Shown in pieces: positions 1 through 64,000 of a stretch of 64,000 nucleotides of DNA (position 1 is the first letter of the stretch; each line of letters begins with the position of its first letter). Both the position numbers and the translations under genes were made by a program. The stretch lies in the NCBI GenBank assembly GCA_008330645.1, contig VLTN01000018.1:1-64000 (forward strand), written 5' to 3'. Origin of the DNA: Cafeteria roenbergensis (taxonomy: Eukaryota > Sar > Bigyra > Bicosoecida > Cafeteriaceae). Under the pieces are notes generated by a model. The model ran no database searches, was not told where the DNA came from, and worked only from the letters and a program-made list of their open reading frames with translations.

Positions 1-3000
1 GTTGTGATTCAGGCCCGTTGGCGTGGTCATCATCTACGCTGGCGCCTAGGCATCGCGGATGCTCTCTCTCGCGTTCTTGCGTTGCACTGGCGCGCCAAGT
101 GCGCCTCCCGGAGTGCTCGGAGGCGCAGCCAAGCTGCAGCACTCATCACATGTCGCATTCGCGACGTTGCTGCGGCGAGAGCCGCTGACAGAGCCAGGCG
201 GCAAGCTGCGAGTGCGGCTCGCATTCAGGCTGTGGTTCGCGGGCGGCTCGCGCGAATCCGTGCCCGGTCTGCAGCGCCTCATCGCCAGCCAGCTGATGCC
301 GCTGCTGCGGCAGACACTGACCAGGCACTGCTTGCCGAAGGCGCTCGCAGGCAGAGCCTCGCCGTCGCTCATTCGAGCAGGCGCCGGTCCGTGGCTGTTC
401 GCTCTTCGGCTCAACAGCAACGCCTCAGTCAGCTGGCGGCGCTGAGCTCGAAGGCGCGGCAGCGCCCTGTTGCGCCCCGCCGAAAGCCCTTGCCGCCGCC
501 TCGGCAGCCTGTCCAGCCCAAGCCGGCGACAGCTTCGGAAGGCAGCGCCCCAAGCGCGCTTGTGGACGAGAGCACTGCTGGCCCTCCACCTCCGGAACAG
601 GAAGCTGGCGGCAAGCTGGCCACGTCAGCTGAACCCGCGGCTGAGCCCACACCGAGTGCCCAGGCTCCGGCCGGCAAGCGCGTACCGAATGCGGTTGTCA
701 GGCGGAGAGTTCGACGGGCACGTGGATCCCAGCCGCTTCCGTCCATGTCCCCAGCTGACCATTGCGTCACGTTCCTCGGCGGCGAAGCGAGCGAAGTCAC
801 TCGCCTGCCCACGCTAGAGGGAGCCGAGCGGTCTCCGCCCGCCTCGGCCGTGCTGCACGGCAGCAGGGCTTCCGAGCAGGCGAGCTTGCCGTCGAGGCAG
901 CAGACTCTCCAGCCGAAGCCAACTCCGGAACAGACCCCAGCACAAGTCGGAGCGCAAGCCGAGCAGGCAGGGTCTCGGTTCCAGTGGCTCAAACGAGCTT
1001 CTCAGGCGCTGTCTCGCCCCTGGATCGCTCCCTCGCACTCAGTCTCGTCGAGCTCAGCCGAGGGCTCTCAGCCCGATGGCGGAAAGGCATCCGATTTCAT
1101 TGCCGCCCGGTCAGCCTCCGAAGCAATGCAGGAAGCGCTGGCGCTTGCCCGCGCTGCAGGCGTTGACCTGTCCAAGGCCAGTCGGCTCGATGGCACGGGT
1201 GGGCGCGCGGGAGGGTTCGAGGCTTTCGACAGCTCTGCCCCCCTGGCCTCCGGCGAGGCCGACATGGACCACGACAAAGCCCTGCTGCGGCTGCTGCGCT
1301 CGCGCGCAAAGTTGGACGCTCGTCCAATCGCGACAACCTCTGCTCGACTCGTGATTCCAGTCCCGGCCGCGGCTCTTAACGCGCTCGAGGGCGTCGACGT
1401 GGCGGTCCCCGACAGCGATCTGGCCGGCGATGACATGACCGACGTCATCGGAGCTTCCGCATTTGCCCTTGGCATCGAGGCCGGCCTGCCCTACAGTCGT
1501 GTGGTTGCGATGGCACACGAGGGGCTCATCGACGAAGACGACTGGCGGAAGGAGGTGCGGGCGATGCGCGTTGCTGCCGAGCGACGCGTCGAAGGCGTGC
1601 ACGCGGAGGCGGCGCAGGAGAGCAAGGTCGAAGGCACCGCCGACCCTTCCTCGGTGCTTGAGTCCGCAAGCGTGTTGGTCAACCGCCTGTTTTCCGGCAT
1701 CGGGGGCGGAAGGGGATCCCGATCAGCCGCAGCCGAGCAAGCTCGCGCGGCAAAAGAAGGCTCGCAGGGCGAGCGCGTGCCCGAGCCGGCCGCGAAGCGC
1801 CTGCTGGTACCGCCGGAGGAGGAGGAGGAGGAGCCCGACGTGCTCAAGCCCGCGCCGAGGCCGGCGGAAGCGGAGCGCTGCGAGCTTCGTCAGCGAGCGG
1901 AGAGCGCGCTGGCGGTGAGCAGCACGTTCTCGGCGCCAGCATTGCGGCCTCGCGCATTGACCGCGCCGCCGGGCCGATCGGGCGGAGCGCTGGTTGACCG
2001 GGCCTTCGCAGCAGTGGCTCGGGCCGGACCCGAAGGTGCAGGGGAGGCCTGGCCAGCTGTAATTCGGGCGCTCGGTGTCGTGTCCCGTCAGGCTGGCGAC
2101 GTGGGGTCGGCCTCCGTGTTCGCTTTTCTGGCCGCGGGCTCCGACAGTGGCAGTGCCTCTGTCGGTGCTGGGGAGCGCATGGGCACCTCGAAGCGCAAGG
2201 GAGTCGCTAGAGTGTCAAGAGTGGTGACCGCCGCACTCCAGGCCATGCTCCACCCCACAGCGCTGTCCAGAGAGGCACTTCTGAGCGCACGGCAGGCACT
2301 TGCCAGTACCGCTGCCTCGGCCAGCGGCAAGTCTCTGGGAGTCGTTGCTGGCAGGCGCAGTTTCGTGATGTCCAGCCTGGGGCAGGCGGAGGATGCCGAC
2401 GCACGCAAGGACGCAACCAGCGGGGCTGTCGAGGATTCGTCGCTGCCAGCTCTGAAACTTGCTCTCGCGCAGGCCGCGCTTGAGGCATTTGGCGCTCTTG
2501 CCGCGCCTGGGATTGTCGCCGTTGCGTGCTTGCGCTTCGCCGAGGACCGGCTCGCAGCCGGCTCATCGTGGGACGAGCAAGCCTGCACGCAGGCCCACCA
2601 GGCAATCTCCCTCGCGCAGAACATCATCAGCCAGGCGGCGGCCTGCGGCTGGGCGTACGACTGGGCTGACAGCCTGGACGCGGCGCTTGCCGAAGGCAAC
2701 GCTTCCTCAGCCTTGCGGTTGCTGCAGCAGGGCCCATCAGCCAGCAAGTGGCACATGCTGGAAGGGGTCGAGGGTGGCGCGGCACCCGCCTGGGCCCGCT
2801 CGCGGAGCCTCGTCGACGCCGTGGCATGCGTGGTGCTTCCGCGCCTTGCGGCGCTCGTCGGCCTGGCCAGAGAGGCAAGTTCGGCAGCCGCCAGCACTGG
2901 CGCGGCGCTGCTCCGCCGTCTGGCTCGGCTCGTCGGCCAGTGCTGTTCGCCGGGGCTCGCTGCGCTGCTGTGCACCCCAGAGGGCTCCTCGCGTCTCAGG

Positions 3001-4920
3001 AAGGCTCTGACACTCTTTGCCCCGGACAAGGCCGCCGACAAGGCCACGCATGCCTGGCGCCTTGTCAGCGCCCAGCAGCTTGAAGACGCGTTTGGGACAG
3101 GGCCGCGGGGCAACGGCCTTGCGTTCCTGGCGCTGCAGGGCGCCCAGGAGTCTGCAAGCCTGTTCGACGTGCTCGCAGCGGCGGCGAGCGTCCGTGCAGC
3201 AGTCTCCGTGTCGCCAGCTGAGGAGTCGGCTGTGGCGGACGTCGACCTTTGGCTTGGCCAGGTGATTCCACGCACTTCCGTGAGCGCTTCCCTTGACACT
3301 GGCATTGCGTCTGGATCGGGGATCGGGCGTGCAAACTCTGGCCGCCACTCGTCAGATGAGGAGGACGAGTTCGGGGAGTCCGACGCCGACGACGACGTCG
3401 TCATGGAAATGTCAGCTCCTGCCTCGGGCAACTTGGCGCGGAGGCCCTCAGCTGGAAAGACCGCGTCAGGTTCGGGTCGTGCCGCCGACCAGGCAGCTCC
3501 CATCGCTCCGGCCCCAGCCTCCGCGGAGCCGCGGGGCGGCCGACGAGGGCGGGGCGACTCGGCAATGTCGAGCGGCTGGGGCGGGGTGACGGCTTCGCAG
3601 GCCGTCGCGCGGCCGACGACTCGCCTTCCCTGGCAGCCTCTCGTGTGGGCTGGCGACTTGGCTGCTGTCTCGGAGCCCAGCGCGCCTCTGTCGCGGCGCA
3701 GGCGGCGCTGCGCGCTGGGCGCGAGCCGGACGCTGATGCGTGCCGCTGCCGCCGCTCTGGCCGGGCCCGTGCAGGAGGCCAAGGTTGCCGCCATTGCTGC
3801 TGTCGTCAGCGCCGCCTCAGACAGTCTCATGGCCGCTGGGCTGCAGGAAGCGTCCGTGCTTCTGCTCGCCGGCATGGCCAAGACAGCCTGCGCCGCAGGG
3901 CGCGCCATCGCCATGCTGCCGGATCGTGCCGTGATCCACAGGTGGTGGTTGGACGCGGCACGCGGCCGCGTTGCGCGCGCTCCCAACGCCGAGAGCGCGG
4001 CCCAGACTCGCGCCTCTGCCTTGGAGGCGGACGTGGAGCTGTGGGAGCCATGGCTAGCTGCCGCGGCTGCCCGCGCTGCCCCATCGAGCGCGCCTCCTAT
4101 TGCGAGCGCCTGGGCCCACGTGCACGCCGCGGCGGCGCATGCTCTTGTGGCCTCGTCGGCGGAGCACGTGGCCGCGACGCTGTGCGCCAATGTTGGCTGG
4201 CTTGCAGCCAAGCAGGGCGGGCCCGATGCCACGGTTGCGGAGCTCCTGGGGACAGTGGGCTCTCGTGCGATTAGCAAGGCTCTTGACCGGCCAGCATGCC
4301 TCGCGCTGGCGTCGGCTGTGAGCGCCTCAGACTCAGCTATGGCGTTGCTCGAGGACGCATACGCGTGCGAGGAGCGCATCGACCACCTGCGCGGACCCGT
4401 GTGTACGGCTCTCGAAGAGGAGCTGATGGTCAGCCGGGCCACTAGGGTGCACCCTGCCGCGGCCACGCTGGCCCGCCTGCAGTTGGACGGCGTGGAGGCC
4501 GAAAGCGGTGTCCAGGCAGGCGTTTCCACGGACGAGAGTCTGGCCGAGCGGCTTGTGCTTGCCTCCCGTGCGCAGCTCGGCGCCGGGGACTCGGAGCGAT
4601 TGGGGACGCTGAGGGCAATGGCAGCTCGCGTGAATGCGCTCGCAGAGCGCGTCGACGACGCGGCGGGGCGAATTCACCGGCTGTCCGGCGCGGTCGCTCC
4701 GTCCATGGCGCCGCAGCTCATGCTCCCGGCCACGGTTTGGCGGTCTGCTCTGACGACTGCAGTCGGCCGCGTGGATGCGGTTGCCGAGCGCGACGCGGTC
4801 GACCTGGCTCTCACGCTCCGCCAGCCCGCTCCCTCGCACGTGTCGGCGCGTGGGCCGGCTGCCAACGTAGTCCTCGCGCTCACCGCGCTGGGGAACCCCT
4901 GCACAGGCGAGGCCTGGTAG
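1..4920 (+). CDS. IQ-motif protein, 5' partial
   Basis: The frame is open from base 1 to a TAG at 4918-4920 and has no start in the window, so the gene begins upstream. The visible 1639 residues open with two IQ-like calmodulin/light-chain binding motifs, one around residues 3-15 (IQ..W then basic and aromatic residues) and one around residues 71-84 (AARIQAVVRGRLAR). Between and after them lies a long Ala/Ser/Arg/Pro-rich region that looks disordered, with an acidic patch near residue 1120 (SDEEDEFGESDADDD). The last 400 residues look more helical. No motor, kinase or other enzyme domain is visible. A myosin tail or an ASPM-like protein is possible only if the missing N-terminus carries the defining domain. 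No intron is needed across 4.9 kb. The 3' end faces the coiled-coil gene across 217 bp. Confidence 0.7.
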   Translation, partial: VVIQARWRGHHLRWRLGIADALSRVLALHWRAKCASRSARRRSQAAALITCRIRDVAAARAADRARRQAASAARIQAVVRGRLARIRARSAAPHRQPADAAAAADTDQALLAEGARRQSLAVAHSSRRRSVAVRSSAQQQRLSQLAALSSKARQRPVAPRRKPLPPPRQPVQPKPATASEGSAPSALVDESTAGPPPPEQEAGGKLATSAEPAAEPTPSAQAPAGKRVPNAVVRRRVRRARGSQPLPSMSPADHCVTFLGGEASEVTRLPTLEGAERSPPASAVLHGSRASEQASLPSRQQTLQPKPTPEQTPAQVGAQAEQAGSRFQWLKRASQALSRPWIAPSHSVSSSSAEGSQPDGGKASDFIAARSASEAMQEALALARAAGVDLSKASRLDGTGGRAGGFEAFDSSAPLASGEADMDHDKALLRLLRSRAKLDARPIATTSARLVIPVPAAALNALEGVDVAVPDSDLAGDDMTDVIGASAFALGIEAGLPYSRVVAMAHEGLIDEDDWRKEVRAMRVAAERRVEGVHAEAAQESKVEGTADPSSVLESASVLVNRLFSGIGGGRGSRSAAAEQARAAKEGSQGERVPEPAAKRLLVPPEEEEEEPDVLKPAPRPAEAERCELRQRAESALAVSSTFSAPALRPRALTAPPGRSGGALVDRAFAAVARAGPEGAGEAWPAVIRALGVVSRQAGDVGSASVFAFLAAGSDSGSASVGAGERMGTSKRKGVARVSRVVTAALQAMLHPTALSREALLSARQALASTAASASGKSLGVVAGRRSFVMSSLGQAEDADARKDATSGAVEDSSLPALKLALAQAALEAFGALAAPGIVAVACLRFAEDRLAAGSSWDEQACTQAHQAISLAQNIISQAAACGWAYDWADSLDAALAEGNASSALRLLQQGPSASKWHMLEGVEGGAAPAWARSRSLVDAVACVVLPRLAALVGLAREASSAAASTGAALLRRLARLVGQCCSPGLAALLCTPEGSSRLRKALTLFAPDKAADKATHAWRLVSAQQLEDAFGTGPRGNGLAFLALQGAQESASLFDVLAAAASVRAAVSVSPAEESAVADVDLWLGQVIPRTSVSASLDTGIASGSGIGRANSGRHSSDEEDEFGESDADDDVVMEMSAPASGNLARRPSAGKTASGSGRAADQAAPIAPAPASAEPRGGRRGRGDSAMSSGWGGVTASQAVARPTTRLPWQPLVWAGDLAAVSEPSAPLSRRRRRCALGASRTLMRAAAAALAGPVQEAKVAAIAAVVSAASDSLMAAGLQEASVLLLAGMAKTACAAGRAIAMLPDRAVIHRWWLDAARGRVARAPNAESAAQTRASALEADVELWEPWLAAAAARAAPSSAPPIASAWAHVHAAAAHALVASSAEHVAATLCANVGWLAAKQGGPDATVAELLGTVGSRAISKALDRPACLALASAVSASDSAMALLEDAYACEERIDHLRGPVCTALEEELMVSRATRVHPAAATLARLQLDGVEAESGVQAGVSTDESLAERLVLASRAQLGAGDSERLGTLRAMAARVNALAERVDDAAGRIHRLSGAVAPSMAPQLMLPATVWRSALTTAVGRVDAVAERDAVDLALTLRQPAPSHVSARGPAANVVLALTALGNPCTGEAW

Positions 4921-5137
4921 CGCGCGCTCCCGCCGTCGCCTGCAGTGCGGAATGCCCTGAAAGCTGTGCTGGCTTTGGCGCGCTCTCGTGTTGAGTATTG
5001 CTTCTGTGGGCCTGGTGTTTCCCATTTCTGCGTGGTTGCCCGCGAAAGCAGCACAGGCGGCGTTCAACGCAGCTGCCGATTGCGAGCGCGATGCTTTGGC
5101 GCCCAGGTTCGCGTCGCACGCCGCTCACTCAAGAAAG

Positions 5138-8100
5138 CTACGATGATAGCTGTGACAGCCTCAACGCAAGCTCAGCGCTGTCCACAGGCCGAGTTGCCTG
5201 GCTGGCTTGAGCCCACACGTGCTGGCCAGTCGCAGGCTGGGCTGCACACGGCGACTCAAGCGACGCCCACGACTTGGTGGCGTCAGAGTTGGCAGAACTG
5301 AAGGAGTCGTGAGGGGCTGCAGGTGCCAGCCAGGGCCGCGACGAGGCGTCTTGCTCAGGTGCTGCGAAGAGGCGGCCACCAGGAGTGAACGAGCCGGACA
5401 TGCCTGGCCGCCGCCTGCCGTCGTCCTCGTCACTTTCGGCACCCGACTCTTCCGTCTCAAAGAGAGTCGCTGCGTGGGGCCTGGGAGGGCCAGACATGGA
5501 ACGCAGGCGCGCTGGCGGCAGTGTCACGCCGGCCGAAGCGGCAGCCACCCAAGACTGCGACCGCTGCATGAGCTGTTGCGGGGTTGCAAGGTCGGGACGG
5601 GGCTTGCCCGGGGGAGGGCGCGGCGACACATAGGGCGAGGCCATGGAGCGTTGGTGGCGCGAGGACGACCCAGACATGGACTGCGTTGCCCGCAAACGCG
5701 GAGGCCGCCCCTGCGGCGACGACCCGGGAAGGTGCAAGCGGGGAACACCGCGGCCAGCTGCTTGCGGAGACGCGACACCGCTTTCATCGCTGAGCAGGTT
5801 GGGAGTTGAGGACCCGCTCCCGATGGCAGAGTGGGGATCTTGAGTGGCGGAGCCAGCCGTCCACGTGTGAGCCCTCACTGGCGGTGGGATGCGAGCTGCG
5901 ACGGGTAGAGGGGCGGCCGCAGCTCCGAGCATGCTGCTGGTCGCGCTGGAAGTGCCGGAGTGCCTCCGCATGGCCTCCCGCGCCATCTCTCGCGGGGTGG
6001 GCTGCTGCCTCGCCGAGTTGAGAGGCGAAGCTTCCGGCGTGGGTTTCGACGCTGCTGGGACTTGCAGGGCAGGCTCGCTCGAATGCGATAGGCCTGCAGC
6101 GTCAGCCGCAGCAGAACCGCTGGCAGGGGCGCTGGCCTGCGATGTGGCAGTCGCTTTTACAGCAGCAGAGGCAGCAGCACCGACACCAGGCGAAGTGCTC
6201 CCTCCAGCCTTAGCTGTCGGGGAGGCGCGCGGAGTGGACTCGGGGACGCTCTGCACTGCCTGACCGATCAGCGCGTCGGCCTCCGCCAGCGCCTCCCACG
6301 CGGACCTCGCTGCCATGGCCGTGGCCGTGCGAGGCATGGCCTCCAGGTGCCCCTGCAAGTAGGCCAACGAGTGCGCTGCTGTGGCCTCCCTTCGCTCCGC
6401 GGCCACCAGCCGGTCCACCACGGACACGAGAAGCGACGTCGTGCTGTCACTCGCAGGTGTGCTGGCCCGGCTGGCCTTGGAAGACCCTCGCAGCGAGCGA
6501 ACAGGCGGCGACGCTGCGGCAGCAGGGGCGCTGTTCTGGCGGGCCTCGGCCTCGCCCGGCGTGCTCGCCGCCTCGCGAGCCCCTTCGCGCTGCATCGGCG
6601 GAGTGCGGCTTGCTCTCCGGCTCCCGGGCCTTCGCTCTCTGCCAGCGCGACGGACGGGACTCGCTTCCCTCGCCATGCGTGGGGATGCGCCAGAGCTGCG
6701 ATCTGGGCGGCGCTCTCTGGTTCCCAAGCGCGGCCTCGACGCGGACTGCGAGTCCTGGGACAGCGAGCAGCTTTGAGACGACTCACTGCCGCTCCGCGAG
6801 CGCCCGCTCAATGGGGCCCGCCGTCGGCTGCGCGGGGGGGACCCGCGGCTGGCACCTCGCCGGTGCAGCCTTGCGCTTCGGGCCCCGCTCCGGCCGGACG
6901 ACGGCGAGGCGCTGGCAGGCGTCGACACCTTTGGGCCAATTGGAGACTCAGAACTCCGCTTCCGCGGCGAGTCGCGGCCCACCCCAAACCCAGGTGCCGC
7001 AGGGGAGCGCCGCTGGCCGTGCCGGCGTCGCGAGGGCTGCGCCTCTCCGTTGACGCGCCTGCGTCGTCTGCGGCGCTCGGAGGATCCTCGCTCCGGAACA
7101 GAGTATTCGGGGGGGGAGACACCCCTGAACCGGCCGTCAAGTGAGGATGCTGCTGTGCCCTCGTGCGCGGCACGGGCTGCGGGCGTCCGGTCGGGCCTTG
7201 GAGATTGGCGCTCCGAGGAAAAGGGGAGTGCTCTTCGAGCGTTGACTGCGAGCGACGACAGCGCCCGCTTGACCGCCGAAGCGCTGGTGGCCGCTGCCCG
7301 CCTGTGGTCCCGCCATTGCGCCGGGCTTGGAACCGGCGTCGGCGGCACGGCTGCGCGCGAAGCAGCCGCGAGGCGAGGAAGGATTCGAGGCCGAGAGGGC
7401 TGAGGCCGCCCAGCGAAGGGAGCCAAGCCGCGGTTTGCCGGCGAAAGCACGCCGGCACGCCCGTGCAGGGCTGGAGAGGGTGGGGGACCTGTTCGGCTTG
7501 CAGCGGCCGCGAATGCCCGGCGCCTATGCTGGGAGACTTCCGTCCTGCGCGGAGGGGCGGGGGCAACCACGCCCACTCCAGCGCGAGCCCCAGCGACTGG
7601 GCTACCCAAGGCGGCCGCCGCTGCGAGAGACGGAGCCTGCGGCGGCCTCGCAGGGCTCGACCTGAGCACAGGGACACGGTTGGCCCGGCTCGAGCTGCTG
7701 CCGCCTTCGCTGACCTCGTTGGCGGTTTGCGCGGCGCTGGCAACGCCGCGGGGCGGCCTGGGGTGCGCCACCGAAGGAGGCAGAGCAGCTGCTGTCGGCT
7801 GGACGGCCTGCTCAGGCGTGCCACGAGCCAGTTGCGGCCGCGGCCGCAAGCCAGGCGGGAAGGCTGGCCCGTCCGGGCAAGCGGCCGAACCGGGGCTGGC
7901 ACGGGACGTGGCCGATCCAGCTCCCGGTCGCCGATTCGCTGCCGGCGGGGCGGCCGGCTCCAGGTCAGAGGCTCTCAGCCTGGAGACTCCAGGGGGGCCT
8001 CGGTCTTCGTCTGCGCTGGGCGTGCTGGGCGCGGCACGCGCGCCGTCGACTTCATCGCCTGCCATCGAAGGCGCGCCACGGGGATCAACGGCGCTGATCG

Positions 8101-10483
8101 ATGGCGCCTCCTCGTGCGCATCGTCCCAGGCGCCGCCTTCCTCCGAGCCTGCTCCGCCGCAGGCCACATCGGCTGCCGCAACTGCTGCCCCTGCTCCTGG
8201 GCCGCGCTGCCTGCCCGACGCGGAATCCCTGAGCGCGCTTGCGTACCCCAAGCTTCGCGCCAGCCGTGCCTGCGCCCTGCGCTGCTCGTCCATGGAACAC
8301 GCAAGCGACCCTTGAAGCTCCCGTATCCTGCTGTCCGCCGCTGCCCCAAGGGCCGCAGCTGTGGACCGCAACTGCTCCTCCCACCTCGCCCGCTCCTCCG
8401 CGATTGCCGCCGCCGAAGCGCGCGCCTTGGCTCGGTGCCGCTCGGCCTCCCGCTCGGCCGCGAGGCGGGCTTCGGCCTGGGCTCGCTGCCCTGCACGCAG
8501 CTGCTTCCGAAGCTCAACCGCCCTGGCCTCAGCCGCAGCTTTGGAGTGCTCCGCGGACCGGCGGGCGGCCTGCTCAGCGGCCAGCGCCCGCTTGAGCTCC
8601 GCCAGTGCCTCCGCCGCGGCGGCGTCTTCTGACCGTGTCCCTTCCGCCTCGATGCTCGCGCGCTGCAGCGCTGATTCCGCGGCCACGGCGCGCTCCTGCC
8701 ACTCGTCCCCCTGTCTGCGGGCTGCGCTCAAGTGCCCGAGCGCCGCCTGCAGTGACAAGTGCGCAGCCTCGGCACGCTCGTCGGCCGCCCGCGCCGAAGC
8801 CTGCGCGGCTTCGACTGCGTCGTGCATCGCAGCCGCTGAACCTGCCGCTTGCCGCTCGTCGAGCAGGCTGCGCGCGCTCGTCGCTTCAGCAGCCTCTGCG
8901 CGCGCCTTAAGCGCGGCGTTTTCCTGCCCCAGGCGCTGCGCCTTCGCCTCCAGGCGCGCAATGCTCTCAGCGGCGGCAGCGGCCTCCGTTTTCGCCTCTG
9001 CCGCATCCGCGTCCGCCCGCCGCCTGGCCGACTGCTCCCTGCTCAGCGCCGCGCCCGCGGCTGCCGACTTGCGCTCCGCGGCGTCCGCTCGCTCAGATGC
9101 CGCTGCAGCGACCCTGTCCGCCCGCTCTGCTGCCTCGGTCGCTGCTCCCCGCTCGCGCTCCTCGGCCGCCGCAGCGCTGGCCGCCGCTGCGGCTCGAAGC
9201 CGCTCCACCTCTGACAAGCAAGACCGGTGGGCCTCCTCCGCCTCCCCACGCCGGCGTGCTGCGCGCTCAGCCTGTGTCTTGGCCTTGTGCAGCTCTGCCT
9301 TCAGCTCCTGAAGCTCCGTCGCGAGCGCCAGAGCGGCAGACTTGTTCCGCTGGAGCTCGGCCCTCGCCCGCCTGCCCGCTTCGACCTCGCCCGCAGCTGC
9401 CGCCGCTCGCTCCTCCGCCTCGTGCCGAGCGTCCTCGGCAGACTGCTGCTGTCGTCTTGCCTCGCTCGCCGCGGCCTGGGCCCTTTTCGTTTCGGCCCGG
9501 GACTGGGCGAGCGCACCGGCCATGTGCGCGAGGCGCTCCTCCCGGGCCTGGGCGTCTGCTGCGAGCTGCGCCTCGGCTGCCCGGCGGCGCTCTTCCGACT
9601 CCCGCAGGCGCTGCAACAGGGCCGACATGCGCTCCTCGTCCCTGGGTGCGCGCGCCTCGCCGGTGTCACTGGCGCCGGGGCCAGCGTCGGGGCCAGTGTC
9701 GGCGCCGGCAGGTGGAGGGCTGGCCGCTGCTTGTGGAGCGGGACCCAGCAACTGCGACGGGGTCGCCGGGGCATCTGACCTCGGGACCTGCCGGGGCTCG
9801 TGCGGCGGTGTCCCTCGAGCAAGAGGGCGAGCCGAGTAGGACTCCAGCGGGCGGGAGGGCGCTGCTCGTTGCGACAGCTGCCGCCTGTGCGGCGAGCAGG
9901 AGCCCGAGCCGGTGCTGGCAGGCGGAGAGATTGCCCTCACAAGGGCGCCGCTGGCGGGCGCGCCACCCCTGTGCACATCAGCCGGCCTCACTAAGTCCTG
10001 CGGGCGGGGGAGATCGGGGGTGTGGCTGCGTTTTCCTGGTGACTGCTCGGCAAGTCGCTGCTCGGCGGCACGGGCTCGCCTAGCAAGCTGCTGGACGGCA
10101 GCCGCGGACTCGGCCCGGCCCCGGCTCCACGCAAGCGCGTGGGTCATGTCCAGCGCCGCCGCAGAGTATGCTTGGTCCACCAATTCGGTGCCGCTTGGGG
10201 CCTGCACGGAGCAAACGGCCGGGGGCAGCAACGCTCGGCTGCTTCAGCGGGGACGCAAGCGGCAGGGCTGCAGCTGCCTTGGGCGCGACCAACGCACTCT
10301 CACCCGCTCTGACGAATCACGAGCGGCGTCCCGAGAGCGGAGGCGCTCCGCAATCTGTGCTTCAATCGAGTCGCGCAAGTGCCAGCGCTGCTGTGCGGCA
10401 GACCAGCTCCTCCTCGACCTCCCTGAGCTTGGGGGCGACTCAACGAGCTGTGTGTAGTCGGAGTCAGCGGGGCTGCCACTCAT
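5138..10483 (-). CDS. Long coiled-coil protein with basic Ser/Arg-rich region
   Basis: Exons: 10304-10483 and 5138-10201; product 1747 aa. The start is the ATG giving MSGSPADSDYTQLVE. The single 102-bp intron has a GTGAGA donor after codon 60 and a TGCAG acceptor, both in phase 0. Residues 1-60 contain a short amphipathic helix (SIEAQIAERLRSRDAARD). Roughly residues 265-700 form an almost unbroken Ala/Glu/Arg coiled coil. This is followed by Pro/Ser-rich disorder and a region rich in RRRRRR and SR/RS dipeptides. A second helical stretch near residue 1370 (VVDRLVAAERREATAAHSLAYLQ) precedes a disordered tail. The layout suits a scaffold or cytoskeletal protein, but there is no family signature and I assign no function. 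The gene is divergent from the KQK-repeat gene across 617 bp. Confidence 0.75.
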
Positions 10484-11100
10484 GCCTCCCAGCCCGTGCC
10501 CATGGACAGGGCGAGGAGCCAAGTGGGCGGCGCTTGGTTTTGATGACCAGCAGAGCCGCAGCGGTCACACCAAGCAACATCCCAGACCGCTTCCCCGGCC
10601 CGCGCTCCCTGGGCCTCCGGATATCAGCGCCGCCAACCCAGCGCGCCGCCCGGGATCCCTGCAAGTTGGCGCTAGCGAGGAGTCCGTGGCCGTTCCGACT
10701 GCGCATAAGCGATTTCGATGGATTTTTGGCCGTCGGTGACAGTTGCCTCTGCAACCCGTCTGCCCAGCAGCCAGCGAGGCCACACCCCGCGGACGAGAGC
10801 GTGGCGCTGGCAAGAGACCGGTCGCCAGCTGGGTGGCCTCTCTAGCTCCCCCCTCCCAGAGACCCGGAGCAGCCAGGCTTGCCTGAGCGAGCCGCCCGTC
10901 GGTGAGCAGCACTTGCCAAAACGCGTTGGCGCAACAACGAGTCGTTCACCCGGCAAGCATCGCCCTCGGCCTGCGGGGGTCTTTCCTCCGCCCGCCACGC
11001 TCGCCATGGGGTGGCGTTTGATTCGAGGCCTCCACCCTGGCTCCGCTTGCTGCTTTCGTCCCGTTGACCTTGCAGTCACCACCCGTGGATCCGAATTGTC
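10484..11100. other. Divergent intergenic region, 617 bp
   Basis: This lies between the start codons of the coiled-coil gene (minus) and the KQK-repeat gene (plus) and presumably holds both promoters and 5' UTRs. It has scattered G-runs and C-runs and slightly more A/T near 10700-10740. I see no TATA box, CCAAT box, repeat or convincing small gene. Confidence 0.5.
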
Positions 11101-14100
11101 ATGGCCGAGACCGATGCCGCCGCAAAGGCCGCGCGTGAGGCCAAATTTTTCGCTGAGCGGCGCGAGGCTGACATCGCCGAGCGCAGGCAAAAGGAAGAGG
11201 CGCAGGCGGCGGCCCTTGCGGCCCTTCCTGAGGAAGAGCGTGCGGCTGCTCTTGCGGAGCAGGAAGCGGAGGCAAAGCGTTTGCGCCGCAAGGAGGCTTC
11301 GCTCGCTCGCGAGCTTGGCACTTTCAAAGGAGGCGCCGTGGCTCGTGGCGGCACCGTTCGCGGCCGCGGCAGGGGCCGTGGCCGAGGCGGCCAGGGCAAG
11401 GCGCCATCAAGCCAGCGAGGCGCTAGCGCTTCCGGCCGATCCGAGTCGGATGCATCGCCAGACAACTCCACTTTCCCCCCTAGTCCCGCAGGCAGGCCTG
11501 CGCCCCCTCCGAGCACGCCACCTCGGCCGCCAGACGTCTCCGGAGCAGGATCAAGCCCGCAGCGTCCGCCCGGGATCAGCTCCACCCCGCCCAAGCCACC
11601 GGCGCCGCAGCCGCCCGGGGTCAAGCCTCCTGGAGCAAAGCCCCCTGGGTCCAAGCCTCCTGGCGTGAAGCCTCCCGCTGCCAAGCCCCCCGGGATGAAG
11701 CCTCCCGGCGCCGCCCCGCCCGGCGTGAAGCCCTCTCCTCCTGGGCGGGCTCCTCTCCCTCGGGTTCCGCCGTCGGGCGTAGCCAAGCCACCCGGCGTGA
11801 AGCCGTCCCCGCCCGGCGTGAAGCCGTCCCCGCCCGGCGTGAAGCCGTCCCCGCCGGGCCGGCGGCCATCCCCGCCCGGCGCTCCCTCGCTTGCGCCGAA
11901 GCCGCCTGGCGCTTTGCCGCCGGGCGTGAAGCCGGCCCCGCCCGGGCGTGGGCCGCCTGGAACGCCTCCCAGGTCGCCCGGCTCTGCCCCCGCACGCACC
12001 CCGGCCGGTCTCGACTCCGCGCCCCCGTCACCGCCTGGCCCGCCGGCGCCGCGCCCTCCAAGCTCCCCCAAGCCACTTCCCAGCGGCAACGGGCCCCGCC
12101 CCCCTGCGTCCCCCAAGGCTGCCCCCCCACGCCCACCCGGCTCCCCCGGGGGACGAGGGCGTCGGCCCCCGTCGCCCTCGGGCTCCACCAGCAGCGCGGG
12201 CACGATCCCGGACCCCCCCGCGGGCAAGCCCCCGACTATAGGTATGCCTCCTGCGCGACCCACCCTCCGCAAGCCCGCGCCACCAAGGACTGGCTCGAGC
12301 AGCCCGCAGTTGCCGCCTCGTGACTCACCGGGAGATGGGCCTCGGGGTGCGGCCAAGCCCCCTCCCATGCCGCCTCCGCCGCCAAGCCAAGCGCCTGCCA
12401 ATGGCGAGACGGCCTCGGCAAAGCAGAAGGCCACTGAGGAGGCGGCGGCGAAGCAGAAGGCCGCTGAGGAGGCGGCGAAGCAGAAGGCCGCTGAGGAGGC
12501 GGCGGCGAAGCAGAAGGCCGCTGAGGAGGCGGCGAAGCAGAAGGCCGCTGAGGAGGCGGCGGCGAAGCAGAAGGCTGCTGAGGAGGCGGCGGCGAAGCAG
12601 AAGGCTGCTGAGGAGGCGGCGAAGCAGAAGGCCGCTGAGGAGGCGGCGAAGCAGAAGGCTGCTGAGGAGGCGGCGGCGAAGCAGAAGGCCGCTGAGGAGG
12701 CGGCGGCGAAGCAGAAGGCTGCTGAGGAGGCGGCGGCGAAGCAGAAGGCCGCTGAGGAGGCGGCGAAGCAGAAGGCTGCCGAGGAGGCGGCGAAGCAGAA
12801 GGCCGCTGAGGAGGAGGCGGCGAAGCAGAAGGCTGCTGAGGAGGCGGCGGCGAAGCAGAAGGCCGCTGAGGCGGCGGCGAAGCAGAAGGCCGCTGAGGAG
12901 GCGGCGAAGCAGAAGGCCGCTGAGGAGGAGGCGGCGAAGCAGAAGGCTGCTGAGGAGGCGGCGGCGAAGCAGAAGGCCGCTGAGGAGGCGGCGGCGAAGC
13001 AGAAGGCCGCTGAGGAGGCGGCGGCGAAGCAGAAGGCCGCTGAGGAGGCGGCGGCGAAGCAGAAGGCCGCTGAGGAGGCGGCGGCGAAGCAGAAGGCCGC
13101 TGAGGAGGCGGCGGCGAAGCAGAAGGCCGCTGAGGAGGCGGCGGCGAAGCAGAAGGCCGCTGAGGAGGCGGCGGCGAAGCAGAAGGCCGCTGAGGAGGCG
13201 GCGGCGAAGCAGAAGGCCGCTGAGGAGGAGGCGGCGAAGCAGAAGGCCGCTGAGGAGGAGGCGGCGAAGCAGAAGGCCGCTGAGGAGGCGGCGGCGAAGC
13301 AGAAGGCCGCTGAGGAGGCGGCGGCGAAGCAGAAGGCCGCTGAGGAGGCGGCGGCGAAGCAGAAGGCTGCTGAGGAGGAGGCGGCGAAGCAGAAGGCCGC
13401 TGAGGAGGCGGCAGCGAAGCAGAAGGCCGCTGAGGAGGAGGCGGCGAAGCAGAAGGCCGCTGAGGAGGAGGCGGCGAAGCAGAAGGCCGCTGAGGAGGCG
13501 GCGGCGAAGCAGAAGGCCGCTGAGGAGGCGGCGGCGAAGCAGAAGGCCGCTGAGGAGGCGGCGGCGAAGCAGAAGGCCGCTGAGGAGGCGGCGGCGAAGC
13601 AGAAGGCCGCTGAGGAGGCGGCGGCGAAGCAGAAGGCCGCTGAGGAGGAGGCGGCGAAGCAGAAGGCCGCTGAGGAGGCGGCGGCGAAGCAGAAGGCCGC
13701 TGAGGAGGAGGCGGCGAAGCAGAAGGCCGCTGAGGAGGAGGCGGCGAAGCAGAAGGCCGCTGAGGAGGCGGCGGCGAAGCAGAAGGCCGCTGAGGAGGCG
13801 GCGGCGAAGCAGAAGGCCGCTGAGGAGGCGGCGGCGAAGCAGAAGGCTGCTGAGGAGGAGGCGGCGAAGCAGAAGGCCGCTGAGGAGGCGGCAGCGAAGC
13901 AGAAGGCCGCTGAGGAGGAGGCGGCGAAGCAGAAGGCCGCTGAGGAGGAGGCGGCGAAGCAGAAGGCCGCTGAGGAGGAGGCGGCGAAGCAGAAGGCCGC
14001 TGAGGAGGCGGCGGCGAAGCAGAAGGCCGCTGAGGAGGCGGCGGCGAAGCAGAAGGCCGCTGAGGAGGAGGCGGCGAAGCAGAAGGCCGCTGAGGAGGCG

Positions 14101-17100
14101 GCGGCGAAGCAGAAGGCCGCTGAGGAGGCGGCGGCGAAGCAGAAGGCCGCTGAGGAGGAGGCGGCGAAGCAGAAGGCCGCTGAGGAGGAGGCGGCGAAGC
14201 AGAAGGCCGCTGAGGAGGAGGCGGCGAAGCAGAAGGCCGCTGAGGAGGAGGCGGCGAAGCAGAAGGCCGCTGAGGAGGAGGCGGCGAAGCAGAAGGCCGC
14301 TGAGGAGGCGGCGGCGAAGCAGAAGGCCGCTGAGGAGGAGGCGGCGAAGCAGAAGGCCGCTGAGGAGGAGGCGGCGAAGCAGAAGGCCGCTGAGGAGGCG
14401 GCGGCGAAGCAGAAGGCTGCTGAGGAGGAGGCGGCGAAGCAGAAGGCCGCTGAGGAGGAGGCGGCGAAGCAGAAGGCCGCTGAGGAGGCGGCGGCGAAGC
14501 AGAAGGCCGCCGAGGAGGCGGCGGCGAAGCAGAAGGCTGCTGAGGAGGCGGCGGCGAAGCAGAAGGCTCTCGATGCGGCTGCAGCCGCGGAGGAGGCCGC
14601 GGCCAATCGCCGAGCCGCGGACGAGGCGTCGCGCCTTCGCTCGCAGGCTGCAGTGCGACTCCGCTCGGAACGGGAAGCAAGGGACCACGCTGAACACGTG
14701 GCTGCTCACGAGCAGGCGACGCAGCATCGGCCGCTGCAGAGCGTCGCCTCCGCAGGCCGGGAAGGCGGAGGCAAGACGCTCCTGTCAAGCAGACCACCTC
14801 CGTCGCCCCCGCAAGGAGCAGCCACTCATTCTGAGGCTGCTGCGTCTCCTGATGCCGACAGAGAGTCGCTCGCAACCTTCGGCGGGACCGACGTGCCGCA
14901 ATCCGCGGTCGTTGCCGAGGTGTACAGAGCAAACTCTCCGCCGGCTTCGCCTATGCCCAGCAGCGGCTCGACGCCGTCGCGTGAGGCTACTCGCCGCGTC
15001 ATGGCCTCCCTGGCGGCCGCTCTCGCGTCGCGCGATGCGGATGCCATCGCTGATGCCCTGGACGAGAGTGCTGGCCTGAGCGACGAGACCGTGCATGACC
15101 TTCGCGCCGCCGCTCGCGAGGTGATGAGACGCATGCGGGTGGAGCGGGACGCGTCGGCAGACCTGCGCCTGGCACTTGCCAGGGGCGACCGCGACGACAT
15201 CATCGCCGCCCTGGCGCGCGTGGAGCAGGTGGGCGGGCTGCTCGCCAAATCGCCAGACGCGGCTGAGGCCCGGCGCCGGCTGGCAAACAGGCCGGGGCTG
15301 GTGGCCGACCGGCCGGCGCTTGCTCCAACCGACCCGCAGCTGGAGCAGTCGCCCCCGGCCGCCACTGAGCGAGAGGAGATTGTCGCTACCATCGCCGACC
15401 TTCAAGCGCAGCTGCGGGATCTGCGCGCCGCGCGCGTGGCCTCCACGCCTCCCCCCTTCGCGTCATCGCTGGGCGAGGGCGAGGAGCCGGACCATGCCCC
15501 GGGTGGGGCGGCGCCAGATGCACCCGGAGTGCCCGCTGGCGAGGCAGCTCCGCCGCCACCTCCACCCCCCTCTACGCCGCGGCCGCCTGCTTCGAGCGCG
15601 GACGACGACGACGACCACGTCGACGAGGGCGAGGCAGAGCCTCGCCGCCCCCCGAGCCTGGTGGAGGCTGCTGCCGCGATGCCCGCACCCGCTGCGCCTC
15701 CGGCAGCCTCTCCGCCGCCTGAGCCGCGCAGCTTCCTGGCGCGACAGGCAGCTTTGATCGGGAACGGCCACCGGGCGCCTGGAACAGCCGGGGCCACGCC
15801 ACCCCTGCTCGTTCTGCAGGACACGGTGGGCCCTGCCTTCAGCCCGCTGACGGCGCCCTCAGCGCGGCAGGCCGGCAAGGCGGACAAGGTGGTGGTGGGA
15901 GGCGCGGTGCTCCAGCGGGGGTCTGGCGACAGGTGGACAGTGCGCTCGCGAGCGTCGTCGCTGCTGCAAAAGCCCGCTGCTGCCGCACCAGGGCAGCCCA
16001 TGGAGGGTGCGGTGCCTGCGTCGGAGATGGCGCGCCGCGCCTCGAGCTCGCAGGGGGCCAGGCTGCTTGACTCAGACCGGTGGCGAGAGCAGCCTGGCTC
16101 CCTCGAGGCCGGGCTCGGCGCCAGCGCGAGCTCTCCGGCTGGGCAGGCCGCGGCAGTCGCAGCCGCAAGCGCGGCCGACCTCCAGGCCCTGCGAGCGTCA
16201 GCGCTGGCAGTGGTTGCCGCTGCCCGGGCAGACCCGCGGACGGCTGCAAGCCCCAAACCGTGGCGCCATTCGCCAGCCCGCGCCGCTTCCGGCGGCGGCC
16301 AATCCTCGTCGGTCCGTGCTGATGCCGCTTCTCCCGAGGCTCCCTTCACAGGTCCCATGCCGGAGCAGCGGCGCTCGCCGGAGCAGACGCTGGCTCGCTC
16401 GCGGGCCATCCTGGCCGAAGTGCGCGAGGCCAACAGCCGAATGGAGCGGCGCGCCGCCGTGGCAGGGAGTCCCCTGCTGGGCATAATGCTGGCCGGGGCG
16501 GCGCCCATCGCGCCCTCGGGCGGCAGCGAGAGCCGGCTGCACTACGATCCGCTTGGCCCGCAGTCGGAGGAAAGCTATGCCGACGAACGCGCATCGTCGG
16601 TGGGCAACGGCGCTGACGCCACGTCAGTGAGCGACAGCCTGCTCGCCGAAGCCGCGTGGCTGGCAACCGAGAGTTCGCGCGCCTTGGAGCAGCACGCAAG
16701 CCCTCGGCCCGATCACGACTCCCCGCCCGGCGAGGCCAGCCCGTTGGTCTCTGCCAGGCTCCCGGGGAGCGGGCCGCTCGTGCTCCACGAACACGGCCGG
16801 GCGGGGCGGGTCGGGCAGCCTTCCACCTCTGCCCGGAGGCGATCGCGGGAGCCAGTTGCGACGGCTGCGGCAGCGGCCGGATCATCATTGGCCTCGGGCC
16901 ACCACCCGCATCACCAATACCAGCAGCAGCAACAACGCCAGCAGCAGCAGCAGCCGGACCAGCGGCCGGCTCGCAAGCTGACGAAGCAAGAGGCCCTCGA
17001 GGCGGCGTCGCGACTGCATCGGTCTCAGACGCTGGTTTCGCACGTGCGCGCTGCCCAGACGGCGGCGCTGCACGGCAGGACCATGGACCCGAACGTCAGG

Positions 17101-17625
17101 CTGCCGCCCCCCTCGCCGTCGCTGCGCGCGCGGGAGGCTTCGGACGCCAGGCGAGGAGTGCGGTCCCCCGGAGGCCAGCGCCCCTCGCGCGCGGCCCGCA
17201 TGCTCCGGGCCATGTCCAACGACCAGCAGCAAGCTGCTGCTGCCCGTGCGGGGCGCGGCGGCCCGCCCGACCCCGAGGCGCACCCCCTTGACGAGCGCCT
17301 CGAGAGCACGGGCAGGCTTCTGGCTGCTAGCCCGCCCGCCGAGGACAGGGACCCCAGGGGCGCTGGCGTCGACGCCCCGTCGGATGCTGCGGACTTGATC
17401 GAGCGGCATGCGGCGCCCGTGGGGCCCGTCCCACCGCGGAAGCTGCCGCCACCCCCCGCAGCGGACGCCACGACGGCGCGGCTTCGACTGCTCGTCCGCC
17501 GACACACGCCCGCCGCCACGCCCGAGCCTGCCAGCCCGCTCGACCGCGTGGCAAAGGCTGCGGCGAGGCGGGAGTCGAACCCTACATACAGCCTGTCGTC
17601 GCCTCCGCGCGGGCGCCGATCTTAA
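11101..17625 (+). CDS. Giant proline-rich and KQKAAEE-repeat protein
   Basis: One uninterrupted frame encodes 2174 aa from ATG ([17 protein letters not shown]) to TAA. Residues 1-90 form a charged helix. Residues about 115-430 are proline-rich with [15 protein letters not shown] repeats that could bind SH3, WW or profilin-type modules. Residues about 441-1160 are a tandem decapeptide array, [10 protein letters not shown] with A/E variation. The array has no regular hydrophobic heptad but has opposed Lys and Glu, so it may form a long rigid single alpha helix rather than a classic coiled coil; this is inference. The C-terminal 1000 residues mix short acidic helices, a Gln-rich stretch ([15 protein letters not shown] near residue 1940) and disorder. 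TolA-like or caldesmon-like resemblance is compositional only. Function unknown. Confidence 0.75.
12421..14580 (+). repeat. In-frame 30-bp (and 27-bp) minisatellite, 73 KQK copies
   Basis: The unit GCGGCGGCGAAGCAGAAGG plus CCGCTGAGGAG repeats head to tail. I counted 73 AAGCAGAAG cores from 12421 to 14557: 64 spacings of 30 bp and 8 of 27 bp. All eight 27-bp spacings lie before 12908; downstream the array is strictly 30 bp. Variants are mainly GCC/GCT, GAG/GCG and a single GCA. Period and phase are multiples of three, so the reading frame is kept. Confidence 0.97.
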
Positions 17626-18019
17626 ATCGGCGCTGCCAGGTCGGCTGCGCTCCCTCGCTGCTTGGCGTTTGCGTGCAGCCTGTGCATGTTTGGGCATTGG
17701 TCCCTTCCCCGGTCCCGCGTGCTCTGATGCTTCTTCGTGTGATCGTGCCTGGCCCACACCCCGCTCGCGCCGAGCGTCCGCGCAAGTCTCGCGATGCTGC
17801 GCCACACTCCCAAACATCGCCCGAACCTGGCGAACGCGCACTCCCTTCCCTGGTATCTGTGCGCTTCCCCCGGCGGGGGGAACACCGTGGCCATCGTTCA
17901 CAGCGTGGCCCTTCGCATGCGCCTGCGACCCTCGCGCCACGTTGCCAGGAAATTATCGGCAGAGCGCGAGCCCGTCAATTCGCGCTCCCGTGCCGCGCAC
18001 ACGACGACCTCTTGACGCA
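17626..18019. other. Intergenic region, 394 bp
   Basis: This spacer separates the KQK-repeat gene from the co-oriented BAP31-like gene. Its left edge is part of a perfect 8-bp inverted repeat (17613-17633) spanning the upstream stop codon. No coding region or clear promoter element is recognised. Confidence 0.4.
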
Positions 18020-18810
18020 ATGGCTCTCATGGCCTGGGCCATCTGGCTCTTCTTCCCGGTAAGTCCAGCGCGGCGTGCTGGCGTGGGCGCCTGGGCGCTG
18101 GGCCGGCCCTGACCACTCAATCTCTGCTTTCCGCTTGCGCGTTGACGCATTTCGCAGCCGGCGGCGCTGTCAATCCTGCTCCTGGCGATCCCTTGGCCGC
18201 ACTTCATCGCGGTCCGCGTTCGCGCCCTCCTTCGCTCCACCTTCTACGGCGCGTGAGCTTCCGCGAGGCCTGGAAACTGGTGCTGGGTCACTCCGGAAAA
18301 CTGCGAGTCGACGCCTCTTTGCCCTGCTCCTCCCCGTGCCTTGCCGAGTTGCAGGTTCCACCTCCAGACGGCAGGCATCAAGTTCAAGCTTCGCCTGGCC
18401 CACCTCCTGTTCATCGGCTGCCTGATTGGGCTGTACTGTGAGCTTGCCGATCGGAAAACGCGCCTGTCGCCTGGCCGCCAAGCAAGTCCCGGCCAGCAAT
18501 TTCCGCCCCATTGCGCTTGCGGCTGAGCCTCCCCCCACCCCGCCGCTCTGCCGCAGTCTCGTACAGCAGCGCCACCACGGCGGCCCATCGGTACCACGAG
18601 CACCGCGATCAGGGCAGCGGCCTGCACACTCTGCTTCTCAAGAAGTTCGTGGCCGAGCGCAACGTTTGGATCTGGGCCTTCGCCACAACGCTGTACCTCA
18701 TCAGCTTCCAGCTGTGGGTGCTCTTCGCCAAGTTCGTGCAGCTTGCGGAGGAGGGCATCATCGCCAAGGCCGGCGCAGACGCCGACAAGGCTCGCGCGAA
18801 GGCAGAGTAG
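18020..18810 (+). CDS. BAP29/BAP31-like ER membrane protein
   Basis: Exons: 18020-18058, 18158-18252, 18355-18437, 18557-18810; product 156 aa. Introns of 99, 102 and 119 bp have donors GTAAGT, GTGAGC, GTGAGC and GCAG acceptors, and all phases agree. The first membrane segment (MALMAWAIWLFFPAALSILL) spans the exon 1-2 junction. The second is in exon 3 (LAHLLFIGCLIGLYC). Exon 4 carries the family's most conserved part, a Leu/Lys helix then KKFVAERNVWIWAFATTLYL, matching the FRAQRNLYIxGF region before the third membrane segment of BAP31. The family escorts membrane proteins at the ER. This copy is short: it lacks the long C-terminal coiled coil and has no KKxx retrieval motif, ending KARAKAE. 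Assignment rests on topology and the RN.x(I/W).xF block. Confidence 0.75.
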
Positions 18811-19061
18811 GCCCGGCACGGCCCCCGTCTGCGCACGAGCAACGACGCCTGGCCAGCCAGTTGCTTGGGTGCGCCGAAGCCTGCCCGTGTGCCGCACCCA
18901 ACCAGCGGTTCCTACCCGGCCCTGTCCGGCAGAAACGGCCCGCCCGCGAGAGGGTGGGAAACGAGTGCTGGCCGCTGCGACGCGGACGGCACTCCCTGCT
19001 GTCAAATCGCACGCAAACGCTCACTCAACTGCAAAGGCGGAACCCACGAGGCCGAGCGCGC

Positions 19062-22000
19062 TCACACCTCCGCCTCGTCCATCAGGGACGACGCCGCGCT
19101 GTCCGCTGCACGCGCGTACGACTCACACAGCCCCCTCAGCAGCTCCAGCCCCCGAGAGTCCAGCGGCTCCCCGCTCTCGGGGCGGAGGAACACGCATCCG
19201 TTGATCGCGGCCTTGCCGCTGCCCACGACTCCCTCGAGCAAGGCCGGCGGAGCGGTGCTGGACACGAGCAGCTCGCACGCGGATCCGAGCTCCGCCTTGA
19301 CGGTTCGCACGCCGAGGCCGCGCAAGCCGGAGTCCGGGTTGCCGTGGCCCACGCCGCACGCGGCGAGCAGTGTCAGCGCCGCCGCGGTGGCATCAAGCGC
19401 CGCGCCGCTCCCAGCCCGCTTGGCGGCGGCGGCAAGCACGGTGTCCAGCGCAGCCGCCTGCGGCAGCAGACTCTCGCAGCGAGCGACGGACACGCGCACA
19501 TGCTCCGCGCAACGCTCATCGATCGCAGCCAGGTCGGCCCCTTCGGCATCCGCCCGCAGAAGCAGCACGGGAACCGCAAAGTGAGCCCCGCAGGCAGCGG
19601 CGCATGCCTTGCACGCTGCCGACAGCACCGCGTCGCCCGCCGGGCCCGACCCGGGCGGGTGCAGATCCACGCACGCCTCCAGGGCCTGGGCAAGCTCTCC
19701 CCCGGGCACCACCCGGGAGTCCAGCAGCAGCCTGTAGGCCAGCTCGCACAGCGTCGCAGCAGCCTCCGGCCTTCCCGAGAGGCGCCGCGCTGCGCGGCAC
19801 ACGATGTCGCTCGCTGACTGCAACGCCGCCCCCACGGCGGCGGCGTCGGCGCCCCCCGCTGCGCCCTCCCCCGGCCCGACCAGCGCCGAGCCGATCACGA
19901 CGTTCAGGGTCTCGCTCGAGAGCTCCACCGCCCCGTCCGGCGGGCTCTCCATCGACAGCACAGCCACCGCCAGGCCCACGCAGGCGGCCACTGCATCCCC
20001 GTGCCCTGGCTCGCCGGTCTCCATCAGCTCTGCGGCGGTTTCACCAGCGCGGCGCAGCAGCAGCGGCCCCAGAAGTTCCCGCTCGCCAGCCGCCGGGGGT
20101 TCATCGGCGGCCGCCTCCCCCACGCCGCAAGCAGAAGCCAGTGCCGGCGCGGAGGCTGGCTGGGCCCACACGGCCGGGAGGGCCACGCCCACCTGCTCCA
20201 TTGCCACCACGCACGGCGTGGCATCGCGGAGGACGAGCGCGGCCAGGGCGGACGACGCCATGCAAGCCAGCGCCGCCAGCGGCCGCAGCGCCAGCGCCGT
20301 GCCGCCTGGAGCGGGTCCCTCGCCGCCTCCCGTCGCGCCCACTGCGGCCATGAGGCCGGGCTGGGCAGCAGCCAGTCGCCGCAGGGCGTGGGCGGCGTCG
20401 GCCCCCTCCACGGCACTGCGGCATGCGTTGCTCAGCCGGAGCAGCGGCTTCGCTGCCTCGGCAACGGCCGAGGCGGTCCAGTCTGCCGCCCCCGCAGCGA
20501 GGGCCGACGCGCATTGCACGGCAATGGCCTCGAGCGGACCGGTCCCCGACGCCACGCCAGCGCCTGTGGCTGGGGCTGCGCCTGCGGCCGGGGCTGCGCC
20601 TGCGGCCGGGGCTGCGCCTGCGGCTGGGGCTGCGCCTGCGGCCGGTGCTGCGCCTGCGGCTTGGCGAGAAGGATGACCCAGGGCCGATAGAGAGGGCCGA
20701 GGAGTCACTCCCCGCCCCCGGCCCGCCGAGAGGCCGGGCGGCTCTGCCGGCGCGGCTGTGGCCTCAGGGCTGCTAGGCGACCTCGCAGCGGCGACGGGCT
20801 CTGCAGCCAGCTCCATTGCCGTTGGCGGCGGTGACGGCACCGCAGGCGCTGGGAGGAAGGCTGCGTCAGCAGGGCGAGCGTGCGGGCGCTCGAGAGCCAG
20901 GGCCGGGGGCGGGCTGGCGGCGGCCTTGGAGATGCCGTCGCTCGGCCCAGGCGCGCCAGGGGCTGGCCGGCCGGCCGCAACAGGGCCCGGCCTGGCCGGG
21001 AGCGGAGCGGCGTGGTGCTCGTCCTCGCTGGCAGCCCTGAGCGACCCGCTGGAAGGGCGGGAGCCCGCTGCGAAGGCGGACAGCTGCGTGGGTGATGGCC
21101 CCCCTGCCGAGGCAGGGGGAGAGGCCGGCATGCCGGCCCCGGCTCGGACTGGCGTCCCTGCCCCGGCGCGCGTCGCTCGCGCTGCACCGTCCCTCCTCCC
21201 CGCCGGGTGGCCTGCCATGGCGTCGGCGTAGTCCACGATGGAGGCGGTGAGCTCGCCAGCCAGCGCCGCCTCAACGTCTGCCCGGCTCTGCTGCGGGTCT
21301 GACATGCAGTCTTGCAGCTGCGCGAATATGCTCGCCAGCAGCGAGGACACCCGCTGGCGAGCAGAGGACATGACCGTTGCCGCCGCCAGGCGCCGAGGGC
21401 TTGACGGCCGGGCCGCCACCACTGCGGAGGGCGGGTGGCCGCCAGCGTGGTGGGCCCCGCGACCGGGCTCTCCCGCGTCCTCGGCCGGCGCCGCGCCGCC
21501 CTCCGCGGCCGCAATGAACTGCTTGAGTCGGCTCCGGTCCAGGTCCGCCAGGAACTCGTGGCCGCGCTGCAGGTCCACGGCGAAGATATGCTGGGCGGCC
21601 CGCATCAGCTGACCAAGCACCTGCCGGACGCGTGCCACGTGGCGGTCCGTCGCAGCGTCCACGGCCTCCTGCGCCGCGGCGAGGAGGCTCTGCCGATCGC
21701 TGGGCGAGCCGAACGTCGCCCCCTGCACGCACTGGCTCGCAACCGCCTCGGCGGCCTCGCGAAACCCTGCTCTGCCCACCACTTGCCTCAGCGAGGCCAC
21801 CAGCGCCGCCTCTGCCGCGAGGGGGTCTGCCTCTCGCTGGGCCAGGGGGGCCCTCTCAGGGCCCGCGCCGCCTCGGCGGCCGCCCCCCGCGTGCGGAGAC
21901 GCCCGCCCGTGGCCGCTGCCGTGGCCGCTGTGGCCGTGGGCCCGCCTGCGGCTCCGCCGCACCAGCTCCGCCTCGACGGCAACGTCAGCGCAGCGCGACA

Positions 22001-24620
22001 GCACCTCGTGGACAGCGCGGATCTGCGCCTCGGAGAGCCGCTGCACGGCACCGGCCACAGCGAACGAGAGCGACACCACGTCGGCGACCGCCCGGGCAGA
22101 GGGGCCATCCTGCTCCGGGCTGCCCCGCTGGCGGGGGGGCACGAGGGCAGGCGGCGCGTCGCTGCGACGGCGACCGCGGGTCGTCGCGCCAGGAGACCGC
22201 GCCTCGCCTCTTGCCAGGGCGCCGGCCGGCCACGCCTCGGGCTGCGGCGTGGCCTGGCCGCCGTCCGACAGCCCGCCGCTGACGTCGCCCAGGGTCTTGG
22301 CGCCCCCGCTCGCCCCACGCGCCCCACGCGCACCGCTGCCGCTGCCGTGCAAGCGCAGGCCAGGCGGGGTAGAGACGGTGGGCGACGGAGGGACGTCGGC
22401 GTCTGCCACTGACCCGGCGCCCGCTCGCGGCGTCATGAACTCGTCGCTGTCCGCCTCGAACACAGCTCTGCCGGTGATGTCTGCCATGTCATCGAAGTCG
22501 AGCTCGTGACCGCTGGGCCCCGCACCCGCGTCCTCCTCCCTGGCCGCCCGTTCTGCCCTTGTCGCGGCCGAGGCGGCGCCGCCCGACGTCCGGCCACCGC
22601 GCCCGCCGGGCCGACCTCGTGCCGGAGAGGCGGCCACCCGCGCACCCACAGCCGTCTGACGGCCCCTGGCCCCGAACGCACCGTCCTGGCGCTGGGCATC
22701 GCCCCTGCCCTCCCCCGAGCCCGGGCCGCCGCGCCCTGCCGATTGGGAACCGTTGCCGTCGTCGTCGTCGTCATCGCTGTCGTGCCCGCCCGGCACAGCG
22801 GCCTGCAGCGGGGCGTGGGCGAGGCCGCTGCCCGCCCAGCTGGCTGCCACGCGGCCGGCGATGCCACCGTCGCTTGCGGCCAAGCGGAGGACTCTGGCGA
22901 CCGCCGCCGGCCCAGCGAGAGACTTGACGTAGCTCCAGTGCGCGCGCGACCGGGGGGGCTGGTGGCCGGCAAGCGGGCCTTGCTGGGGCCACTGTGTGGC
23001 CCCGAGGGCGCGGCGGATCGACGCCGCCGGGCTGTCCGAGGGCGGCACAGCCCACACCGCCACGTCGGTTGCAACGGCCCTTGCAAGCGCGCGCTGGAGG
23101 TTCCGGGCAGCCGCCCCGTCGGCCGCTCCCCCCTCTGGCTCCAGAACCAGCACCCGGCCAGCAGCAGCCGCCGCTCCCGTGCGCGGGGACGCCGCGGCGA
23201 CCGCCGCGCCCGCCGTCCCCACGGTCCAGGGTCGAACCGTGCCCTTGGGGGGCGCGAACACCGGCACCAGCACGTGGAGGCCGCCGAGGGGGCGCGGCAG
23301 CTCGCGCGCGGAAGCCCTATCCGCTGCAGCGCGGTCCGCCGCCAGGCCCTGGCCAACCAACACGGTACGGCACAGCGCGGCTGCGACGGCCAGACCCGCG
23401 AGCACGGCCGGAGTGGGCGTGGGAGACGCCCCAGCAGAGGGCGTCGAGGGCGGGCGGGGCGATGACGCCGGGCCAACGAAGGCCGCGCTATCGACCACCA
23501 CCGCCGAGGCAGCCAGGAGCAGAGGCAGCGACAGCGACGCGGCCTCTGGACCCAGCATCCAGGCCGGCTCAGGCCCCGCAGTGGCTGCAGCCACTGCGGG
23601 TCCACCGCCGCTGTGCCTCGCCGGCGGGAGGCTGCCGCTCGCGGAGTCGCTGCCCTGTGCCGCGCGGGCTGCGCGCACGAGGTCGCTCACGGACCCTGCC
23701 CCGCGCGGCTCCCGCTGGGAGTGCCTGCGGTCCAGGCTGGCAGTCGCCAGCGCCGGGCTGCCTGACGCGGGGGGGCCTGCACCGGCCGCAGCAGCCACGC
23801 TGCCATCCGTCGCGGGGACTGGCTTGCCGGCCGCGGCGCGGGGTGGCAGCAGCAGCAGTGCCACAGTGGCGTCGCGAGTCGACCTGTGCTCCCTGCACAG
23901 CGCTTCCACAGACTGCGGCTCCAGCGCGGCCCCGGGCTCCGAGGCCGCGCCATCCGCGCGCGGGTGCGCCCGGGCACGCCGACGAGGCTGGTCTCCGCCG
24001 CCGGCGCCGGCGCCGGCGCCAGCGCGCCGCTGGGAGGTGGTCTGGCCCGGGGTCGCGGCCGGGGCCACGAGAACGCGCGCCCCGCCGTTTGCCGCGACCT
24101 CAGTCATACCCTCGCAATCCAAGCCAGCCAGCGCCCCGTGCCCGCCGTCCAGCCCGACGATGAGGACGAAGCGCCGATCGAGCCGGCGGGGCGGCGACCG
24201 GCCCGAGGGCGACCCCCCACGGGACGCGCGCTGGTCGGAGGGGAGCGGGCTGCCTCGGCTGGAAGCGGCGCTGGCGCCGGCCCTGCGAGCCCCAGCTGCC
24301 GTGGAGGGCGAGGCGGCGTCGGCAAGAATGCTCGCCACGCCCGGGCGCCCGCCTCGGCGGGGAGACCGATGGCGCGCCGCGCCGGACCCCATGCGGGAAC
24401 TGCGGGGCTGCGCCGCACGCTCTTCGAAGGGGCCGCGGGTGGGCGAGCGGCGGCGGCCAGAGGGGCTGCCGCCGCGCAGCGCTGCCCCCCACGCCTGCGA
24501 CACCTCCCCGGTGAGCGCCGCGTCCCCCGGCTCCACGGACCGGCGGTGCTGCGAAGACTCGGTCTCCCTCATGAAGGCCATCGTGGCCCGGCCACCGGGG
24601 CTGCTGTGGCTCGCTGCCAT
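19062..24620 (-). CDS. Giant Ala/Gly/Ser-rich protein of unknown function
   Basis: A continuous frame of 1852 aa starts at the first in-frame ATG (MAASHSSPGGRATMAF) and ends at 19062. The open frame extends a further 59 codons upstream without an ATG. Residues 1-165 are Arg/Ser-rich and disordered. Around residues 165-195 there is a short hydrophobic beta-like segment (RRFVLIVGLDGGHGAL), and several similar hydrophobic stretches follow (LHVLVPVFAPP, VLVLEPEG), suggesting a dispersed alpha/beta domain interrupted by low-complexity insertions. A 24-bp repeat encodes GAAPAA near residue 1340. The C-terminal 450 residues look alpha-helical and may be HEAT/ARM-like, but I cannot assign a family. 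No intron is required. It lies downstream of the aldehyde dehydrogenase on the same strand. Confidence 0.6.
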   Translation of the reverse strand: MAASHSSPGGRATMAFMRETESSQHRRSVEPGDAALTGEVSQAWGAALRGGSPSGRRRSPTRGPFEERAAQPRSSRMGSGAARHRSPRRGGRPGVASILADAASPSTAAGARRAGASAASSRGSPLPSDQRASRGGSPSGRSPPRRLDRRFVLIVGLDGGHGALAGLDCEGMTEVAANGGARVLVAPAATPGQTTSQRRAGAGAGAGGGDQPRRRARAHPRADGAASEPGAALEPQSVEALCREHRSTRDATVALLLLPPRAAAGKPVPATDGSVAAAAGAGPPASGSPALATASLDRRHSQREPRGAGSVSDLVRAARAAQGSDSASGSLPPARHSGGGPAVAAATAGPEPAWMLGPEAASLSLPLLLAASAVVVDSAAFVGPASSPRPPSTPSAGASPTPTPAVLAGLAVAAALCRTVLVGQGLAADRAAADRASARELPRPLGGLHVLVPVFAPPKGTVRPWTVGTAGAAVAAASPRTGAAAAAGRVLVLEPEGGAADGAAARNLQRALARAVATDVAVWAVPPSDSPAASIRRALGATQWPQQGPLAGHQPPRSRAHWSYVKSLAGPAAVARVLRLAASDGGIAGRVAASWAGSGLAHAPLQAAVPGGHDSDDDDDDGNGSQSAGRGGPGSGEGRGDAQRQDGAFGARGRQTAVGARVAASPARGRPGGRGGRTSGGAASAATRAERAAREEDAGAGPSGHELDFDDMADITGRAVFEADSDEFMTPRAGAGSVADADVPPSPTVSTPPGLRLHGSGSGARGARGASGGAKTLGDVSGGLSDGGQATPQPEAWPAGALARGEARSPGATTRGRRRSDAPPALVPPRQRGSPEQDGPSARAVADVVSLSFAVAGAVQRLSEAQIRAVHEVLSRCADVAVEAELVRRSRRRAHGHSGHGSGHGRASPHAGGGRRGGAGPERAPLAQREADPLAAEAALVASLRQVVGRAGFREAAEAVASQCVQGATFGSPSDRQSLLAAAQEAVDAATDRHVARVRQVLGQLMRAAQHIFAVDLQRGHEFLADLDRSRLKQFIAAAEGGAAPAEDAGEPGRGAHHAGGHPPSAVVAARPSSPRRLAAATVMSSARQRVSSLLASIFAQLQDCMSDPQQSRADVEAALAGELTASIVDYADAMAGHPAGRRDGAARATRAGAGTPVRAGAGMPASPPASAGGPSPTQLSAFAAGSRPSSGSLRAASEDEHHAAPLPARPGPVAAGRPAPGAPGPSDGISKAAASPPPALALERPHARPADAAFLPAPAVPSPPPTAMELAAEPVAAARSPSSPEATAAPAEPPGLSAGRGRGVTPRPSLSALGHPSRQAAGAAPAAGAAPAAGAAPAAGAAPAAGAAPATGAGVASGTGPLEAIAVQCASALAAGAADWTASAVAEAAKPLLRLSNACRSAVEGADAAHALRRLAAAQPGLMAAVGATGGGEGPAPGGTALALRPLAALACMASSALAALVLRDATPCVVAMEQVGVALPAVWAQPASAPALASACGVGEAAADEPPAAGERELLGPLLLRRAGETAAELMETGEPGHGDAVAACVGLAVAVLSMESPPDGAVELSSETLNVVIGSALVGPGEGAAGGADAAAVGAALQSASDIVCRAARRLSGRPEAAATLCELAYRLLLDSRVVPGGELAQALEACVDLHPPGSGPAGDAVLSAACKACAAACGAHFAVPVLLLRADAEGADLAAIDERCAEHVRVSVARCESLLPQAAALDTVLAAAAKRAGSGAALDATAAALTLLAACGVGHGNPDSGLRGLGVRTVKAELGSACELLVSSTAPPALLEGVVGSGKAAINGCVFLRPESGEPLDSRGLELLRGLCESYARAADSAASSLMDEAEV
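20568..20665 (-). repeat. 24-bp coding minisatellite (GAAPAA)
   Basis: Four to five tandem copies of GCGCCTGCGGCCGGGGCT-type units occur in the unknown giant protein gene, encoding alternating Gly-Ala-Ala-Pro-Ala-Ala. Units differ at few positions and the frame is kept. Confidence 0.85.
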
Positions 24621-24996
24621 GGCGTTCAGCGCGTTTGCCGGGCTTGAGCCGAGGGATTTTGGGTGCCGGAGCGACCTGGCGTCACGCGCAAGCGGCTGCT
24701 CAGAGCGCTGGCCGGCTGCGACCCGCTTGGCCCTTTCCGCCCCACGACGCGGATGGGACTGTGTCGGCGAGAGGACCAGCAGCGCGCCCGGAGGCAAATT
24801 GCCAAGCGCTTCCGTTTACGCAGCCGTTGCTCTGCTGCCTCTGCTGTGGCCGACGCCATCGCCGCTCCCCGGCGGCCGCGGCCGAGCCCTGCCCCGACTG
24901 GCGTGCGACACAGCCAATGAGTGGCGCTTGGAGTATTCATGACCTCGGCGGGCAAGCAGCACTGCGGCTCCTTCGCTCGCGTTTGACAGCATTCAC
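24621..24996. other. Intergenic region, 376 bp
   Basis: This lies between the 3' end of the aldehyde dehydrogenase and the start of the giant unknown gene, both on the minus strand. It should contain the promoter of the latter. On the plus strand a CCAAT-containing stretch (CAGCCAATGAG, about 24912-24922) is the only candidate element; on the minus strand it is ATTGG. No gene is recognised. Confidence 0.4.
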
Positions 24997-27341
24997 TCAG
25001 CGAAAGCGCGAAAACCAGCCGAGCGGCTTGGCAGTGGCCTTGGGCTGGTGCATCAGCACCTTGGCCTCCATGAAAGGGTCGAGCGCGCCGGCGCCCATCT
25101 CGCGGCCCAGCCCGCTCATCTTGTACCCGCCCCACGGCATAGACGGGGACACCGGCTGATTGCAGTTTTCCCACACCGTTCCTGCGCGGATGCGCTTCGA
25201 GATGGCGCGCATCTCCGCGTCGTCCTCAGAGAAGACGGCAGCAGCTGCGGGTCACGCAAACAGACGGGTTGCAGCTGGCGAGGGTTTGGGGGGCAAGGGG
25301 GCACGGCTTGCGGCGGGCCCAATGCGCATCGTGGCGCAAGGAGCAGTGCGGCGCAAGCTCGCGAGAGCCGCAAGTGTGGACGCGAACACAGCTCGCCCGA
25401 TGCTGGGGTTGTGCGCGATCCGAGGGGGGTTACTCACCGAGACCGAACCTGCTGTCGTTTGCCATCTCAACGGCTTCGTCCGTGGTGGCGAAGGGGGTGA
25501 TTGAGACGACAGGGCCGAACACCTCTTCAGACCAGAGAGTGTCCCCGGGCTTGACCCCCGTGACAACGGTGGGCGCCATGAAGAAGCCGTGGTGGAGGTC
25601 GTCGGGGGTAGCGCCACCGCACGCGATGGAGTTACCCTCCGCAACGGCCACCCTGAGGAAGCCGCGCACCTTGTCCAGCTGAGCCCCGGAGATGAGCGGG
25701 CCCATGTCGTGGCAGCCGTCTCCGAACGGCCCCCCGACAGTGAGCGCACGGGCCTCGGTCTGCACGGCGCAAGGGAGGGCGCGGGCGCGGGCGCGGGTGC
25801 GGTCGGGGGCTTGGAGGGTTCGGGCGCAATCCGTCGGCCAGCGGGGCGCCTTGAGTCGGTCAGCAGGCGTGGCAGCACCCGTCTATGTGGCCACACAGAG
25901 AGGCCAGCGCGCCGCGGCACTCAGCGTGGAGCGAGAGAATGAACCCGGCCACGGGGCACCTGAAGCCGCGATCAGCCCATCCACCCCAACGACGCTGTGA
26001 ACGACCCACCCCCTGCCCCGGGGCGGGGCGGCCACGAGCCACAGCCTCGCCACTACGCGCTGGCTGGCAGGCTGGCTGGCCGGCCGCTGCGTCTCTCACC
26101 ACCAGTCGCTCCGTGAGCTCTGCCTGCAGCTCCCTGGCCACGAGGATTCGCGACGTGGCGCTGCAGATCTGGCCGCAGTTCCAGAATGCGCCGAACAGCA
26201 GCCACTCAACGGTGCGGTCCAAATCGGCGCTCGACGTGACGATGGCGGGGGACTTTCCTGCGGCGGGCAGAGAGGCAGGGGCGGGGGGAGGGGGAGCGGT
26301 CTGGGTCTCGCGCGCAGCCCCGGCCACAGCGAGGCACTCGCTCGCGTGGAAAGCGAGCCCAGCTCGCTGGAGAGGCAGGGAGAAGGCGAGGAGGGGCGGG
26401 CGGGCGGGGGGAAGGGGGGGGGGGGGCCAACGGGCAAGAACCGGGCGTGGGCCCCCCCCCCCCCCCCACCGCAATGTCGTGGCTGCGGGTGCTGGGCTCT
26501 GCCGGCGGCAGGGGCAGTCGCTCCCGGCGCCAGGCAGCAGCTTCTCACCGCCCAGCTCCAGCGTGACGGCCTTGGCGCCGCCCGAGGCTGAGCGCATCAC
26601 CGCTGCGCCTGTGGGCACGCTGCCTGTGAAGGACACCTTGTCGACGTCGGGGTGCTCTGCCAGCGCGGCGCCGACGTCCCCTGCCCCGGGAAGGACCGAT
26701 ACGCAGCCGTCGGGCAAGCCTGCCTGCTGCAGGACGCTGGCGAGGGCGAGGGTGGTGTACGGGGAGAGCTCGGAGGGCTTTACGACGATGCTGCACCCAG
26801 CTGCCAGGGCTGGCGCGATCTTCCAAGCGGCCATCATTGCGGGGTAGTTCCACGGGCAAACCCCGGCGACAACGCCCAGGGGCTCCTTCACCAGCGTGCC
26901 GTCGAGCGCGACGTCGGGCAAGTGCCGCTGCGGCGCCTCGGTGACCAGCGCCCGCGCGAAGCCGGCGCTGTGGCGGAAGGCCGAAACACACTCGCTCATG
27001 TCGCCCTCAGCCTCTCGTAGCGGCTTTCCCGTGTTGAGGGACTCAAGCGCCGCGAGCTGGGGAGTTTGCTCCTCAATGAGCGCGGCGGCCTGGTCGAGAA
27101 CTGCGGCGCGGGCCTCGGGGTCAGTCGTGGACCAGCCCTCGAACGCCGACCGGGCGGACGCGACAGCGACACCGACCTCAGTCATGCCGCACCGCCCACT
27201 GACCAGCGTGTCGCTGGAGTTGGCGGGGTTGGCAATGGTCAAGATGCGGCCGCCCAAGGGCTTGACAAACCGGCCCTCGATGAACGCCTCGGTCCGCAGG
27301 AGCTTGCGCGCCGCGTCAAGGGCTGCTTGCCCCCTCAACAT
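24997..27341 (-). CDS. ALDH9-like aldehyde dehydrogenase (probable 4-trimethylaminobutyraldehyde dehydrogenase)
   Basis: Exons: 26549-27341, 26100-26257, 25438-25759, 24997-25244; product 506 aa, the usual ALDH length. It oxidises an aldehyde with NAD(P)+. Visible hallmarks are PWNYP of the cofactor site, FTGSVPTG, the general base Glu262 in LELGGK, the nucleophile Cys296 in FWNCGQICSATSR, EEVFGPV, and the C-terminal PWGGYKMSGLGRE. Glu and Cys are 34 residues apart, as in ALDH2. FTGSVPTG also occurs in animal ALDH9A1 (trimethylaminobutyraldehyde dehydrogenase). The nearest alternative is betaine-aldehyde dehydrogenase. The neighbouring carnitine-type dioxygenase favours ALDH9. The chosen ATG gives MLRGQAALDAARKLL. 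The frame stays open upstream to 27596, so an N-terminal extension is possible. Introns are 291, 340 and 193 bp. Confidence 0.88.
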
Positions 27342-27489
27342 TCCTCTCGCCTGCCGGCCTCTGCTGTGCTGGGCTGCCCCGGGCTCGGCGCGCCGGGGCT
27401 GCTCGGTGGCGACTGGCAGAGCAGGCCGACGCGCGTGCCAGCTCGGGGCTGCTGCTCCTCCTGCCGGCCCACCACTTTCGGGGGGCGGG
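27342..27489. promoter_or_regulatory. Shared divergent promoter of the carnitine-type gene pair
   Basis: Only 148 bp separate the chosen start codons of the aldehyde dehydrogenase (minus) and the dioxygenase (plus). Both promoters and 5' UTRs must lie here or overlap the coding starts. No TATA-like element is evident, so an initiator or CpG-type bidirectional promoter is inferred. Confidence 0.5.
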
Positions 27490-29192
27490 ATGCTCACCAG
27501 GCAGCTGGGGCGCGCGTTGGCCGCAGGCCGAGGGCCGGCGGCACGGGGGCTGGCCACGGCAAGCTGCGCGGGCGGCGAGAGCGTTACGATTCGCAATGAC
27601 AGTTCCGAGCTGGCGAATCTCTCCGCCCATTTCCTCCGTGCGGAGTGGTGAGCGATGGCGGCGCTGCGTGGGAAACGCGTAGCTGGCCTGGCTTGGCGCG
27701 GCGCTTCGTGAGGGCCGGTGCGGTCCGGGACGGGCCTGCTCGGCGAGGGTATGTTCTCGTCGCAATTGCAATTGCGTTTGCCAGCCTTCCGTCGCGGCCG
27801 ACCAATTGCCGTGTGGCGTCGTTCGCACCGCTCCGGATCGGCCCGCAGTTATTGCCCCGAGTGCCGCCACGGGGCCACAAACCAGAGGCTAGTCGACATC
27901 GCCGCCAGCGCCGGCGTGACCGCGCACTCCGCGGCCATCGCTGAGGACGGCAGCCTTAAAGTTGCTTTCTCCGACGGACACGCGTCCACCTTTGCGCCGC
28001 GCTGGCTGGAGCTGCACTCGAGGTCCAGTGAGCCTGATGGCAGCCGCCTCCGCCGCATTTCCTCCCTGGCCGAGTGCCTTGAGGCGCAAGGCGGTCCGGC
28101 CCTGCCGGAGTCGCAGCGCCCGCTGCCTCTGGACGCGCCCCCGCGTGCGCCCTGGGCGGCCATCGAGGAGGGCGGGTCCCAGCTAGCCGGCGTCCTTCGC
28201 AACTTCCGGCGCCACGGCGCCGTTGTGCTTGAGGGTGCCGCAACCGGCGATGACGTCATCGAGAGGCTCGCCCAGGCCCTCGGCGGGGAGCGAGCGACGC
28301 ACTACGGCGCTCGGTTTCACGTGCTTTCGAAGCAGCAGCCCGACTCCCTTGCCAACACGGGGCACGCGCTGGGATACCACACCGACCTGCCGTACAGGGC
28401 CGAAGTGCCGTCCGTCCAGGCGCTGCACTGCCAGCAGAGCGACGCGGAAGGAGGCCTCTCCCTCCTCACAGACGGATTTGCGGCCGCTGAACAGCTCTAC
28501 AAGGACGACCCGATGGTGAGTGGCTTGGAGCCGCACGGCGAGGCGGCGGTGGCCGGCCCTGCAGCAGCCGCGCTCGCTCGACGCCCAGCGCAGCGTGAGG
28601 GCCCCGACCGCACGCGCTCGTCGCGATACCGTGGCGAGGGGCACCTGCGTGTGTCCGCTTTGATGCCCTCCCCCCCCCTTCCCCCCCGGCTCCCGCCGCG
28701 GCTGCTGTGTCGCGCTCGCAGGCATTCGCGGAACTGGCCTGCACGCCGCTGTCCTTCTGCTGGCAGGGACGCGAGGGCGTGCTGCTGCGCGCTCAGCGAC
28801 CCGTGATTGAGCTGTGCCAGAACCTGACGCTACGTGCCGTGAACTTCGACAACCGGAATGTGCGGCTGCGGCTGCTGCCTGAGAGCTTGGGAGGGGTGGC
28901 TGGCAAGTCGCTGCTCGAGGCGTACTCAGCGCTCGGAGCGCGCATCGACGCGCCAGAGAAGACCCTCAAGTTCCGCTTGGAGCCGGGGGAGGTCATGATG
29001 TTCCACAACCGGCGCTTGCTGCACGGCCGGACCGCGTTCGACGCCTCCTCGGGAGCGCGAAAGCTGCACGGGTGCTATCTGGACATGGACATGATCGAGT
29101 CGACGGAGCGTGCGCTCGAGCTGCAGGCCGAGGGAGCGATGACTAGGTTTGACGCTCCCGACTTTGCTCGGGGCTCCTTTTGGGACGCGTGA
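27490..29192 (+). CDS. Gamma-butyrobetaine/trimethyllysine dioxygenase family protein
   Basis: Exons: 27490-27647, 27849-28515, 28722-29192; product 431 aa. Family members are Fe(II)/2-oxoglutarate hydroxylases of carnitine biosynthesis. The N-terminal zinc domain is rebuilt across intron 1: LRAE then C53-Y-C-P-E-C58, the CxCxxC ligands seen in human BBOX1 (LRDNCPCSDC). The catalytic domain has iron ligands His230 and Asp232 in GYHTDLPY, the LHC and GG blocks, and distal His376 in RRLLHGR, with Arg378 as likely 2-oxoglutarate ligand. HTDLPYRAEVPSVQ resembles gamma-butyrobetaine hydroxylase; DGFAAAEQ resembles trimethyllysine dioxygenase. I lean to the former. The first 25 residues (MLTRQLGRALAAGRG) look like a mitochondrial presequence. 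It is transcribed divergently from the ALDH9-like gene. Confidence 0.88.
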
Positions 29193-29338
29193 CGGTGCCG
29201 GCAGCGCAGGCGAAACCCGAACCTGCGACCAGATGGGCTGCAGTGTCGTCCTCGCAACTCTCCACGGCGAACACTGCTCCAACTGAGCCACAGTTGGCAT
29301 CCCCAGTCACAGCACCCGCCACACGCCGCAGCCGCGCC

Positions 29339-30608
29339 ATGGCCGCGAGCGGGGTGAGAACTGCCGCTCAGCACCTGGTTTCCTGCTCGAGGCCTCGCTG
29401 ACTGCTCGCGCGCCCGTGTGCGTCGGTGCGTGCGTCGATTGCCCGCGTTGCCGGGCAGGCTCCGTCGCGCAAACTGCCCGGCGCTTCGCCCCTCGGCTGA
29501 CACCCCCCCCCCCCGCCGCAGGATGCCGAGACTGGCGACGGCCTGGAGTGGCACGGTGAGTTTGACCCCCTTGGGGCTGGCCGGGCCGGTTGCTTCGCTG
29601 CTCGAGGCGCAGCGGGCGCGACTGCTGCTCTTTTCCTCACGCTGCTAGCGGCTCCGAGGCTGCCTTCCCCCGGTTCCCGCAGATATTCAGCACACCAAGT
29701 CCGCGCCCGCGGCACCTGCGGTGCCTGCGGCACCCTCCTCGGCCCCGGCTGCTGCGCCCGCGCCCTCTGGCGCTGCGGATGCCGCGCAAGCCGCTTCGGC
29801 CTTCAGCTTCCTCTCCCTCGCGTTTTATCGCCCGCTGTTCGACGTGACGACCAAGGGCGTGCTCAGGCGGCTGCTTGCTGCCTTTTGGGGCTTCTTGCGG
29901 CCGTCGCTTCTCCAGTTTGCAGACTACGTTCCGACCTCGACGGAGGACGCGGACGCTCCGACCGGGGCGACGGCGCCGATGGACAGCGGCGGGATTGTCC
30001 CGGGCTTGGGGGAGGCCGACGCCAGCGATGACGCCAGCCTTGAAGGCGGCGCCGAGGGGGGTCCTGGCGGCCCCGTCTCTCTCTTCACTACCAAGCCCGA
30101 CCTCTACGGGCCGCTGTGGATCAACGCGACTCTCGTCTTTCTCATCGGCGCCATGGCGAACTTCGGGGCGTGGGCCACGTTCGACCCCGCGGGCGGCGAG
30201 TCCCTGTTCAAGTACGACTTCTCCTTGGTGACGCAAGCGTTTGGGCTGGTCTTCGGCGCTCTCGTCCTGGTGCCAGCGGCCGCTTGGGCTGTGCTCCGCT
30301 ACCACGGCGCGCCCCCCGTGGCGCTCACCACGCTTGTCTGCCTGTGGGGCTACTCCATGGTCCACTACATCCCGGCCACGATGCTCTGCGCCGTCCCAAG
30401 CGTGGCCCTGCGTTGGGCGGCGGCCGCCTTTGCCGCCGCGGGGGCGGCCCTGTTCCTCATCCGCTCCCTAGTGCCCCTGCTCCGCGCAGCGCACGCTTTT
30501 GTGCCTGCTGCTACGGGCACGATCGCGGTGCTGCAGCTGGTGGTGGGGCTGCTGCTGCGGCTCTACTTCTTCTCCTTCTCGCTCCCGAGCACGCCTGCCA
30601 AGGCCTGA
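29339..30608 (+). CDS. YIPF1/2-like Yip1-domain Golgi protein
   Basis: Exons: 29339-29353, 29522-29555, 29683-30608; product 324 aa. The two tiny first exons encode MAASG and DAETGDGLEWH. Donors GTGAGA and GTGAGT and acceptors CCGCAG fit all phases. Exon 1 is the least certain part. The Yip1 domain starts at the family block PDLYGPLWINATLVFLIGAM, close to PDLYGPFWICATLVFAI of human YIPF1. The later WGYSMVHYIPATMLCAVP matches YGYSLFIYIPTAILWIIP. Five membrane segments are visible between about residue 155 and the end, with a Pro/Ala-rich cytosolic N-terminus. Yip1-family proteins cycle between ER and Golgi and bind Rab GTPases. The gene lies 146 bp downstream of the dioxygenase on the same strand. 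Confidence 0.85.
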
Positions 30609-30945
30609 GCACGCCGGCCGGCTGAGCACCGCGCAGCCAGCTCGGCACGATGGGCGGCTGGGGACGTGGCGGGCATCCGATTTCTGGCAGCTGCGGGCCT
30701 GCGGTAGGTGCGACAGCTTGGGATCCGAGCAGCGGGCTGCCGCTCCTGTGACGGTGGAACGCTGCGAGTGTGGGCAGCTTCGCTCTGGCACAGGTCGAAG
30801 CGTTCCAGCGGAGCACAACGGCCACGATGCTTCGCGATCAGACACAGGCACACACAATCAAAGACGCGCGCACGCCGGACGGCGCCCCTGGCAGAGGCCG
30901 TGACGGACTGGCGTGGTTCCCCGCGCGCGGGCGGCTCCGGCCCTC
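30609..30945. other. Convergent intergenic region, 337 bp
   Basis: This is the space between the stop codons of the YIPF gene (plus) and the RAP-like gene (minus). No conserved ORF, RNA or repeat is seen. No AATAAA-type polyadenylation signal stands out. Confidence 0.4.
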
Positions 30946-31996
30946 TCAGGCGTTGTTACCGCTCATGCGCTTCTTCGTGTGGATCGTCCCCTTGGCCGCG
31001 CGAACGGCGTCCAGCCCGATAGCCTTGGGCGGAGCGCCACGGGCCTCGAAGGGCCCGTTGTCCACAGCGAGCTTCACGATGAGGTCCCTGCAGGCAAACG
31101 CCGAGCGGTGCTCAACCTCCGCGCGGCGCTCCCACGCGCGCTGGTTGATGGTCAGGCACTTCCAGCCGGCGGCGTGGATCGCGTCCAGGCGAGCCTGGGC
31201 CTCGGGCACCAGAACCATGGTGCCGGGGACGTAGTCCTCGGCCATGAGCACCTCAATGGCCAGGTAGCGGTGCTGCACGGCAAAGCGCACCGTCAGGCCC
31301 TCCGCGATGGACTCGTGCTGCGCACCAAGGAGCGGGCGGGGCAGTCACGGCATGCAGTGAGGGCAGGGCGGCGGGCAAGAGGCCAAGTCGGGCAGTGCGG
31401 CCTGCTGCGCACAGCGCCACCGCCCAAGCGCCCCGACAGCGCACGGCCCGCCGCAGGGAGCACGTTGCGCGCGCGCCGGGCGCATCCATACGCCGTGGCT
31501 GGTTCGCCACGGCGCGCGAGCGGCGCAAGGCCGCGGCTGGGCTCACCTCGGTCACAGGCCATCCCATCATCTTCAGCGTCTTGCGCACGCTGAGCTCGGT
31601 GGTGAGCCGCATGTCGTAGCTGCGGCACAAGGGAGCGAAATCGCCGGGCGCCCACGCAGGGAGCGAGAGAGTGTGGGGATGCGCGGGGCTCGCGCCCGGG
31701 GAACGCGGCGAGGCGGTGCGCGCTGCTGGGGCGAGGCCTGGCGAGGACGGCAACGCGGGCAGCGCAGCTCACCGCTCCGCGAACTTGAGAGCTCCGCGGA
31801 TGTTCGCCCACGTCTTGCGGGCCCTGGCCTTCTTGACGGACCGGCGCACGCCAGCCTTGCGGGAGACATAGCGCGCGGGGGCAGCGCACCAGGACGGCTC
31901 GGCACCGAGGCCGACGACAGCTGCGCGGCCTGCGGAGGCCCGGGCAGCCATGGGGGCCGCCATGGCGCACCGCCTAGCGAGCACGGCCATGGCCAT
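30946..31996 (-). CDS. Probable mitochondrial RAP-like domain protein
   Basis: Exons: 31773-31996, 31547-31619, 30946-31317; product 222 aa. Introns of 153 and 229 bp have GTGAGC donors and CGCAG acceptors. The N-terminus (MAMAVLARRCAMAAPMAARA) is Arg/Ala-rich without acids and is a good mitochondrial presequence. It is followed by a basic segment (RKAGVRRSVKKARARKTW). Around residues 120-185 comes a pattern like the RAP domain of FASTK and Octotricopeptide RNA-binding proteins: strand YLAIEVL, then VLVPEAQARLDAIHAAGWKC, then INQRAWER. RAP proteins act on organelle RNA. This one is short and lacks the long helical-repeat array, so a mitoribosome-associated protein is an alternative. It is divergent from the next gene. 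Confidence 0.55.
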
Positions 31997-32261
31997 GGCA
32001 GAACGGGGAGCCCGACGTCGGTCGGGGCGTGCCCGGCCGTCCCCAGGGCAGGCGCGCCCGGGCACGACGACCCGCCGCAGTTGGTCGATCGCGCGAGCGC
32101 TTGGCAGAGCTTGACCGGCGCGGGTTTGCGGGCACTTGCCCACGCGCCGATTGCAACTGCGAGCCGCCGCGATCCGACGCCATGCGGCGCCCTCGCCTGC
32201 GGCCCGCTGCCTCGTGAGTGCTGGGGTCGCTGCCTGATTGCGTGCGTGTGGTGAGGGGCGC

Positions 32262-34328
32262 ATGGGGTTGAGCAGCGAGTCCGGCGCGCTGCTTGGCGTC
32301 GCCGACCGCGGCCGGCAAGTGTGCCTCGCGTGTGCGTGCCTGTGCAGGGTTGGTTCTTCGACGCTCGGCAAGAGTTTCTGGTCCGCTGCGACGGCGATGC
32401 ACGTGGCTGCGGCGGCGAAGCACCGAGCCGCCGACAGGCCGCGGTTCTCGCTCCAGGGCACGTTCGGCGCCAGCGCCCGCTCGGGCGCCGCAGCGTCTCC
32501 AGCGCACAAAAAGGCACGGGCGCCTGCAACGCCCCCGCGCACAGGCCCAGGCCGCGGTCTCGGCAAGGTTTCGAACGACCCCGTCGTGTCCCCTGCTCGC
32601 GCCAGGCCCGCAGCCCCGCAGGCGTCGGCCTCGTCGCAGACCGCGCGACAGCCAGCAGCCACGGACCGCGAGCAGCGCGACGCCGTGTCCAGGCGCCTGA
32701 GTCGCGTGTCTGAGCCAGCAACAGCAGCCACGCGCAGCTATGCGGGCGCGACACGGCGCAAGGCGGCCTTGCGGAAGCGGCCGACCGGACCCAAGACAGC
32801 CTCGCACCCTACCGCGAAGAGCGGTGCCTCGGCAATGAGCGCAATCTTGGCTGAGCAAGTCGTCCCACCCCGCAGCCCTGGGCGGGAGCAGGGCCGGGCC
32901 TCAACACCCCCTCGCGGCGTGCAGCAGATTCAACGGCTGCCGCAGCCTCCGCCGAGCAACCTGCCGTCGCCGGCCGATTCCCGTGAAGCTCACGAGCGCC
33001 CAAGGCCTGGGCCGGGCAAGCAGCGCCCAGGCGCCAGCTCTTCGGGCCGGTCGCAGGCTCCGTCCCTGCTAGCTCTGACAACGAAGCCCCCGAGCGCTGC
33101 GCGTTGCCTGGAAGACGACTCGAGCGTGGCAGGCCAAGCCGAGGCCCCCCCCACGGCGGACGTCGTCACCAGCGATTCGGAGACCCCAGACGACGAATCC
33201 GACGCCGCGTACGAGCCTTCTCCGGCAAAGGGCGCAGCCAAGCCACGGCGGCTCAGTTCTCGCGCCAAAGCTGGAAGCGGACAGAAACCTGCGCCCAAAC
33301 CATCGAAGCCAAGGCCGGGCAGGGGACGCACCACGCGTGTCTCCAAGCCCGCGGCACCGAGGCAGCCTTCGGCCGCGCGTCCTCCGGGCGCACCGTCCGC
33401 GCCCGTCGCAAGTTCACCGCCCCGCCGCCCAATCCAGGCGGGTCGGGCTTCTGAGCCACGAAACACCGACCTCCACGACTCAGCCCCTCTGACGGCAGCT
33501 CTACCAGCCTCTGTTCCGAGGGCAGCAGATGCCATTCGTGCTTCCAGGCGTCGGCGGTCGGTAGCAGGGGAGCTGGACTTGGGAGAGCCCAGAGCCAAGC
33601 GCTGCGCAGCAGCAACCGGGCCGGCCGAGGCAGCCCCATCGCGACTGCAGAGCGGTGGGTCCTTGGCCAGCCTGGTACTCAACGACACCCCGAGCATGGC
33701 CACCGCTGTCCGCCCTGCTCCTGGCAGCAGTCGGCGCATGAGCGGCCGTGCGGTCCGGGACTCGAGGCCTAGCCCTCGCGGGCGCAGTCCTCGCTCCTTG
33801 CGCCCGGAAGCTGACGCTGCCGACCGGAACGCCCGAGGTGGGTTCGGAAGCGGCCTTGCGGAGATCCTTCGCCAAGGGCGGGATGAGGCCGAGGAGGCAC
33901 TGGCAGCTGCTGCAGCAGCAGACGCGGATGCGAAGCGGCACCGTCAGTCGGCCATGGAGGCTACGTCGACGGCGGACATGGCTGAGGCGGAGCGCAGCCT
34001 GGCCGGCCTCACCAGCGCTGCGGAGCGGCTTGAGCAGGCAGTAGTCAGCCTGCAGAACCCCACTCGCAGCACTGAAGACTTGGCCCAGGACTGCGCTGCC
34101 CAGCTCCGCGGGAGCCTGGAGGCAACTGCGTGCGACCTCATCGAGGCCATGCGGGAGGCAAACGGAAGCGCCGACCGTGACATCGCCAAGATCGTGCAGG
34201 AGGTCCACCGATCCTTCGTTGCAGCCCGCCAGCTCCGCGACGCCTTGGGAGACTCCGATTCCCCGAGCCCCGGAAGCGAGCCGACGAGCCCGGCTCTCGG
34301 AACGAGGCTTTCCATGTTCCGTCTGTAA
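32262..34328 (+). CDS. Disordered basic protein, possibly nuclear, unknown
   Basis: A single frame of 688 aa if the ATG at 32262 is used. A second in-frame ATG at 32397 (MHVAAAAKHRAADRPRFSLQ) may be the true start, because a CTGTGCAG sequence just upstream of it looks like a splice acceptor. Most of the protein is Pro/Ser/Arg/Lys-rich with basic clusters (KPRPGRGRTTRVSK) that resemble AT-hooks without the strict GRP core, and an acidic patch (SDSETPDDESD). Only the last 150 residues look folded: a helical region with repeated Ala/Glu/Leu (AEAERSLAGLTSAAERLEQAVVSL, cut for length) and a helix near KIVQEVHRSF. Composition suggests a chromatin or kinetochore component, but no family is recognised. 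Confidence 0.55.
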   Translation: MGLSSESGALLGVADRGRQVCLACACLCRVGSSTLGKSFWSAATAMHVAAAAKHRAADRPRFSLQGTFGASARSGAAASPAHKKARAPATPPRTGPGRGLGKVSNDPVVSPARARPAAPQASASSQTARQPAATDREQRDAVSRRLSRVSEPATAATRSYAGATRRKAALRKRPTGPKTASHPTAKSGASAMSAILAEQVVPPRSPGREQGRASTPPRGVQQIQRLPQPPPSNLPSPADSREAHERPRPGPGKQRPGASSSGRSQAPSLLALTTKPPSAARCLEDDSSVAGQAEAPPTADVVTSDSETPDDESDAAYEPSPAKGAAKPRRLSSRAKAGSGQKPAPKPSKPRPGRGRTTRVSKPAAPRQPSAARPPGAPSAPVASSPPRRPIQAGRASEPRNTDLHDSAPLTAALPASVPRAADAIRASRRRRSVAGELDLGEPRAKRCAAATGPAEAAPSRLQSGGSLASLVLNDTPSMATAVRPAPGSSRRMSGRAVRDSRPSPRGRSPRSLRPEADAADRNARGGFGSGLAEILRQGRDEAEEALAAAAAADADAKRHRQSAMEATSTADMAEAERSLAGLTSAAERLEQAVVSLQNPTRSTEDLAQDCAAQLRGSLEATACDLIEAMREANGSADRDIAKIVQEVHRSFVAARQLRDALGDSDSPSPGSEPTSPALGTRLSMFRL

Positions 34329-34430
34329 CGGCGCGTCTGCACTCCGATGCGTGTGTGATGCTCCGATCGCCCCTCGCCCCCAAACAACCAGCACTCTCCC
34401 TCCGGTTCCGTGCTCCAAGTGCGGCCCTGA

Positions 34431-37400
34431 TCAGACGCTGTCCGTGCTCAAGGCATTCTCAACCAGCAGCACGCCAACACGCACCCCTGCGGATGCCAGG
34501 TGGCCGAGCCAGTCAGCCTGCGCTTCGCTGAGCTGGTCGGACTGGCTTTTGGCTTCGAACATCCAGAACTGCGCGCCGCCCGTGCGGCCTCCAGGCCTGG
34601 GCCCAGTGGCTGCCGGCACCGCAGGTCGCCAGGCGATGAGGTCGGGCAGGCCGGTCACGGCCCCTTCCATGCTTTCGGTGGCGACGCGCTCCAGAATGCT
34701 GGCCACGATTCTTGGCCCGGCCGCCACAGCGAGGTCGGCAATGTCGCGAGCGCTGTACTTGCTGATCAGGGGCCCTGCGGCGGCGGTGCCTGTGACTTGA
34801 TCGAGAGCCGTGCCCACCAGCCGGGCGAACCGGTCGGGCGGCAGGGCTCGAAGGGCTGCGAGACGCTGAGCGACTGCCTCCCTCACTGGCGGCAGGCTGA
34901 GCGTGAACGCGTCCACGCTGCAAGTGTCCCATGGCCGGCTGGGGCAATACACCCCACACGTGGAAGGCAGCGCGGCGTCCTCCACGCCCAACAGGAGCTG
35001 CAGCATGCACTTCCACAACCGATTCTCGCCGGAGAGCACGTGGACGCCGGATTCCTGCGCGGCCACCGCACGCGTGCACCGAGGCGCGTTGCCCTGCCAC
35101 GTGGTGGCAGAGGTGCACAGCGGGAGGAGCACTCCCGCTGGTGCCCAGTGAGGCGCCCCAGTCACGCACGTCGCAGGGAGGGCCACGTCGTCCCAGGTCG
35201 ACGGCTCCACTGCCAGCACCTGCTCCCCGTCGAGGCCCTGGCCAAGCAGCGCGTCGGGCGTTGCCGCCCCCGCCAGCACCATCGCCGACAGCGACTCCAC
35301 GCCAACCACTGGGCCGCCCTTGGCAGCGCGGAACCACGCCCGCCACTCTGGCGTCGGGGTGAGCATGACTGCCTCGCCAGCTGCGACGCCAGACGAGCCC
35401 AGCTCGCCGCTCAGCGAGGCGCCGCGATGCCGCGAGGCTTGGCACCGGAGCGAGGCCGCATCCGCGCACGACGGCAGCGTGGCCTCATCGGGCTCCCTGC
35501 GCCGCCTGTCGACCGCCACAGCTGAGCCCTTCGGGCCAGCACCCGCAGAAGGAGTGGGCCTTGGTGCAGTCAGAGATGCTGCCCGCGGCAGCGCCCAGCG
35601 GACCGCCGACAGCACTCCACAGGCGACACGGCGAGAGCGTGAGCTCGACTGGGCTGCGCACGCGCTGCGGCGCGGAGGCGTCCCGTCGACGTCTTCCCCG
35701 TCACGGCCCCGCTTCTGGGCCCTCTCCATCTCACCCGCGTGCTGAACGGGGTCGGAGTCGCCCGCTGTGCCGGCCCGGCTCCTCCGCACGGCGTTGACGC
35801 TGCGGTCCAGCTGGGAGGCTGCTGCGAGGCTCCTGCCAACCTCGCGCTCCGCCATCTCGGAGAGCTGGCCAAGCGCGGACTCGGCCGACAGGCAGCGGAT
35901 GGGCGCGTGCGGCGGCGACTTGGCTACAGAGCGAAACAGGGCGTTCCACCACAGGGCCCGGGAGGCCTGTAGCCCGATTCCAGCTCCCAGCTGCAAGGCT
36001 GCCGGGGTCGTTGCCGCACTGCCTGCAGGCTGCTCTGCCGAAGACGACACGGTCTGGGACAGCAGGAAGTGGTACAGAGCGCCGGCCGCTGCCGGCTCGC
36101 CCGAGCCAAGCAGCCAGTGGGCGCAAGCTTCGATGCCTCTCGCAAGCTGCACGATGGGGTTGGCCGCCGCAGCGCGACGCAGCGCGGGGACCCCTGCTAG
36201 GTGGCTGTCGTCGCCCGCGGCGAGTCCGCTTTCGCTGAGCGGCACGCGTGCCGGAGTGGTCAGGAGCCCGAGCCACGCGGCAGCTGGGTCGGCAGCAGCA
36301 CCCAGAGCCAGACCGGCCGAGTGTCCCCTGGCAAGCTGGCTCTGGTGCGTCAAAGAGCAAAGCAGCGCGTCGGGAGCCCCGCCGTACTCAGCGCCGGCCT
36401 CGGCCGAGGAGCCCATGGTCGGGACGCTCGCCCCCCCGTCCTCGCAGTCGGCATCGAGGCACTCGCTTGCGGCTTGTCCGTCGCCAGCCGCAGAGCCTGC
36501 TGCCGCAAATGCATAGCCGGCCGCGGAGGTGGAAGACCTGCCGAGTGACGCCACATCCGCGGCGCGGCCTGCAGCGGCCACCCACGAGCTCCTCGCCTTG
36601 GCCTCAGCGCTCCAGACGAGGGGCGCCGCCCCGACCTGCCACTGCCCCTGCCCCAGACCTGGCACCGCTGTCACGACCTGCCTAAGCACGGCACGCACTC
36701 CCAAAGCCGCTGGGGACAAGGCGGCTGCTCCGGCCGCGTGCCCGGCTGCGCCAGGCCCGTCGCCATGGCGACCCCCCACGCCCGGCCCTGCGCGGCTCCG
36801 GCCCCGACCCCGACCCCGACCCCGGCCCCGGCCCCGGCCCCGGCCCAACCCTCCGCCCATTACAGTTGCAGCAGCAGCGGCCTGCGCTGCTGCCTCCTCC
36901 GCTGCGTCGCGCCAACGGCACGCCCACAGCAGGCCATCGAGCGCTCTCGGGCAGTCCACGATCGGCCGGATCGGCCCGTGTCGCAGCGGGGTGGAAAGAA
37001 GCCCCGCCGTCCACAGCAGCGCCGGCTCCAGCGCCTCTCCCACGCTCCTCCACCTCGGCGCGCAATTGAGCGACGCGGAGCAAACGAGCAGAGCAAGGCG
37101 CTCGCCTGCCTCAGACAGGCAAAGCTCGTCACCACCCTTGTCGATGGAGCCGCGCGAAGCCCTGCCCTGTCTTTCACTCCTGCCGCTGCTGCCGCTGTCG
37201 CTGTCGATGGCGCGGGCCACGTGCAGTGCTCGAAGCGTGCCGGCAGCGGAGTTGGCCGCGCAAGGGGCTCCGCCCGACAGCCTGGCGTCGAGGCATTCGC
37301 GGGCCACGCTCAGCCCCGCAGCGCGGGCCACCAGCGCTGAGAGGAGCAGGGATGCACCCGGGCAGAGCCCCGCCTCGCTGCCAGCTGCATCGGATTGTTC

Positions 37401-38021
37401 AGGCCGGCGCAGGCGCAAGCGCCGAATCTGCGCCAGGTCAGCGCCGCTGAACGCCCCTCCCAGCTCGCCGCCCAGGGCACGCGGCACCAGGCTGCTGCTG
37501 AAGCACTGGGCAGCTGCTGCGCCTGCGGCCATTCCTGGCCGCCGCACCACGAAACCGCTGGCAAGGAGCGAAGCGACTGGCCTCCACAGCCAGTGGCAGT
37601 GGACTGCCTTGGTGCGCAGCCACAGGAAGCAGCGAACAAGGGTGCGCTTGGGCCTGCCCGACTCGCTGAGGTCCGACAGCCCGACTCGTGCCACTGCCCC
37701 GTACTCCGACAGGCGCGCAAGCTCCCCACGCAGGCGGGGGGGCACGCGAAGCGCCGACGCCTCCGGCCCATCCGATGGGGCCGGCAGGCCCAGGCGGCGG
37801 AGCTGGCCGCACCTGCAGCACACCAGGCATCGCACGCAGGCGCTCTCGCCCCTGAGCCGGCGAACTGCGCTGCCGTCGCCGGTCCACACGCCCCTGAGGC
37901 AGACCAAGCCTGCGTCGTCCCGAGACACAGGACTGTCATCGGCGCATGACGAGGCAGTGCGCCACCCGTCAAGTCGGTCCGTGGCCACCTTCGCAGGGGC
38001 GACGACGCGCTTGCCAAACAC
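34431..38021 (-). CDS. FAN1: FAN1-like structure-specific nuclease (VRR-NUC domain)
   Basis: An intronless 1196-aa frame. FAN1 cuts branched DNA and processes interstrand crosslinks. The C-terminal VRR-NUC domain is clear: GLPDLIAW with metal ligand Asp1127, then [20 protein letters not shown] with Glu1156 and Lys1158 (the EXK of the PD-(D/E)XK fold; human FAN1 has FKLVEVKGPNDRLSHKQ), then VGVLLV. The preceding helical part ([25 protein letters not shown]) also follows FAN1. The N-terminal half holds poor matches to the FAN1 SAP/TPR regions, long Ala/Ser insertions and a GRGRGR tract. No UBZ4 finger is seen; instead a Cys cluster [11 protein letters not shown] lies near residue 63. The region of the first metal ligand (human VHEG) reads GVHVLSGEN, so its Glu is displaced or replaced. 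The gene is divergent from riboflavin kinase. Confidence 0.85.
36786..36850 (-). repeat. GC-only 6-bp repeat in FAN1-like gene
   Basis: Tandem CCCCGA/CCCCGG hexamers on the plus strand encode an Arg-Gly alternation ([12 protein letters not shown]) on the coding strand within a linker of the FAN1-like protein. G-runs on the coding strand could form quadruplexes. Confidence 0.85.
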
Positions 38022-38400
38022 TCTGCCGGCTCAAGCAGTCAAGCGAATCGCCTGCGGCGCGTGGCTGCCGCGAGCCTCGCACAGTGGAATGCGGCACAGC
38101 GGTGCTGGCACTGGCAATCCGGGCTGTGCCAGGCACTCCTCGGAAGGCGACGCGCCCGCCTGGTGCATGCAGGCGCGCGCGAAATAAAGCGACAAAATAT
38201 TTGCGCCTCAGCGAGCATTGGCGGCGACAGATCGCCTTGCCACGGCGCTGTGCGCGCACTCTCCGTGACCGGGCATCCGCTTCGCAGGCGTGCGCTCCGT
38301 AGCGATCCTTTCATCTGCGCGGCGAAGCGTGTCTGCGCTCGCCAAGGCCCCGCGAGCTGCACTGCCCGCGTTCCGCCCACGTGGTCAGGCTTCCCGCACG
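38022..38400. promoter_or_regulatory. Divergent promoter region FAN1-like / riboflavin kinase, with an A/T island
   Basis: These 379 bp separate the two start codons. Within an otherwise very G/C-rich sequence, 38182-38202 reads AAATAAAGCGACAAAATATTT, the most A/T-rich stretch I noticed in an intergenic region. It may be the core promoter for one or both genes. An inverted CCAAT (CATTGG) sits about 15 bp downstream of it. Promoter function is inference. Confidence 0.4.
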
Positions 38401-39713
38401 ATGGCGAGCACAACTCCTGCTGCTGCCCCCGCGAACGGCGGCCCAATCGTCGAAGGTGCGCGAGCGTGCGTACGCCGTGCGGCGCACCAGGCCCATGGGC
38501 CGCGATGCTGGGGAACGCCGGGGCGAAAAGGGGGAGCGCCTGGTCTGCTCCGCCATTGTTCATTGACCACGGGACGGCTGTGCGTGCCTCGCGCGGCCCG
38601 TGGTGCGCAGATTATTCTGGGCTGAGGGTGCTCGATGAGCCCTTCCGCGTCAGTGGAGAGGTCGTCAAGGGCTTTGGCCGCGGCTCCAAGGAGCTTGGCA
38701 TCCCCACGGCCAACCTTCCCATCGAGTCCCTCGGCGCCGCCGTGGACTCCCTCGAGAGCGGTGTCTACTTCGGCTGGGCCGCGCTGAGCGGCAAGGGCCC
38801 CTTCAAGATGGTCATGAGCGTCGGGTGGTGAGTGCCCCCCGCCTGCCTGCTCTGTGACCACGAGGCCGCATTCGCCGGCGTGTGGGCGGAGCGTTGCCCT
38901 GTCTGGCTCCCCACCGCAGGGCCATCGCTGCCCCGCTCCCGGCCGCCCCGCCCCCCCCCATCCCCTGTGCTGCGTGGACCGCAGGAACCCGTACTACAAG
39001 AACTCCAAGAAGACCATCGTGAGCCCCCCCTGCCCCGGCCCCCAACCTCGATGCGCGGAGCCCCTCTCGACAACGCGCGCGTGCGACGAGTGCGTGGCCG
39101 CGCCCGGCCGCTGGTGCCACGGCAACTCGCTGCTCCCCCCGGCCCGCGAGCCCCGCAGGAGCCCCACCTCTTGCACACCTTTGAGGAAGACTTTTACGGC
39201 GAGGACCTCCGCCTCGTTGTCACCGGATACATGCGGCCAGAGAAGGACTACGCGGGCCTCGGTGAGACCTTGCCCGTTGCGCAGCGCCGCCCTCGCGGCC
39301 GACGAGCACAGACGCCGGCGTGGATGCGCGCGCCCACGCGCGCGGGCACCTGATCGCATGTTCCTGCTGTCAGGCACGCCCGTTCGCAAACTGCGCTCCT
39401 CCTCCTCCTCCTCATCCTCCTCCTCCTCCTCCTCTGGCTCCGCCTGCTGCCTGCGGCTTTCCATCCCGCGCTCACTTCCCCGTGCTTCCGCCCCGCAGAC
39501 GAGCTTATCGCGGCGATCCGCGGCGACGTCACGTTCGCGTGGGAGTCACTGGACAAGGCCCCGCACGCCGCTCTGGCGGCGGACCCCTTCCTCTCAGCGG
39601 CGGCCAGCGCCACGACGGCACCGGCCAGCGCCACGACGGCACCGGCCAGCGCCACGACGGCACCGGCCAGCGCCGAGGCCCCGAGGCCCCGCCCGCTGAT
39701 GCGTGATGCGTGA
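38401..39713 (+). CDS. RFK: Riboflavin kinase
   Basis: Exons: 38401-38455, 38611-38827, 38985-39018, 39159-39261, 39499-39713; product 207 aa. It transfers phosphate from ATP to riboflavin, making FMN. The match to human RFK is close and continuous across introns: [20 protein letters not shown] (substrate loop with the PTAN motif), [29 protein letters not shown] and GYMRPEKDY, then a helix IAAIRGDV. There is no FAD synthetase or phosphatase domain, so it is the monofunctional animal/fungal type. The N-terminus [14 protein letters not shown] is short and unlike a signal. The C-terminus ends with three copies of an Ala/Thr/Pro heptapeptide (SATTAPA). Donors are GTGCGC, GTGAGT, GTGAGC, GTGAGA. 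The 34-bp exon 3 is fixed by the WNPYYKN junctions. Confidence 0.95.
39394..39437 (+). repeat. (TCC)n microsatellite in riboflavin kinase intron 4
   Basis: A near-perfect run of TCC triplets with one CATCC interruption lies on the sense strand, in the middle of intron 4 about 60 bp upstream of the acceptor. Confidence 0.9.
39601..39673 (+). repeat. 21-bp coding repeat at the 3' end of riboflavin kinase
   Basis: Three identical 21-bp units (GCCACGACGGCACCGGCCAGC) encode ATTAPAS at the extreme C-terminus, beyond the conserved fold, so copy number is probably free to vary. Confidence 0.9.
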
Positions 39714-39918
39714 TGGCTGCTTTGCGAGTGTTGGCCAATAGCCACTTGCGCGTCCGCGCGCGTGATTCTCACGGGACCTTGCGGCCACACTCGTGCGTTC
39801 AAACGCTGCGCTCGCAAGCGCAGCTCCCCTGCCCCTCTGGGCGCACGCATACGCGAGCCCTGTCCCTGATCTCGTCGGCGCGCTTGCACCGATGCACGAT
39901 GCAAACCGGCTCGCCGGC

Positions 39919-42903
39919 TCAGGCGCATCGACACGCCACGATGACCCAGACAGCCAGCACGTCCTCCGCATACGCGAACACGCGCACCCGCACCGCCAGC
40001 GACACCGCCTCTCGGCGGGAGCACACCACCCCCTCGGCCACCGCGGAGGCTCGCAGGAAGGCCGCCAGGCGCGCCGGGGAGGCGTGCCCCACCTGGAAGG
40101 GAAATGCCGAGAACGAGTGGCCGGGCGGCACGCAGGCACGCACGGCCGCGCGGAAGTCGTCGGCCCCGAATGGCCGGCCGGTAAGGCGCTCCGACTCGTA
40201 CGCAGCGAGGGCGGGGGCCAGGGAGTGCTCCAGCCGCGGGTCGAACGGGGCCTCGGGCAGGGCGGCCTCCTCTCGCCACGCCAGCGCTTCGGCGCGGAGG
40301 CACTGCTCCAGCGCGAAGGCCAGCGGGCCCTCCGCCACCGTCGGCGGGCACAGCGCCGGGGCCGGGGGCAGCGTCGCCGCGAGCGCCCCGATGGCACCTT
40401 GGTCAAAGGGCAGCCACTTGCCCTCGTCCCGCAAGGCCCAGCTACAGCCGCTCACCGACGAAGTGGGCTGCACGTTGGCGAGCAGAGACTCTTCGTTGAA
40501 CAGGCACGCAATGGTGCGAAACCGCCGGCCATCGGCCGTCGGCCAGTCCGGAGCCGAGCGCTCGCCCGTGAGCGGCTCCCAGAAGCGGACCACGAGCCCG
40601 CCCTCCTGCTCCCCGGCCCCGCCAGCCGCGTCGTCCAGCGACCTGTCGTCCAGCGACACCACCCACTCGTGCGTCCCCTCCACGCCCCTGGCGTCCACCC
40701 ACGTGCCCACCGCCACGAAGGCGTCGAGGCCGAAGCCGCGCAGCAGCGAGCAGAGCAGCGTGGCGTGGTCCGCGGCCGTGCCAGACCGCATGGCAAGCAC
40801 GGTGAAGGGGGAGTGCCACGGCGCGGTGTCGGGCTCGTCGAACTCCGCGTCCGGGCTCCAGGCAGACTCCGGGTCCCAGCCATCGCCTGCAAACTCGCCC
40901 TCGCCCCCGGTGGCGCCGCTGCCCGCGCCGCCTGCGCCCGAGCCGGGGCTGCCCGGCGCCCCGCTGCCTCGCCGAGCGGCACCGCTTCGGCCTCGCCCGC
41001 GGCCCCCTGTCGGCGCGCCCCCGTCTCTGCTGTGCCCTGCGCGCAGGCGCCCGTCTCCCTTGCCCGGGGCAGCGGCGCCAGCGCGCTCCCGCTGCTCCGA
41101 CCGGCGGTCCGGGCCAGCTGTTCCCCCCAGGGGGTTGTGTCCCCGGAGCGGGAGGAGCGCAACGAGCCTGGCGGCGTGGCGGGGGGACTCCACCAGCCTG
41201 CCCGCGCGCATGGGCCGCACAAACGAGGTCACGGCGCGCTGGACCCCCCCCTCGTCCGGCGCGAAGATTCTCACCGGGCGAAACCGCAGATCCGGGCGGC
41301 GCGCCACCGCGCCGTCCCACCACCGCCGCGCAGCGAGGAACAGTCGCCTCGAAGCAGACGCCTGCTCCTGCTCGATCGCGCGGACGCGGGCCTCCACGTC
41401 GGCCGGCAGAGCCATGCCGGGCACACGGGAGCCGCTGGCGCTGACGTCGGCGAGAGAGGCAGGGGCGCGCCTGGGGACGAGCTCCAGCCGGCAGGCCAAC
41501 GCACCGGCCGACAGACCGGCCTCTCCCGCCGTGCCGGCTGCGGGGAGCTCGACGGTGAGCGACGCTGAGCCCGTGGCTAGGACGCGGCGCCACTCCACGC
41601 ACACGTACGACACAAGTTCCACTCGGAACGCCGTCCCTCCCAGCTCGCCTAGACCGGCGGGCAGCCCAGCGGAGGCCGCCGCCGCGGCCGTGGGCTCGGC
41701 CGCCCCTGCGCTGCCACGACCCACAGCCGCAGCTTGCGGGCCCGTGGCGACGATGCGCGTGACCGCAAGCTGCAGCGGGTCGGCCGACGCCATCAGCCGC
41801 CGCAGGCCCCCCCCGGGCGGGACGGCGTCCAGGCTCGGGAACAGGTCCAGCAGAAACGCGGCGTCGAACGACGGGCTCTCGCTCGCCGGCACTGGAATGC
41901 CGCGAAACCGCTGGCCCCGGAAGCAAGCGTGCAGCACGAGAAAGGAAGTTTCGGCCCTCGGCCTGGCCGCAGTGCGCAAGCCCGTCGAGCCCGCGGAGGC
42001 GGCGGAGGCGGCGGAGCGGCCGCCGTCGTCCTGGTCGGGAGCCATGTCTGAGAGGAAGGCGGACCCAGCCTGCACGTGGATGCGCAGGTACTTGCGTCTG
42101 GGGTCCAGCGGGCGGGGCCCGTCGCCCTGCCTGAGACTCAGGTCGGCAGAGCAGGCGGCAGCCAGCGCCGCAAGAGACACCAGATCCTCGTCCTCGTCCT
42201 TGTCCTTGTCATCCGAGAAGGCCAGGCCGCCGCTGCCGCTGCCGCTGCCGTTGCCGCCGAGCGCGGCGTCGGCGGCGTCGCCATCGCCACCCAGTCCACC
42301 CGACAGGCTGCTGCGGCCGGCGTCAGCCTCTGCTGCAGAGGGCGACTGCTTCCCGTCCTTGCTGCGCCCGGTGTGGCTTGTAGCCTGCCCATGAGGCGGC
42401 TCCACTCTGCGAGCCTCGCAAGCAATTGTGCCGGCCACGGCGAGGGATGGCGGCCATGCAACGGCGTCGGCCAGCCCACCGGGCGTGTGCCCAAGCCGCC
42501 AGCGCGTGCGACGCCTGAGTGCGTTGCGTGCTCCGCAGCGAATGGCATCAGTGGCTCGCATCCAAGCGCGCATCTCACCCGGACGCCAGTCCATTGACCA
42601 CGGCGTCGACCACGCCTGCCTCGCGCAGGACGTGCCGAACCTTTTCTGCCTGGCTCATGCCAGCGAGAGCCGCGCTTCCCAGCTGCGATGGAGCAGAACG
42701 CGCGCTTACATGGTGCTGATCAACCTGAGGCATGCGCTCGCAGGCGGCCCGCGCGCTTGCCCGCCCCAACGATGACCGGTGGGTTCGCCGTTTGAGCCCC
42801 TCACCTCTGCTTCCCGCTCGCGGAGAACAGCCCGGACCTCGTCGTACACCCCTTGCGACTGGAGGTATCCGTGCACCTGGTCTCGGAGGGCCTCGGCGGC
42901 CAT
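39919..42903 (-). CDS. CEP76: CEP76 centrosomal protein
   Basis: Exons: 42805-42903, 42579-42682, 39919-42406; product 896 aa (human 659). CEP76 limits centriole reduplication. Exon 1 (MAAEALRDQVHGYLQSQGVYDEVRAV in two parts) and exon 2 (KVRHVLREAGVVDAVV) match the human N-terminal helices. Exon 3 carries DPRRKYLRIHVQAGSAFL, the C2 domain (FRGQRFRGIPVPA, FLLDLF, CVEWRRVL, SLTVEL), the block VRIFAPDEGGVQRAVTSFV and RAGRLVESPRHAARLV, then the transglutaminase-like region (DHATLLCSLLRGFGLDAFVAVGT, HEWVV, FWEPLTG) and a C-terminus closing LAVRVRVFAY. Extra length comes from Gly/Ala insertions. The human GDCEDHA reads GTAADHA here, so the Cys position of the peptidase-like fold is lost while His is kept. 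Shares a 195-bp divergent promoter with TRAPPC4. Confidence 0.93.
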
Positions 42904-43098
42904 GTCAGCCCAGGAGGGGCCGTGTGCGCAGTCCGGCAGCCGTGCAAACAACAACCTTGACTTGCTCGCGGTGCAACTCTGCCAGACGCAAACTCGCCAG
43001 ACGGGCCAGCACTGCTCCGCCAAGCCACGGGATCGCCACCCGCAAGACCAGGCCGGGATCGGTGTCCCAAGCGAGGCAGCATCCAAGCAGCGCGTGCG

Positions 43099-43807
43099 AT
43101 GGCGGCGGCCGCAACGTCCCGGCTGTACTACAGCGTGTACGTGATCAACAAGTCGGGCTCCATCTCCTACGAGAGAGTGAGGCCACCAAGCGCCCGCGAG
43201 TTTTGGGGCGCCTTTCGCCTCTGGTGCACGCGAGAAGCGTGCACGGCTCGTTGCTGGCAGCGGCGCAGCCATGCCTCCTCTGGCCCGCGCTCACGACTCG
43301 GCTTGTTCCGGTGCCGCGCAGTGGGTGTCTCCGCTGCCCGCCCCCGAGACGACCGCAAACGACCACATCCGCATGGCTTCTACGCTCCATACGGTGTACA
43401 ACATGGCTGCCCAGGTAAGGCGGTGCCTCGCGCTGCTGTGCCTCACGCGCTTGTGCGCGCGCCATGGCGCAGTTCGCGCTAGGGCGGTGCGGTGCAAGTG
43501 CGATGTGCGCGCTTCCTCCCCCCCCCCCCCTCACGCACAGGTGGCCCCCGAGGGCACCAGTGGTATCCGAGAGGTGCGCACCAGCGCGGTGACCATCTTC
43601 ACCCTGCCGACTCCGACCGGAATCACGTTTGTGGTGACCGCCCCTCCGGACACGCGCGTCAAGGTGGCCGATGCGGCCGTGCTGTTCCGCCGGCTGTACC
43701 GCAGCTATGCGGACATCATCCTGAAGGACCCCTTTGCGAACCCGGACCAGCCGATCCGGTCGGCGGACTTCACAGCGGCGGTGGTGGATATCATGTCTGG
43801 CCGATAG
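43099..43807 (+). CDS. TRAPPC4: TRAPP complex subunit 4 (Trs23)
   Basis: Exons: 43099-43176, 43322-43414, 43541-43807; product 145 aa. TRAPP subunits of this sedlin/longin-like family form the core of the Rab1/Ypt1 exchange factor at ER-Golgi membranes. Exon 1 gives SRLYYSVYVINKSGSISYER, matching FSVYVVNKAGGLIYQ of human TRAPPC4. Exon 2 gives the helix DHIRMASTLHTVYNMAAQ. Exon 3 begins VAPEGTSGIREVRTSAVTIF and continues PTGITFVVTAPPD, then the last helix. The SGI.x(2).xET/T block separates it from TRAPPC1. The PDZ-like insertion of the animal protein is absent, so this is a compact form. Introns are 145 and 126 bp; the second ends CACAG, the only non-GCAG acceptor in the window. Confidence 0.9.
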
Positions 43808-44107
43808 GCGGCGGAGGTCGGGGGCGTTCGTTGGCAGGGTGTGCGCGCCGCACTGAGTCGTTCGCGCGACGGCCCAGGGCTCGCGGTGTGCCCATACATG
43901 TGTGTTTCGTTGCTGCGCGCGCAAGGGCGCTTCGTGCCCACGCGCCCCTCAGGCTCGCTCGCGCTCGGCTGACTGACTGGCTCACACTCACGCACTAGGT
44001 GGGTCGCCCTCACGGCACCCGCCCAGCCGCTCCGATGCTGCTTGCGGCTGGCTGGCTGGCTGGCTGCCTGGCTGGCTGGCTGCCTGGCTGGCTGCCTGGC
44101 TGGCTGC

Positions 44108-44138
<31 letters not shown>

Positions 44139-44264
44139 CCTGGCTGGCTGGCTGGCTGCAGCCCAGCGCTGACGCGGTCGACGGGAGCACGCCACCGGTG
44201 CAAGCTCGAGGCCGGCCAGCCCTCGCCTTATGCTGCCTCCGCGAAAGCGCCGGACGAAGCTCGT
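43808..44264. other. Convergent intergenic region with a repeat, 457 bp
   Basis: This lies between the stop codons of TRAPPC4 (plus) and the FHIT-like gene (minus). Its right half is occupied by the CTGG/CTGC tetranucleotide repeat at 44046-44158. The left half has no recognisable feature. Confidence 0.5.
44046..44158. repeat. (GGCT)n tetranucleotide repeat with GCCT interruptions
   Basis: About 113 bp of GGCT units are broken at irregular intervals by GCCT variants, in non-coding DNA between two convergent genes. Read in the antisense direction it gives an open Ser-Gln-Pro-Ala repeat frame, which is an artefact of the repeat. Confidence 0.93.
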
Positions 44265-44804
44265 TCAGGGCGGGCTGCCCGTCGCTGCCTCGGCGGGCGC
44301 CCCGGGCCCGGCACGGACGGTGGCAGCACTCCCCGCGCGCAGAGCATCACGGAGCTCTGCCACGTCGCCGACGAAGGCCCCGTCAGGGAGGGGCGCGGGT
44401 TGGGGCGCCAGCTCGCTGCAGCGGTGGCGGCGCATCCCGAACAGGCCGCGGCAGGAGCCAAAGTCGCCAGCCGTGCGGGGCACGACGTGCACGTGCAGGT
44501 GCATGACTTCTTGGCCTGCCTCTTCTCCGATGTGCGCGGCGAGGTTGTAGGCGTCGCGGCCCGTGGCGGCTCGCACGGCGCGAGAAGCGCGAGCGACGGC
44601 GACTCCAAAATCTGCTGCCTCCTCGTCTGACAGCTCGTGGATCCCGAGAACGCACCGCTTGGAGATGACCAGCGTGTGGCCCGCCACAAGCGGGAACTTG
44701 TCCATGAAGGCTGCCGAGTGCTTGGTCTCGAACAGCAAGGATTCCACAAACGACGCCGGCCGAGTGGCCAGGAGGTTGGCGAAGATGCTGCGTCCGGCGG
44801 CCAT
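44265..44804 (-). CDS. FHIT-like histidine-triad diadenosine hydrolase
   Basis: An intronless frame of 179 aa starting MAAGRSIFANLLATRPA; the frame is open upstream, so MSWVLLMTS at 44951 is an alternative start. HIT proteins hydrolyse nucleotidyl phosphates through a covalent His intermediate. The triad is HLHVHV (AGQEVMHLHVHVVPRTAGDF), very close to human FHIT [20 protein letters not shown]. The upstream block PLVAGHTLVISKRCV matches the FHIT PVVPGHVLVCPLRPV region, and the helix LSDEEAADFGVAVARASRAV follows as expected. The nucleotide-binding N-terminal strand (LLFETKHSAAFMDK) is present. FHIT cleaves Ap3A to AMP and ADP. HINT is less likely because the PRxAGDF tail is specific to the FHIT branch. 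The tail beyond residue 130 is Ala/Gly-rich and not conserved. Confidence 0.85.
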   Translation of the reverse strand: MAAGRSIFANLLATRPASFVESLLFETKHSAAFMDKFPLVAGHTLVISKRCVLGIHELSDEEAADFGVAVARASRAVRAATGRDAYNLAAHIGEEAGQEVMHLHVHVVPRTAGDFGSCRGLFGMRRHRCSELAPQPAPLPDGAFVGDVAELRDALRAGSAATVRAGPGAPAEAATGSPP

Positions 44805-45103
44805 CTGCGCGCTGCACGGCGGGCTCAGCCAGGTCGAGCGCTGGCAAGTTTGCCCGCCTGGGTCCTGTGCCAGGGCGCCGCCGGCGACGGGAGTGTGGGT
44901 TCTGGCGGCAGAGCCGCTGCTGGTGCTCGTCATGAGCAGGACCCAAGACACTCAGCGCCCCGCGCGCAGGCCCCCCCAGGCTCGAATCGGCGCCCCACTG
45001 GGCTGCTGGGACGCCGCCCTTCCCTCGGGGGTGTTGCGGTCCCCCCTTCCCCCGCTTGGAATCCCGGTGCCGCGGTGCGGCCGGCCGGGAAACCTGGTCC
45101 GCC

Positions 45104-46795
45104 ATGGCCCGAGCTGTGTGCCATGTTTGTAACGCGTGGATTTCCGGCCCAGTCACGGAGCACCTAGCAGCGTGCTGCTTGGAGCAGATGCCATCGCCTG
45201 CGGGGGCTTCGGGGGATGCCCGGGCGGCCAAGCGGCCAAGGTCGCATTCGGGCCAGCTCGACTCTGACCGCACGCAGCGCGCGCGCGCAGCCGACGGCAC
45301 GAATGCGGCGGGATCGGGACCCGCGCCGGAGGAACTTCCCCTTGTGTGGTCTTCCATGGTCACCAGGCCCCTGAGCGAGGAGGAGCTGGAGGAGCTGGAG
45401 GACGGCCCTGAGCTCGAGGGCCTCGGGATGCCCTGGCCAACAAACGACATCTTTGCCACGGAGGCTGAGTTCTGGCTCTCGCGGCTGCAAGCTTGGCCCA
45501 GGGTCGCCAGCGTGCCCGCCCTGGAGGCCGGGATCGACGACTCGCCCGTGGTGCAGGCTCCCCGCCAGTCGCTGCTGCTCCGCCGCTCGCGGCGCGCTTC
45601 GGCCGCGCCAGTGCCTCGGTCGGCGCGGCGCGGCACGCTTGTGCAGTTCACGGCCTTCACCGAGGCGGGCGGGCCCTTGCACGGCCGCTGCGTGTGGGTG
45701 TTCGCCAAGGAAGGCTGCTCCGTCGCCGCCCTCCTCGCCGCAGCGGCGACGCACTTCGTTCCAGGGAAGCGGGCCGCCGCCCCCTTTGACGCGTGGCGCG
45801 GCGCCGCCGTGCCGTCCAGCGCAGCCGCCGCCGCCAGCAGCGGCCGCCCCGACGCGGCCGCTTCAACCCCGGCCACCGTGGACCCCGTTTCCTGGTCCAT
45901 GTGGGTTGCTCACGCCTCGCCAGCAGGTCCCCTCTTTGACGAGGGGAGCATGATTGGGCCGTCGGCGCGCCTGGAGGAGGTGTTCGGCGCTGGCTGGGCA
46001 GCAGGTGCGCCTGGCGCGCCCGTGATCGGCCGCCTGCGGTTCCCAGCCGGGCCCTTGCTGGTGGTGGTGGGGCACCCGCTGGCCGGGGGTCTGCGCCTGG
46101 GGGTCAATGCGACTGCTTCGGGCGCGCCGTCGCACGGTGCTGCCTCAGCGGAAGCACCGTCGGGGCGCGCTGCGCCGGCTGCAGCGGACAGGCCGTCGCA
46201 GGGCTTCGGCCTGCCCGAGGCGCTACCGCAGGAGGAGTGCGCGGTCCTGGCGGCGCTTTGGGCAGTTCCAGAGTGTGTGCAGTGCCGCGGGGCGCCGGCA
46301 GCGGTCAGAGTGACGCCCGACGGGGCCGAGGAGCTGGGCTGCGCGCCTGGAGCAAGCTGCGGCAGGTGCGCCCAGGCCGCCGTTCTGCGCGCCGCGGGGG
46401 AGCTGGCCGCGCTCGCCGCCCAGCAGCCTCTGGCGGCGCTTGTGTCGCGCGCTGAGGCGCAACACGAGGCGGCGCGGGCTGGCGAGGACGTGAACGAAAT
46501 CGCGGAGGCTTGCGACGAACCCCTCGACGAGGAGGGGCTCAGGGAGGAGCAGGGCGACGCCAGCGCAGCGCTCATGCTCGCCACGATGGGGGCGTGGCAC
46601 TACTGGAAGCAGCTTGTGTCGAGCGGGTCCCCGGTGCCGCTGCTGCCGCAGCAGCTCCAGGGAACCGTGCCTCGCTGGGCAGCCTTGCTCGGCGCGGACG
46701 AGCTGCGGGAGCTGCTCGTGCCGCTGCTGCCCCCTTCGCTTGTGCGCAGGGACTTGCGTGCACAGCTCGCGCTGGGCGACACGTGGGCCGAGTGA
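45104..46795 (+). CDS. UBZ4-like zinc-finger protein, otherwise unknown
   Basis: An intronless frame of 563 aa from ATG (MARAVCHVCNAWISGPVTEH). Residues 6-24 read C-x2-C-x10-H-x3-C, the spacing class of UBZ4/Rad18-type ubiquitin-binding zinc fingers (Rad18 has x11), which recruit DNA-repair proteins to ubiquitinated targets. After an acidic helix (LSEEELEELEDGPELEGL) comes a region with beta-like strands (RCVWVFAKEGCSVAALL, GPLLVVVGHPLAGGLRLGV). A second Cys cluster follows near residues 400-430 (CVQC ... C ... CGRC) and may bind another zinc. The C-terminus is helical. I do not recognise a named family. The gene ends 151 bp before the kinase gene on the same strand and shares a 299-bp divergent region with FHIT. 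Confidence 0.65.
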   Translation: MARAVCHVCNAWISGPVTEHLAACCLEQMPSPAGASGDARAAKRPRSHSGQLDSDRTQRARAADGTNAAGSGPAPEELPLVWSSMVTRPLSEEELEELEDGPELEGLGMPWPTNDIFATEAEFWLSRLQAWPRVASVPALEAGIDDSPVVQAPRQSLLLRRSRRASAAPVPRSARRGTLVQFTAFTEAGGPLHGRCVWVFAKEGCSVAALLAAAATHFVPGKRAAAPFDAWRGAAVPSSAAAAASSGRPDAAASTPATVDPVSWSMWVAHASPAGPLFDEGSMIGPSARLEEVFGAGWAAGAPGAPVIGRLRFPAGPLLVVVGHPLAGGLRLGVNATASGAPSHGAASAEAPSGRAAPAAADRPSQGFGLPEALPQEECAVLAALWAVPECVQCRGAPAAVRVTPDGAEELGCAPGASCGRCAQAAVLRAAGELAALAAQQPLAALVSRAEAQHEAARAGEDVNEIAEACDEPLDEEGLREEQGDASAALMLATMGAWHYWKQLVSSGSPVPLLPQQLQGTVPRWAALLGADELRELLVPLLPPSLVRRDLRAQLALGDTWAE

Positions 46796-46946
46796 CCCTG
46801 GACCTGCGCGCGGCGGCTGCGGAGGCGGCCGTCGGAACACTTGCCCTGCTCGCTCGCTCGCCAAATTGCAGCGACCCTGCCAGCAACCGACGCCGGCTTC
46901 TTGCGCGCCTGGCCACGCACACCGCCGCCCGCCGCACACAGAGCCA

Positions 46947-49073
46947 ATGGCTGACGCATCCCCAGACAGCGCGCCTGCGTCCACGAAGCAGGCAGCCCTG
47001 CTCGAGGCCCTGGAGAGGCGCATCACGGGGCACGAGGCCCGCGTCGCTGCCAAGAAGGAGCGCACCGAGGCGCTCAGCGCGGCACTGACCAGCTCCGACC
47101 TGAGCGCTGAGGAGCGCGAGGCCATGATGCGCGAGCACGCCGAGATGGAGAAGGTCTTCAGCCGCCGCTACCGCCGCCGGTTCAGCCGCGCAGACTTCGA
47201 GAGCCTCGCGATTGTCGGCAAGGGACATTTCGGAGAGGTCAGCCATTCCGCTCGCGCCCTCCGCGCCTCCCGCTTCGCCCGCGCGCGCAGCACCGCCTTG
47301 GGGCAGGGGTGTGGGGCGCCTTGGGGCACAAGCAACACGCGCCTTGAGGCAGCACTGGCAGCGACGGCTTGCAAGGCGCCGTGGCGCGAGGCACGCGGTC
47401 ATGCCCGGCCAAAGATTCCAGTGGTCGCGCGCGAGCGCCGCGGCCGTGGCCGCGCCGGCGCCTGACCCGCGAGGAGCGTTGAGGTTCGCATCCCCCTGTG
47501 CTTTGCCGCCGCAGGTGCACGTCGTCCGGGCTCGACCCTCTGCCGGGGAGGACGTGGCCGGAATGATTTACGCGCTAAAGGTCATGCGCAAGGACCACGT
47601 CAAGTCCACCCACAAGCTGAGCACGGCCAAGGCGGAGCGCGATGTGCTCGCAGAGGCCTACGACCGGTGAGCCGCTTGGCAAGCTTTGCAGGCGGTGCAG
47701 GCGCAACAGCGCAAGCGGCGACCTGACGCCAATGATCCCAAGGCTCCGCCCCTTGCTTCCTCCGCGTGCCCTGACCGCGATGTTTCGCCCCGCAGGTGGG
47801 TGGTTGGCCTGCATTTTGCCTTCCAGGACGCCGAGAACCTGTACTTGGTCATGGACTACATGGCCGGCGGCGACCTGATGGGCTTGCTCATCGCGAAGGA
47901 CACCTTTCCCGAGGCGGCCACGCGCATCTTTGCCGCGGAGATGGTGATGGCTGTGGGCAGCGTTCACGCCATGGGCTACATTCACCGTGACGTCAAGGTG
48001 AGAGCCGGGCCCCATGCGTGCCCAGCTCCGCGGCACTGTAGCTTCGAGACTTGCTCGAACACCTCAAGGAAGAAAAAAAAACTCCCTCCGCGGCCCGCTC
48101 GAGCTGTGCGTCCACCCCCCCCCCTTCCCCCCACCCCCCCCCGCGCGCGCGCCTCTGCCTCCACCCCGACCACCGGCCCCCGCAGCCGGATAACATTCTC
48201 ATCGACGAGCACGGCCACCTCAAGCTGGCCGACCTGGGTCTGGCCACAAAGATCGACGACGGCGACGCGCTCGTCGCTGCGGCCGATGCCGAGGCCAAGG
48301 GTGGCTCCGACCTGGGGCACGCCGAGCCCGCCGCGGCCACCAAGGCCGGCCACCGCTCCCGCAGGATGGCCTTCACCGTGTGCGGCACTTGCGACTACAT
48401 GGCCCCCGAGGTGCTGCTCCGCCGCGGCTACGACAAGACGGCCGACTGGTGGGCTGTCGGCGCCATCATCTTCGAGTGCGTCTTCGGATACGCTCCCTTT
48501 TGGGCCGAAAACGCAGAGGGCACGGCCCGCAAGATCGTCCACTGGCGCCACTACCTGCGGCTGCCCGCACCTTCGGCCCATCTTTCCGCCGAGTGCCTGG
48601 ACTTCATGGCGCGCCTTTTGAACAAGGCCGACCGCCGCCTCGGCCGCATGGGCACGGACGAGGTCAAAGCTCACCCGTGGTTCGCCGGCATCGACTGGAA
48701 GACGCTCGGCCACGGCGACGGCCCGTACGTCAGCGCCCCGGTTGCCGCCGCTGCCTCGGCGATGCAGGCCCTCAAGACTATGCCCGCCACGGACCCTGGC
48801 TTCACAGACGCCGTCAAGAGCCTCACCGTCTCGTTTGAGGAGGCCAGGGTGGTGCCCGGCGATGCCGCCGCTGCGCCCGCCAAGCCGGCCGCGAAGCCTG
48901 CCGAGGCCCGTTCCGCAGCCTCGTCGGGGGTGACCGAGAAGGTTGTCGGGTACACGTTCTCCCGGCAGGGCGAGGAGATGAAGCCGCCCCGCAAGCGCGA
49001 GACCAAGGCGTCCGCGATGCTCGCCAAGAGCCGGGCCGCGGCGTCAGCCAAGTCGGGCTCCGGCTCCACCTGA
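46947..49073 (+). CDS. NDR/LATS-class AGC protein kinase
   Basis: Exons: 46947-47237, 47515-47666, 47796-47997, 48186-49073; product 510 aa. NDR kinases bind MOB coactivators and control polarity, cytokinesis and growth. Residues 1-85 are the basic helical N-terminal region that binds MOB in this class (KVFSRRYRRRFSRADFESL leads into the kinase). The glycine loop is VGKGHFGEV, the ATP lysine is in YALKVM, the catalytic loop is HRDVKPDN, and the APE motif is in CDYMAPEVL. The metal-binding motif is DLG rather than DFG, and the activation segment reads AFTVCGTCDYMAPE where human NDR has AFSTVGTPDYIAPE. The basic auto-inhibitory insert is replaced by an Ala/Asp-rich one. The hydrophobic motif is VVGYTFSR with its phosphorylatable Thr. 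Exon 1 has the only GTCAG donor. Confidence 0.9.
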
Positions 49074-49268
49074 TTCCCCCAGCGCCCTGCTGCGCCGTGC
49101 CGCTGCCACAGGGCAGCGCGGTGTGCCTGTGTGTGCGATTATGCGTGGCTGTGCAAGTGACCCGTTCGTGTGCGTCGTCGGCCACTCAGTTCGTGCCACC
49201 CGATGCTGGCACTCGGCAGACTCAGGCCCGCGCAGACAATCGCACGCAGCGCGGGTTCCCCCCGCCAG

Positions 49269-51449
49269 TCAGCCTCTCGAGCCGCCCAGCACGCCCTTGA
49301 TCACGGCCGCGTACTGCATCACGGACTCGTTGCCGTGGTGGCAAGCGCACACCTGCGCGCAGCAGCGAGGGGCAAGCGAAGGAGGCAGGGGGCGCGATGG
49401 GGCTGGGCTGCGAGCACGTTGGCGCGGGTCGGCGGCGGCGGCAGAAAGCGTGCATGCGCTGTCCCGCGGCCGGCCACAGCGCGCCCCCGGGGAACAAGCA
49501 CGCGCGGCGCAGCCCTCACAACGTCGATCGACTCGCCCAGGCCGTCGCAGCGCCTCAGGGGAGCCTCGCCTGAGGGCACGAGGCTGAAGCACCAAAGCGC
49601 CTCCAGGCACGAGGAGGCCACTGCGGGGTCCGACCTGGCTGCGCAGTCCAGCGCCGCCTTGAGCTGCTGCACAACACCGCCGGCAATGAGGCATGTTCGC
49701 GATCCGACTGCGGGGCAAGGCGGCATGGGGGGTCAGCGCGCGGCCTCGGAAGCACATTTCGGCGAGCGGCAGAGAGGCAGGAGAGGGCAGCTCTGCGGTC
49801 GAGGGCGCACCCCCGGCGCTGAGGACGTGACAGCAACCACAGAGACCGAGCGGGTAGTGCGCTCACCGTTGTATGCTGCCTCTGCAAGGTAGGCAGTCGC
49901 CCACCTGGCCGCCTTCCTGGCCTGGGCCACGCCTGCCCCGCCGGCCTGCAGATCGCGCAAGACCCCGACCAGCACCATCTGAGCTGGCGCCACGGACGGG
50001 ATGCACTCTGCCAGCGCCATCGCCTTGGGCGAGGTCAGAGACAGCCCAGGCCGGGGGGTGGCGCTCGCTCTGCGGACCATGTCAACGGCGCTGATGAGCC
50101 GGGAGGGTCCCTCCGTCCTGGAGGAACGGACCGACGCATCGTTGGTCAGCAGCAAAAAGCAGGTCCCCATTGCGTTCGTCATAGGGCCCTGGAGCTCGGG
50201 GATTAGTTCGCTCACGTCGACCATGTTCTGGAGCGCCACGCTCACCGAGGCCGCATTGACCACCAGCGACCGCAGCGTGACATACATATGGTCAGAAAAC
50301 GCCTTGGCAACCGAACGCAGCGCCGGCCTGAGGGCGCTGCGATCCGAGCGCATGCTGTCGCGAGACAGCACGGAGCCAGGCCGCGCCTCCACGACCCCTC
50401 GGCAGATGAAATGGACGGCCCCACTCTCTGCGAAGGCTTCGATGTGCTCCGCCCTGGTCACTCTGTTCAGGGCCTCCAAGCACATCGAGGCCGTTGGCGG
50501 CTCCGATGAAGCGAAGTGCCGGGCGCCCGCAGCGAGCCCGCGGAGCGTGCTCGGATCCAAAGTCAGGCCCTCCGCCTCGTCGTGCCGCTTGGCCCGGTCG
50601 ATCAGCAGGGCGGCAGAGTGCACGATGTCGCCGTTGGCATAGAACTGGTGGAACGCGTTGCCGATCACGGCGGGGAGGTCGCGGCTTCGCAGCATGGCAA
50701 TCATGCAGCACTCGGTTCGACCGTCGCAGAGGTTGCTCAGAGCGGCAAGCCCGTCTCTTGATATTGCCTCGTCGTCAAGCCACGTGCGGCAGAGGCGGAG
50801 GATGCCTTCCGTGGGGTTAGCGGCCTCCAGCCGCCCGTAAGCTGCCGCGTTGCGGGTGACCACGCGGAGCCCGAGAGTCGTGAGCTGGGCCGTTCGGGGG
50901 CAACCCGTCGTCTTGGAGAGTCCAGCGAGCATAGGAATAACCCCATCCTCGCCACCCATAACGGCAAGAACGCCATCTGCGGGAGACAGGATCGTGCGAC
51001 GCTCGCAGAGGTGCAAGACTTGCGCCGCACCAGCGATCGGAGGCACGGCAGGAGCCGCCGCTGGGGCCCGCGGAACGCGCACCAGACCCCATTGCGACGC
51101 AGCCTTGGACGCGGCGCGGGGCGCCCCAGGCACCCGCCACGGAGGCCTTACCTGCGTCGGACCAGCGAGGTCTGGGAACTCTCGCGCCGAGCTCCACCAC
51201 TGCCGAGAGTTTTTCTTGGAACTCCCTGCTCGGGCTGCTCATGTCAGAGGTGCCCGACCCGAGGCGGTTGAGAGCGTTGCATGCAGCAAGCATGGCGCCC
51301 CGGTCATCTGCGCCCGCTGGGCGGGGAGCGGCGGCGGCGGCGGCTTCGGCGACGGCGGCCCGGTGTGAACGCGGCTCGGCGCCAGGCCGGCCGTGCCGCT
51401 CGGCCAGGGCGCTGCGAAGGAACTCCAGTCGCGGATATGAACCAGCCAT
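49269..51449 (-). CDS. Armadillo/HEAT-like helical-repeat protein
   Basis: Exons: 51152-51449, 49867-50976, 49520-49707, 49269-49352; product 559 aa. Introns of 175, 159 and 167 bp have GTAAGG, GTGAGC, GTGAGG donors and GCAG acceptors, with phases agreeing. The body of exon 2 is a run of helical pairs of ARM type: TTLGLRVVTRNAAAYGRLEA, GLAALSNLCDGRTECCMIAM, LVVNAASVSVALQNMVDVSE; exon 3 continues with SSCLEALWCFSLV. The family is too degenerate to name; ARM proteins generally bind extended peptides. There is no signal or membrane segment. Exon 1 (MAGSYPRLEFLRSALAER) is weakly conserved in character and could be incomplete. The gene is convergent with the kinase (195 bp) and divergent from the next gene (174 bp). 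Confidence 0.65.
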
Positions 51450-51623
51450 ATCCCTCGGGGTGCGCCCGCGACCCGCCCGGCCCTGCGGGCGGCAGCCGGT
51501 GCCGCCCTGCCGCGGGCTTGGCTCCATTTTCGGGCCTCGCCGCGTGTGTGGAGCTCTGCCGCTGGGCTGGCAGTTGCCTGCGCGGGCGGGCAGCGCACCC
51601 AGTGGCGAAGCACGCGCCCGCCC

Positions 51624-53492
51624 ATGCCGGTTGTGGGGGCGTGCGTGTCGCTGTGCGGCGGAGTCCCCTCCCTTGCGGCGCCGAGGCTGGCAAAGTTCCT
51701 GCGCGAGGCGGCGCCGCCCGCCGGTGTGCGGTTGCTGTTTGCGCTCCCAGCGGCAGCGCCGCAGCCGGCCTCGACAAGCGGCCCGCTGGGAGTCCCAGCG
51801 TCGTGGTGCATCCTCAAGTGCCGGGTTGTCGCTGTGGCGATCGAGACGCACGCGGCTGGTTCGGAGCGGGCGCTTGCATCATGGCTGGCTAAGGCGCTCG
51901 CGCGCTCGCTCACCCGCCTGGCCGCAGACCCAGCGTGGTGTCGCGCCGTCGTCGGGCCACTGCATGCGACACACTCGCATTTGCAGGGGCACTGGTGCGC
52001 TGCATGGCCGCCTGAGGACGAGGTTGAGCCGCTAGTTTCACGGCTGCCCGACTGGCCCCCGCCAGAACGTGCGCTTGCACAGGCGCTCCTGCTGGCCCAG
52101 GTGCCCGATAGCGGACTGGCAAAACGAGTAGCCGCTGCGCATGTGACCCTTCAGCGTGTAATCCAGGGTGGATGGGTCCTGCTCGGCGTCCCGCTCCGTC
52201 TGGCTCCATCCCGTGGCGGAGCTCGCCTGGCGCTGCAAGCCAGCTGGGCGGCAGCCCACGCTGCGACGGCAACTCGGACAACTCTCCGGTGTGTGTTTGG
52301 ACGGCAGCTGGAGTCTGGTTGCGAAGGCGAGCCACCGAGTCTGGCTGTCGAGACCTCGCTGGTCGGCACGGCCGTCGTGAAAGCTCCGTCGCTCAGCGGT
52401 GACTGCACCCATCGGAGCGCGGCAGAGGATGGAGGGTGTGCGCAAGAGTCCTTCTTGCTCATGGGAGGCACCCGCTGCATCGAGGCCAGCGCGGCTTCGT
52501 GGGACGAATGCGCGGCCGGCCCAGTGATGGCGAGCCGCTGGGCCGAGGCACTGCAAGGGTGCTGCCCCGGGCTCGGCCAGTCAGCTGTGGCCGCTTGGCT
52601 CGGCGCGGACGCCGCGCGGATACACCTTTGGGATCCAACGCGCGAGGCTTCGTTCGTGCCGGGCCGTCTCGTCGTCACGGCTTTGTCAGTGGTTCCATCC
52701 GCGTCTGCCAGGCTGGCCGCCTCGCTGGAGTCGCTTGCCCAAGCCGCTGGGCTGGCCAGCAACCCAGCCGCGCCAGGGGTGCGATTTCGAGGGCTCGGCG
52801 CAGCCATGTCGGGTGCGGCCCTCCTCCGACAGTTTTTCGCGTGCGTCTCTCTTCAAGGAGACCAGACTCTCGACGAGACTGAGGACCCGTCGCATCCGCT
52901 CTATGGCAAAACAGCGTGCGAGGTTGAGGCTCTTCGCGAGGCAGCGAGGGCGCGGCGGCGAACGAGAGAACGCGAAGCCCTGCCGGCTCGCGTCAAGCAA
53001 GCCTCGCTGCTGTTCACAAGCTCTCTGTCGGGGACCGGCGGCCGCCCTGGCGTCGCAACTGCGTCTGCTGGCTGCATCGCCCGCTTTAAAGCAGGGCGTG
53101 GAGGCGCCGACTTCGCACGCGCATCCTTGACCATGCAGACGGCGGCTCCAGTCTGCAGCCAGCCAATGGCTTCCCAACGCGCAAGCGCCTCTGCTCCCTC
53201 CTCCGAACTAGCGCGAAGTGCGAAGCGGGGACTTCTGGCAAGGCCGGCGAAGCGGCTCTGCTCGGCTCGACAGTCGGCAGCGGTGAAGGGCGCTGGCAAA
53301 GCCTCGCACGAGCCGAGTGCGTGTGACAGCGGCACTCCGCTCACCTTGGCGACGAGTGCAGCGCCGGCCCCGCCTGCCAATCAGGACGCGCGGCCGACGA
53401 GCCCGTCGCTCAGCGACGCAAGCGTCGGCTTGAGTGAGAGCGGAGGGGGTGATGACTCCGACAGTATCGATTTGTCCGATGACAGTGACTGA
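51624..53492 (+). CDS. Protein of unknown function with acidic C-terminus
   Basis: An intronless frame of 622 aa from the first in-frame ATG (MPVVGACVSLCGGVPSL). The N-terminal 420 residues look folded: hydrophobic strands and helices (RLLFALPAA, RVVAVAIETHA, GGWVLLGVPLRL, GRLVVTALSVVP) with normal use of Trp, Cys and His, unlike the disordered giants in this window. A helix around residue 470 (REAARARRRTREREALPARV) precedes a basic Ser/Ala-rich tail. The last residues, SDSIDLSDDSD, form an acidic Ser-rich end that resembles a SUMO-interaction or CK2-site motif. I cannot assign a family. Confidence 0.55.
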   Translation: MPVVGACVSLCGGVPSLAAPRLAKFLREAAPPAGVRLLFALPAAAPQPASTSGPLGVPASWCILKCRVVAVAIETHAAGSERALASWLAKALARSLTRLAADPAWCRAVVGPLHATHSHLQGHWCAAWPPEDEVEPLVSRLPDWPPPERALAQALLLAQVPDSGLAKRVAAAHVTLQRVIQGGWVLLGVPLRLAPSRGGARLALQASWAAAHAATATRTTLRCVFGRQLESGCEGEPPSLAVETSLVGTAVVKAPSLSGDCTHRSAAEDGGCAQESFLLMGGTRCIEASAASWDECAAGPVMASRWAEALQGCCPGLGQSAVAAWLGADAARIHLWDPTREASFVPGRLVVTALSVVPSASARLAASLESLAQAAGLASNPAAPGVRFRGLGAAMSGAALLRQFFACVSLQGDQTLDETEDPSHPLYGKTACEVEALREAARARRRTREREALPARVKQASLLFTSSLSGTGGRPGVATASAGCIARFKAGRGGADFARASLTMQTAAPVCSQPMASQRASASAPSSELARSAKRGLLARPAKRLCSARQSAAVKGAGKASHEPSACDSGTPLTLATSAAPAPPANQDARPTSPSLSDASVGLSESGGGDDSDSIDLSDDSD

Positions 53493-53720
53493 CAAAGCAT
53501 GGAGGGCGCGCGCTTCGCGGGCCGTTCCAAGCGTTTGGGACCAGTGACGGGGCTGCGATGAAGCGCTTCGCGGACGGGCGCAGTTGCGAGCCTGCGATTG
53601 TAGGCAGTGCTGACCAGGACACCAGGCTCGGAAGATGCCAGGTCACGCACGAATAGAGCGCAAGCGTTCGAAGCGGCGGGCGGAGCGATGGGGGCACGCT
53701 TGGTGCCCAAGCAACAGGGC

Positions 53721-55111
53721 TCATTCAGAGTCTTCGTACCCTTCCAGCAAGGCACGTTCATTAGCGCTGATCTCGTCCACTGTAGCCTGCTCAATTGCCT
53801 GGGCAACTTTCCACAAGGGCTTGAGCAAGTCAGGATACGAGACGTCGGTGAGAAAGCCCTCCGCGTTGAGCAGCCGCGCCCCTCGCTGCTTGACGGCCGA
53901 AAAGTCCGCGATGCACCGTGAAACCAGGGGGGGCACCTGCCTCGCCTGCAGCTCAAGAAAACAGCACGCTGGATGGAAACGAAGGTCAGGAGGCAGGGTG
54001 CTCAAGACACTGCGCGCGTGCCCCCGCCGTGCCCCGCAGCTCCCAAGCGGAGCGGCGAGCCCGCCCCCGTCCTGAGCCACTCGCAGCCCCTATCCCTCAC
54101 TGATGCAGCTCTCAGGCGCAAGCAACCTGCAACCCCTCCTCTTGAGCGCGCGGCCACCTTCGCGAGGGTGCTCACCGACGGGTACACGCAACTGCCGAGC
54201 ACGTTGCGAGCATGCTTGCACGCTTCACTGGGTCCACAAACGGCGTCGGCAAGGCGACGCAGCAGGTAGAGCAGCACCGCTCTGACCTTGCCGCGATCTT
54301 GCTTTGTGACCGGCAGGCTGTTCTCGAAGTGCGAGCCCTTCTCCAAGTATCTCCGGTATTTGTCGACCTGAGCAGCCAAGCCCAGCAGCGTCCGGTCGGC
54401 CTGGAACTCCGCGATCTTGTCCTTGGCCGGAAAACTGGCAGCTGGCTCCCATGTGTCGTCCGAAGGCGGCCAGCCCACCCAGCGGACGCGCACCTGCTTG
54501 CTCTTGCCGCTGCCTCTCTCGGCCACAACGCAAGACACCTCATATGCCTCGTCACCGGCACCCGTTTCTGCCACCCACGTCGTGTCCACTTCAAAGTCCT
54601 CCAGCTCGGTGTCGTGAACGATGCGGCGACGCCCTCTGCTCTTGAGCGTGGGCAGCGACACGTCGGTTGGACTCATCAGCTGGGCATCGAGGTCGTCGTC
54701 CCCCTCGCTGCCGGAGTCAGCCGCACCACTGTCAGCCGCACCGCCGGAGGCGGCCGGGCTGGGCGCGTGCTTGAATCGCGTTGTTCCGGCCCCGCCAACC
54801 GCGGTTGCAGCGTGCGGGCTCGAGGCTGCTGCCCCGCGACGGCGTCCCTTGGCCGCGGTTGAGGACGGCGCCGGGCTCGCGGCCGCGGATGCCGCAGCGC
54901 CCGCATGCGGTACGGACCCGGGTGCTGCGGTACGAGACGCCTCCAGCGGACGCTCGCGCGGCAGCGAATGGCGCGGCCGGCGGCCGGCGCTGCTTCTGGC
55001 GCCGGACCTGCTTCTGGCAATTGCCCCATCTCCTGCATCAAAGTCGCTGTCGTCGTCCGAATCGTCCCTGCGGCGTTTGGGCGCCCGGGGGTCGTTGAGG
55101 CCCGCCTCCAT
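53721..55111 (-). CDS. Chromodomain protein
   Basis: Exons: 54176-55111 and 53721-53945; product 386 aa. The start is ATG giving MEAGLNDPRAPKRRRDDSDD. After a disordered basic/acidic N-terminus comes one chromodomain at about residues 188-240: YEVSCVVAER, then VRVRWVGWPPSDDTWEPAASF. The aromatic residues Tyr, Trp and Trp of the methyl-lysine cage are in their usual places, so it probably reads methylated histone tails. C-terminal to it are two helical segments (VRAVLLYLLRRLADAVCG; YPDLLKPLWKVAQAIEQATV) that I do not recognise; they are not a clear chromo-shadow or MRG domain. The intron (230 bp, GTGAGC to TGCAG, phase 0) is chosen because it is the acceptor in the right phase; others nearby are out of phase. 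Confidence 0.75.
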
Positions 55112-56390
55112 GCTGGCCTGCCTGAAGCTGGCAGTTGGCCAGGCTTGGGCGCGGGCGCGCCGAAACGATGCTAAGCGAGAGCGCGGGTGGCCGCAGCGCC
55201 TTGTCCCCCCGCCCGGGAGAGGATGCCCCCGGCTGCACTGGGCAGTGGGCTACGCAGTGCGCGCAGGTGTTGGCGGGCTCGGCACGCCGTTCGGCTGTTG
55301 CTCGCCTTGCCACACGGCAGAGCATGCGTCCTCTTGGTCGATCGCCCGGCTGGCTGTGTCCTGGCTGCGCGGGCGAACCCGCCATAGCGAGCAGCATCAG
55401 CTCCAGCACAGCCGCACAGCGCCCTTGGCTTGCGCCGGACGGGAGGGCACCGAGGTCCCGGGCGCGCCTCAGGCTGGCGACCTTGGGGGACCCATGCATG
55501 CTCCTCCGTCCGATGCTCTCTGGGCGCTGGTTGGAAGGCCGCCACCCGGAAAACAGCAACTGGAGAGCTCGCGCCCGGTCCCTCGCATTAGCGGCATCCG
55601 GGAGCGCCATGCGCTGCGCGAGCGAGCAGCGGCTGTGATCAGTGTGAAGTCGCGAGCCCGCCGGGGCCTCGGCGTGCCGCAGCAGCTTGCTGAGCATTTC
55701 GGCCTCGGCAGGCCGAGCGTGCTGCACCTCCCCTCGCCCGCTTCCTCGACGGGCGCCGGGCCTGTGCAAACAGCCCTGCCTGCGGCTGCGCACATGAGCA
55801 GGCCCTTGGGCCCTGCAGCTCCTCGAGAGCCATCGCGGTCACCAGAGACCACGATTCGCACGCCGGGTTCCCCGTGCCCTGCCCAAGCTGCCGGCCTCGC
55901 GACCGGTCGCGGGACCCTCCCAGCCCCCGGGGAGGGAATTTTGAAGTCAATCCCGATCCAGGAGCTCGCTCATCATCGGAGTGACAGCCGGTCCGGCGTA
56001 GAAGCAGCATCAGGGACAGCTGCTGCTACTGCTGCTGCTGCTGCTGCTGGGCGCGATGTTGAAAGTGCAGGTCGCCGCACCCAACAGCCTCACCCGCGGC
56101 ATCTCCCGGGAGGAGATGGATTGCCGACCACCCCGCCGCTGCGGGGGGCTGGCTCTGCTCTGTGCCGCTGCCATACAGTGGCCAGAGATTCTGCCGGGCT
56201 CGTCGAGAGCCTGCTCGCGGGCTGTTGCAGAAATCTGCCCAGACGCCGAGTGCCGGCTGTGCCGCGGCCTGGATGCGAGTGTGCAGCAGCAACGGCCTTG
56301 GCATGGAGCGGGACCCCGGGGCTGTGCAGGAGTATGGGGTGGGCAGACAGTCTGGAGCGCCGGTTTCGATGCTGCCAACACGCCCGCTTC
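55112..56390. other. Unresolved 5' region of the channel-like gene, with CTG repeat
   Basis: These 1279 bp lie between the chromodomain gene start and the chosen channel start. One frame stays open throughout but reads like random sequence. In another frame, 56023-56391 encodes ten leucines followed by a Cys-containing stretch (DCRPPRRCGG, ICPDAECRLCRGLD), plausible for a signal-anchor exon. A (CTG)n run at 56021-56051 encodes the leucines. The exon structure here is not settled. Confidence 0.4.
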
Positions 56391-59300
56391 ATGAGCGCAT
56401 CCCTGCGGGAAACTCACGTTGGGTACATCAGCCCATGCTGTCAACCGGCAAGCGGCGCCGCAATGGCTACCAGGCCTGTTCCCGTAAACACCGCTGGCCG
56501 GTGGCTTTCCCATCGCATTCAATGCGCCCGGTCCAAGTCCTCACTGAGACGGCTGGGGGTCGGCATCGCTGCTGACCTCAAGCTGCTCCGCACGATGGGA
56601 CTTGCTCAGCTCCTGGTGGCAGTCGCGTTCGCCCTGCCGTCGATGCTTCTGGAGAGCTCCAGGCCTAGCCAGTGCCCCAGTCCAAGCTCCGAAGGTTTTC
56701 GCGGCCTGTGCGACGCGCCAGCTGTGCGGCTGGTCTTGAACCACTCCACTGGATGCGGGCAGGCTGCTTGGCAGGCTGGGATCGGGTGGCTCGCTGCTGC
56801 GAACAGGGTCACCAATGCTGTTGGCATACCAACGCCGTGGCCATGCCCTGTGCTCCAGGTCGACGCAGCCGGCGTCGCGCTGCCTCGGCAGGGCGCGGCA
56901 AGCGCGGCGATGGCGATGGGAGCGGTTCTCTGCGTGGCCACGTCGCTCGTCCTCGGGGTTGTTGCCCGGGGCGAAGCATGGGCAACCCGCGCCCGAGAAA
57001 GCGAGCTGGAGGCCGAGCCGCGTGGGGGCGAGCAATCGTGTTGCTTCCCCCCTCGGCCCCATGCTCGGACTCTTGAGGAACGTCGTGAGCGTGGCGAGGT
57101 TTGGGAGTATGCCGTCATGGTATGGGGCTTCCCGCCCGGCTCGCCATTGGAGGAGATCAAGCGCCACATGGAGTTTGCCACGAGAGCCGCGGTGTCTGGG
57201 GTCAGCCTCGCGCTGACTGGGGAAAGTGCAAACCTCGCTGTGCTGGGAGGGAGGCGTGTGCGGCAGCAGCGGCGAGCTGCATCCGTGCGACGGCGGCAGC
57301 AGTTCCTGGCAGCAGTGCGCGCTGGCGAGTGCCCCGGCATTCGGCTCGACGACAGGTGGGAGTGGCACAAGCGTGCCGACGCCCGCCTGCATCAGCTGCT
57401 GGAGCTGTACCAAGGGGCCGCTGACCGATCGGGAGCTGAGGCTGCTGCACTGAATTTGCAGCTCCGCGCAGACATGACGGCGCTGGCGGGCTCCAGGAGC
57501 CTTGGGAGCGCAGGAGGCTCGGTTGCATCTGAGGAGGAGGCCGTTTCGCGGTCTGGCGCTCCTGCTCCTCCGCCCTCGGCTCCAGGCTTTGCTTCCTCGA
57601 GGTGGCGAGCCGCGCCATGCGGCCGATGCGAGCCAAGGTGTGCCTGCGCTGCTGTGCTGGAGCGCCTGGGCTTCCCCGAGGAGCCCGGCGCGGTGGTGGT
57701 GACCTTCGACTCGATCGAGGGCCGCGCCAGGGCGCTGGAGCTGTTTCCGCGCGCAACGGCACTGTTTCCAAGCATGACCTGCAGGACGCCGCCGCTCGCT
57801 CAGCAGTTTCGAGGAAAACACGTGCTGCTGGTGCAGGCCGCCCCCTCACCCAGAGCGATACTGTGGGGCAATGTCGCTTGGCTCACGCTTCGTGCGCGCA
57901 AGCGGTGCTTGGGTAGCTGCAGGCTCGCTGTGTCCGCGGCGGCCTCAAGTCTGCTCCGCATCGTCTTGGCTGCCGCTGCGCTGGCACCGTGGCTCGCGTG
58001 GCTGGCGAACCCGACAGCCGGCTCTCTGCCGGCTGATACGGCCGCTGGCGGGGCCATGCGACTGGGTTGCTGGTCTCCGGGGGCTTCTGCGCCTGCCCGC
58101 CTGTGCGAGGACGCATGCGGCCTCGCTCAGCAGCTGGGCCCCACCGGTTTTGAGCTTCTCGCAGGCGTGGCAGGCTTTGAGCATGCGTCCGTCGTCCAAG
58201 CTGCCTGCGTGGAAGTCCAGGCCTGGGCTGGCGCAGCTCAAGCCGCACCCTGGGTGGCTGGCGCTCTGGCGGGAGCCCTGACTCCGTTGGTTTCCCGCTG
58301 CTCGGTGGGTCGAGCAAGGCTGTGGCTCAGAAGTGCGGCCCTCGCTTCTGGGGCGTGCCAGGCTGCAACGCTCGCGGCGCTTGCAACAGCCGTCGTGCCC
58401 ATCTTGCTGGGGCCGGCGTGGCTCGATGCCTTCCGTATGAGCGACCCCCCCCTGGATGCCGCCGCGCAAGAGGCGTGGGCTTCCGTTGGGGCGGGAGTCC
58501 CAGGGACTTTGTGGGCACCGGCCGTTGCCGCAGCCCTCTCCATGGCCGCGACACACCACTTTGCTCACTTTGCTGCCCTTGTGTTCTGCCCCACAGCTGC
58601 GGGCCACATGACTGCCCCCGAGCTTGCAGCGCGCGATGCTGCGCTCAGCCCGCGCGCGGAACAGTTCGCGTCGGCGCTGGTGCTCGACGAGGAGCGGGCC
58701 TGCAGCAGTTGCTTGGGCCCTCCGGAGCCGCTGGTGCCAGCTGCGTCCACGTGGGGGGCAACCGGGTCAAATGTTATCAGCCTTCTCCACCTGAGGCTGG
58801 CGGTGGCTGCAGCCCAGACCACGGCAGGCCTGGCTTGGGGACCGATCCAGCCTGCCGTCGCAGCCATCGGCGGCGTCTCCACGCTGGTCGCCATTGCAGT
58901 GGACCTCCCGTGGCTACTTTGCGAGGCTGCCGCCCAGGCGGAGCGATACGGCGGCTCGTCGCCGGAGGACGAAGTGGATCATTCTGCGAAGCCTGCCGAA
59001 GTGGCGCCACTGCTGCCATCGTCTGCGACAGCTACCCGCGCCCCTCCTGTGGCCGCTCCAGCATCTGCGCGCCTACGTGGCGTTGTTGGCCCCCTGCCTG
59101 CTCATTTGCTCTCGGAATGGTCTTCCTTCTCGGCAGGGTCAGCCATCCTGCGGTGGATGCAAGCGGCACTGGTGGTGGCGGTTGCACTCAGCACATTGAC
59201 TGCGCTGGCGACTGGCACGGGCGGCGCAATGCTGCTGGCCTCATCGCCCGTCGAGGAAACGGACACACACTCCATGCTCCGGCAACACACCGTGCTGCTT

Positions 59301-59567
59301 GTCTTGGCAGCACTGCTGGCCTTTGGCGGCGCACTCGCCCTGCTCGGGTGGCATGTTTGTGCTGACGCCTGCATTGTTCAGGAGCGGTGGGCTGCAAGAG
59401 CTAGCCTGGGCACTGGGCCCTTGCCGGTGCTGGGCCCCGTGTCTCGTCGGCTCGTTCCGTCGGGCACGTCGTCCGTGCGGCTACAGCATGCTTTGGCCAC
59501 AGGGCTAATCCAGGGCTCCTGCACGTATCAGCCATGGGAAGAGCCAGAGTTCCAGTTGCAAGGCTGA
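56391..59567 (+). CDS. OSCA/TMEM63-like polytopic membrane protein
   Basis: The conserved part is a 1058-aa frame from the ATG giving MSASLRETHVGY; the 5' end is uncertain. OSCA/TMEM63 (DUF221) proteins are mechanosensitive cation channels or scramblases. An N-terminal block GVGIAADLKLLRTMGLAQLL followed by a membrane segment resembles the family's GLDxxLYLRFLR entry helix. A cytosolic domain follows: YAVMVWGFPPGSPLEEI and later GAVVVTFDSIEGRARALELF, the RRM-like strands of the family, then QAAPSPRAILWGNVAW, equivalent to the AP(E)P.DIIWxNL motif before the pore. About seven more membrane segments run to residue 1000. The tail is short. The assignment rests on motif order; identity is low and an anoctamin-related protein is the alternative. 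Confidence 0.6.
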   Translation: MSASLRETHVGYISPCCQPASGAAMATRPVPVNTAGRWLSHRIQCARSKSSLRRLGVGIAADLKLLRTMGLAQLLVAVAFALPSMLLESSRPSQCPSPSSEGFRGLCDAPAVRLVLNHSTGCGQAAWQAGIGWLAAANRVTNAVGIPTPWPCPVLQVDAAGVALPRQGAASAAMAMGAVLCVATSLVLGVVARGEAWATRARESELEAEPRGGEQSCCFPPRPHARTLEERRERGEVWEYAVMVWGFPPGSPLEEIKRHMEFATRAAVSGVSLALTGESANLAVLGGRRVRQQRRAASVRRRQQFLAAVRAGECPGIRLDDRWEWHKRADARLHQLLELYQGAADRSGAEAAALNLQLRADMTALAGSRSLGSAGGSVASEEEAVSRSGAPAPPPSAPGFASSRWRAAPCGRCEPRCACAAVLERLGFPEEPGAVVVTFDSIEGRARALELFPRATALFPSMTCRTPPLAQQFRGKHVLLVQAAPSPRAILWGNVAWLTLRARKRCLGSCRLAVSAAASSLLRIVLAAAALAPWLAWLANPTAGSLPADTAAGGAMRLGCWSPGASAPARLCEDACGLAQQLGPTGFELLAGVAGFEHASVVQAACVEVQAWAGAAQAAPWVAGALAGALTPLVSRCSVGRARLWLRSAALASGACQAATLAALATAVVPILLGPAWLDAFRMSDPPLDAAAQEAWASVGAGVPGTLWAPAVAAALSMAATHHFAHFAALVFCPTAAGHMTAPELAARDAALSPRAEQFASALVLDEERACSSCLGPPEPLVPAASTWGATGSNVISLLHLRLAVAAAQTTAGLAWGPIQPAVAAIGGVSTLVAIAVDLPWLLCEAAAQAERYGGSSPEDEVDHSAKPAEVAPLLPSSATATRAPPVAAPASARLRGVVGPLPAHLLSEWSSFSAGSAILRWMQAALVVAVALSTLTALATGTGGAMLLASSPVEETDTHSMLRQHTVLLVLAALLAFGGALALLGWHVCADACIVQERWAARASLGTGPLPVLGPVSRRLVPSGTSSVRLQHALATGLIQGSCTYQPWEEPEFQLQG

Positions 59568-59871
59568 CCCGTTCGTTGCGCGCGGAGACTGGGGCTGCTC
59601 GTGCCAAAGGCGCGGGCAAGACCTGTTCTTGGTGGGAAGCGCACGCATTTGGCACACGCACAAGAAGAAGAAACACGCTGGGCACTCCCGCGGTTCGGGC
59701 GTGCAACCATCACGGCCTTGGGCAGCTCGGGCCCACGGCCCGCTTGGGCCCACGACCGGCTCGGCTGGCCCCTCTGGACGAAGTCAGGGGTGGCGCGAAC
59801 CGCTCGTCGAAGCAGGGTCGCCACGTCTGCGCCAGGCGGAAGCCTGCAAGGCTTGAGAGAGCGAGGCCGAC
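59568..59871. other. Convergent intergenic region, 304 bp
   Basis: This is the space between the stop codons of the channel-like gene (plus) and TTC39 (minus). I see no gene, repeat or clear polyadenylation signal. Confidence 0.4.
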
Positions 59872-62800
59872 TCAGAAGCGGTCCTTGAGAGCGGAGAGAG
59901 AGCGGAAGAGGGGCTTGTCGAAGTCGTACTTGGAGTGGGCCAGAGCCTTGGAGATGCACTCCTTGGCGGCCGCGCGGTCAGCGGCGGAGGGCTCGGCGTC
60001 AGGGGACGGGAGGTAGGTGGTGCCATAGAAGTAGTGAGCATGGGGGGCGACCCAGAGCTCGGGCGAGCCCTCGCCGAGGCAAACAGCCAGGCTGAAGCAC
60101 GCGCGGGCGCGGGCGATGATGGCATCGGGCTTGACCTTGGCGTTGACCAGCATGATATCGGTCTCGGACGCCGACCCGGCGCCTGCTCCGGCGGCGTACT
60201 TGCGCGCCGGGCCGCTGGCGAGCTCGTAGGCCATCTGGCGCGTGACGGAGCTGCGGGCCGACTTGGCGTTGCGAGCGGGGTGCCCCATCTCGGCCGCTGC
60301 CAGGGAGGCGAGGGCACGGCCGCGGGCCAGCAGCATCATGGCGCCAGCATCGCGGACGAAGGCCTTGTCGAGCTCCTTCTGGGAGGAGTAGGCGGGGGAG
60401 CCGGGCACGAGGGTCTTGGTCCCGGAGGCGAGGTCCTCGGGGGCGTCGCGCTTGGCCCAGGCGGGCATGGGCCCGCAGCCGGTGACGAAGTCGTCGGCGC
60501 CGTCGCACTCAACGATGTCCGCGTCGGTGGTCGGGGGCACGGCCACGCCCTCGGGCAGGGAGAGGGTGTCGCTCTCCCGGTCGATGACGAACTGCACCCA
60601 GGAGGTGGGCCCTCCGGGCGTGCCGACGCCGGCCACCTCGTCGAGGATCTCGGCGCAGCGGATGCAAAAGGCCATTGCGTCGCCGGGGCGGCCGCCGCGG
60701 AAGAGGTACCATGCACCCATGGCGAGCCAGCTGGCGCGGGAGATGCCGCCACGGTCGCAGTACTCCTGGCCCCTGCGCCCGTTGAAGCGGTCGAAGGTGT
60801 AGTGGTCCCGGACGCGGGGGGGCGCTTCGGCCATGGCCTTGGCGGCGTCCTCGGGGCGGCCGAGGGCGTGCAGGCAGTAGCCGAGCTCCTGCCACGCGCA
60901 CGCGACGTAGTTCTTGCCGCGGTAGCCGTCGAGGAAGATCCGGAACATGCCGGCGGCGGACTCCCAGTCGCCGGTGAGCATCATGCACTGGGCCTTCTCG
61001 TAGAGGCAGCCCTGCGTGGCGTGCTCGAAGTGCCCGGTGAGGGCGCCCAGCGCGTGGTCGAAGAGGCGGATGGCGAGGCTCATGTCGCCAGCGCGGCGGG
61101 CGAGGTAGCCGCCGAGGTAGGAGAACATGCCGCCGCGAGGGAAGATGCGGAGGCAGGCGGCGAGGATCTCGTCGCACTGGTCGAACTGCTCCGTCTGGAA
61201 GCACTCGATCCAGGCCGAGAGGAGAGCCGCGAAGGGCGCGCGGGCAGGGATGAAGGCGGCCTTGGGGAAGGGGTCGATGTCGGTCGAGGACTTGGGCGGG
61301 CGGCCGGTGCCCCCGGCAGGCGCGGCGGCAGACGCGGCGGCGGCGGCTGCGGCAGGGGCGCCCGATCCGGCGCCAGAGGCAGCGGCGCCGGACCCCTCGG
61401 CCCCAGCGCTGGCCTCGGCGTCCGTGGTGACCTTGCCGGCGGCGGAGAGCTCCTCCTCCGAGCGCGGCGGGCTCCACGAGAGCACGGTCTGCGAGACGCC
61501 GCGAATGTGCGCGAGGCCGGAGGTGCGGTTGATCTGGAAGCCGAGGGCCTTGGCGATCCACTGGAAGGAGGGGGGGATGAGGGATGTGAAGTAGCGGAAG
61601 GTGGCCACGCCCGCGAGCACGGCCGCAGTGATCTCGTAAATGCGGCGGCCCTCGTCATCGAGCTCCTCGAGCTTGAGGCTGGCAACGTCCCCGCTCTCGA
61701 GGGCAGTCACGTACTTGGACGCGTCGGGGTGGCGGCGAAGCGCCTCGATCAGCGAAAAGTACGACGTGGCCGCAGTGCGCACGTTCACCGAGCCGCGCAT
61801 GTACTCCTTGTTGCGGAACTGCACCAGGGCCTGCATGGCCCGCGACTCGCAGAAGACCTGGGCTGCTGCGAGCGCCTCAATGGGGGCGTTGTCGTGCTTG
61901 CCGAACCAGCCGGACTTCCCCGACGCCCAGGCGGACGACGCGAGCGACTTGGTTTCCTCCGCCTTGCCATGGAGGATGCTCTTGCCGCGCTCCGTCAGCT
62001 CGGGAACCTCCTCGACGAGGGCCTCGATGATGGCAAACTCATTGTCGCCGAAGGGGCCAGGGCGAGTCGGAGGGGAATCCGCCTCCCTGCGACGGAGGGC
62101 GCAGTTGGCGAGAGCCGGGGCGGAGCGCAAGCAGTCTTGGCGGTATGCAGGCGGCGAAGGGACTTGGCGCGTCGCTGCAATGGGCGAGCGCGCCTCCCCA
62201 GGACGCCGGCAAGCGCGCGCAGGGAAAGGGGCTTGGGGGGGCGATGGGGGGAGCGGCAGGCAGCTTTGCGGTTTGGCGGAAGGCTGGCAGGACGGCGCAT
62301 CCAGCCCAGCACTGCAGCCAGGCGGCCCGGCAAGGCCGCCCGGACAGAGTCCAGCGCCGATAGCCACGCTGCTGCCGTTTGCAGGCACGGCGGGGCTGCC
62401 GGGGCTGCCCGCGGAGCCGGGGGGGGGGGGGGCGGGCTCGGCCCGGTCCGTCCGGCAGCGCTCGCGCGGATTTGGCGCGGTGGGCGGGCCGGCACAGGGC
62501 GCTTCTGGCGCCCGAGCCTCGGCGGCGAGTTCCTCGGCAGCCCCGCCCAGGGACGCAGCCGGCATGCTGGGTCGCGCGTCAGGACGCGATCAGGATTCGC
62601 GCGGGCGCCCTGCTGGCTGCCCCGGGCCGGCCAGGCTGAGCGCCGCGGACCAACGAGCCAGCGGCGAGATTGAACTGTGCAGCAACCTGCCCCTGACCGG
62701 CCCACAGCGTGGCGGGCGCGCTTCCCGCCCCGGTGCGAAGTGCCCGCTCGCAAGCGGGGCGCCGCCAGGAACGGCGGCCCGTGGCCCACGGCACCCTGGT

Positions 62801-62920
62801 CCAGGGAACGGCGCAAGGGCAGAAGGAACGTTGTTCCGCTGGTGCGCCGGGCAGCTCTTGGGGTTCTCACTTGAACATGCAGTTGTAGTACAAGTCCACA
62901 AAGGTAGCCTTGTCAGCCAT
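59872..62920 (-). CDS. TTC39: TTC39-family tetratricopeptide protein
   Basis: Exons: 62871-62920 and 59872-62086; product 754 aa. Exon 1 encodes MADKATFVDLYYNCMFK and joins exon 2 (EADSPPTRPGPFGDNEF) through a GTGAGA donor and TCGCAG acceptor in agreeing phase. TTC39 proteins (yeast Iml2 relatives) are helical TPR proteins linked to lipid and organelle homeostasis. Features of the family: the N-terminal helices with an upstream AAQVFCESRAMQALVQF segment, LFPRGGMFSYLGGYLARRAGDMSLAI (TPR, cut short), CLYEKAQCMMLTGDWESAAGMF (TPR), YVACAWQELGYCLHALGR, and a final ELWVAPHAHYFYGTTYL. A Gly/Ala/Ser-rich insert lies near residue 270. The continuation of the frame upstream of 62086 is Pro-rich and looks intronic. 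The 784-bp intron is the longest in the window. Confidence 0.82.
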
Positions 62921-63162
62921 GGTGAGGCAGGTGGGGCGGGTGTGGGATGGGGAGGGGGGCGCGCTGGCGAACGGGTGCTCGCTGTGGAAGCTTGGCAACC
63001 TCCCGAGTGCTGCCAAATTTGCGTCTGCGTAGTTTCGGGCAAGCCGCGCAGTTGTTCGCCCGACGTCTGCTCTGCCGGGCTGGCGGGCGTGTGCCGGCGG
63101 CCGAGGGGCGCAGCGAGGAGACTACACTCGCTTGGGCAACCAGCGACACTCAACAGGCCGCC

Positions 63163-63897
63163 TCAGAGCGCGGGGCCGATGGTGCAAGAGACCCTGCCTC
63201 CGATAACGCCGTTCACCGCCGCGCCGACGAGAAACGCCGCGACGGCCGCGAGCGCCCCATTGGCCATCATCAGCAGGCCGTTCCACCACATGAAATTGTG
63301 CTCCCTCGTAATTCTGGCCTGCGAGGCCGAGCTCGGGCGGCGCGCGCGGAGGCAGGGCGGGGACTCGCACGGCAGCGAACAGCCAGTGCAGGACTCGCAA
63401 ACGCCCGGCTTGCCCTTGCAGCGCGCTCACCTTGCAAACTCCGAGTCCAAACAGCGCGACCATCGTCACGGCCGCGCCGCACCCTGCCTGGACGGCAAAC
63501 TCGATGTTCCCGAAGCTCTCCAGCGCCGCCACCATCCAGAGCGGCAGCGAGCCGAAGCCAGCAAAGCTGAGTCCCGTTGCCAGGCCCGACAGCCACAAGC
63601 GGCCGGCGCTGTCCCCTCTGGGAACCACGTAACCAAGTTCCTCCACCATCATGTGGTCGATGAAGGCCTCCTTGTACGCCGGCTGCGACGTGTAAATGCC
63701 GATCACGCGGTTCGCGTCCTCCGCCGAGAATCCCTTGGCCCTGTACAGGCTCACCATCTCCGCGATCTCGCCCTCGGGGTAGTTGTCGTACTCCCTGCGC
63801 AAAGCACGGCCGGCAGCGCGGGGAGCAGCCCGAGGGCGGGCGATCGCGAGCGCCCGGGTCGCTCCAAGGGGCATCGACCGGGCCGAGAGGATGTGCG

Positions 63898-63930
<33 letters not shown>

Positions 63931-64000
63931 CGCGGTTCCCGGCTTGGACGCGTGGTGAATGGCGAGCAGAGGCCTCACCACTGCTCCCGGGCGCGCTCCC
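63163..64000 (-). CDS. VIT/CCC1 vacuolar iron (manganese) transporter, 5' partial
   Basis: Exons visible: 63979-64000 (continues beyond the window), 63431-63794, 63163-63318; about 179 C-terminal residues. VIT/CCC1 proteins move Fe2+ or Mn2+ into vacuoles. The fragment starts ERAREQW and joins EYDNYPEGEIAEM, the typical start of the cytosolic metal-binding helix hairpin (Glu residues of the E..GE..E pattern). Then comes YRAKGFSAEDANRVI, MMVEELGY, and the last three membrane segments (LWLSGLATGLSFAGFGSLPL; CGAAVTMVALFGLGV; GALAAVAAFLVGAAVNGVIG). The N-terminal two segments lie off the window. Donor GTGAGG to acceptor CGCAG (184 bp, holding a 32-base C run) and GTGAGC to TCGCAG (112 bp) fit all phases. 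Confidence 0.88.
63899..63930 (-). repeat. 32-base C homopolymer (sense strand) in VIT intron
   Basis: An unbroken run of G on the plus strand is C on the sense strand of the VIT intron, about 48 bp after the donor. It is the longest homopolymer in the window and its exact length may be an assembly approximation. Confidence 0.95.

Follow-up and report, generated by a model that had tools for sequence, protein, structure and literature searches.

A head-to-head ALDH10-type aldehyde dehydrogenase and divergent GBBH/TmpA-superfamily dioxygenase in Cafeteria roenbergensis, a candidate pair for quaternary-ammonium metabolism

The locus described here raises the question of whether an aldehyde dehydrogenase (ALDH) and an Fe/2-oxoglutarate (2OG) dioxygenase, whose predicted genes stand head to head on opposite strands (24997-29192) in Cafeteria roenbergensis, act on the same compound, and if so on which one. 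A first-pass annotation of the window, i.e. the whole stretch of 64,000 nucleotides analysed, had read them as the enzymes of the last two steps of carnitine synthesis. Both genes were modelled as spliced (Table 1), and all five introns, 193-340 nt long, begin with GTGAG and end with GCAG. With the start codons inferred from the sequence, the distance of 148 bp between the two starts given in that annotation was confirmed exactly; the figure hinges on the ATG chosen, since the dioxygenase frame stays open upstream to 26845 and holds six earlier in-frame ATGs, all within ALDH exon 1. It is this distance that makes the spacer a candidate for a shared promoter, though a gap of similar size (200 bp) separates the ALDH from the next long frame on its other side. 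The reported motifs are also present in the spliced products: in the ALDH, Glu262 and Cys296 are exact in spliced numbering and FTGSVPTG was found, and the dioxygenase contains CYCPEC (CxCxxC), HTD (230-232) and LLHGR (374-378). Intron 1 of the dioxygenase splits the first Cys codon of CYCPEC. Pfam matches of the ALDH to Aldedh (2e-151) and of the dioxygenase to TauD (PF02668, 4e-36) and GBBH-like_N (PF06155, 3e-10) indicate that these motif-bearing genes are not a product of chance.

Table 1. Predicted features of the locus, in positions of the window
Feature	Position	Strand	Details and basis
ALDH10-type aldehyde dehydrogenase	24997..27341	-	predicted, 506 aa; spliced gene model, Pfam, PDB matches, tree
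ALDH exons	27341-26549, 26257-26100, 25759-25438, 25244-24997	-	spliced gene model
Fe/2OG dioxygenase, GBBH/TmpA superfamily	27490..29192	+	predicted, 431 aa; gene model, Pfam, PDB matches
Dioxygenase exons	27490-27647, 27849-28515, 28722-29192	+	spliced gene model
Spacer between inferred ATGs, candidate shared promoter	27342..27489	.	148 bp, GC 0.78
Possible mitochondrial presequence, dioxygenase N-terminus	27490..27594	+	putative; residues 1-35, MLTRQLGRALAAGRGPAARGLATAS...

On sequence grounds, the ALDH belongs to the ALDH10 type. Its best PDB matches are plant ALDH10 structures (429 bits, compared with 331 bits for human ALDH9A1, 6vr6), and in a tree of C-terminal halves (36 rows) it falls within an eight-row ALDH10 clade together with spinach, maize and five bacterial rows (support 100/99). 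AU tests on the same halves rejected monophyly with human and cod ALDH9 (p-AU 5.2e-5) and did not reject a group made up of the plant ALDH10s and the window ALDH alone (p-AU 0.41). The first-pass annotation had called the enzyme ALDH9A1-type and had itself proposed phylogeny as the check, which thus overturns that assignment. Identity over the C-terminal half is about 45% to spinach (108/241) and maize (108/242) and 95/239 to human ALDH9A1, with which the enzyme has in common the ALDH superfamily and, presumably, overlapping aldehyde substrates. As in plant ALDH10 (spinach SoBADH, 4v3f/4a0m; maize, 4i8p), the catalytic Cys and Glu and the aromatic box are present, the SoBADH positions Y160, W167, W285, W456 and W443 all being conserved in the printed alignment to 4v3f. 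Unlike the plant enzymes, the window ALDH ends in SRFR, without the SKL-type C-terminal tail that serves as a peroxisomal signal, has an Arg/Lys-rich N-terminal stretch and carries a Thr (Thr447) at the gate position occupied by Ala441 in SoBADH.

This gate position bears on the substrate. According to PMC4046141 (in excerpt), betaine-aldehyde activity in ALDH10s goes with Ala or Cys at 441, the A441S mutant is also active, the A441T mutant of SoBADH retains significant betaine-aldehyde activity, and Thr is found there in 1.6% of known ALDH10s; Thr447 thus tentatively predicts betaine-aldehyde activity for the window enzyme. Oxidation of 4-trimethylaminobutyraldehyde (TMABAL) is listed for ALDH10s as well (PMC11362210, in excerpt), and the Arabidopsis ALDH10s are reported to produce gamma-butyrobetaine (PMC7823795, in excerpt), so that the gamma-butyrobetaine step may also lie within reach of the window ALDH.

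The dioxygenase is a member of the GBBH-like/TauD superfamily, as seen from both domains and from the Fe and 2OG ligands. The earlier description of it as BBOX1-type is supported at this level; at the family level, the BBOX model (TIGR02409) gave 230 bits, far short of its cut-off of 414.75. On the TmpA model (NF049936) it reached 275 bits, 125 short of the cut-off of 400, and on the TMLD/TMLH model (TIGR02410) 147 bits against 268.3; among PDB matches, TmpA (6npb) scored 188 bits and human BBOX1 104. The scores were calibrated on 10 of 17 dioxygenase stretches chosen from those fetched (without L041, L033, L009, L015, L027, L049 and L053) and on a human BBOX1 fragment, which scored 546 bits on the BBOX model. 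A protein with a TmpB-like neighbour (G077, row L100) scored 523 on the same model, and the BBOX cut-off is therefore not specific.

Aligned with human BBOX1 (3o2g, 27% identity, same domain family), the dioxygenase keeps the CxCxxC triad, the HTD...H residues H202, D204 and H347, which we take to be the Fe ligands, and Arg360, presumably the 2OG ligand. In the BBOX anion site and aromatic cage, N293, Y177 and Y366 are kept, N191 is replaced by Ser and Y194 by Asn; further exchanges are W181 to Phe, Y205 to Leu and N292 to Asp. The combination Ser191/Asn194/Asp292 is absent from all 68 other rows of the tree. Ser191 is also found in four bacterial rows (L001, L062, L097 and L099), two of which, L097 and L099 (G064 and G136), pass the BBOX cut-off, so that Ser191 alone is no bar to BBOX. 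TmpA (6npb, 35% identity) belongs to the same two-domain family, is the best PDB and NCBIfam match and shares Tyr177, Phe181, Asn293 and Arg294, but it lacks CxCxxC and has Asn, Tyr, Asn and Asn at positions 191, 194, 205 and 292, where the dioxygenase has Ser, Asn, Leu and Asp. Given this unusual pocket and the TmpB-linked protein above the BBOX cut-off, a ‘gamma-butyrobetaine dioxygenase’ label assigned automatically to a protein of this kind should be treated with caution.

For the phylogeny, 139 dioxygenase sequences were extracted, 69 were dropped as 80%-similar duplicates, and removal of L139 reduced the remaining 70 rows to 69. The main tree placed the dioxygenase on the TmpA side, within a 37-row clade (support 96/91); 35 of these rows either represent TmpA itself or come from a locus with a TmpB-like gene. 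A firm assignment failed, as removing 10 long or doubtful rows (59 of 69 kept) shifted the dioxygenase from inside this clade to a position between the TmpA and BBOX-like groups, and AU tests rejected neither the BBOX side (p-AU 0.18) nor a grouping with human BBOX1 (0.10) or with the two TMLD rows (0.149). Judged by its sequence, the dioxygenase is a deeply divergent and unusual member.

The explanation we prefer, though with somewhat less than even confidence, is that the pair runs consecutive steps on a quaternary-ammonium compound, the likeliest case being the conversion of TMABAL to gamma-butyrobetaine and on to carnitine. In this scheme the ALDH10-type enzyme would oxidise an aldehyde bearing a trimethylammonium (or omega-amino) group to the corresponding acid. 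The Fe(II)/2OG dioxygenase would hydroxylate a trimethylammonium compound, in the simplest case this same acid. On the carnitine route, an ALDH10 would stand in for ALDH9A1, and a GBBH-superfamily enzyme of very divergent sequence for canonical BBOX1. What survives of the original carnitine reading is that both kinds of enzyme handle trimethylammonium compounds; with ALDH9 rejected and the BBOX cut-off missed, carnitine is the leading but unproven product. Against it stand the higher score for TmpA than for BBOX with all cut-offs missed, the loss of N191, Y194 and N292, and, in the ALDH, a Trp where Phe or Ala reportedly favours TMABAL (PMC11362210, in excerpt). A Pfam scan of the 20 other window segments found no TMLH or aldolase gene. 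According to the excerpt of PMC7823795, an Arabidopsis ALDH10 double mutant has low gamma-butyrobetaine and unchanged carnitine, which also speaks against the carnitine reading; at the same time the enzymes leading to carnitine thus look unsettled, at least there, and the present pair, in which an ALDH10 adjoins an oxygenase of the GBBH superfamily, offers a concrete candidate for this question.

Alternatively, the two genes could be neighbours by chance, as may happen where genes are densely packed: a polyamine or stress-related ALDH10 aminoaldehyde dehydrogenase and a divergent dioxygenase with no tie to it. We consider this unlikely. Spacing does look tight here: a long minus-strand frame, without a Pfam match in the portion scanned, starts at 24797, 200 bp past the ALDH stop, and a Yip1-family gene frame is listed from 529 bp past the dioxygenase stop. 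Among 89 fetched prokaryotic and viral loci (8 of 39 plasmid records, the best 80 of 579 genome relatives and one IMG/VR contig), none had an ALDH10-level match near the related dioxygenase, which favours chance and also counts against carnitine. The single-protein scan of viral contigs found no dioxygenase relative, and the alignment scan found one, on the IMG/VR contig (L089). This contig carries TmpA, TmpB and an ALDH; at 768 bits against a cut-off of 636, that ALDH scores as a phosphonoacetaldehyde dehydrogenase, and the contig is therefore no precedent for the pair. Chance is opposed by the related chemistry of the two families, whose substrates are quaternary-ammonium or omega-amino compounds. 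Moreover, few ALDH genes are listed for three microalgae (6, 7 and 9; PMC7823795, in excerpt), which makes chance adjacency of an ALDH and such a dioxygenase unlikely; we estimate it at about 1 in 1000, counting two neighbours and assuming some 15,000 genes.

Rather improbable is glycine-betaine synthesis, in which the dioxygenase would hydroxylate choline (or phosphocholine) two carbons from the nitrogen to give betaine aldehyde hydrate, and the ALDH10 would complete glycine betaine. Choline dehydrogenase and choline monooxygenase are the known routes of choline oxidation, and they stand against this proposal. The monooxygenase route is described in PMC6157903 (in excerpt), and among the papers listed in our brief literature search none pointed to a choline-acting member of the dioxygenase superfamily. 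TmpA, the best-scoring family, is reported to hydroxylate a trimethylaminoethyl compound at the carbon next to phosphorus (PMC10574752; PMC9296572, both in excerpt), which by chemical inference corresponds to the carbinol carbon of choline, and Thr447 fits with the active A441T mutant (PMC4046141). The change of N191 to Ser, with one anion-binding Asn lost, would fit a carboxylate-free substrate, but DfmD also has Ser at 191 and takes a phosphonate (PMC9296572, in excerpt), so this residue alone is not proof of an anion-free substrate. The dioxygenase also retains Arg294, which binds the phosphonate in TmpA. In its fullest form, a BBOX/TmpA-derived dioxygenase, perhaps mitochondrial, would oxidise choline or phosphocholine to betaine aldehyde for the head-to-head ALDH10 to finish, a previously unseen route that we regard as a long shot; if choline were the substrate, this would be a new entry to an important osmolyte.

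Phosphonate use, with the dioxygenase as a eukaryotic TmpA acting on 2-trimethylaminoethylphosphonate, is improbable as well. TmpB is reported to give glycine betaine directly (PMC10574752), and such a pathway would have no need for a betaine-aldehyde dehydrogenase, so the version requiring one was dropped. The top NCBIfam and PDB scores, the 37-row clade, Arg294 and Tyr177 all point to TmpA, yet the score is far under its cut-off, Asn is lost at 191 and 205, the reduced tree and the AU tests leave room for the BBOX side, and the window gave no TmpB-like match (best E 2.5; a spliced or divergent one could escape).

The least probable reading makes the dioxygenase a trimethyllysine hydroxylase beside a TMABAL dehydrogenase (the pair would then cover the first and third steps of the carnitine route instead of the third and fourth), in keeping with the mitochondrial location of TMLHE, a possible presequence here and the unrejected grouping with the TMLD rows, but this was the lowest of the three family scores. 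Of 29 columns separating TmpA from TMLD (two rows only), the dioxygenase agreed with TMLD in one and with TmpA in 13, and differed from both in the other 15. The first 35 residues of the dioxygenase, which may form such a presequence, hold five Lys/Arg and one Asp/Glu, and their peak helical hydrophobic moment of 0.50 exceeds the 90% point (0.41) but not the 99% point (0.52) of the distribution over 18-mers of the same protein.

The first-pass annotation had proposed a divergent pair, ALDH9A1 and BBOX1 (BBOX, gamma-butyrobetaine dioxygenase), for the last two steps of L-carnitine synthesis. We found two intact spliced genes lying head to head, whose five introns (193-340 nt) all start with GTGAG and end with GCAG, in a window of 66-77% GC (2-kb steps) where genes are spliced and neighbours are of eukaryote type. 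These traits give the window a eukaryotic look, and the presence of CEP76 would point to a protist or alga that has centrioles. The genes of the pair are real, and the motifs and spacing described for them are correct, the aldehyde dehydrogenase (ALDH) residues Glu262 and Cys296 exactly so. The spacer between the ATGs measures 148 bp if the chosen ATGs are correct; the dioxygenase frame is open upstream to 26845, with six additional in-frame ATGs there.

Features of the window
Feature	Position	Strand	Remark
Tandem array	12416-14567		30-bp unit, 72.5 copies, 95% matches; both strands open; + strand codes for KQKAAEEAA-type repeat
Head-to-head pair	24997-29192		
ALDH	24997-27341	-	506 aa
Fe/2OG dioxygenase	27490-29192	+	431 aa
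Yip1-family gene	29799-30584		score exactly at cut-off
Riboflavin kinase exon	38628-38822	+	
CEP76	39934-42282		
Sybindin/TRAPP-family exon	43541-43795		
HIT protein	44352-44804		
Protein kinase gene	47815-49070		at least two exons (47815-48000, 48192-49070)
Chromo-domain segment	54239-54775	-	
TPR39/IML2 protein	59875-62052		
VIT1 homologue	63305-63793		

The ALDH9 label was wrong. A tree built from 36 C-terminal halves (six references and 30 loci) places the ALDH (Pfam Aldedh, 2e-151) inside an eight-row ALDH10-type clade with branch supports of 100/99, and constraining it with human and cod ALDH9 cost 55.4 log-likelihood units (p-AU 5.2e-5). Its position within that clade is weak (90/73), and constraining it with two plant sequences cost 0.85 units (p-AU 0.41). 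Among PDB entries, the top eight matches were plant-type betaine-aldehyde/aminoaldehyde dehydrogenases (429 to 397 bits), followed by the bacterial betaine-aldehyde dehydrogenase 4q92 (376 bits), which we take to be the S. aureus enzyme; ALDH9A1 scored 331 bits. Five of the top eight are called ALDH10 in PMC4046141.

According to the same source, Ile at position 441 of the spinach enzyme blocks betaine aldehyde and Ala or Cys accept it, an A441T mutant retains significant betaine-aldehyde activity, and Thr occurs there in 1.6% of ALDH10s. The nearest bacterial rows (L156-L158) carry Ile and the window ALDH, read from the PDB alignment, carries Thr447, so that betaine-aldehyde activity is plausible from its sequence. 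Activity on 4-trimethylaminobutyraldehyde (TMABAL) is also plausible, since PMC11362210 lists TMABAL as an ALDH10 substrate and PMC7823795 describes Arabidopsis ALDH10s converting it to gamma-butyrobetaine, with carnitine unchanged in the double mutant. The window ALDH retains Trp at a site at which, according to PMC11362210, TMABAL is favoured by Phe or Ala; this counts against specialisation for that substrate.

The dioxygenase (Pfam TauD and GBBH-like_N) reaches none of three NCBIfam cut-offs: 275 bits against 400 for 2-trimethylaminoethylphosphonate dioxygenase (TmpA), 230 against 414.75 for BBOX and 147 against 268.3 for trimethyllysine dioxygenase (TMLD). As a yardstick we took the TmpA score minus the BBOX score in 10 of 17 chosen stretches and a human BBOX1 fragment. 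The margin was positive in all five prokaryote or viral loci with an adjoining TmpB-like gene (L003, L005, L014, L034 and L089: +187, +61, +69, +58 and +72) and negative in all five lacking one (L001, L002, L008, L010 and L011: -71, -22, -3, -15 and -14); it was -254 for human BBOX1 and +45 for the window dioxygenase, whose BBOX label is unproven. The BBOX cut-off (TIGR02409, 'gamma-butyrobetaine dioxygenase') is itself loose: the G077 protein (tree row L100) has a TmpA-type pocket and a TmpB-like neighbour yet scores 523, so some proteins of the TmpA type may be given a wrong label by this equivalog model.

Phylogeny does not decide between the TmpA and BBOX sides. In the main tree (139 extracted sequences, 70 under 80% identity, 69 used), the window dioxygenase, on an end branch of 3.31 changes per site, falls in a 37-row clade (96/91) with PDB TmpA, 34 rows with a TmpB-like gene, including the IMG/VR contig L089, and one short locus without it (L133). 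Constraining it with the BBOX half, human BBOX1 alone or two TMLD rows gave p-AU values of 0.182, 0.101 and 0.149. After removal of 10 long or doubtful rows, it stood between BBOX-like and TmpA rows, not inside TmpA (branch about 4.2), and grouping with three bacterial BBOX-like rows gave p-AU 0.214. At 21 columns separating TmpA from bacterial BBOX-like rows, it matched TmpA in nine, BBOX-like in five and neither in seven. The best tblastn relatives, Halomonas-type BBOX-like at 204 bits and TmpA-like at 198, count against a TmpA lean; mean identities were 34.2% and 33.3%, respectively. Matches occurred in 8 of 198 and 33 of 299 genomes (sets partly repeated), the best reaching 39% across most of the sequence. 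Within the prokaryote collections searched, the window dioxygenase would thus represent a deep lineage of its own.

The Fe ligands and the 2OG Arg of the enzyme are retained, as is the CxCxxC triad, a motif that TmpA 6npb lacks. This motif is also absent from the L003, L004 and L007 proteins but kept in L005 (a plasmid record), L014 and L034, Actinomycetota proteins just above the TmpA cut-off with a TmpB-like neighbour. The anion ligands are N191 and N293 in human BBOX and N187, N287 and R288 in TmpA, and one Asn is replaced by Ser in DfmD, also phosphonate-using (PMC9296572). At human positions 177, 181, 191, 194, 205, 292, 293, 294 and 366, the window dioxygenase reads Y F S N L D N R Y, whereas TmpA has Y F N Y N N N R Y, Halomonas-type rows F F N Y L N N W Y and human BBOX1 Y W N Y Y N N A Y. 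Ser, Asn and Asp at 191, 194 and 292 co-occur in none of the 68 other tree rows, four of which have Ser191 alone. These features suggest a functional enzyme whose substrate pocket is altered, without pointing to a particular substrate.

A carnitine pathway is one of several possible readings of the pair. Two schemes fit best, and we favour the one in which ALDH10 would convert TMABAL to gamma-butyrobetaine and the dioxygenase would then hydroxylate this to carnitine, because ALDH10 acting on TMABAL yields a trimethylammonium acid, the kind that BBOX-type enzymes hydroxylate. In the other, speculative scheme, based on TmpA-like regiochemistry and Thr447, the dioxygenase would act first, on choline, and the ALDH would turn betaine aldehyde into glycine betaine; however, among the literature matches listed we found no choline-oxidising member of the dioxygenase group, which also favours the carnitine scheme. 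Both N-termini are rich in Arg/Lys (first 35 residues: five K/R and one D/E in the dioxygenase, seven and three in the ALDH) and may direct mitochondrial import. The divergent spacer would be compatible with a shared promoter, yet beyond the ALDH gene the following long frame begins only 200 bp from the ALDH stop. Open-licence literature on algal and plant carnitine or betaine pathways described no such pair among the matches listed, which does not prove its absence.

The 89 prokaryote and viral loci comprised 8 of the 39 plasmid records, the 80 best among 579 genome relatives and one IMG/VR contig, and 10 of them were under 12 kb. None offered a precedent for the ALDH10-dioxygenase pairing. 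A TmpB-like gene was present in 47 of these and had no match within the 64-kb window. TmpB yields glycine betaine and phosphate directly (PMC10574752), and the phosphonate route therefore needs no betaine-aldehyde dehydrogenase. Any ALDH match occurred in three loci, two of them weak and partial (60-65 bits) and the third, in L089, a phosphonoacetaldehyde dehydrogenase. On this contig (1-10804), viral by IMG/VR and with other frames phage-like by eye, that gene, a TmpA above the cut-off and a TmpB-like gene are consecutive, a row that is possibly phosphonate-use cargo.
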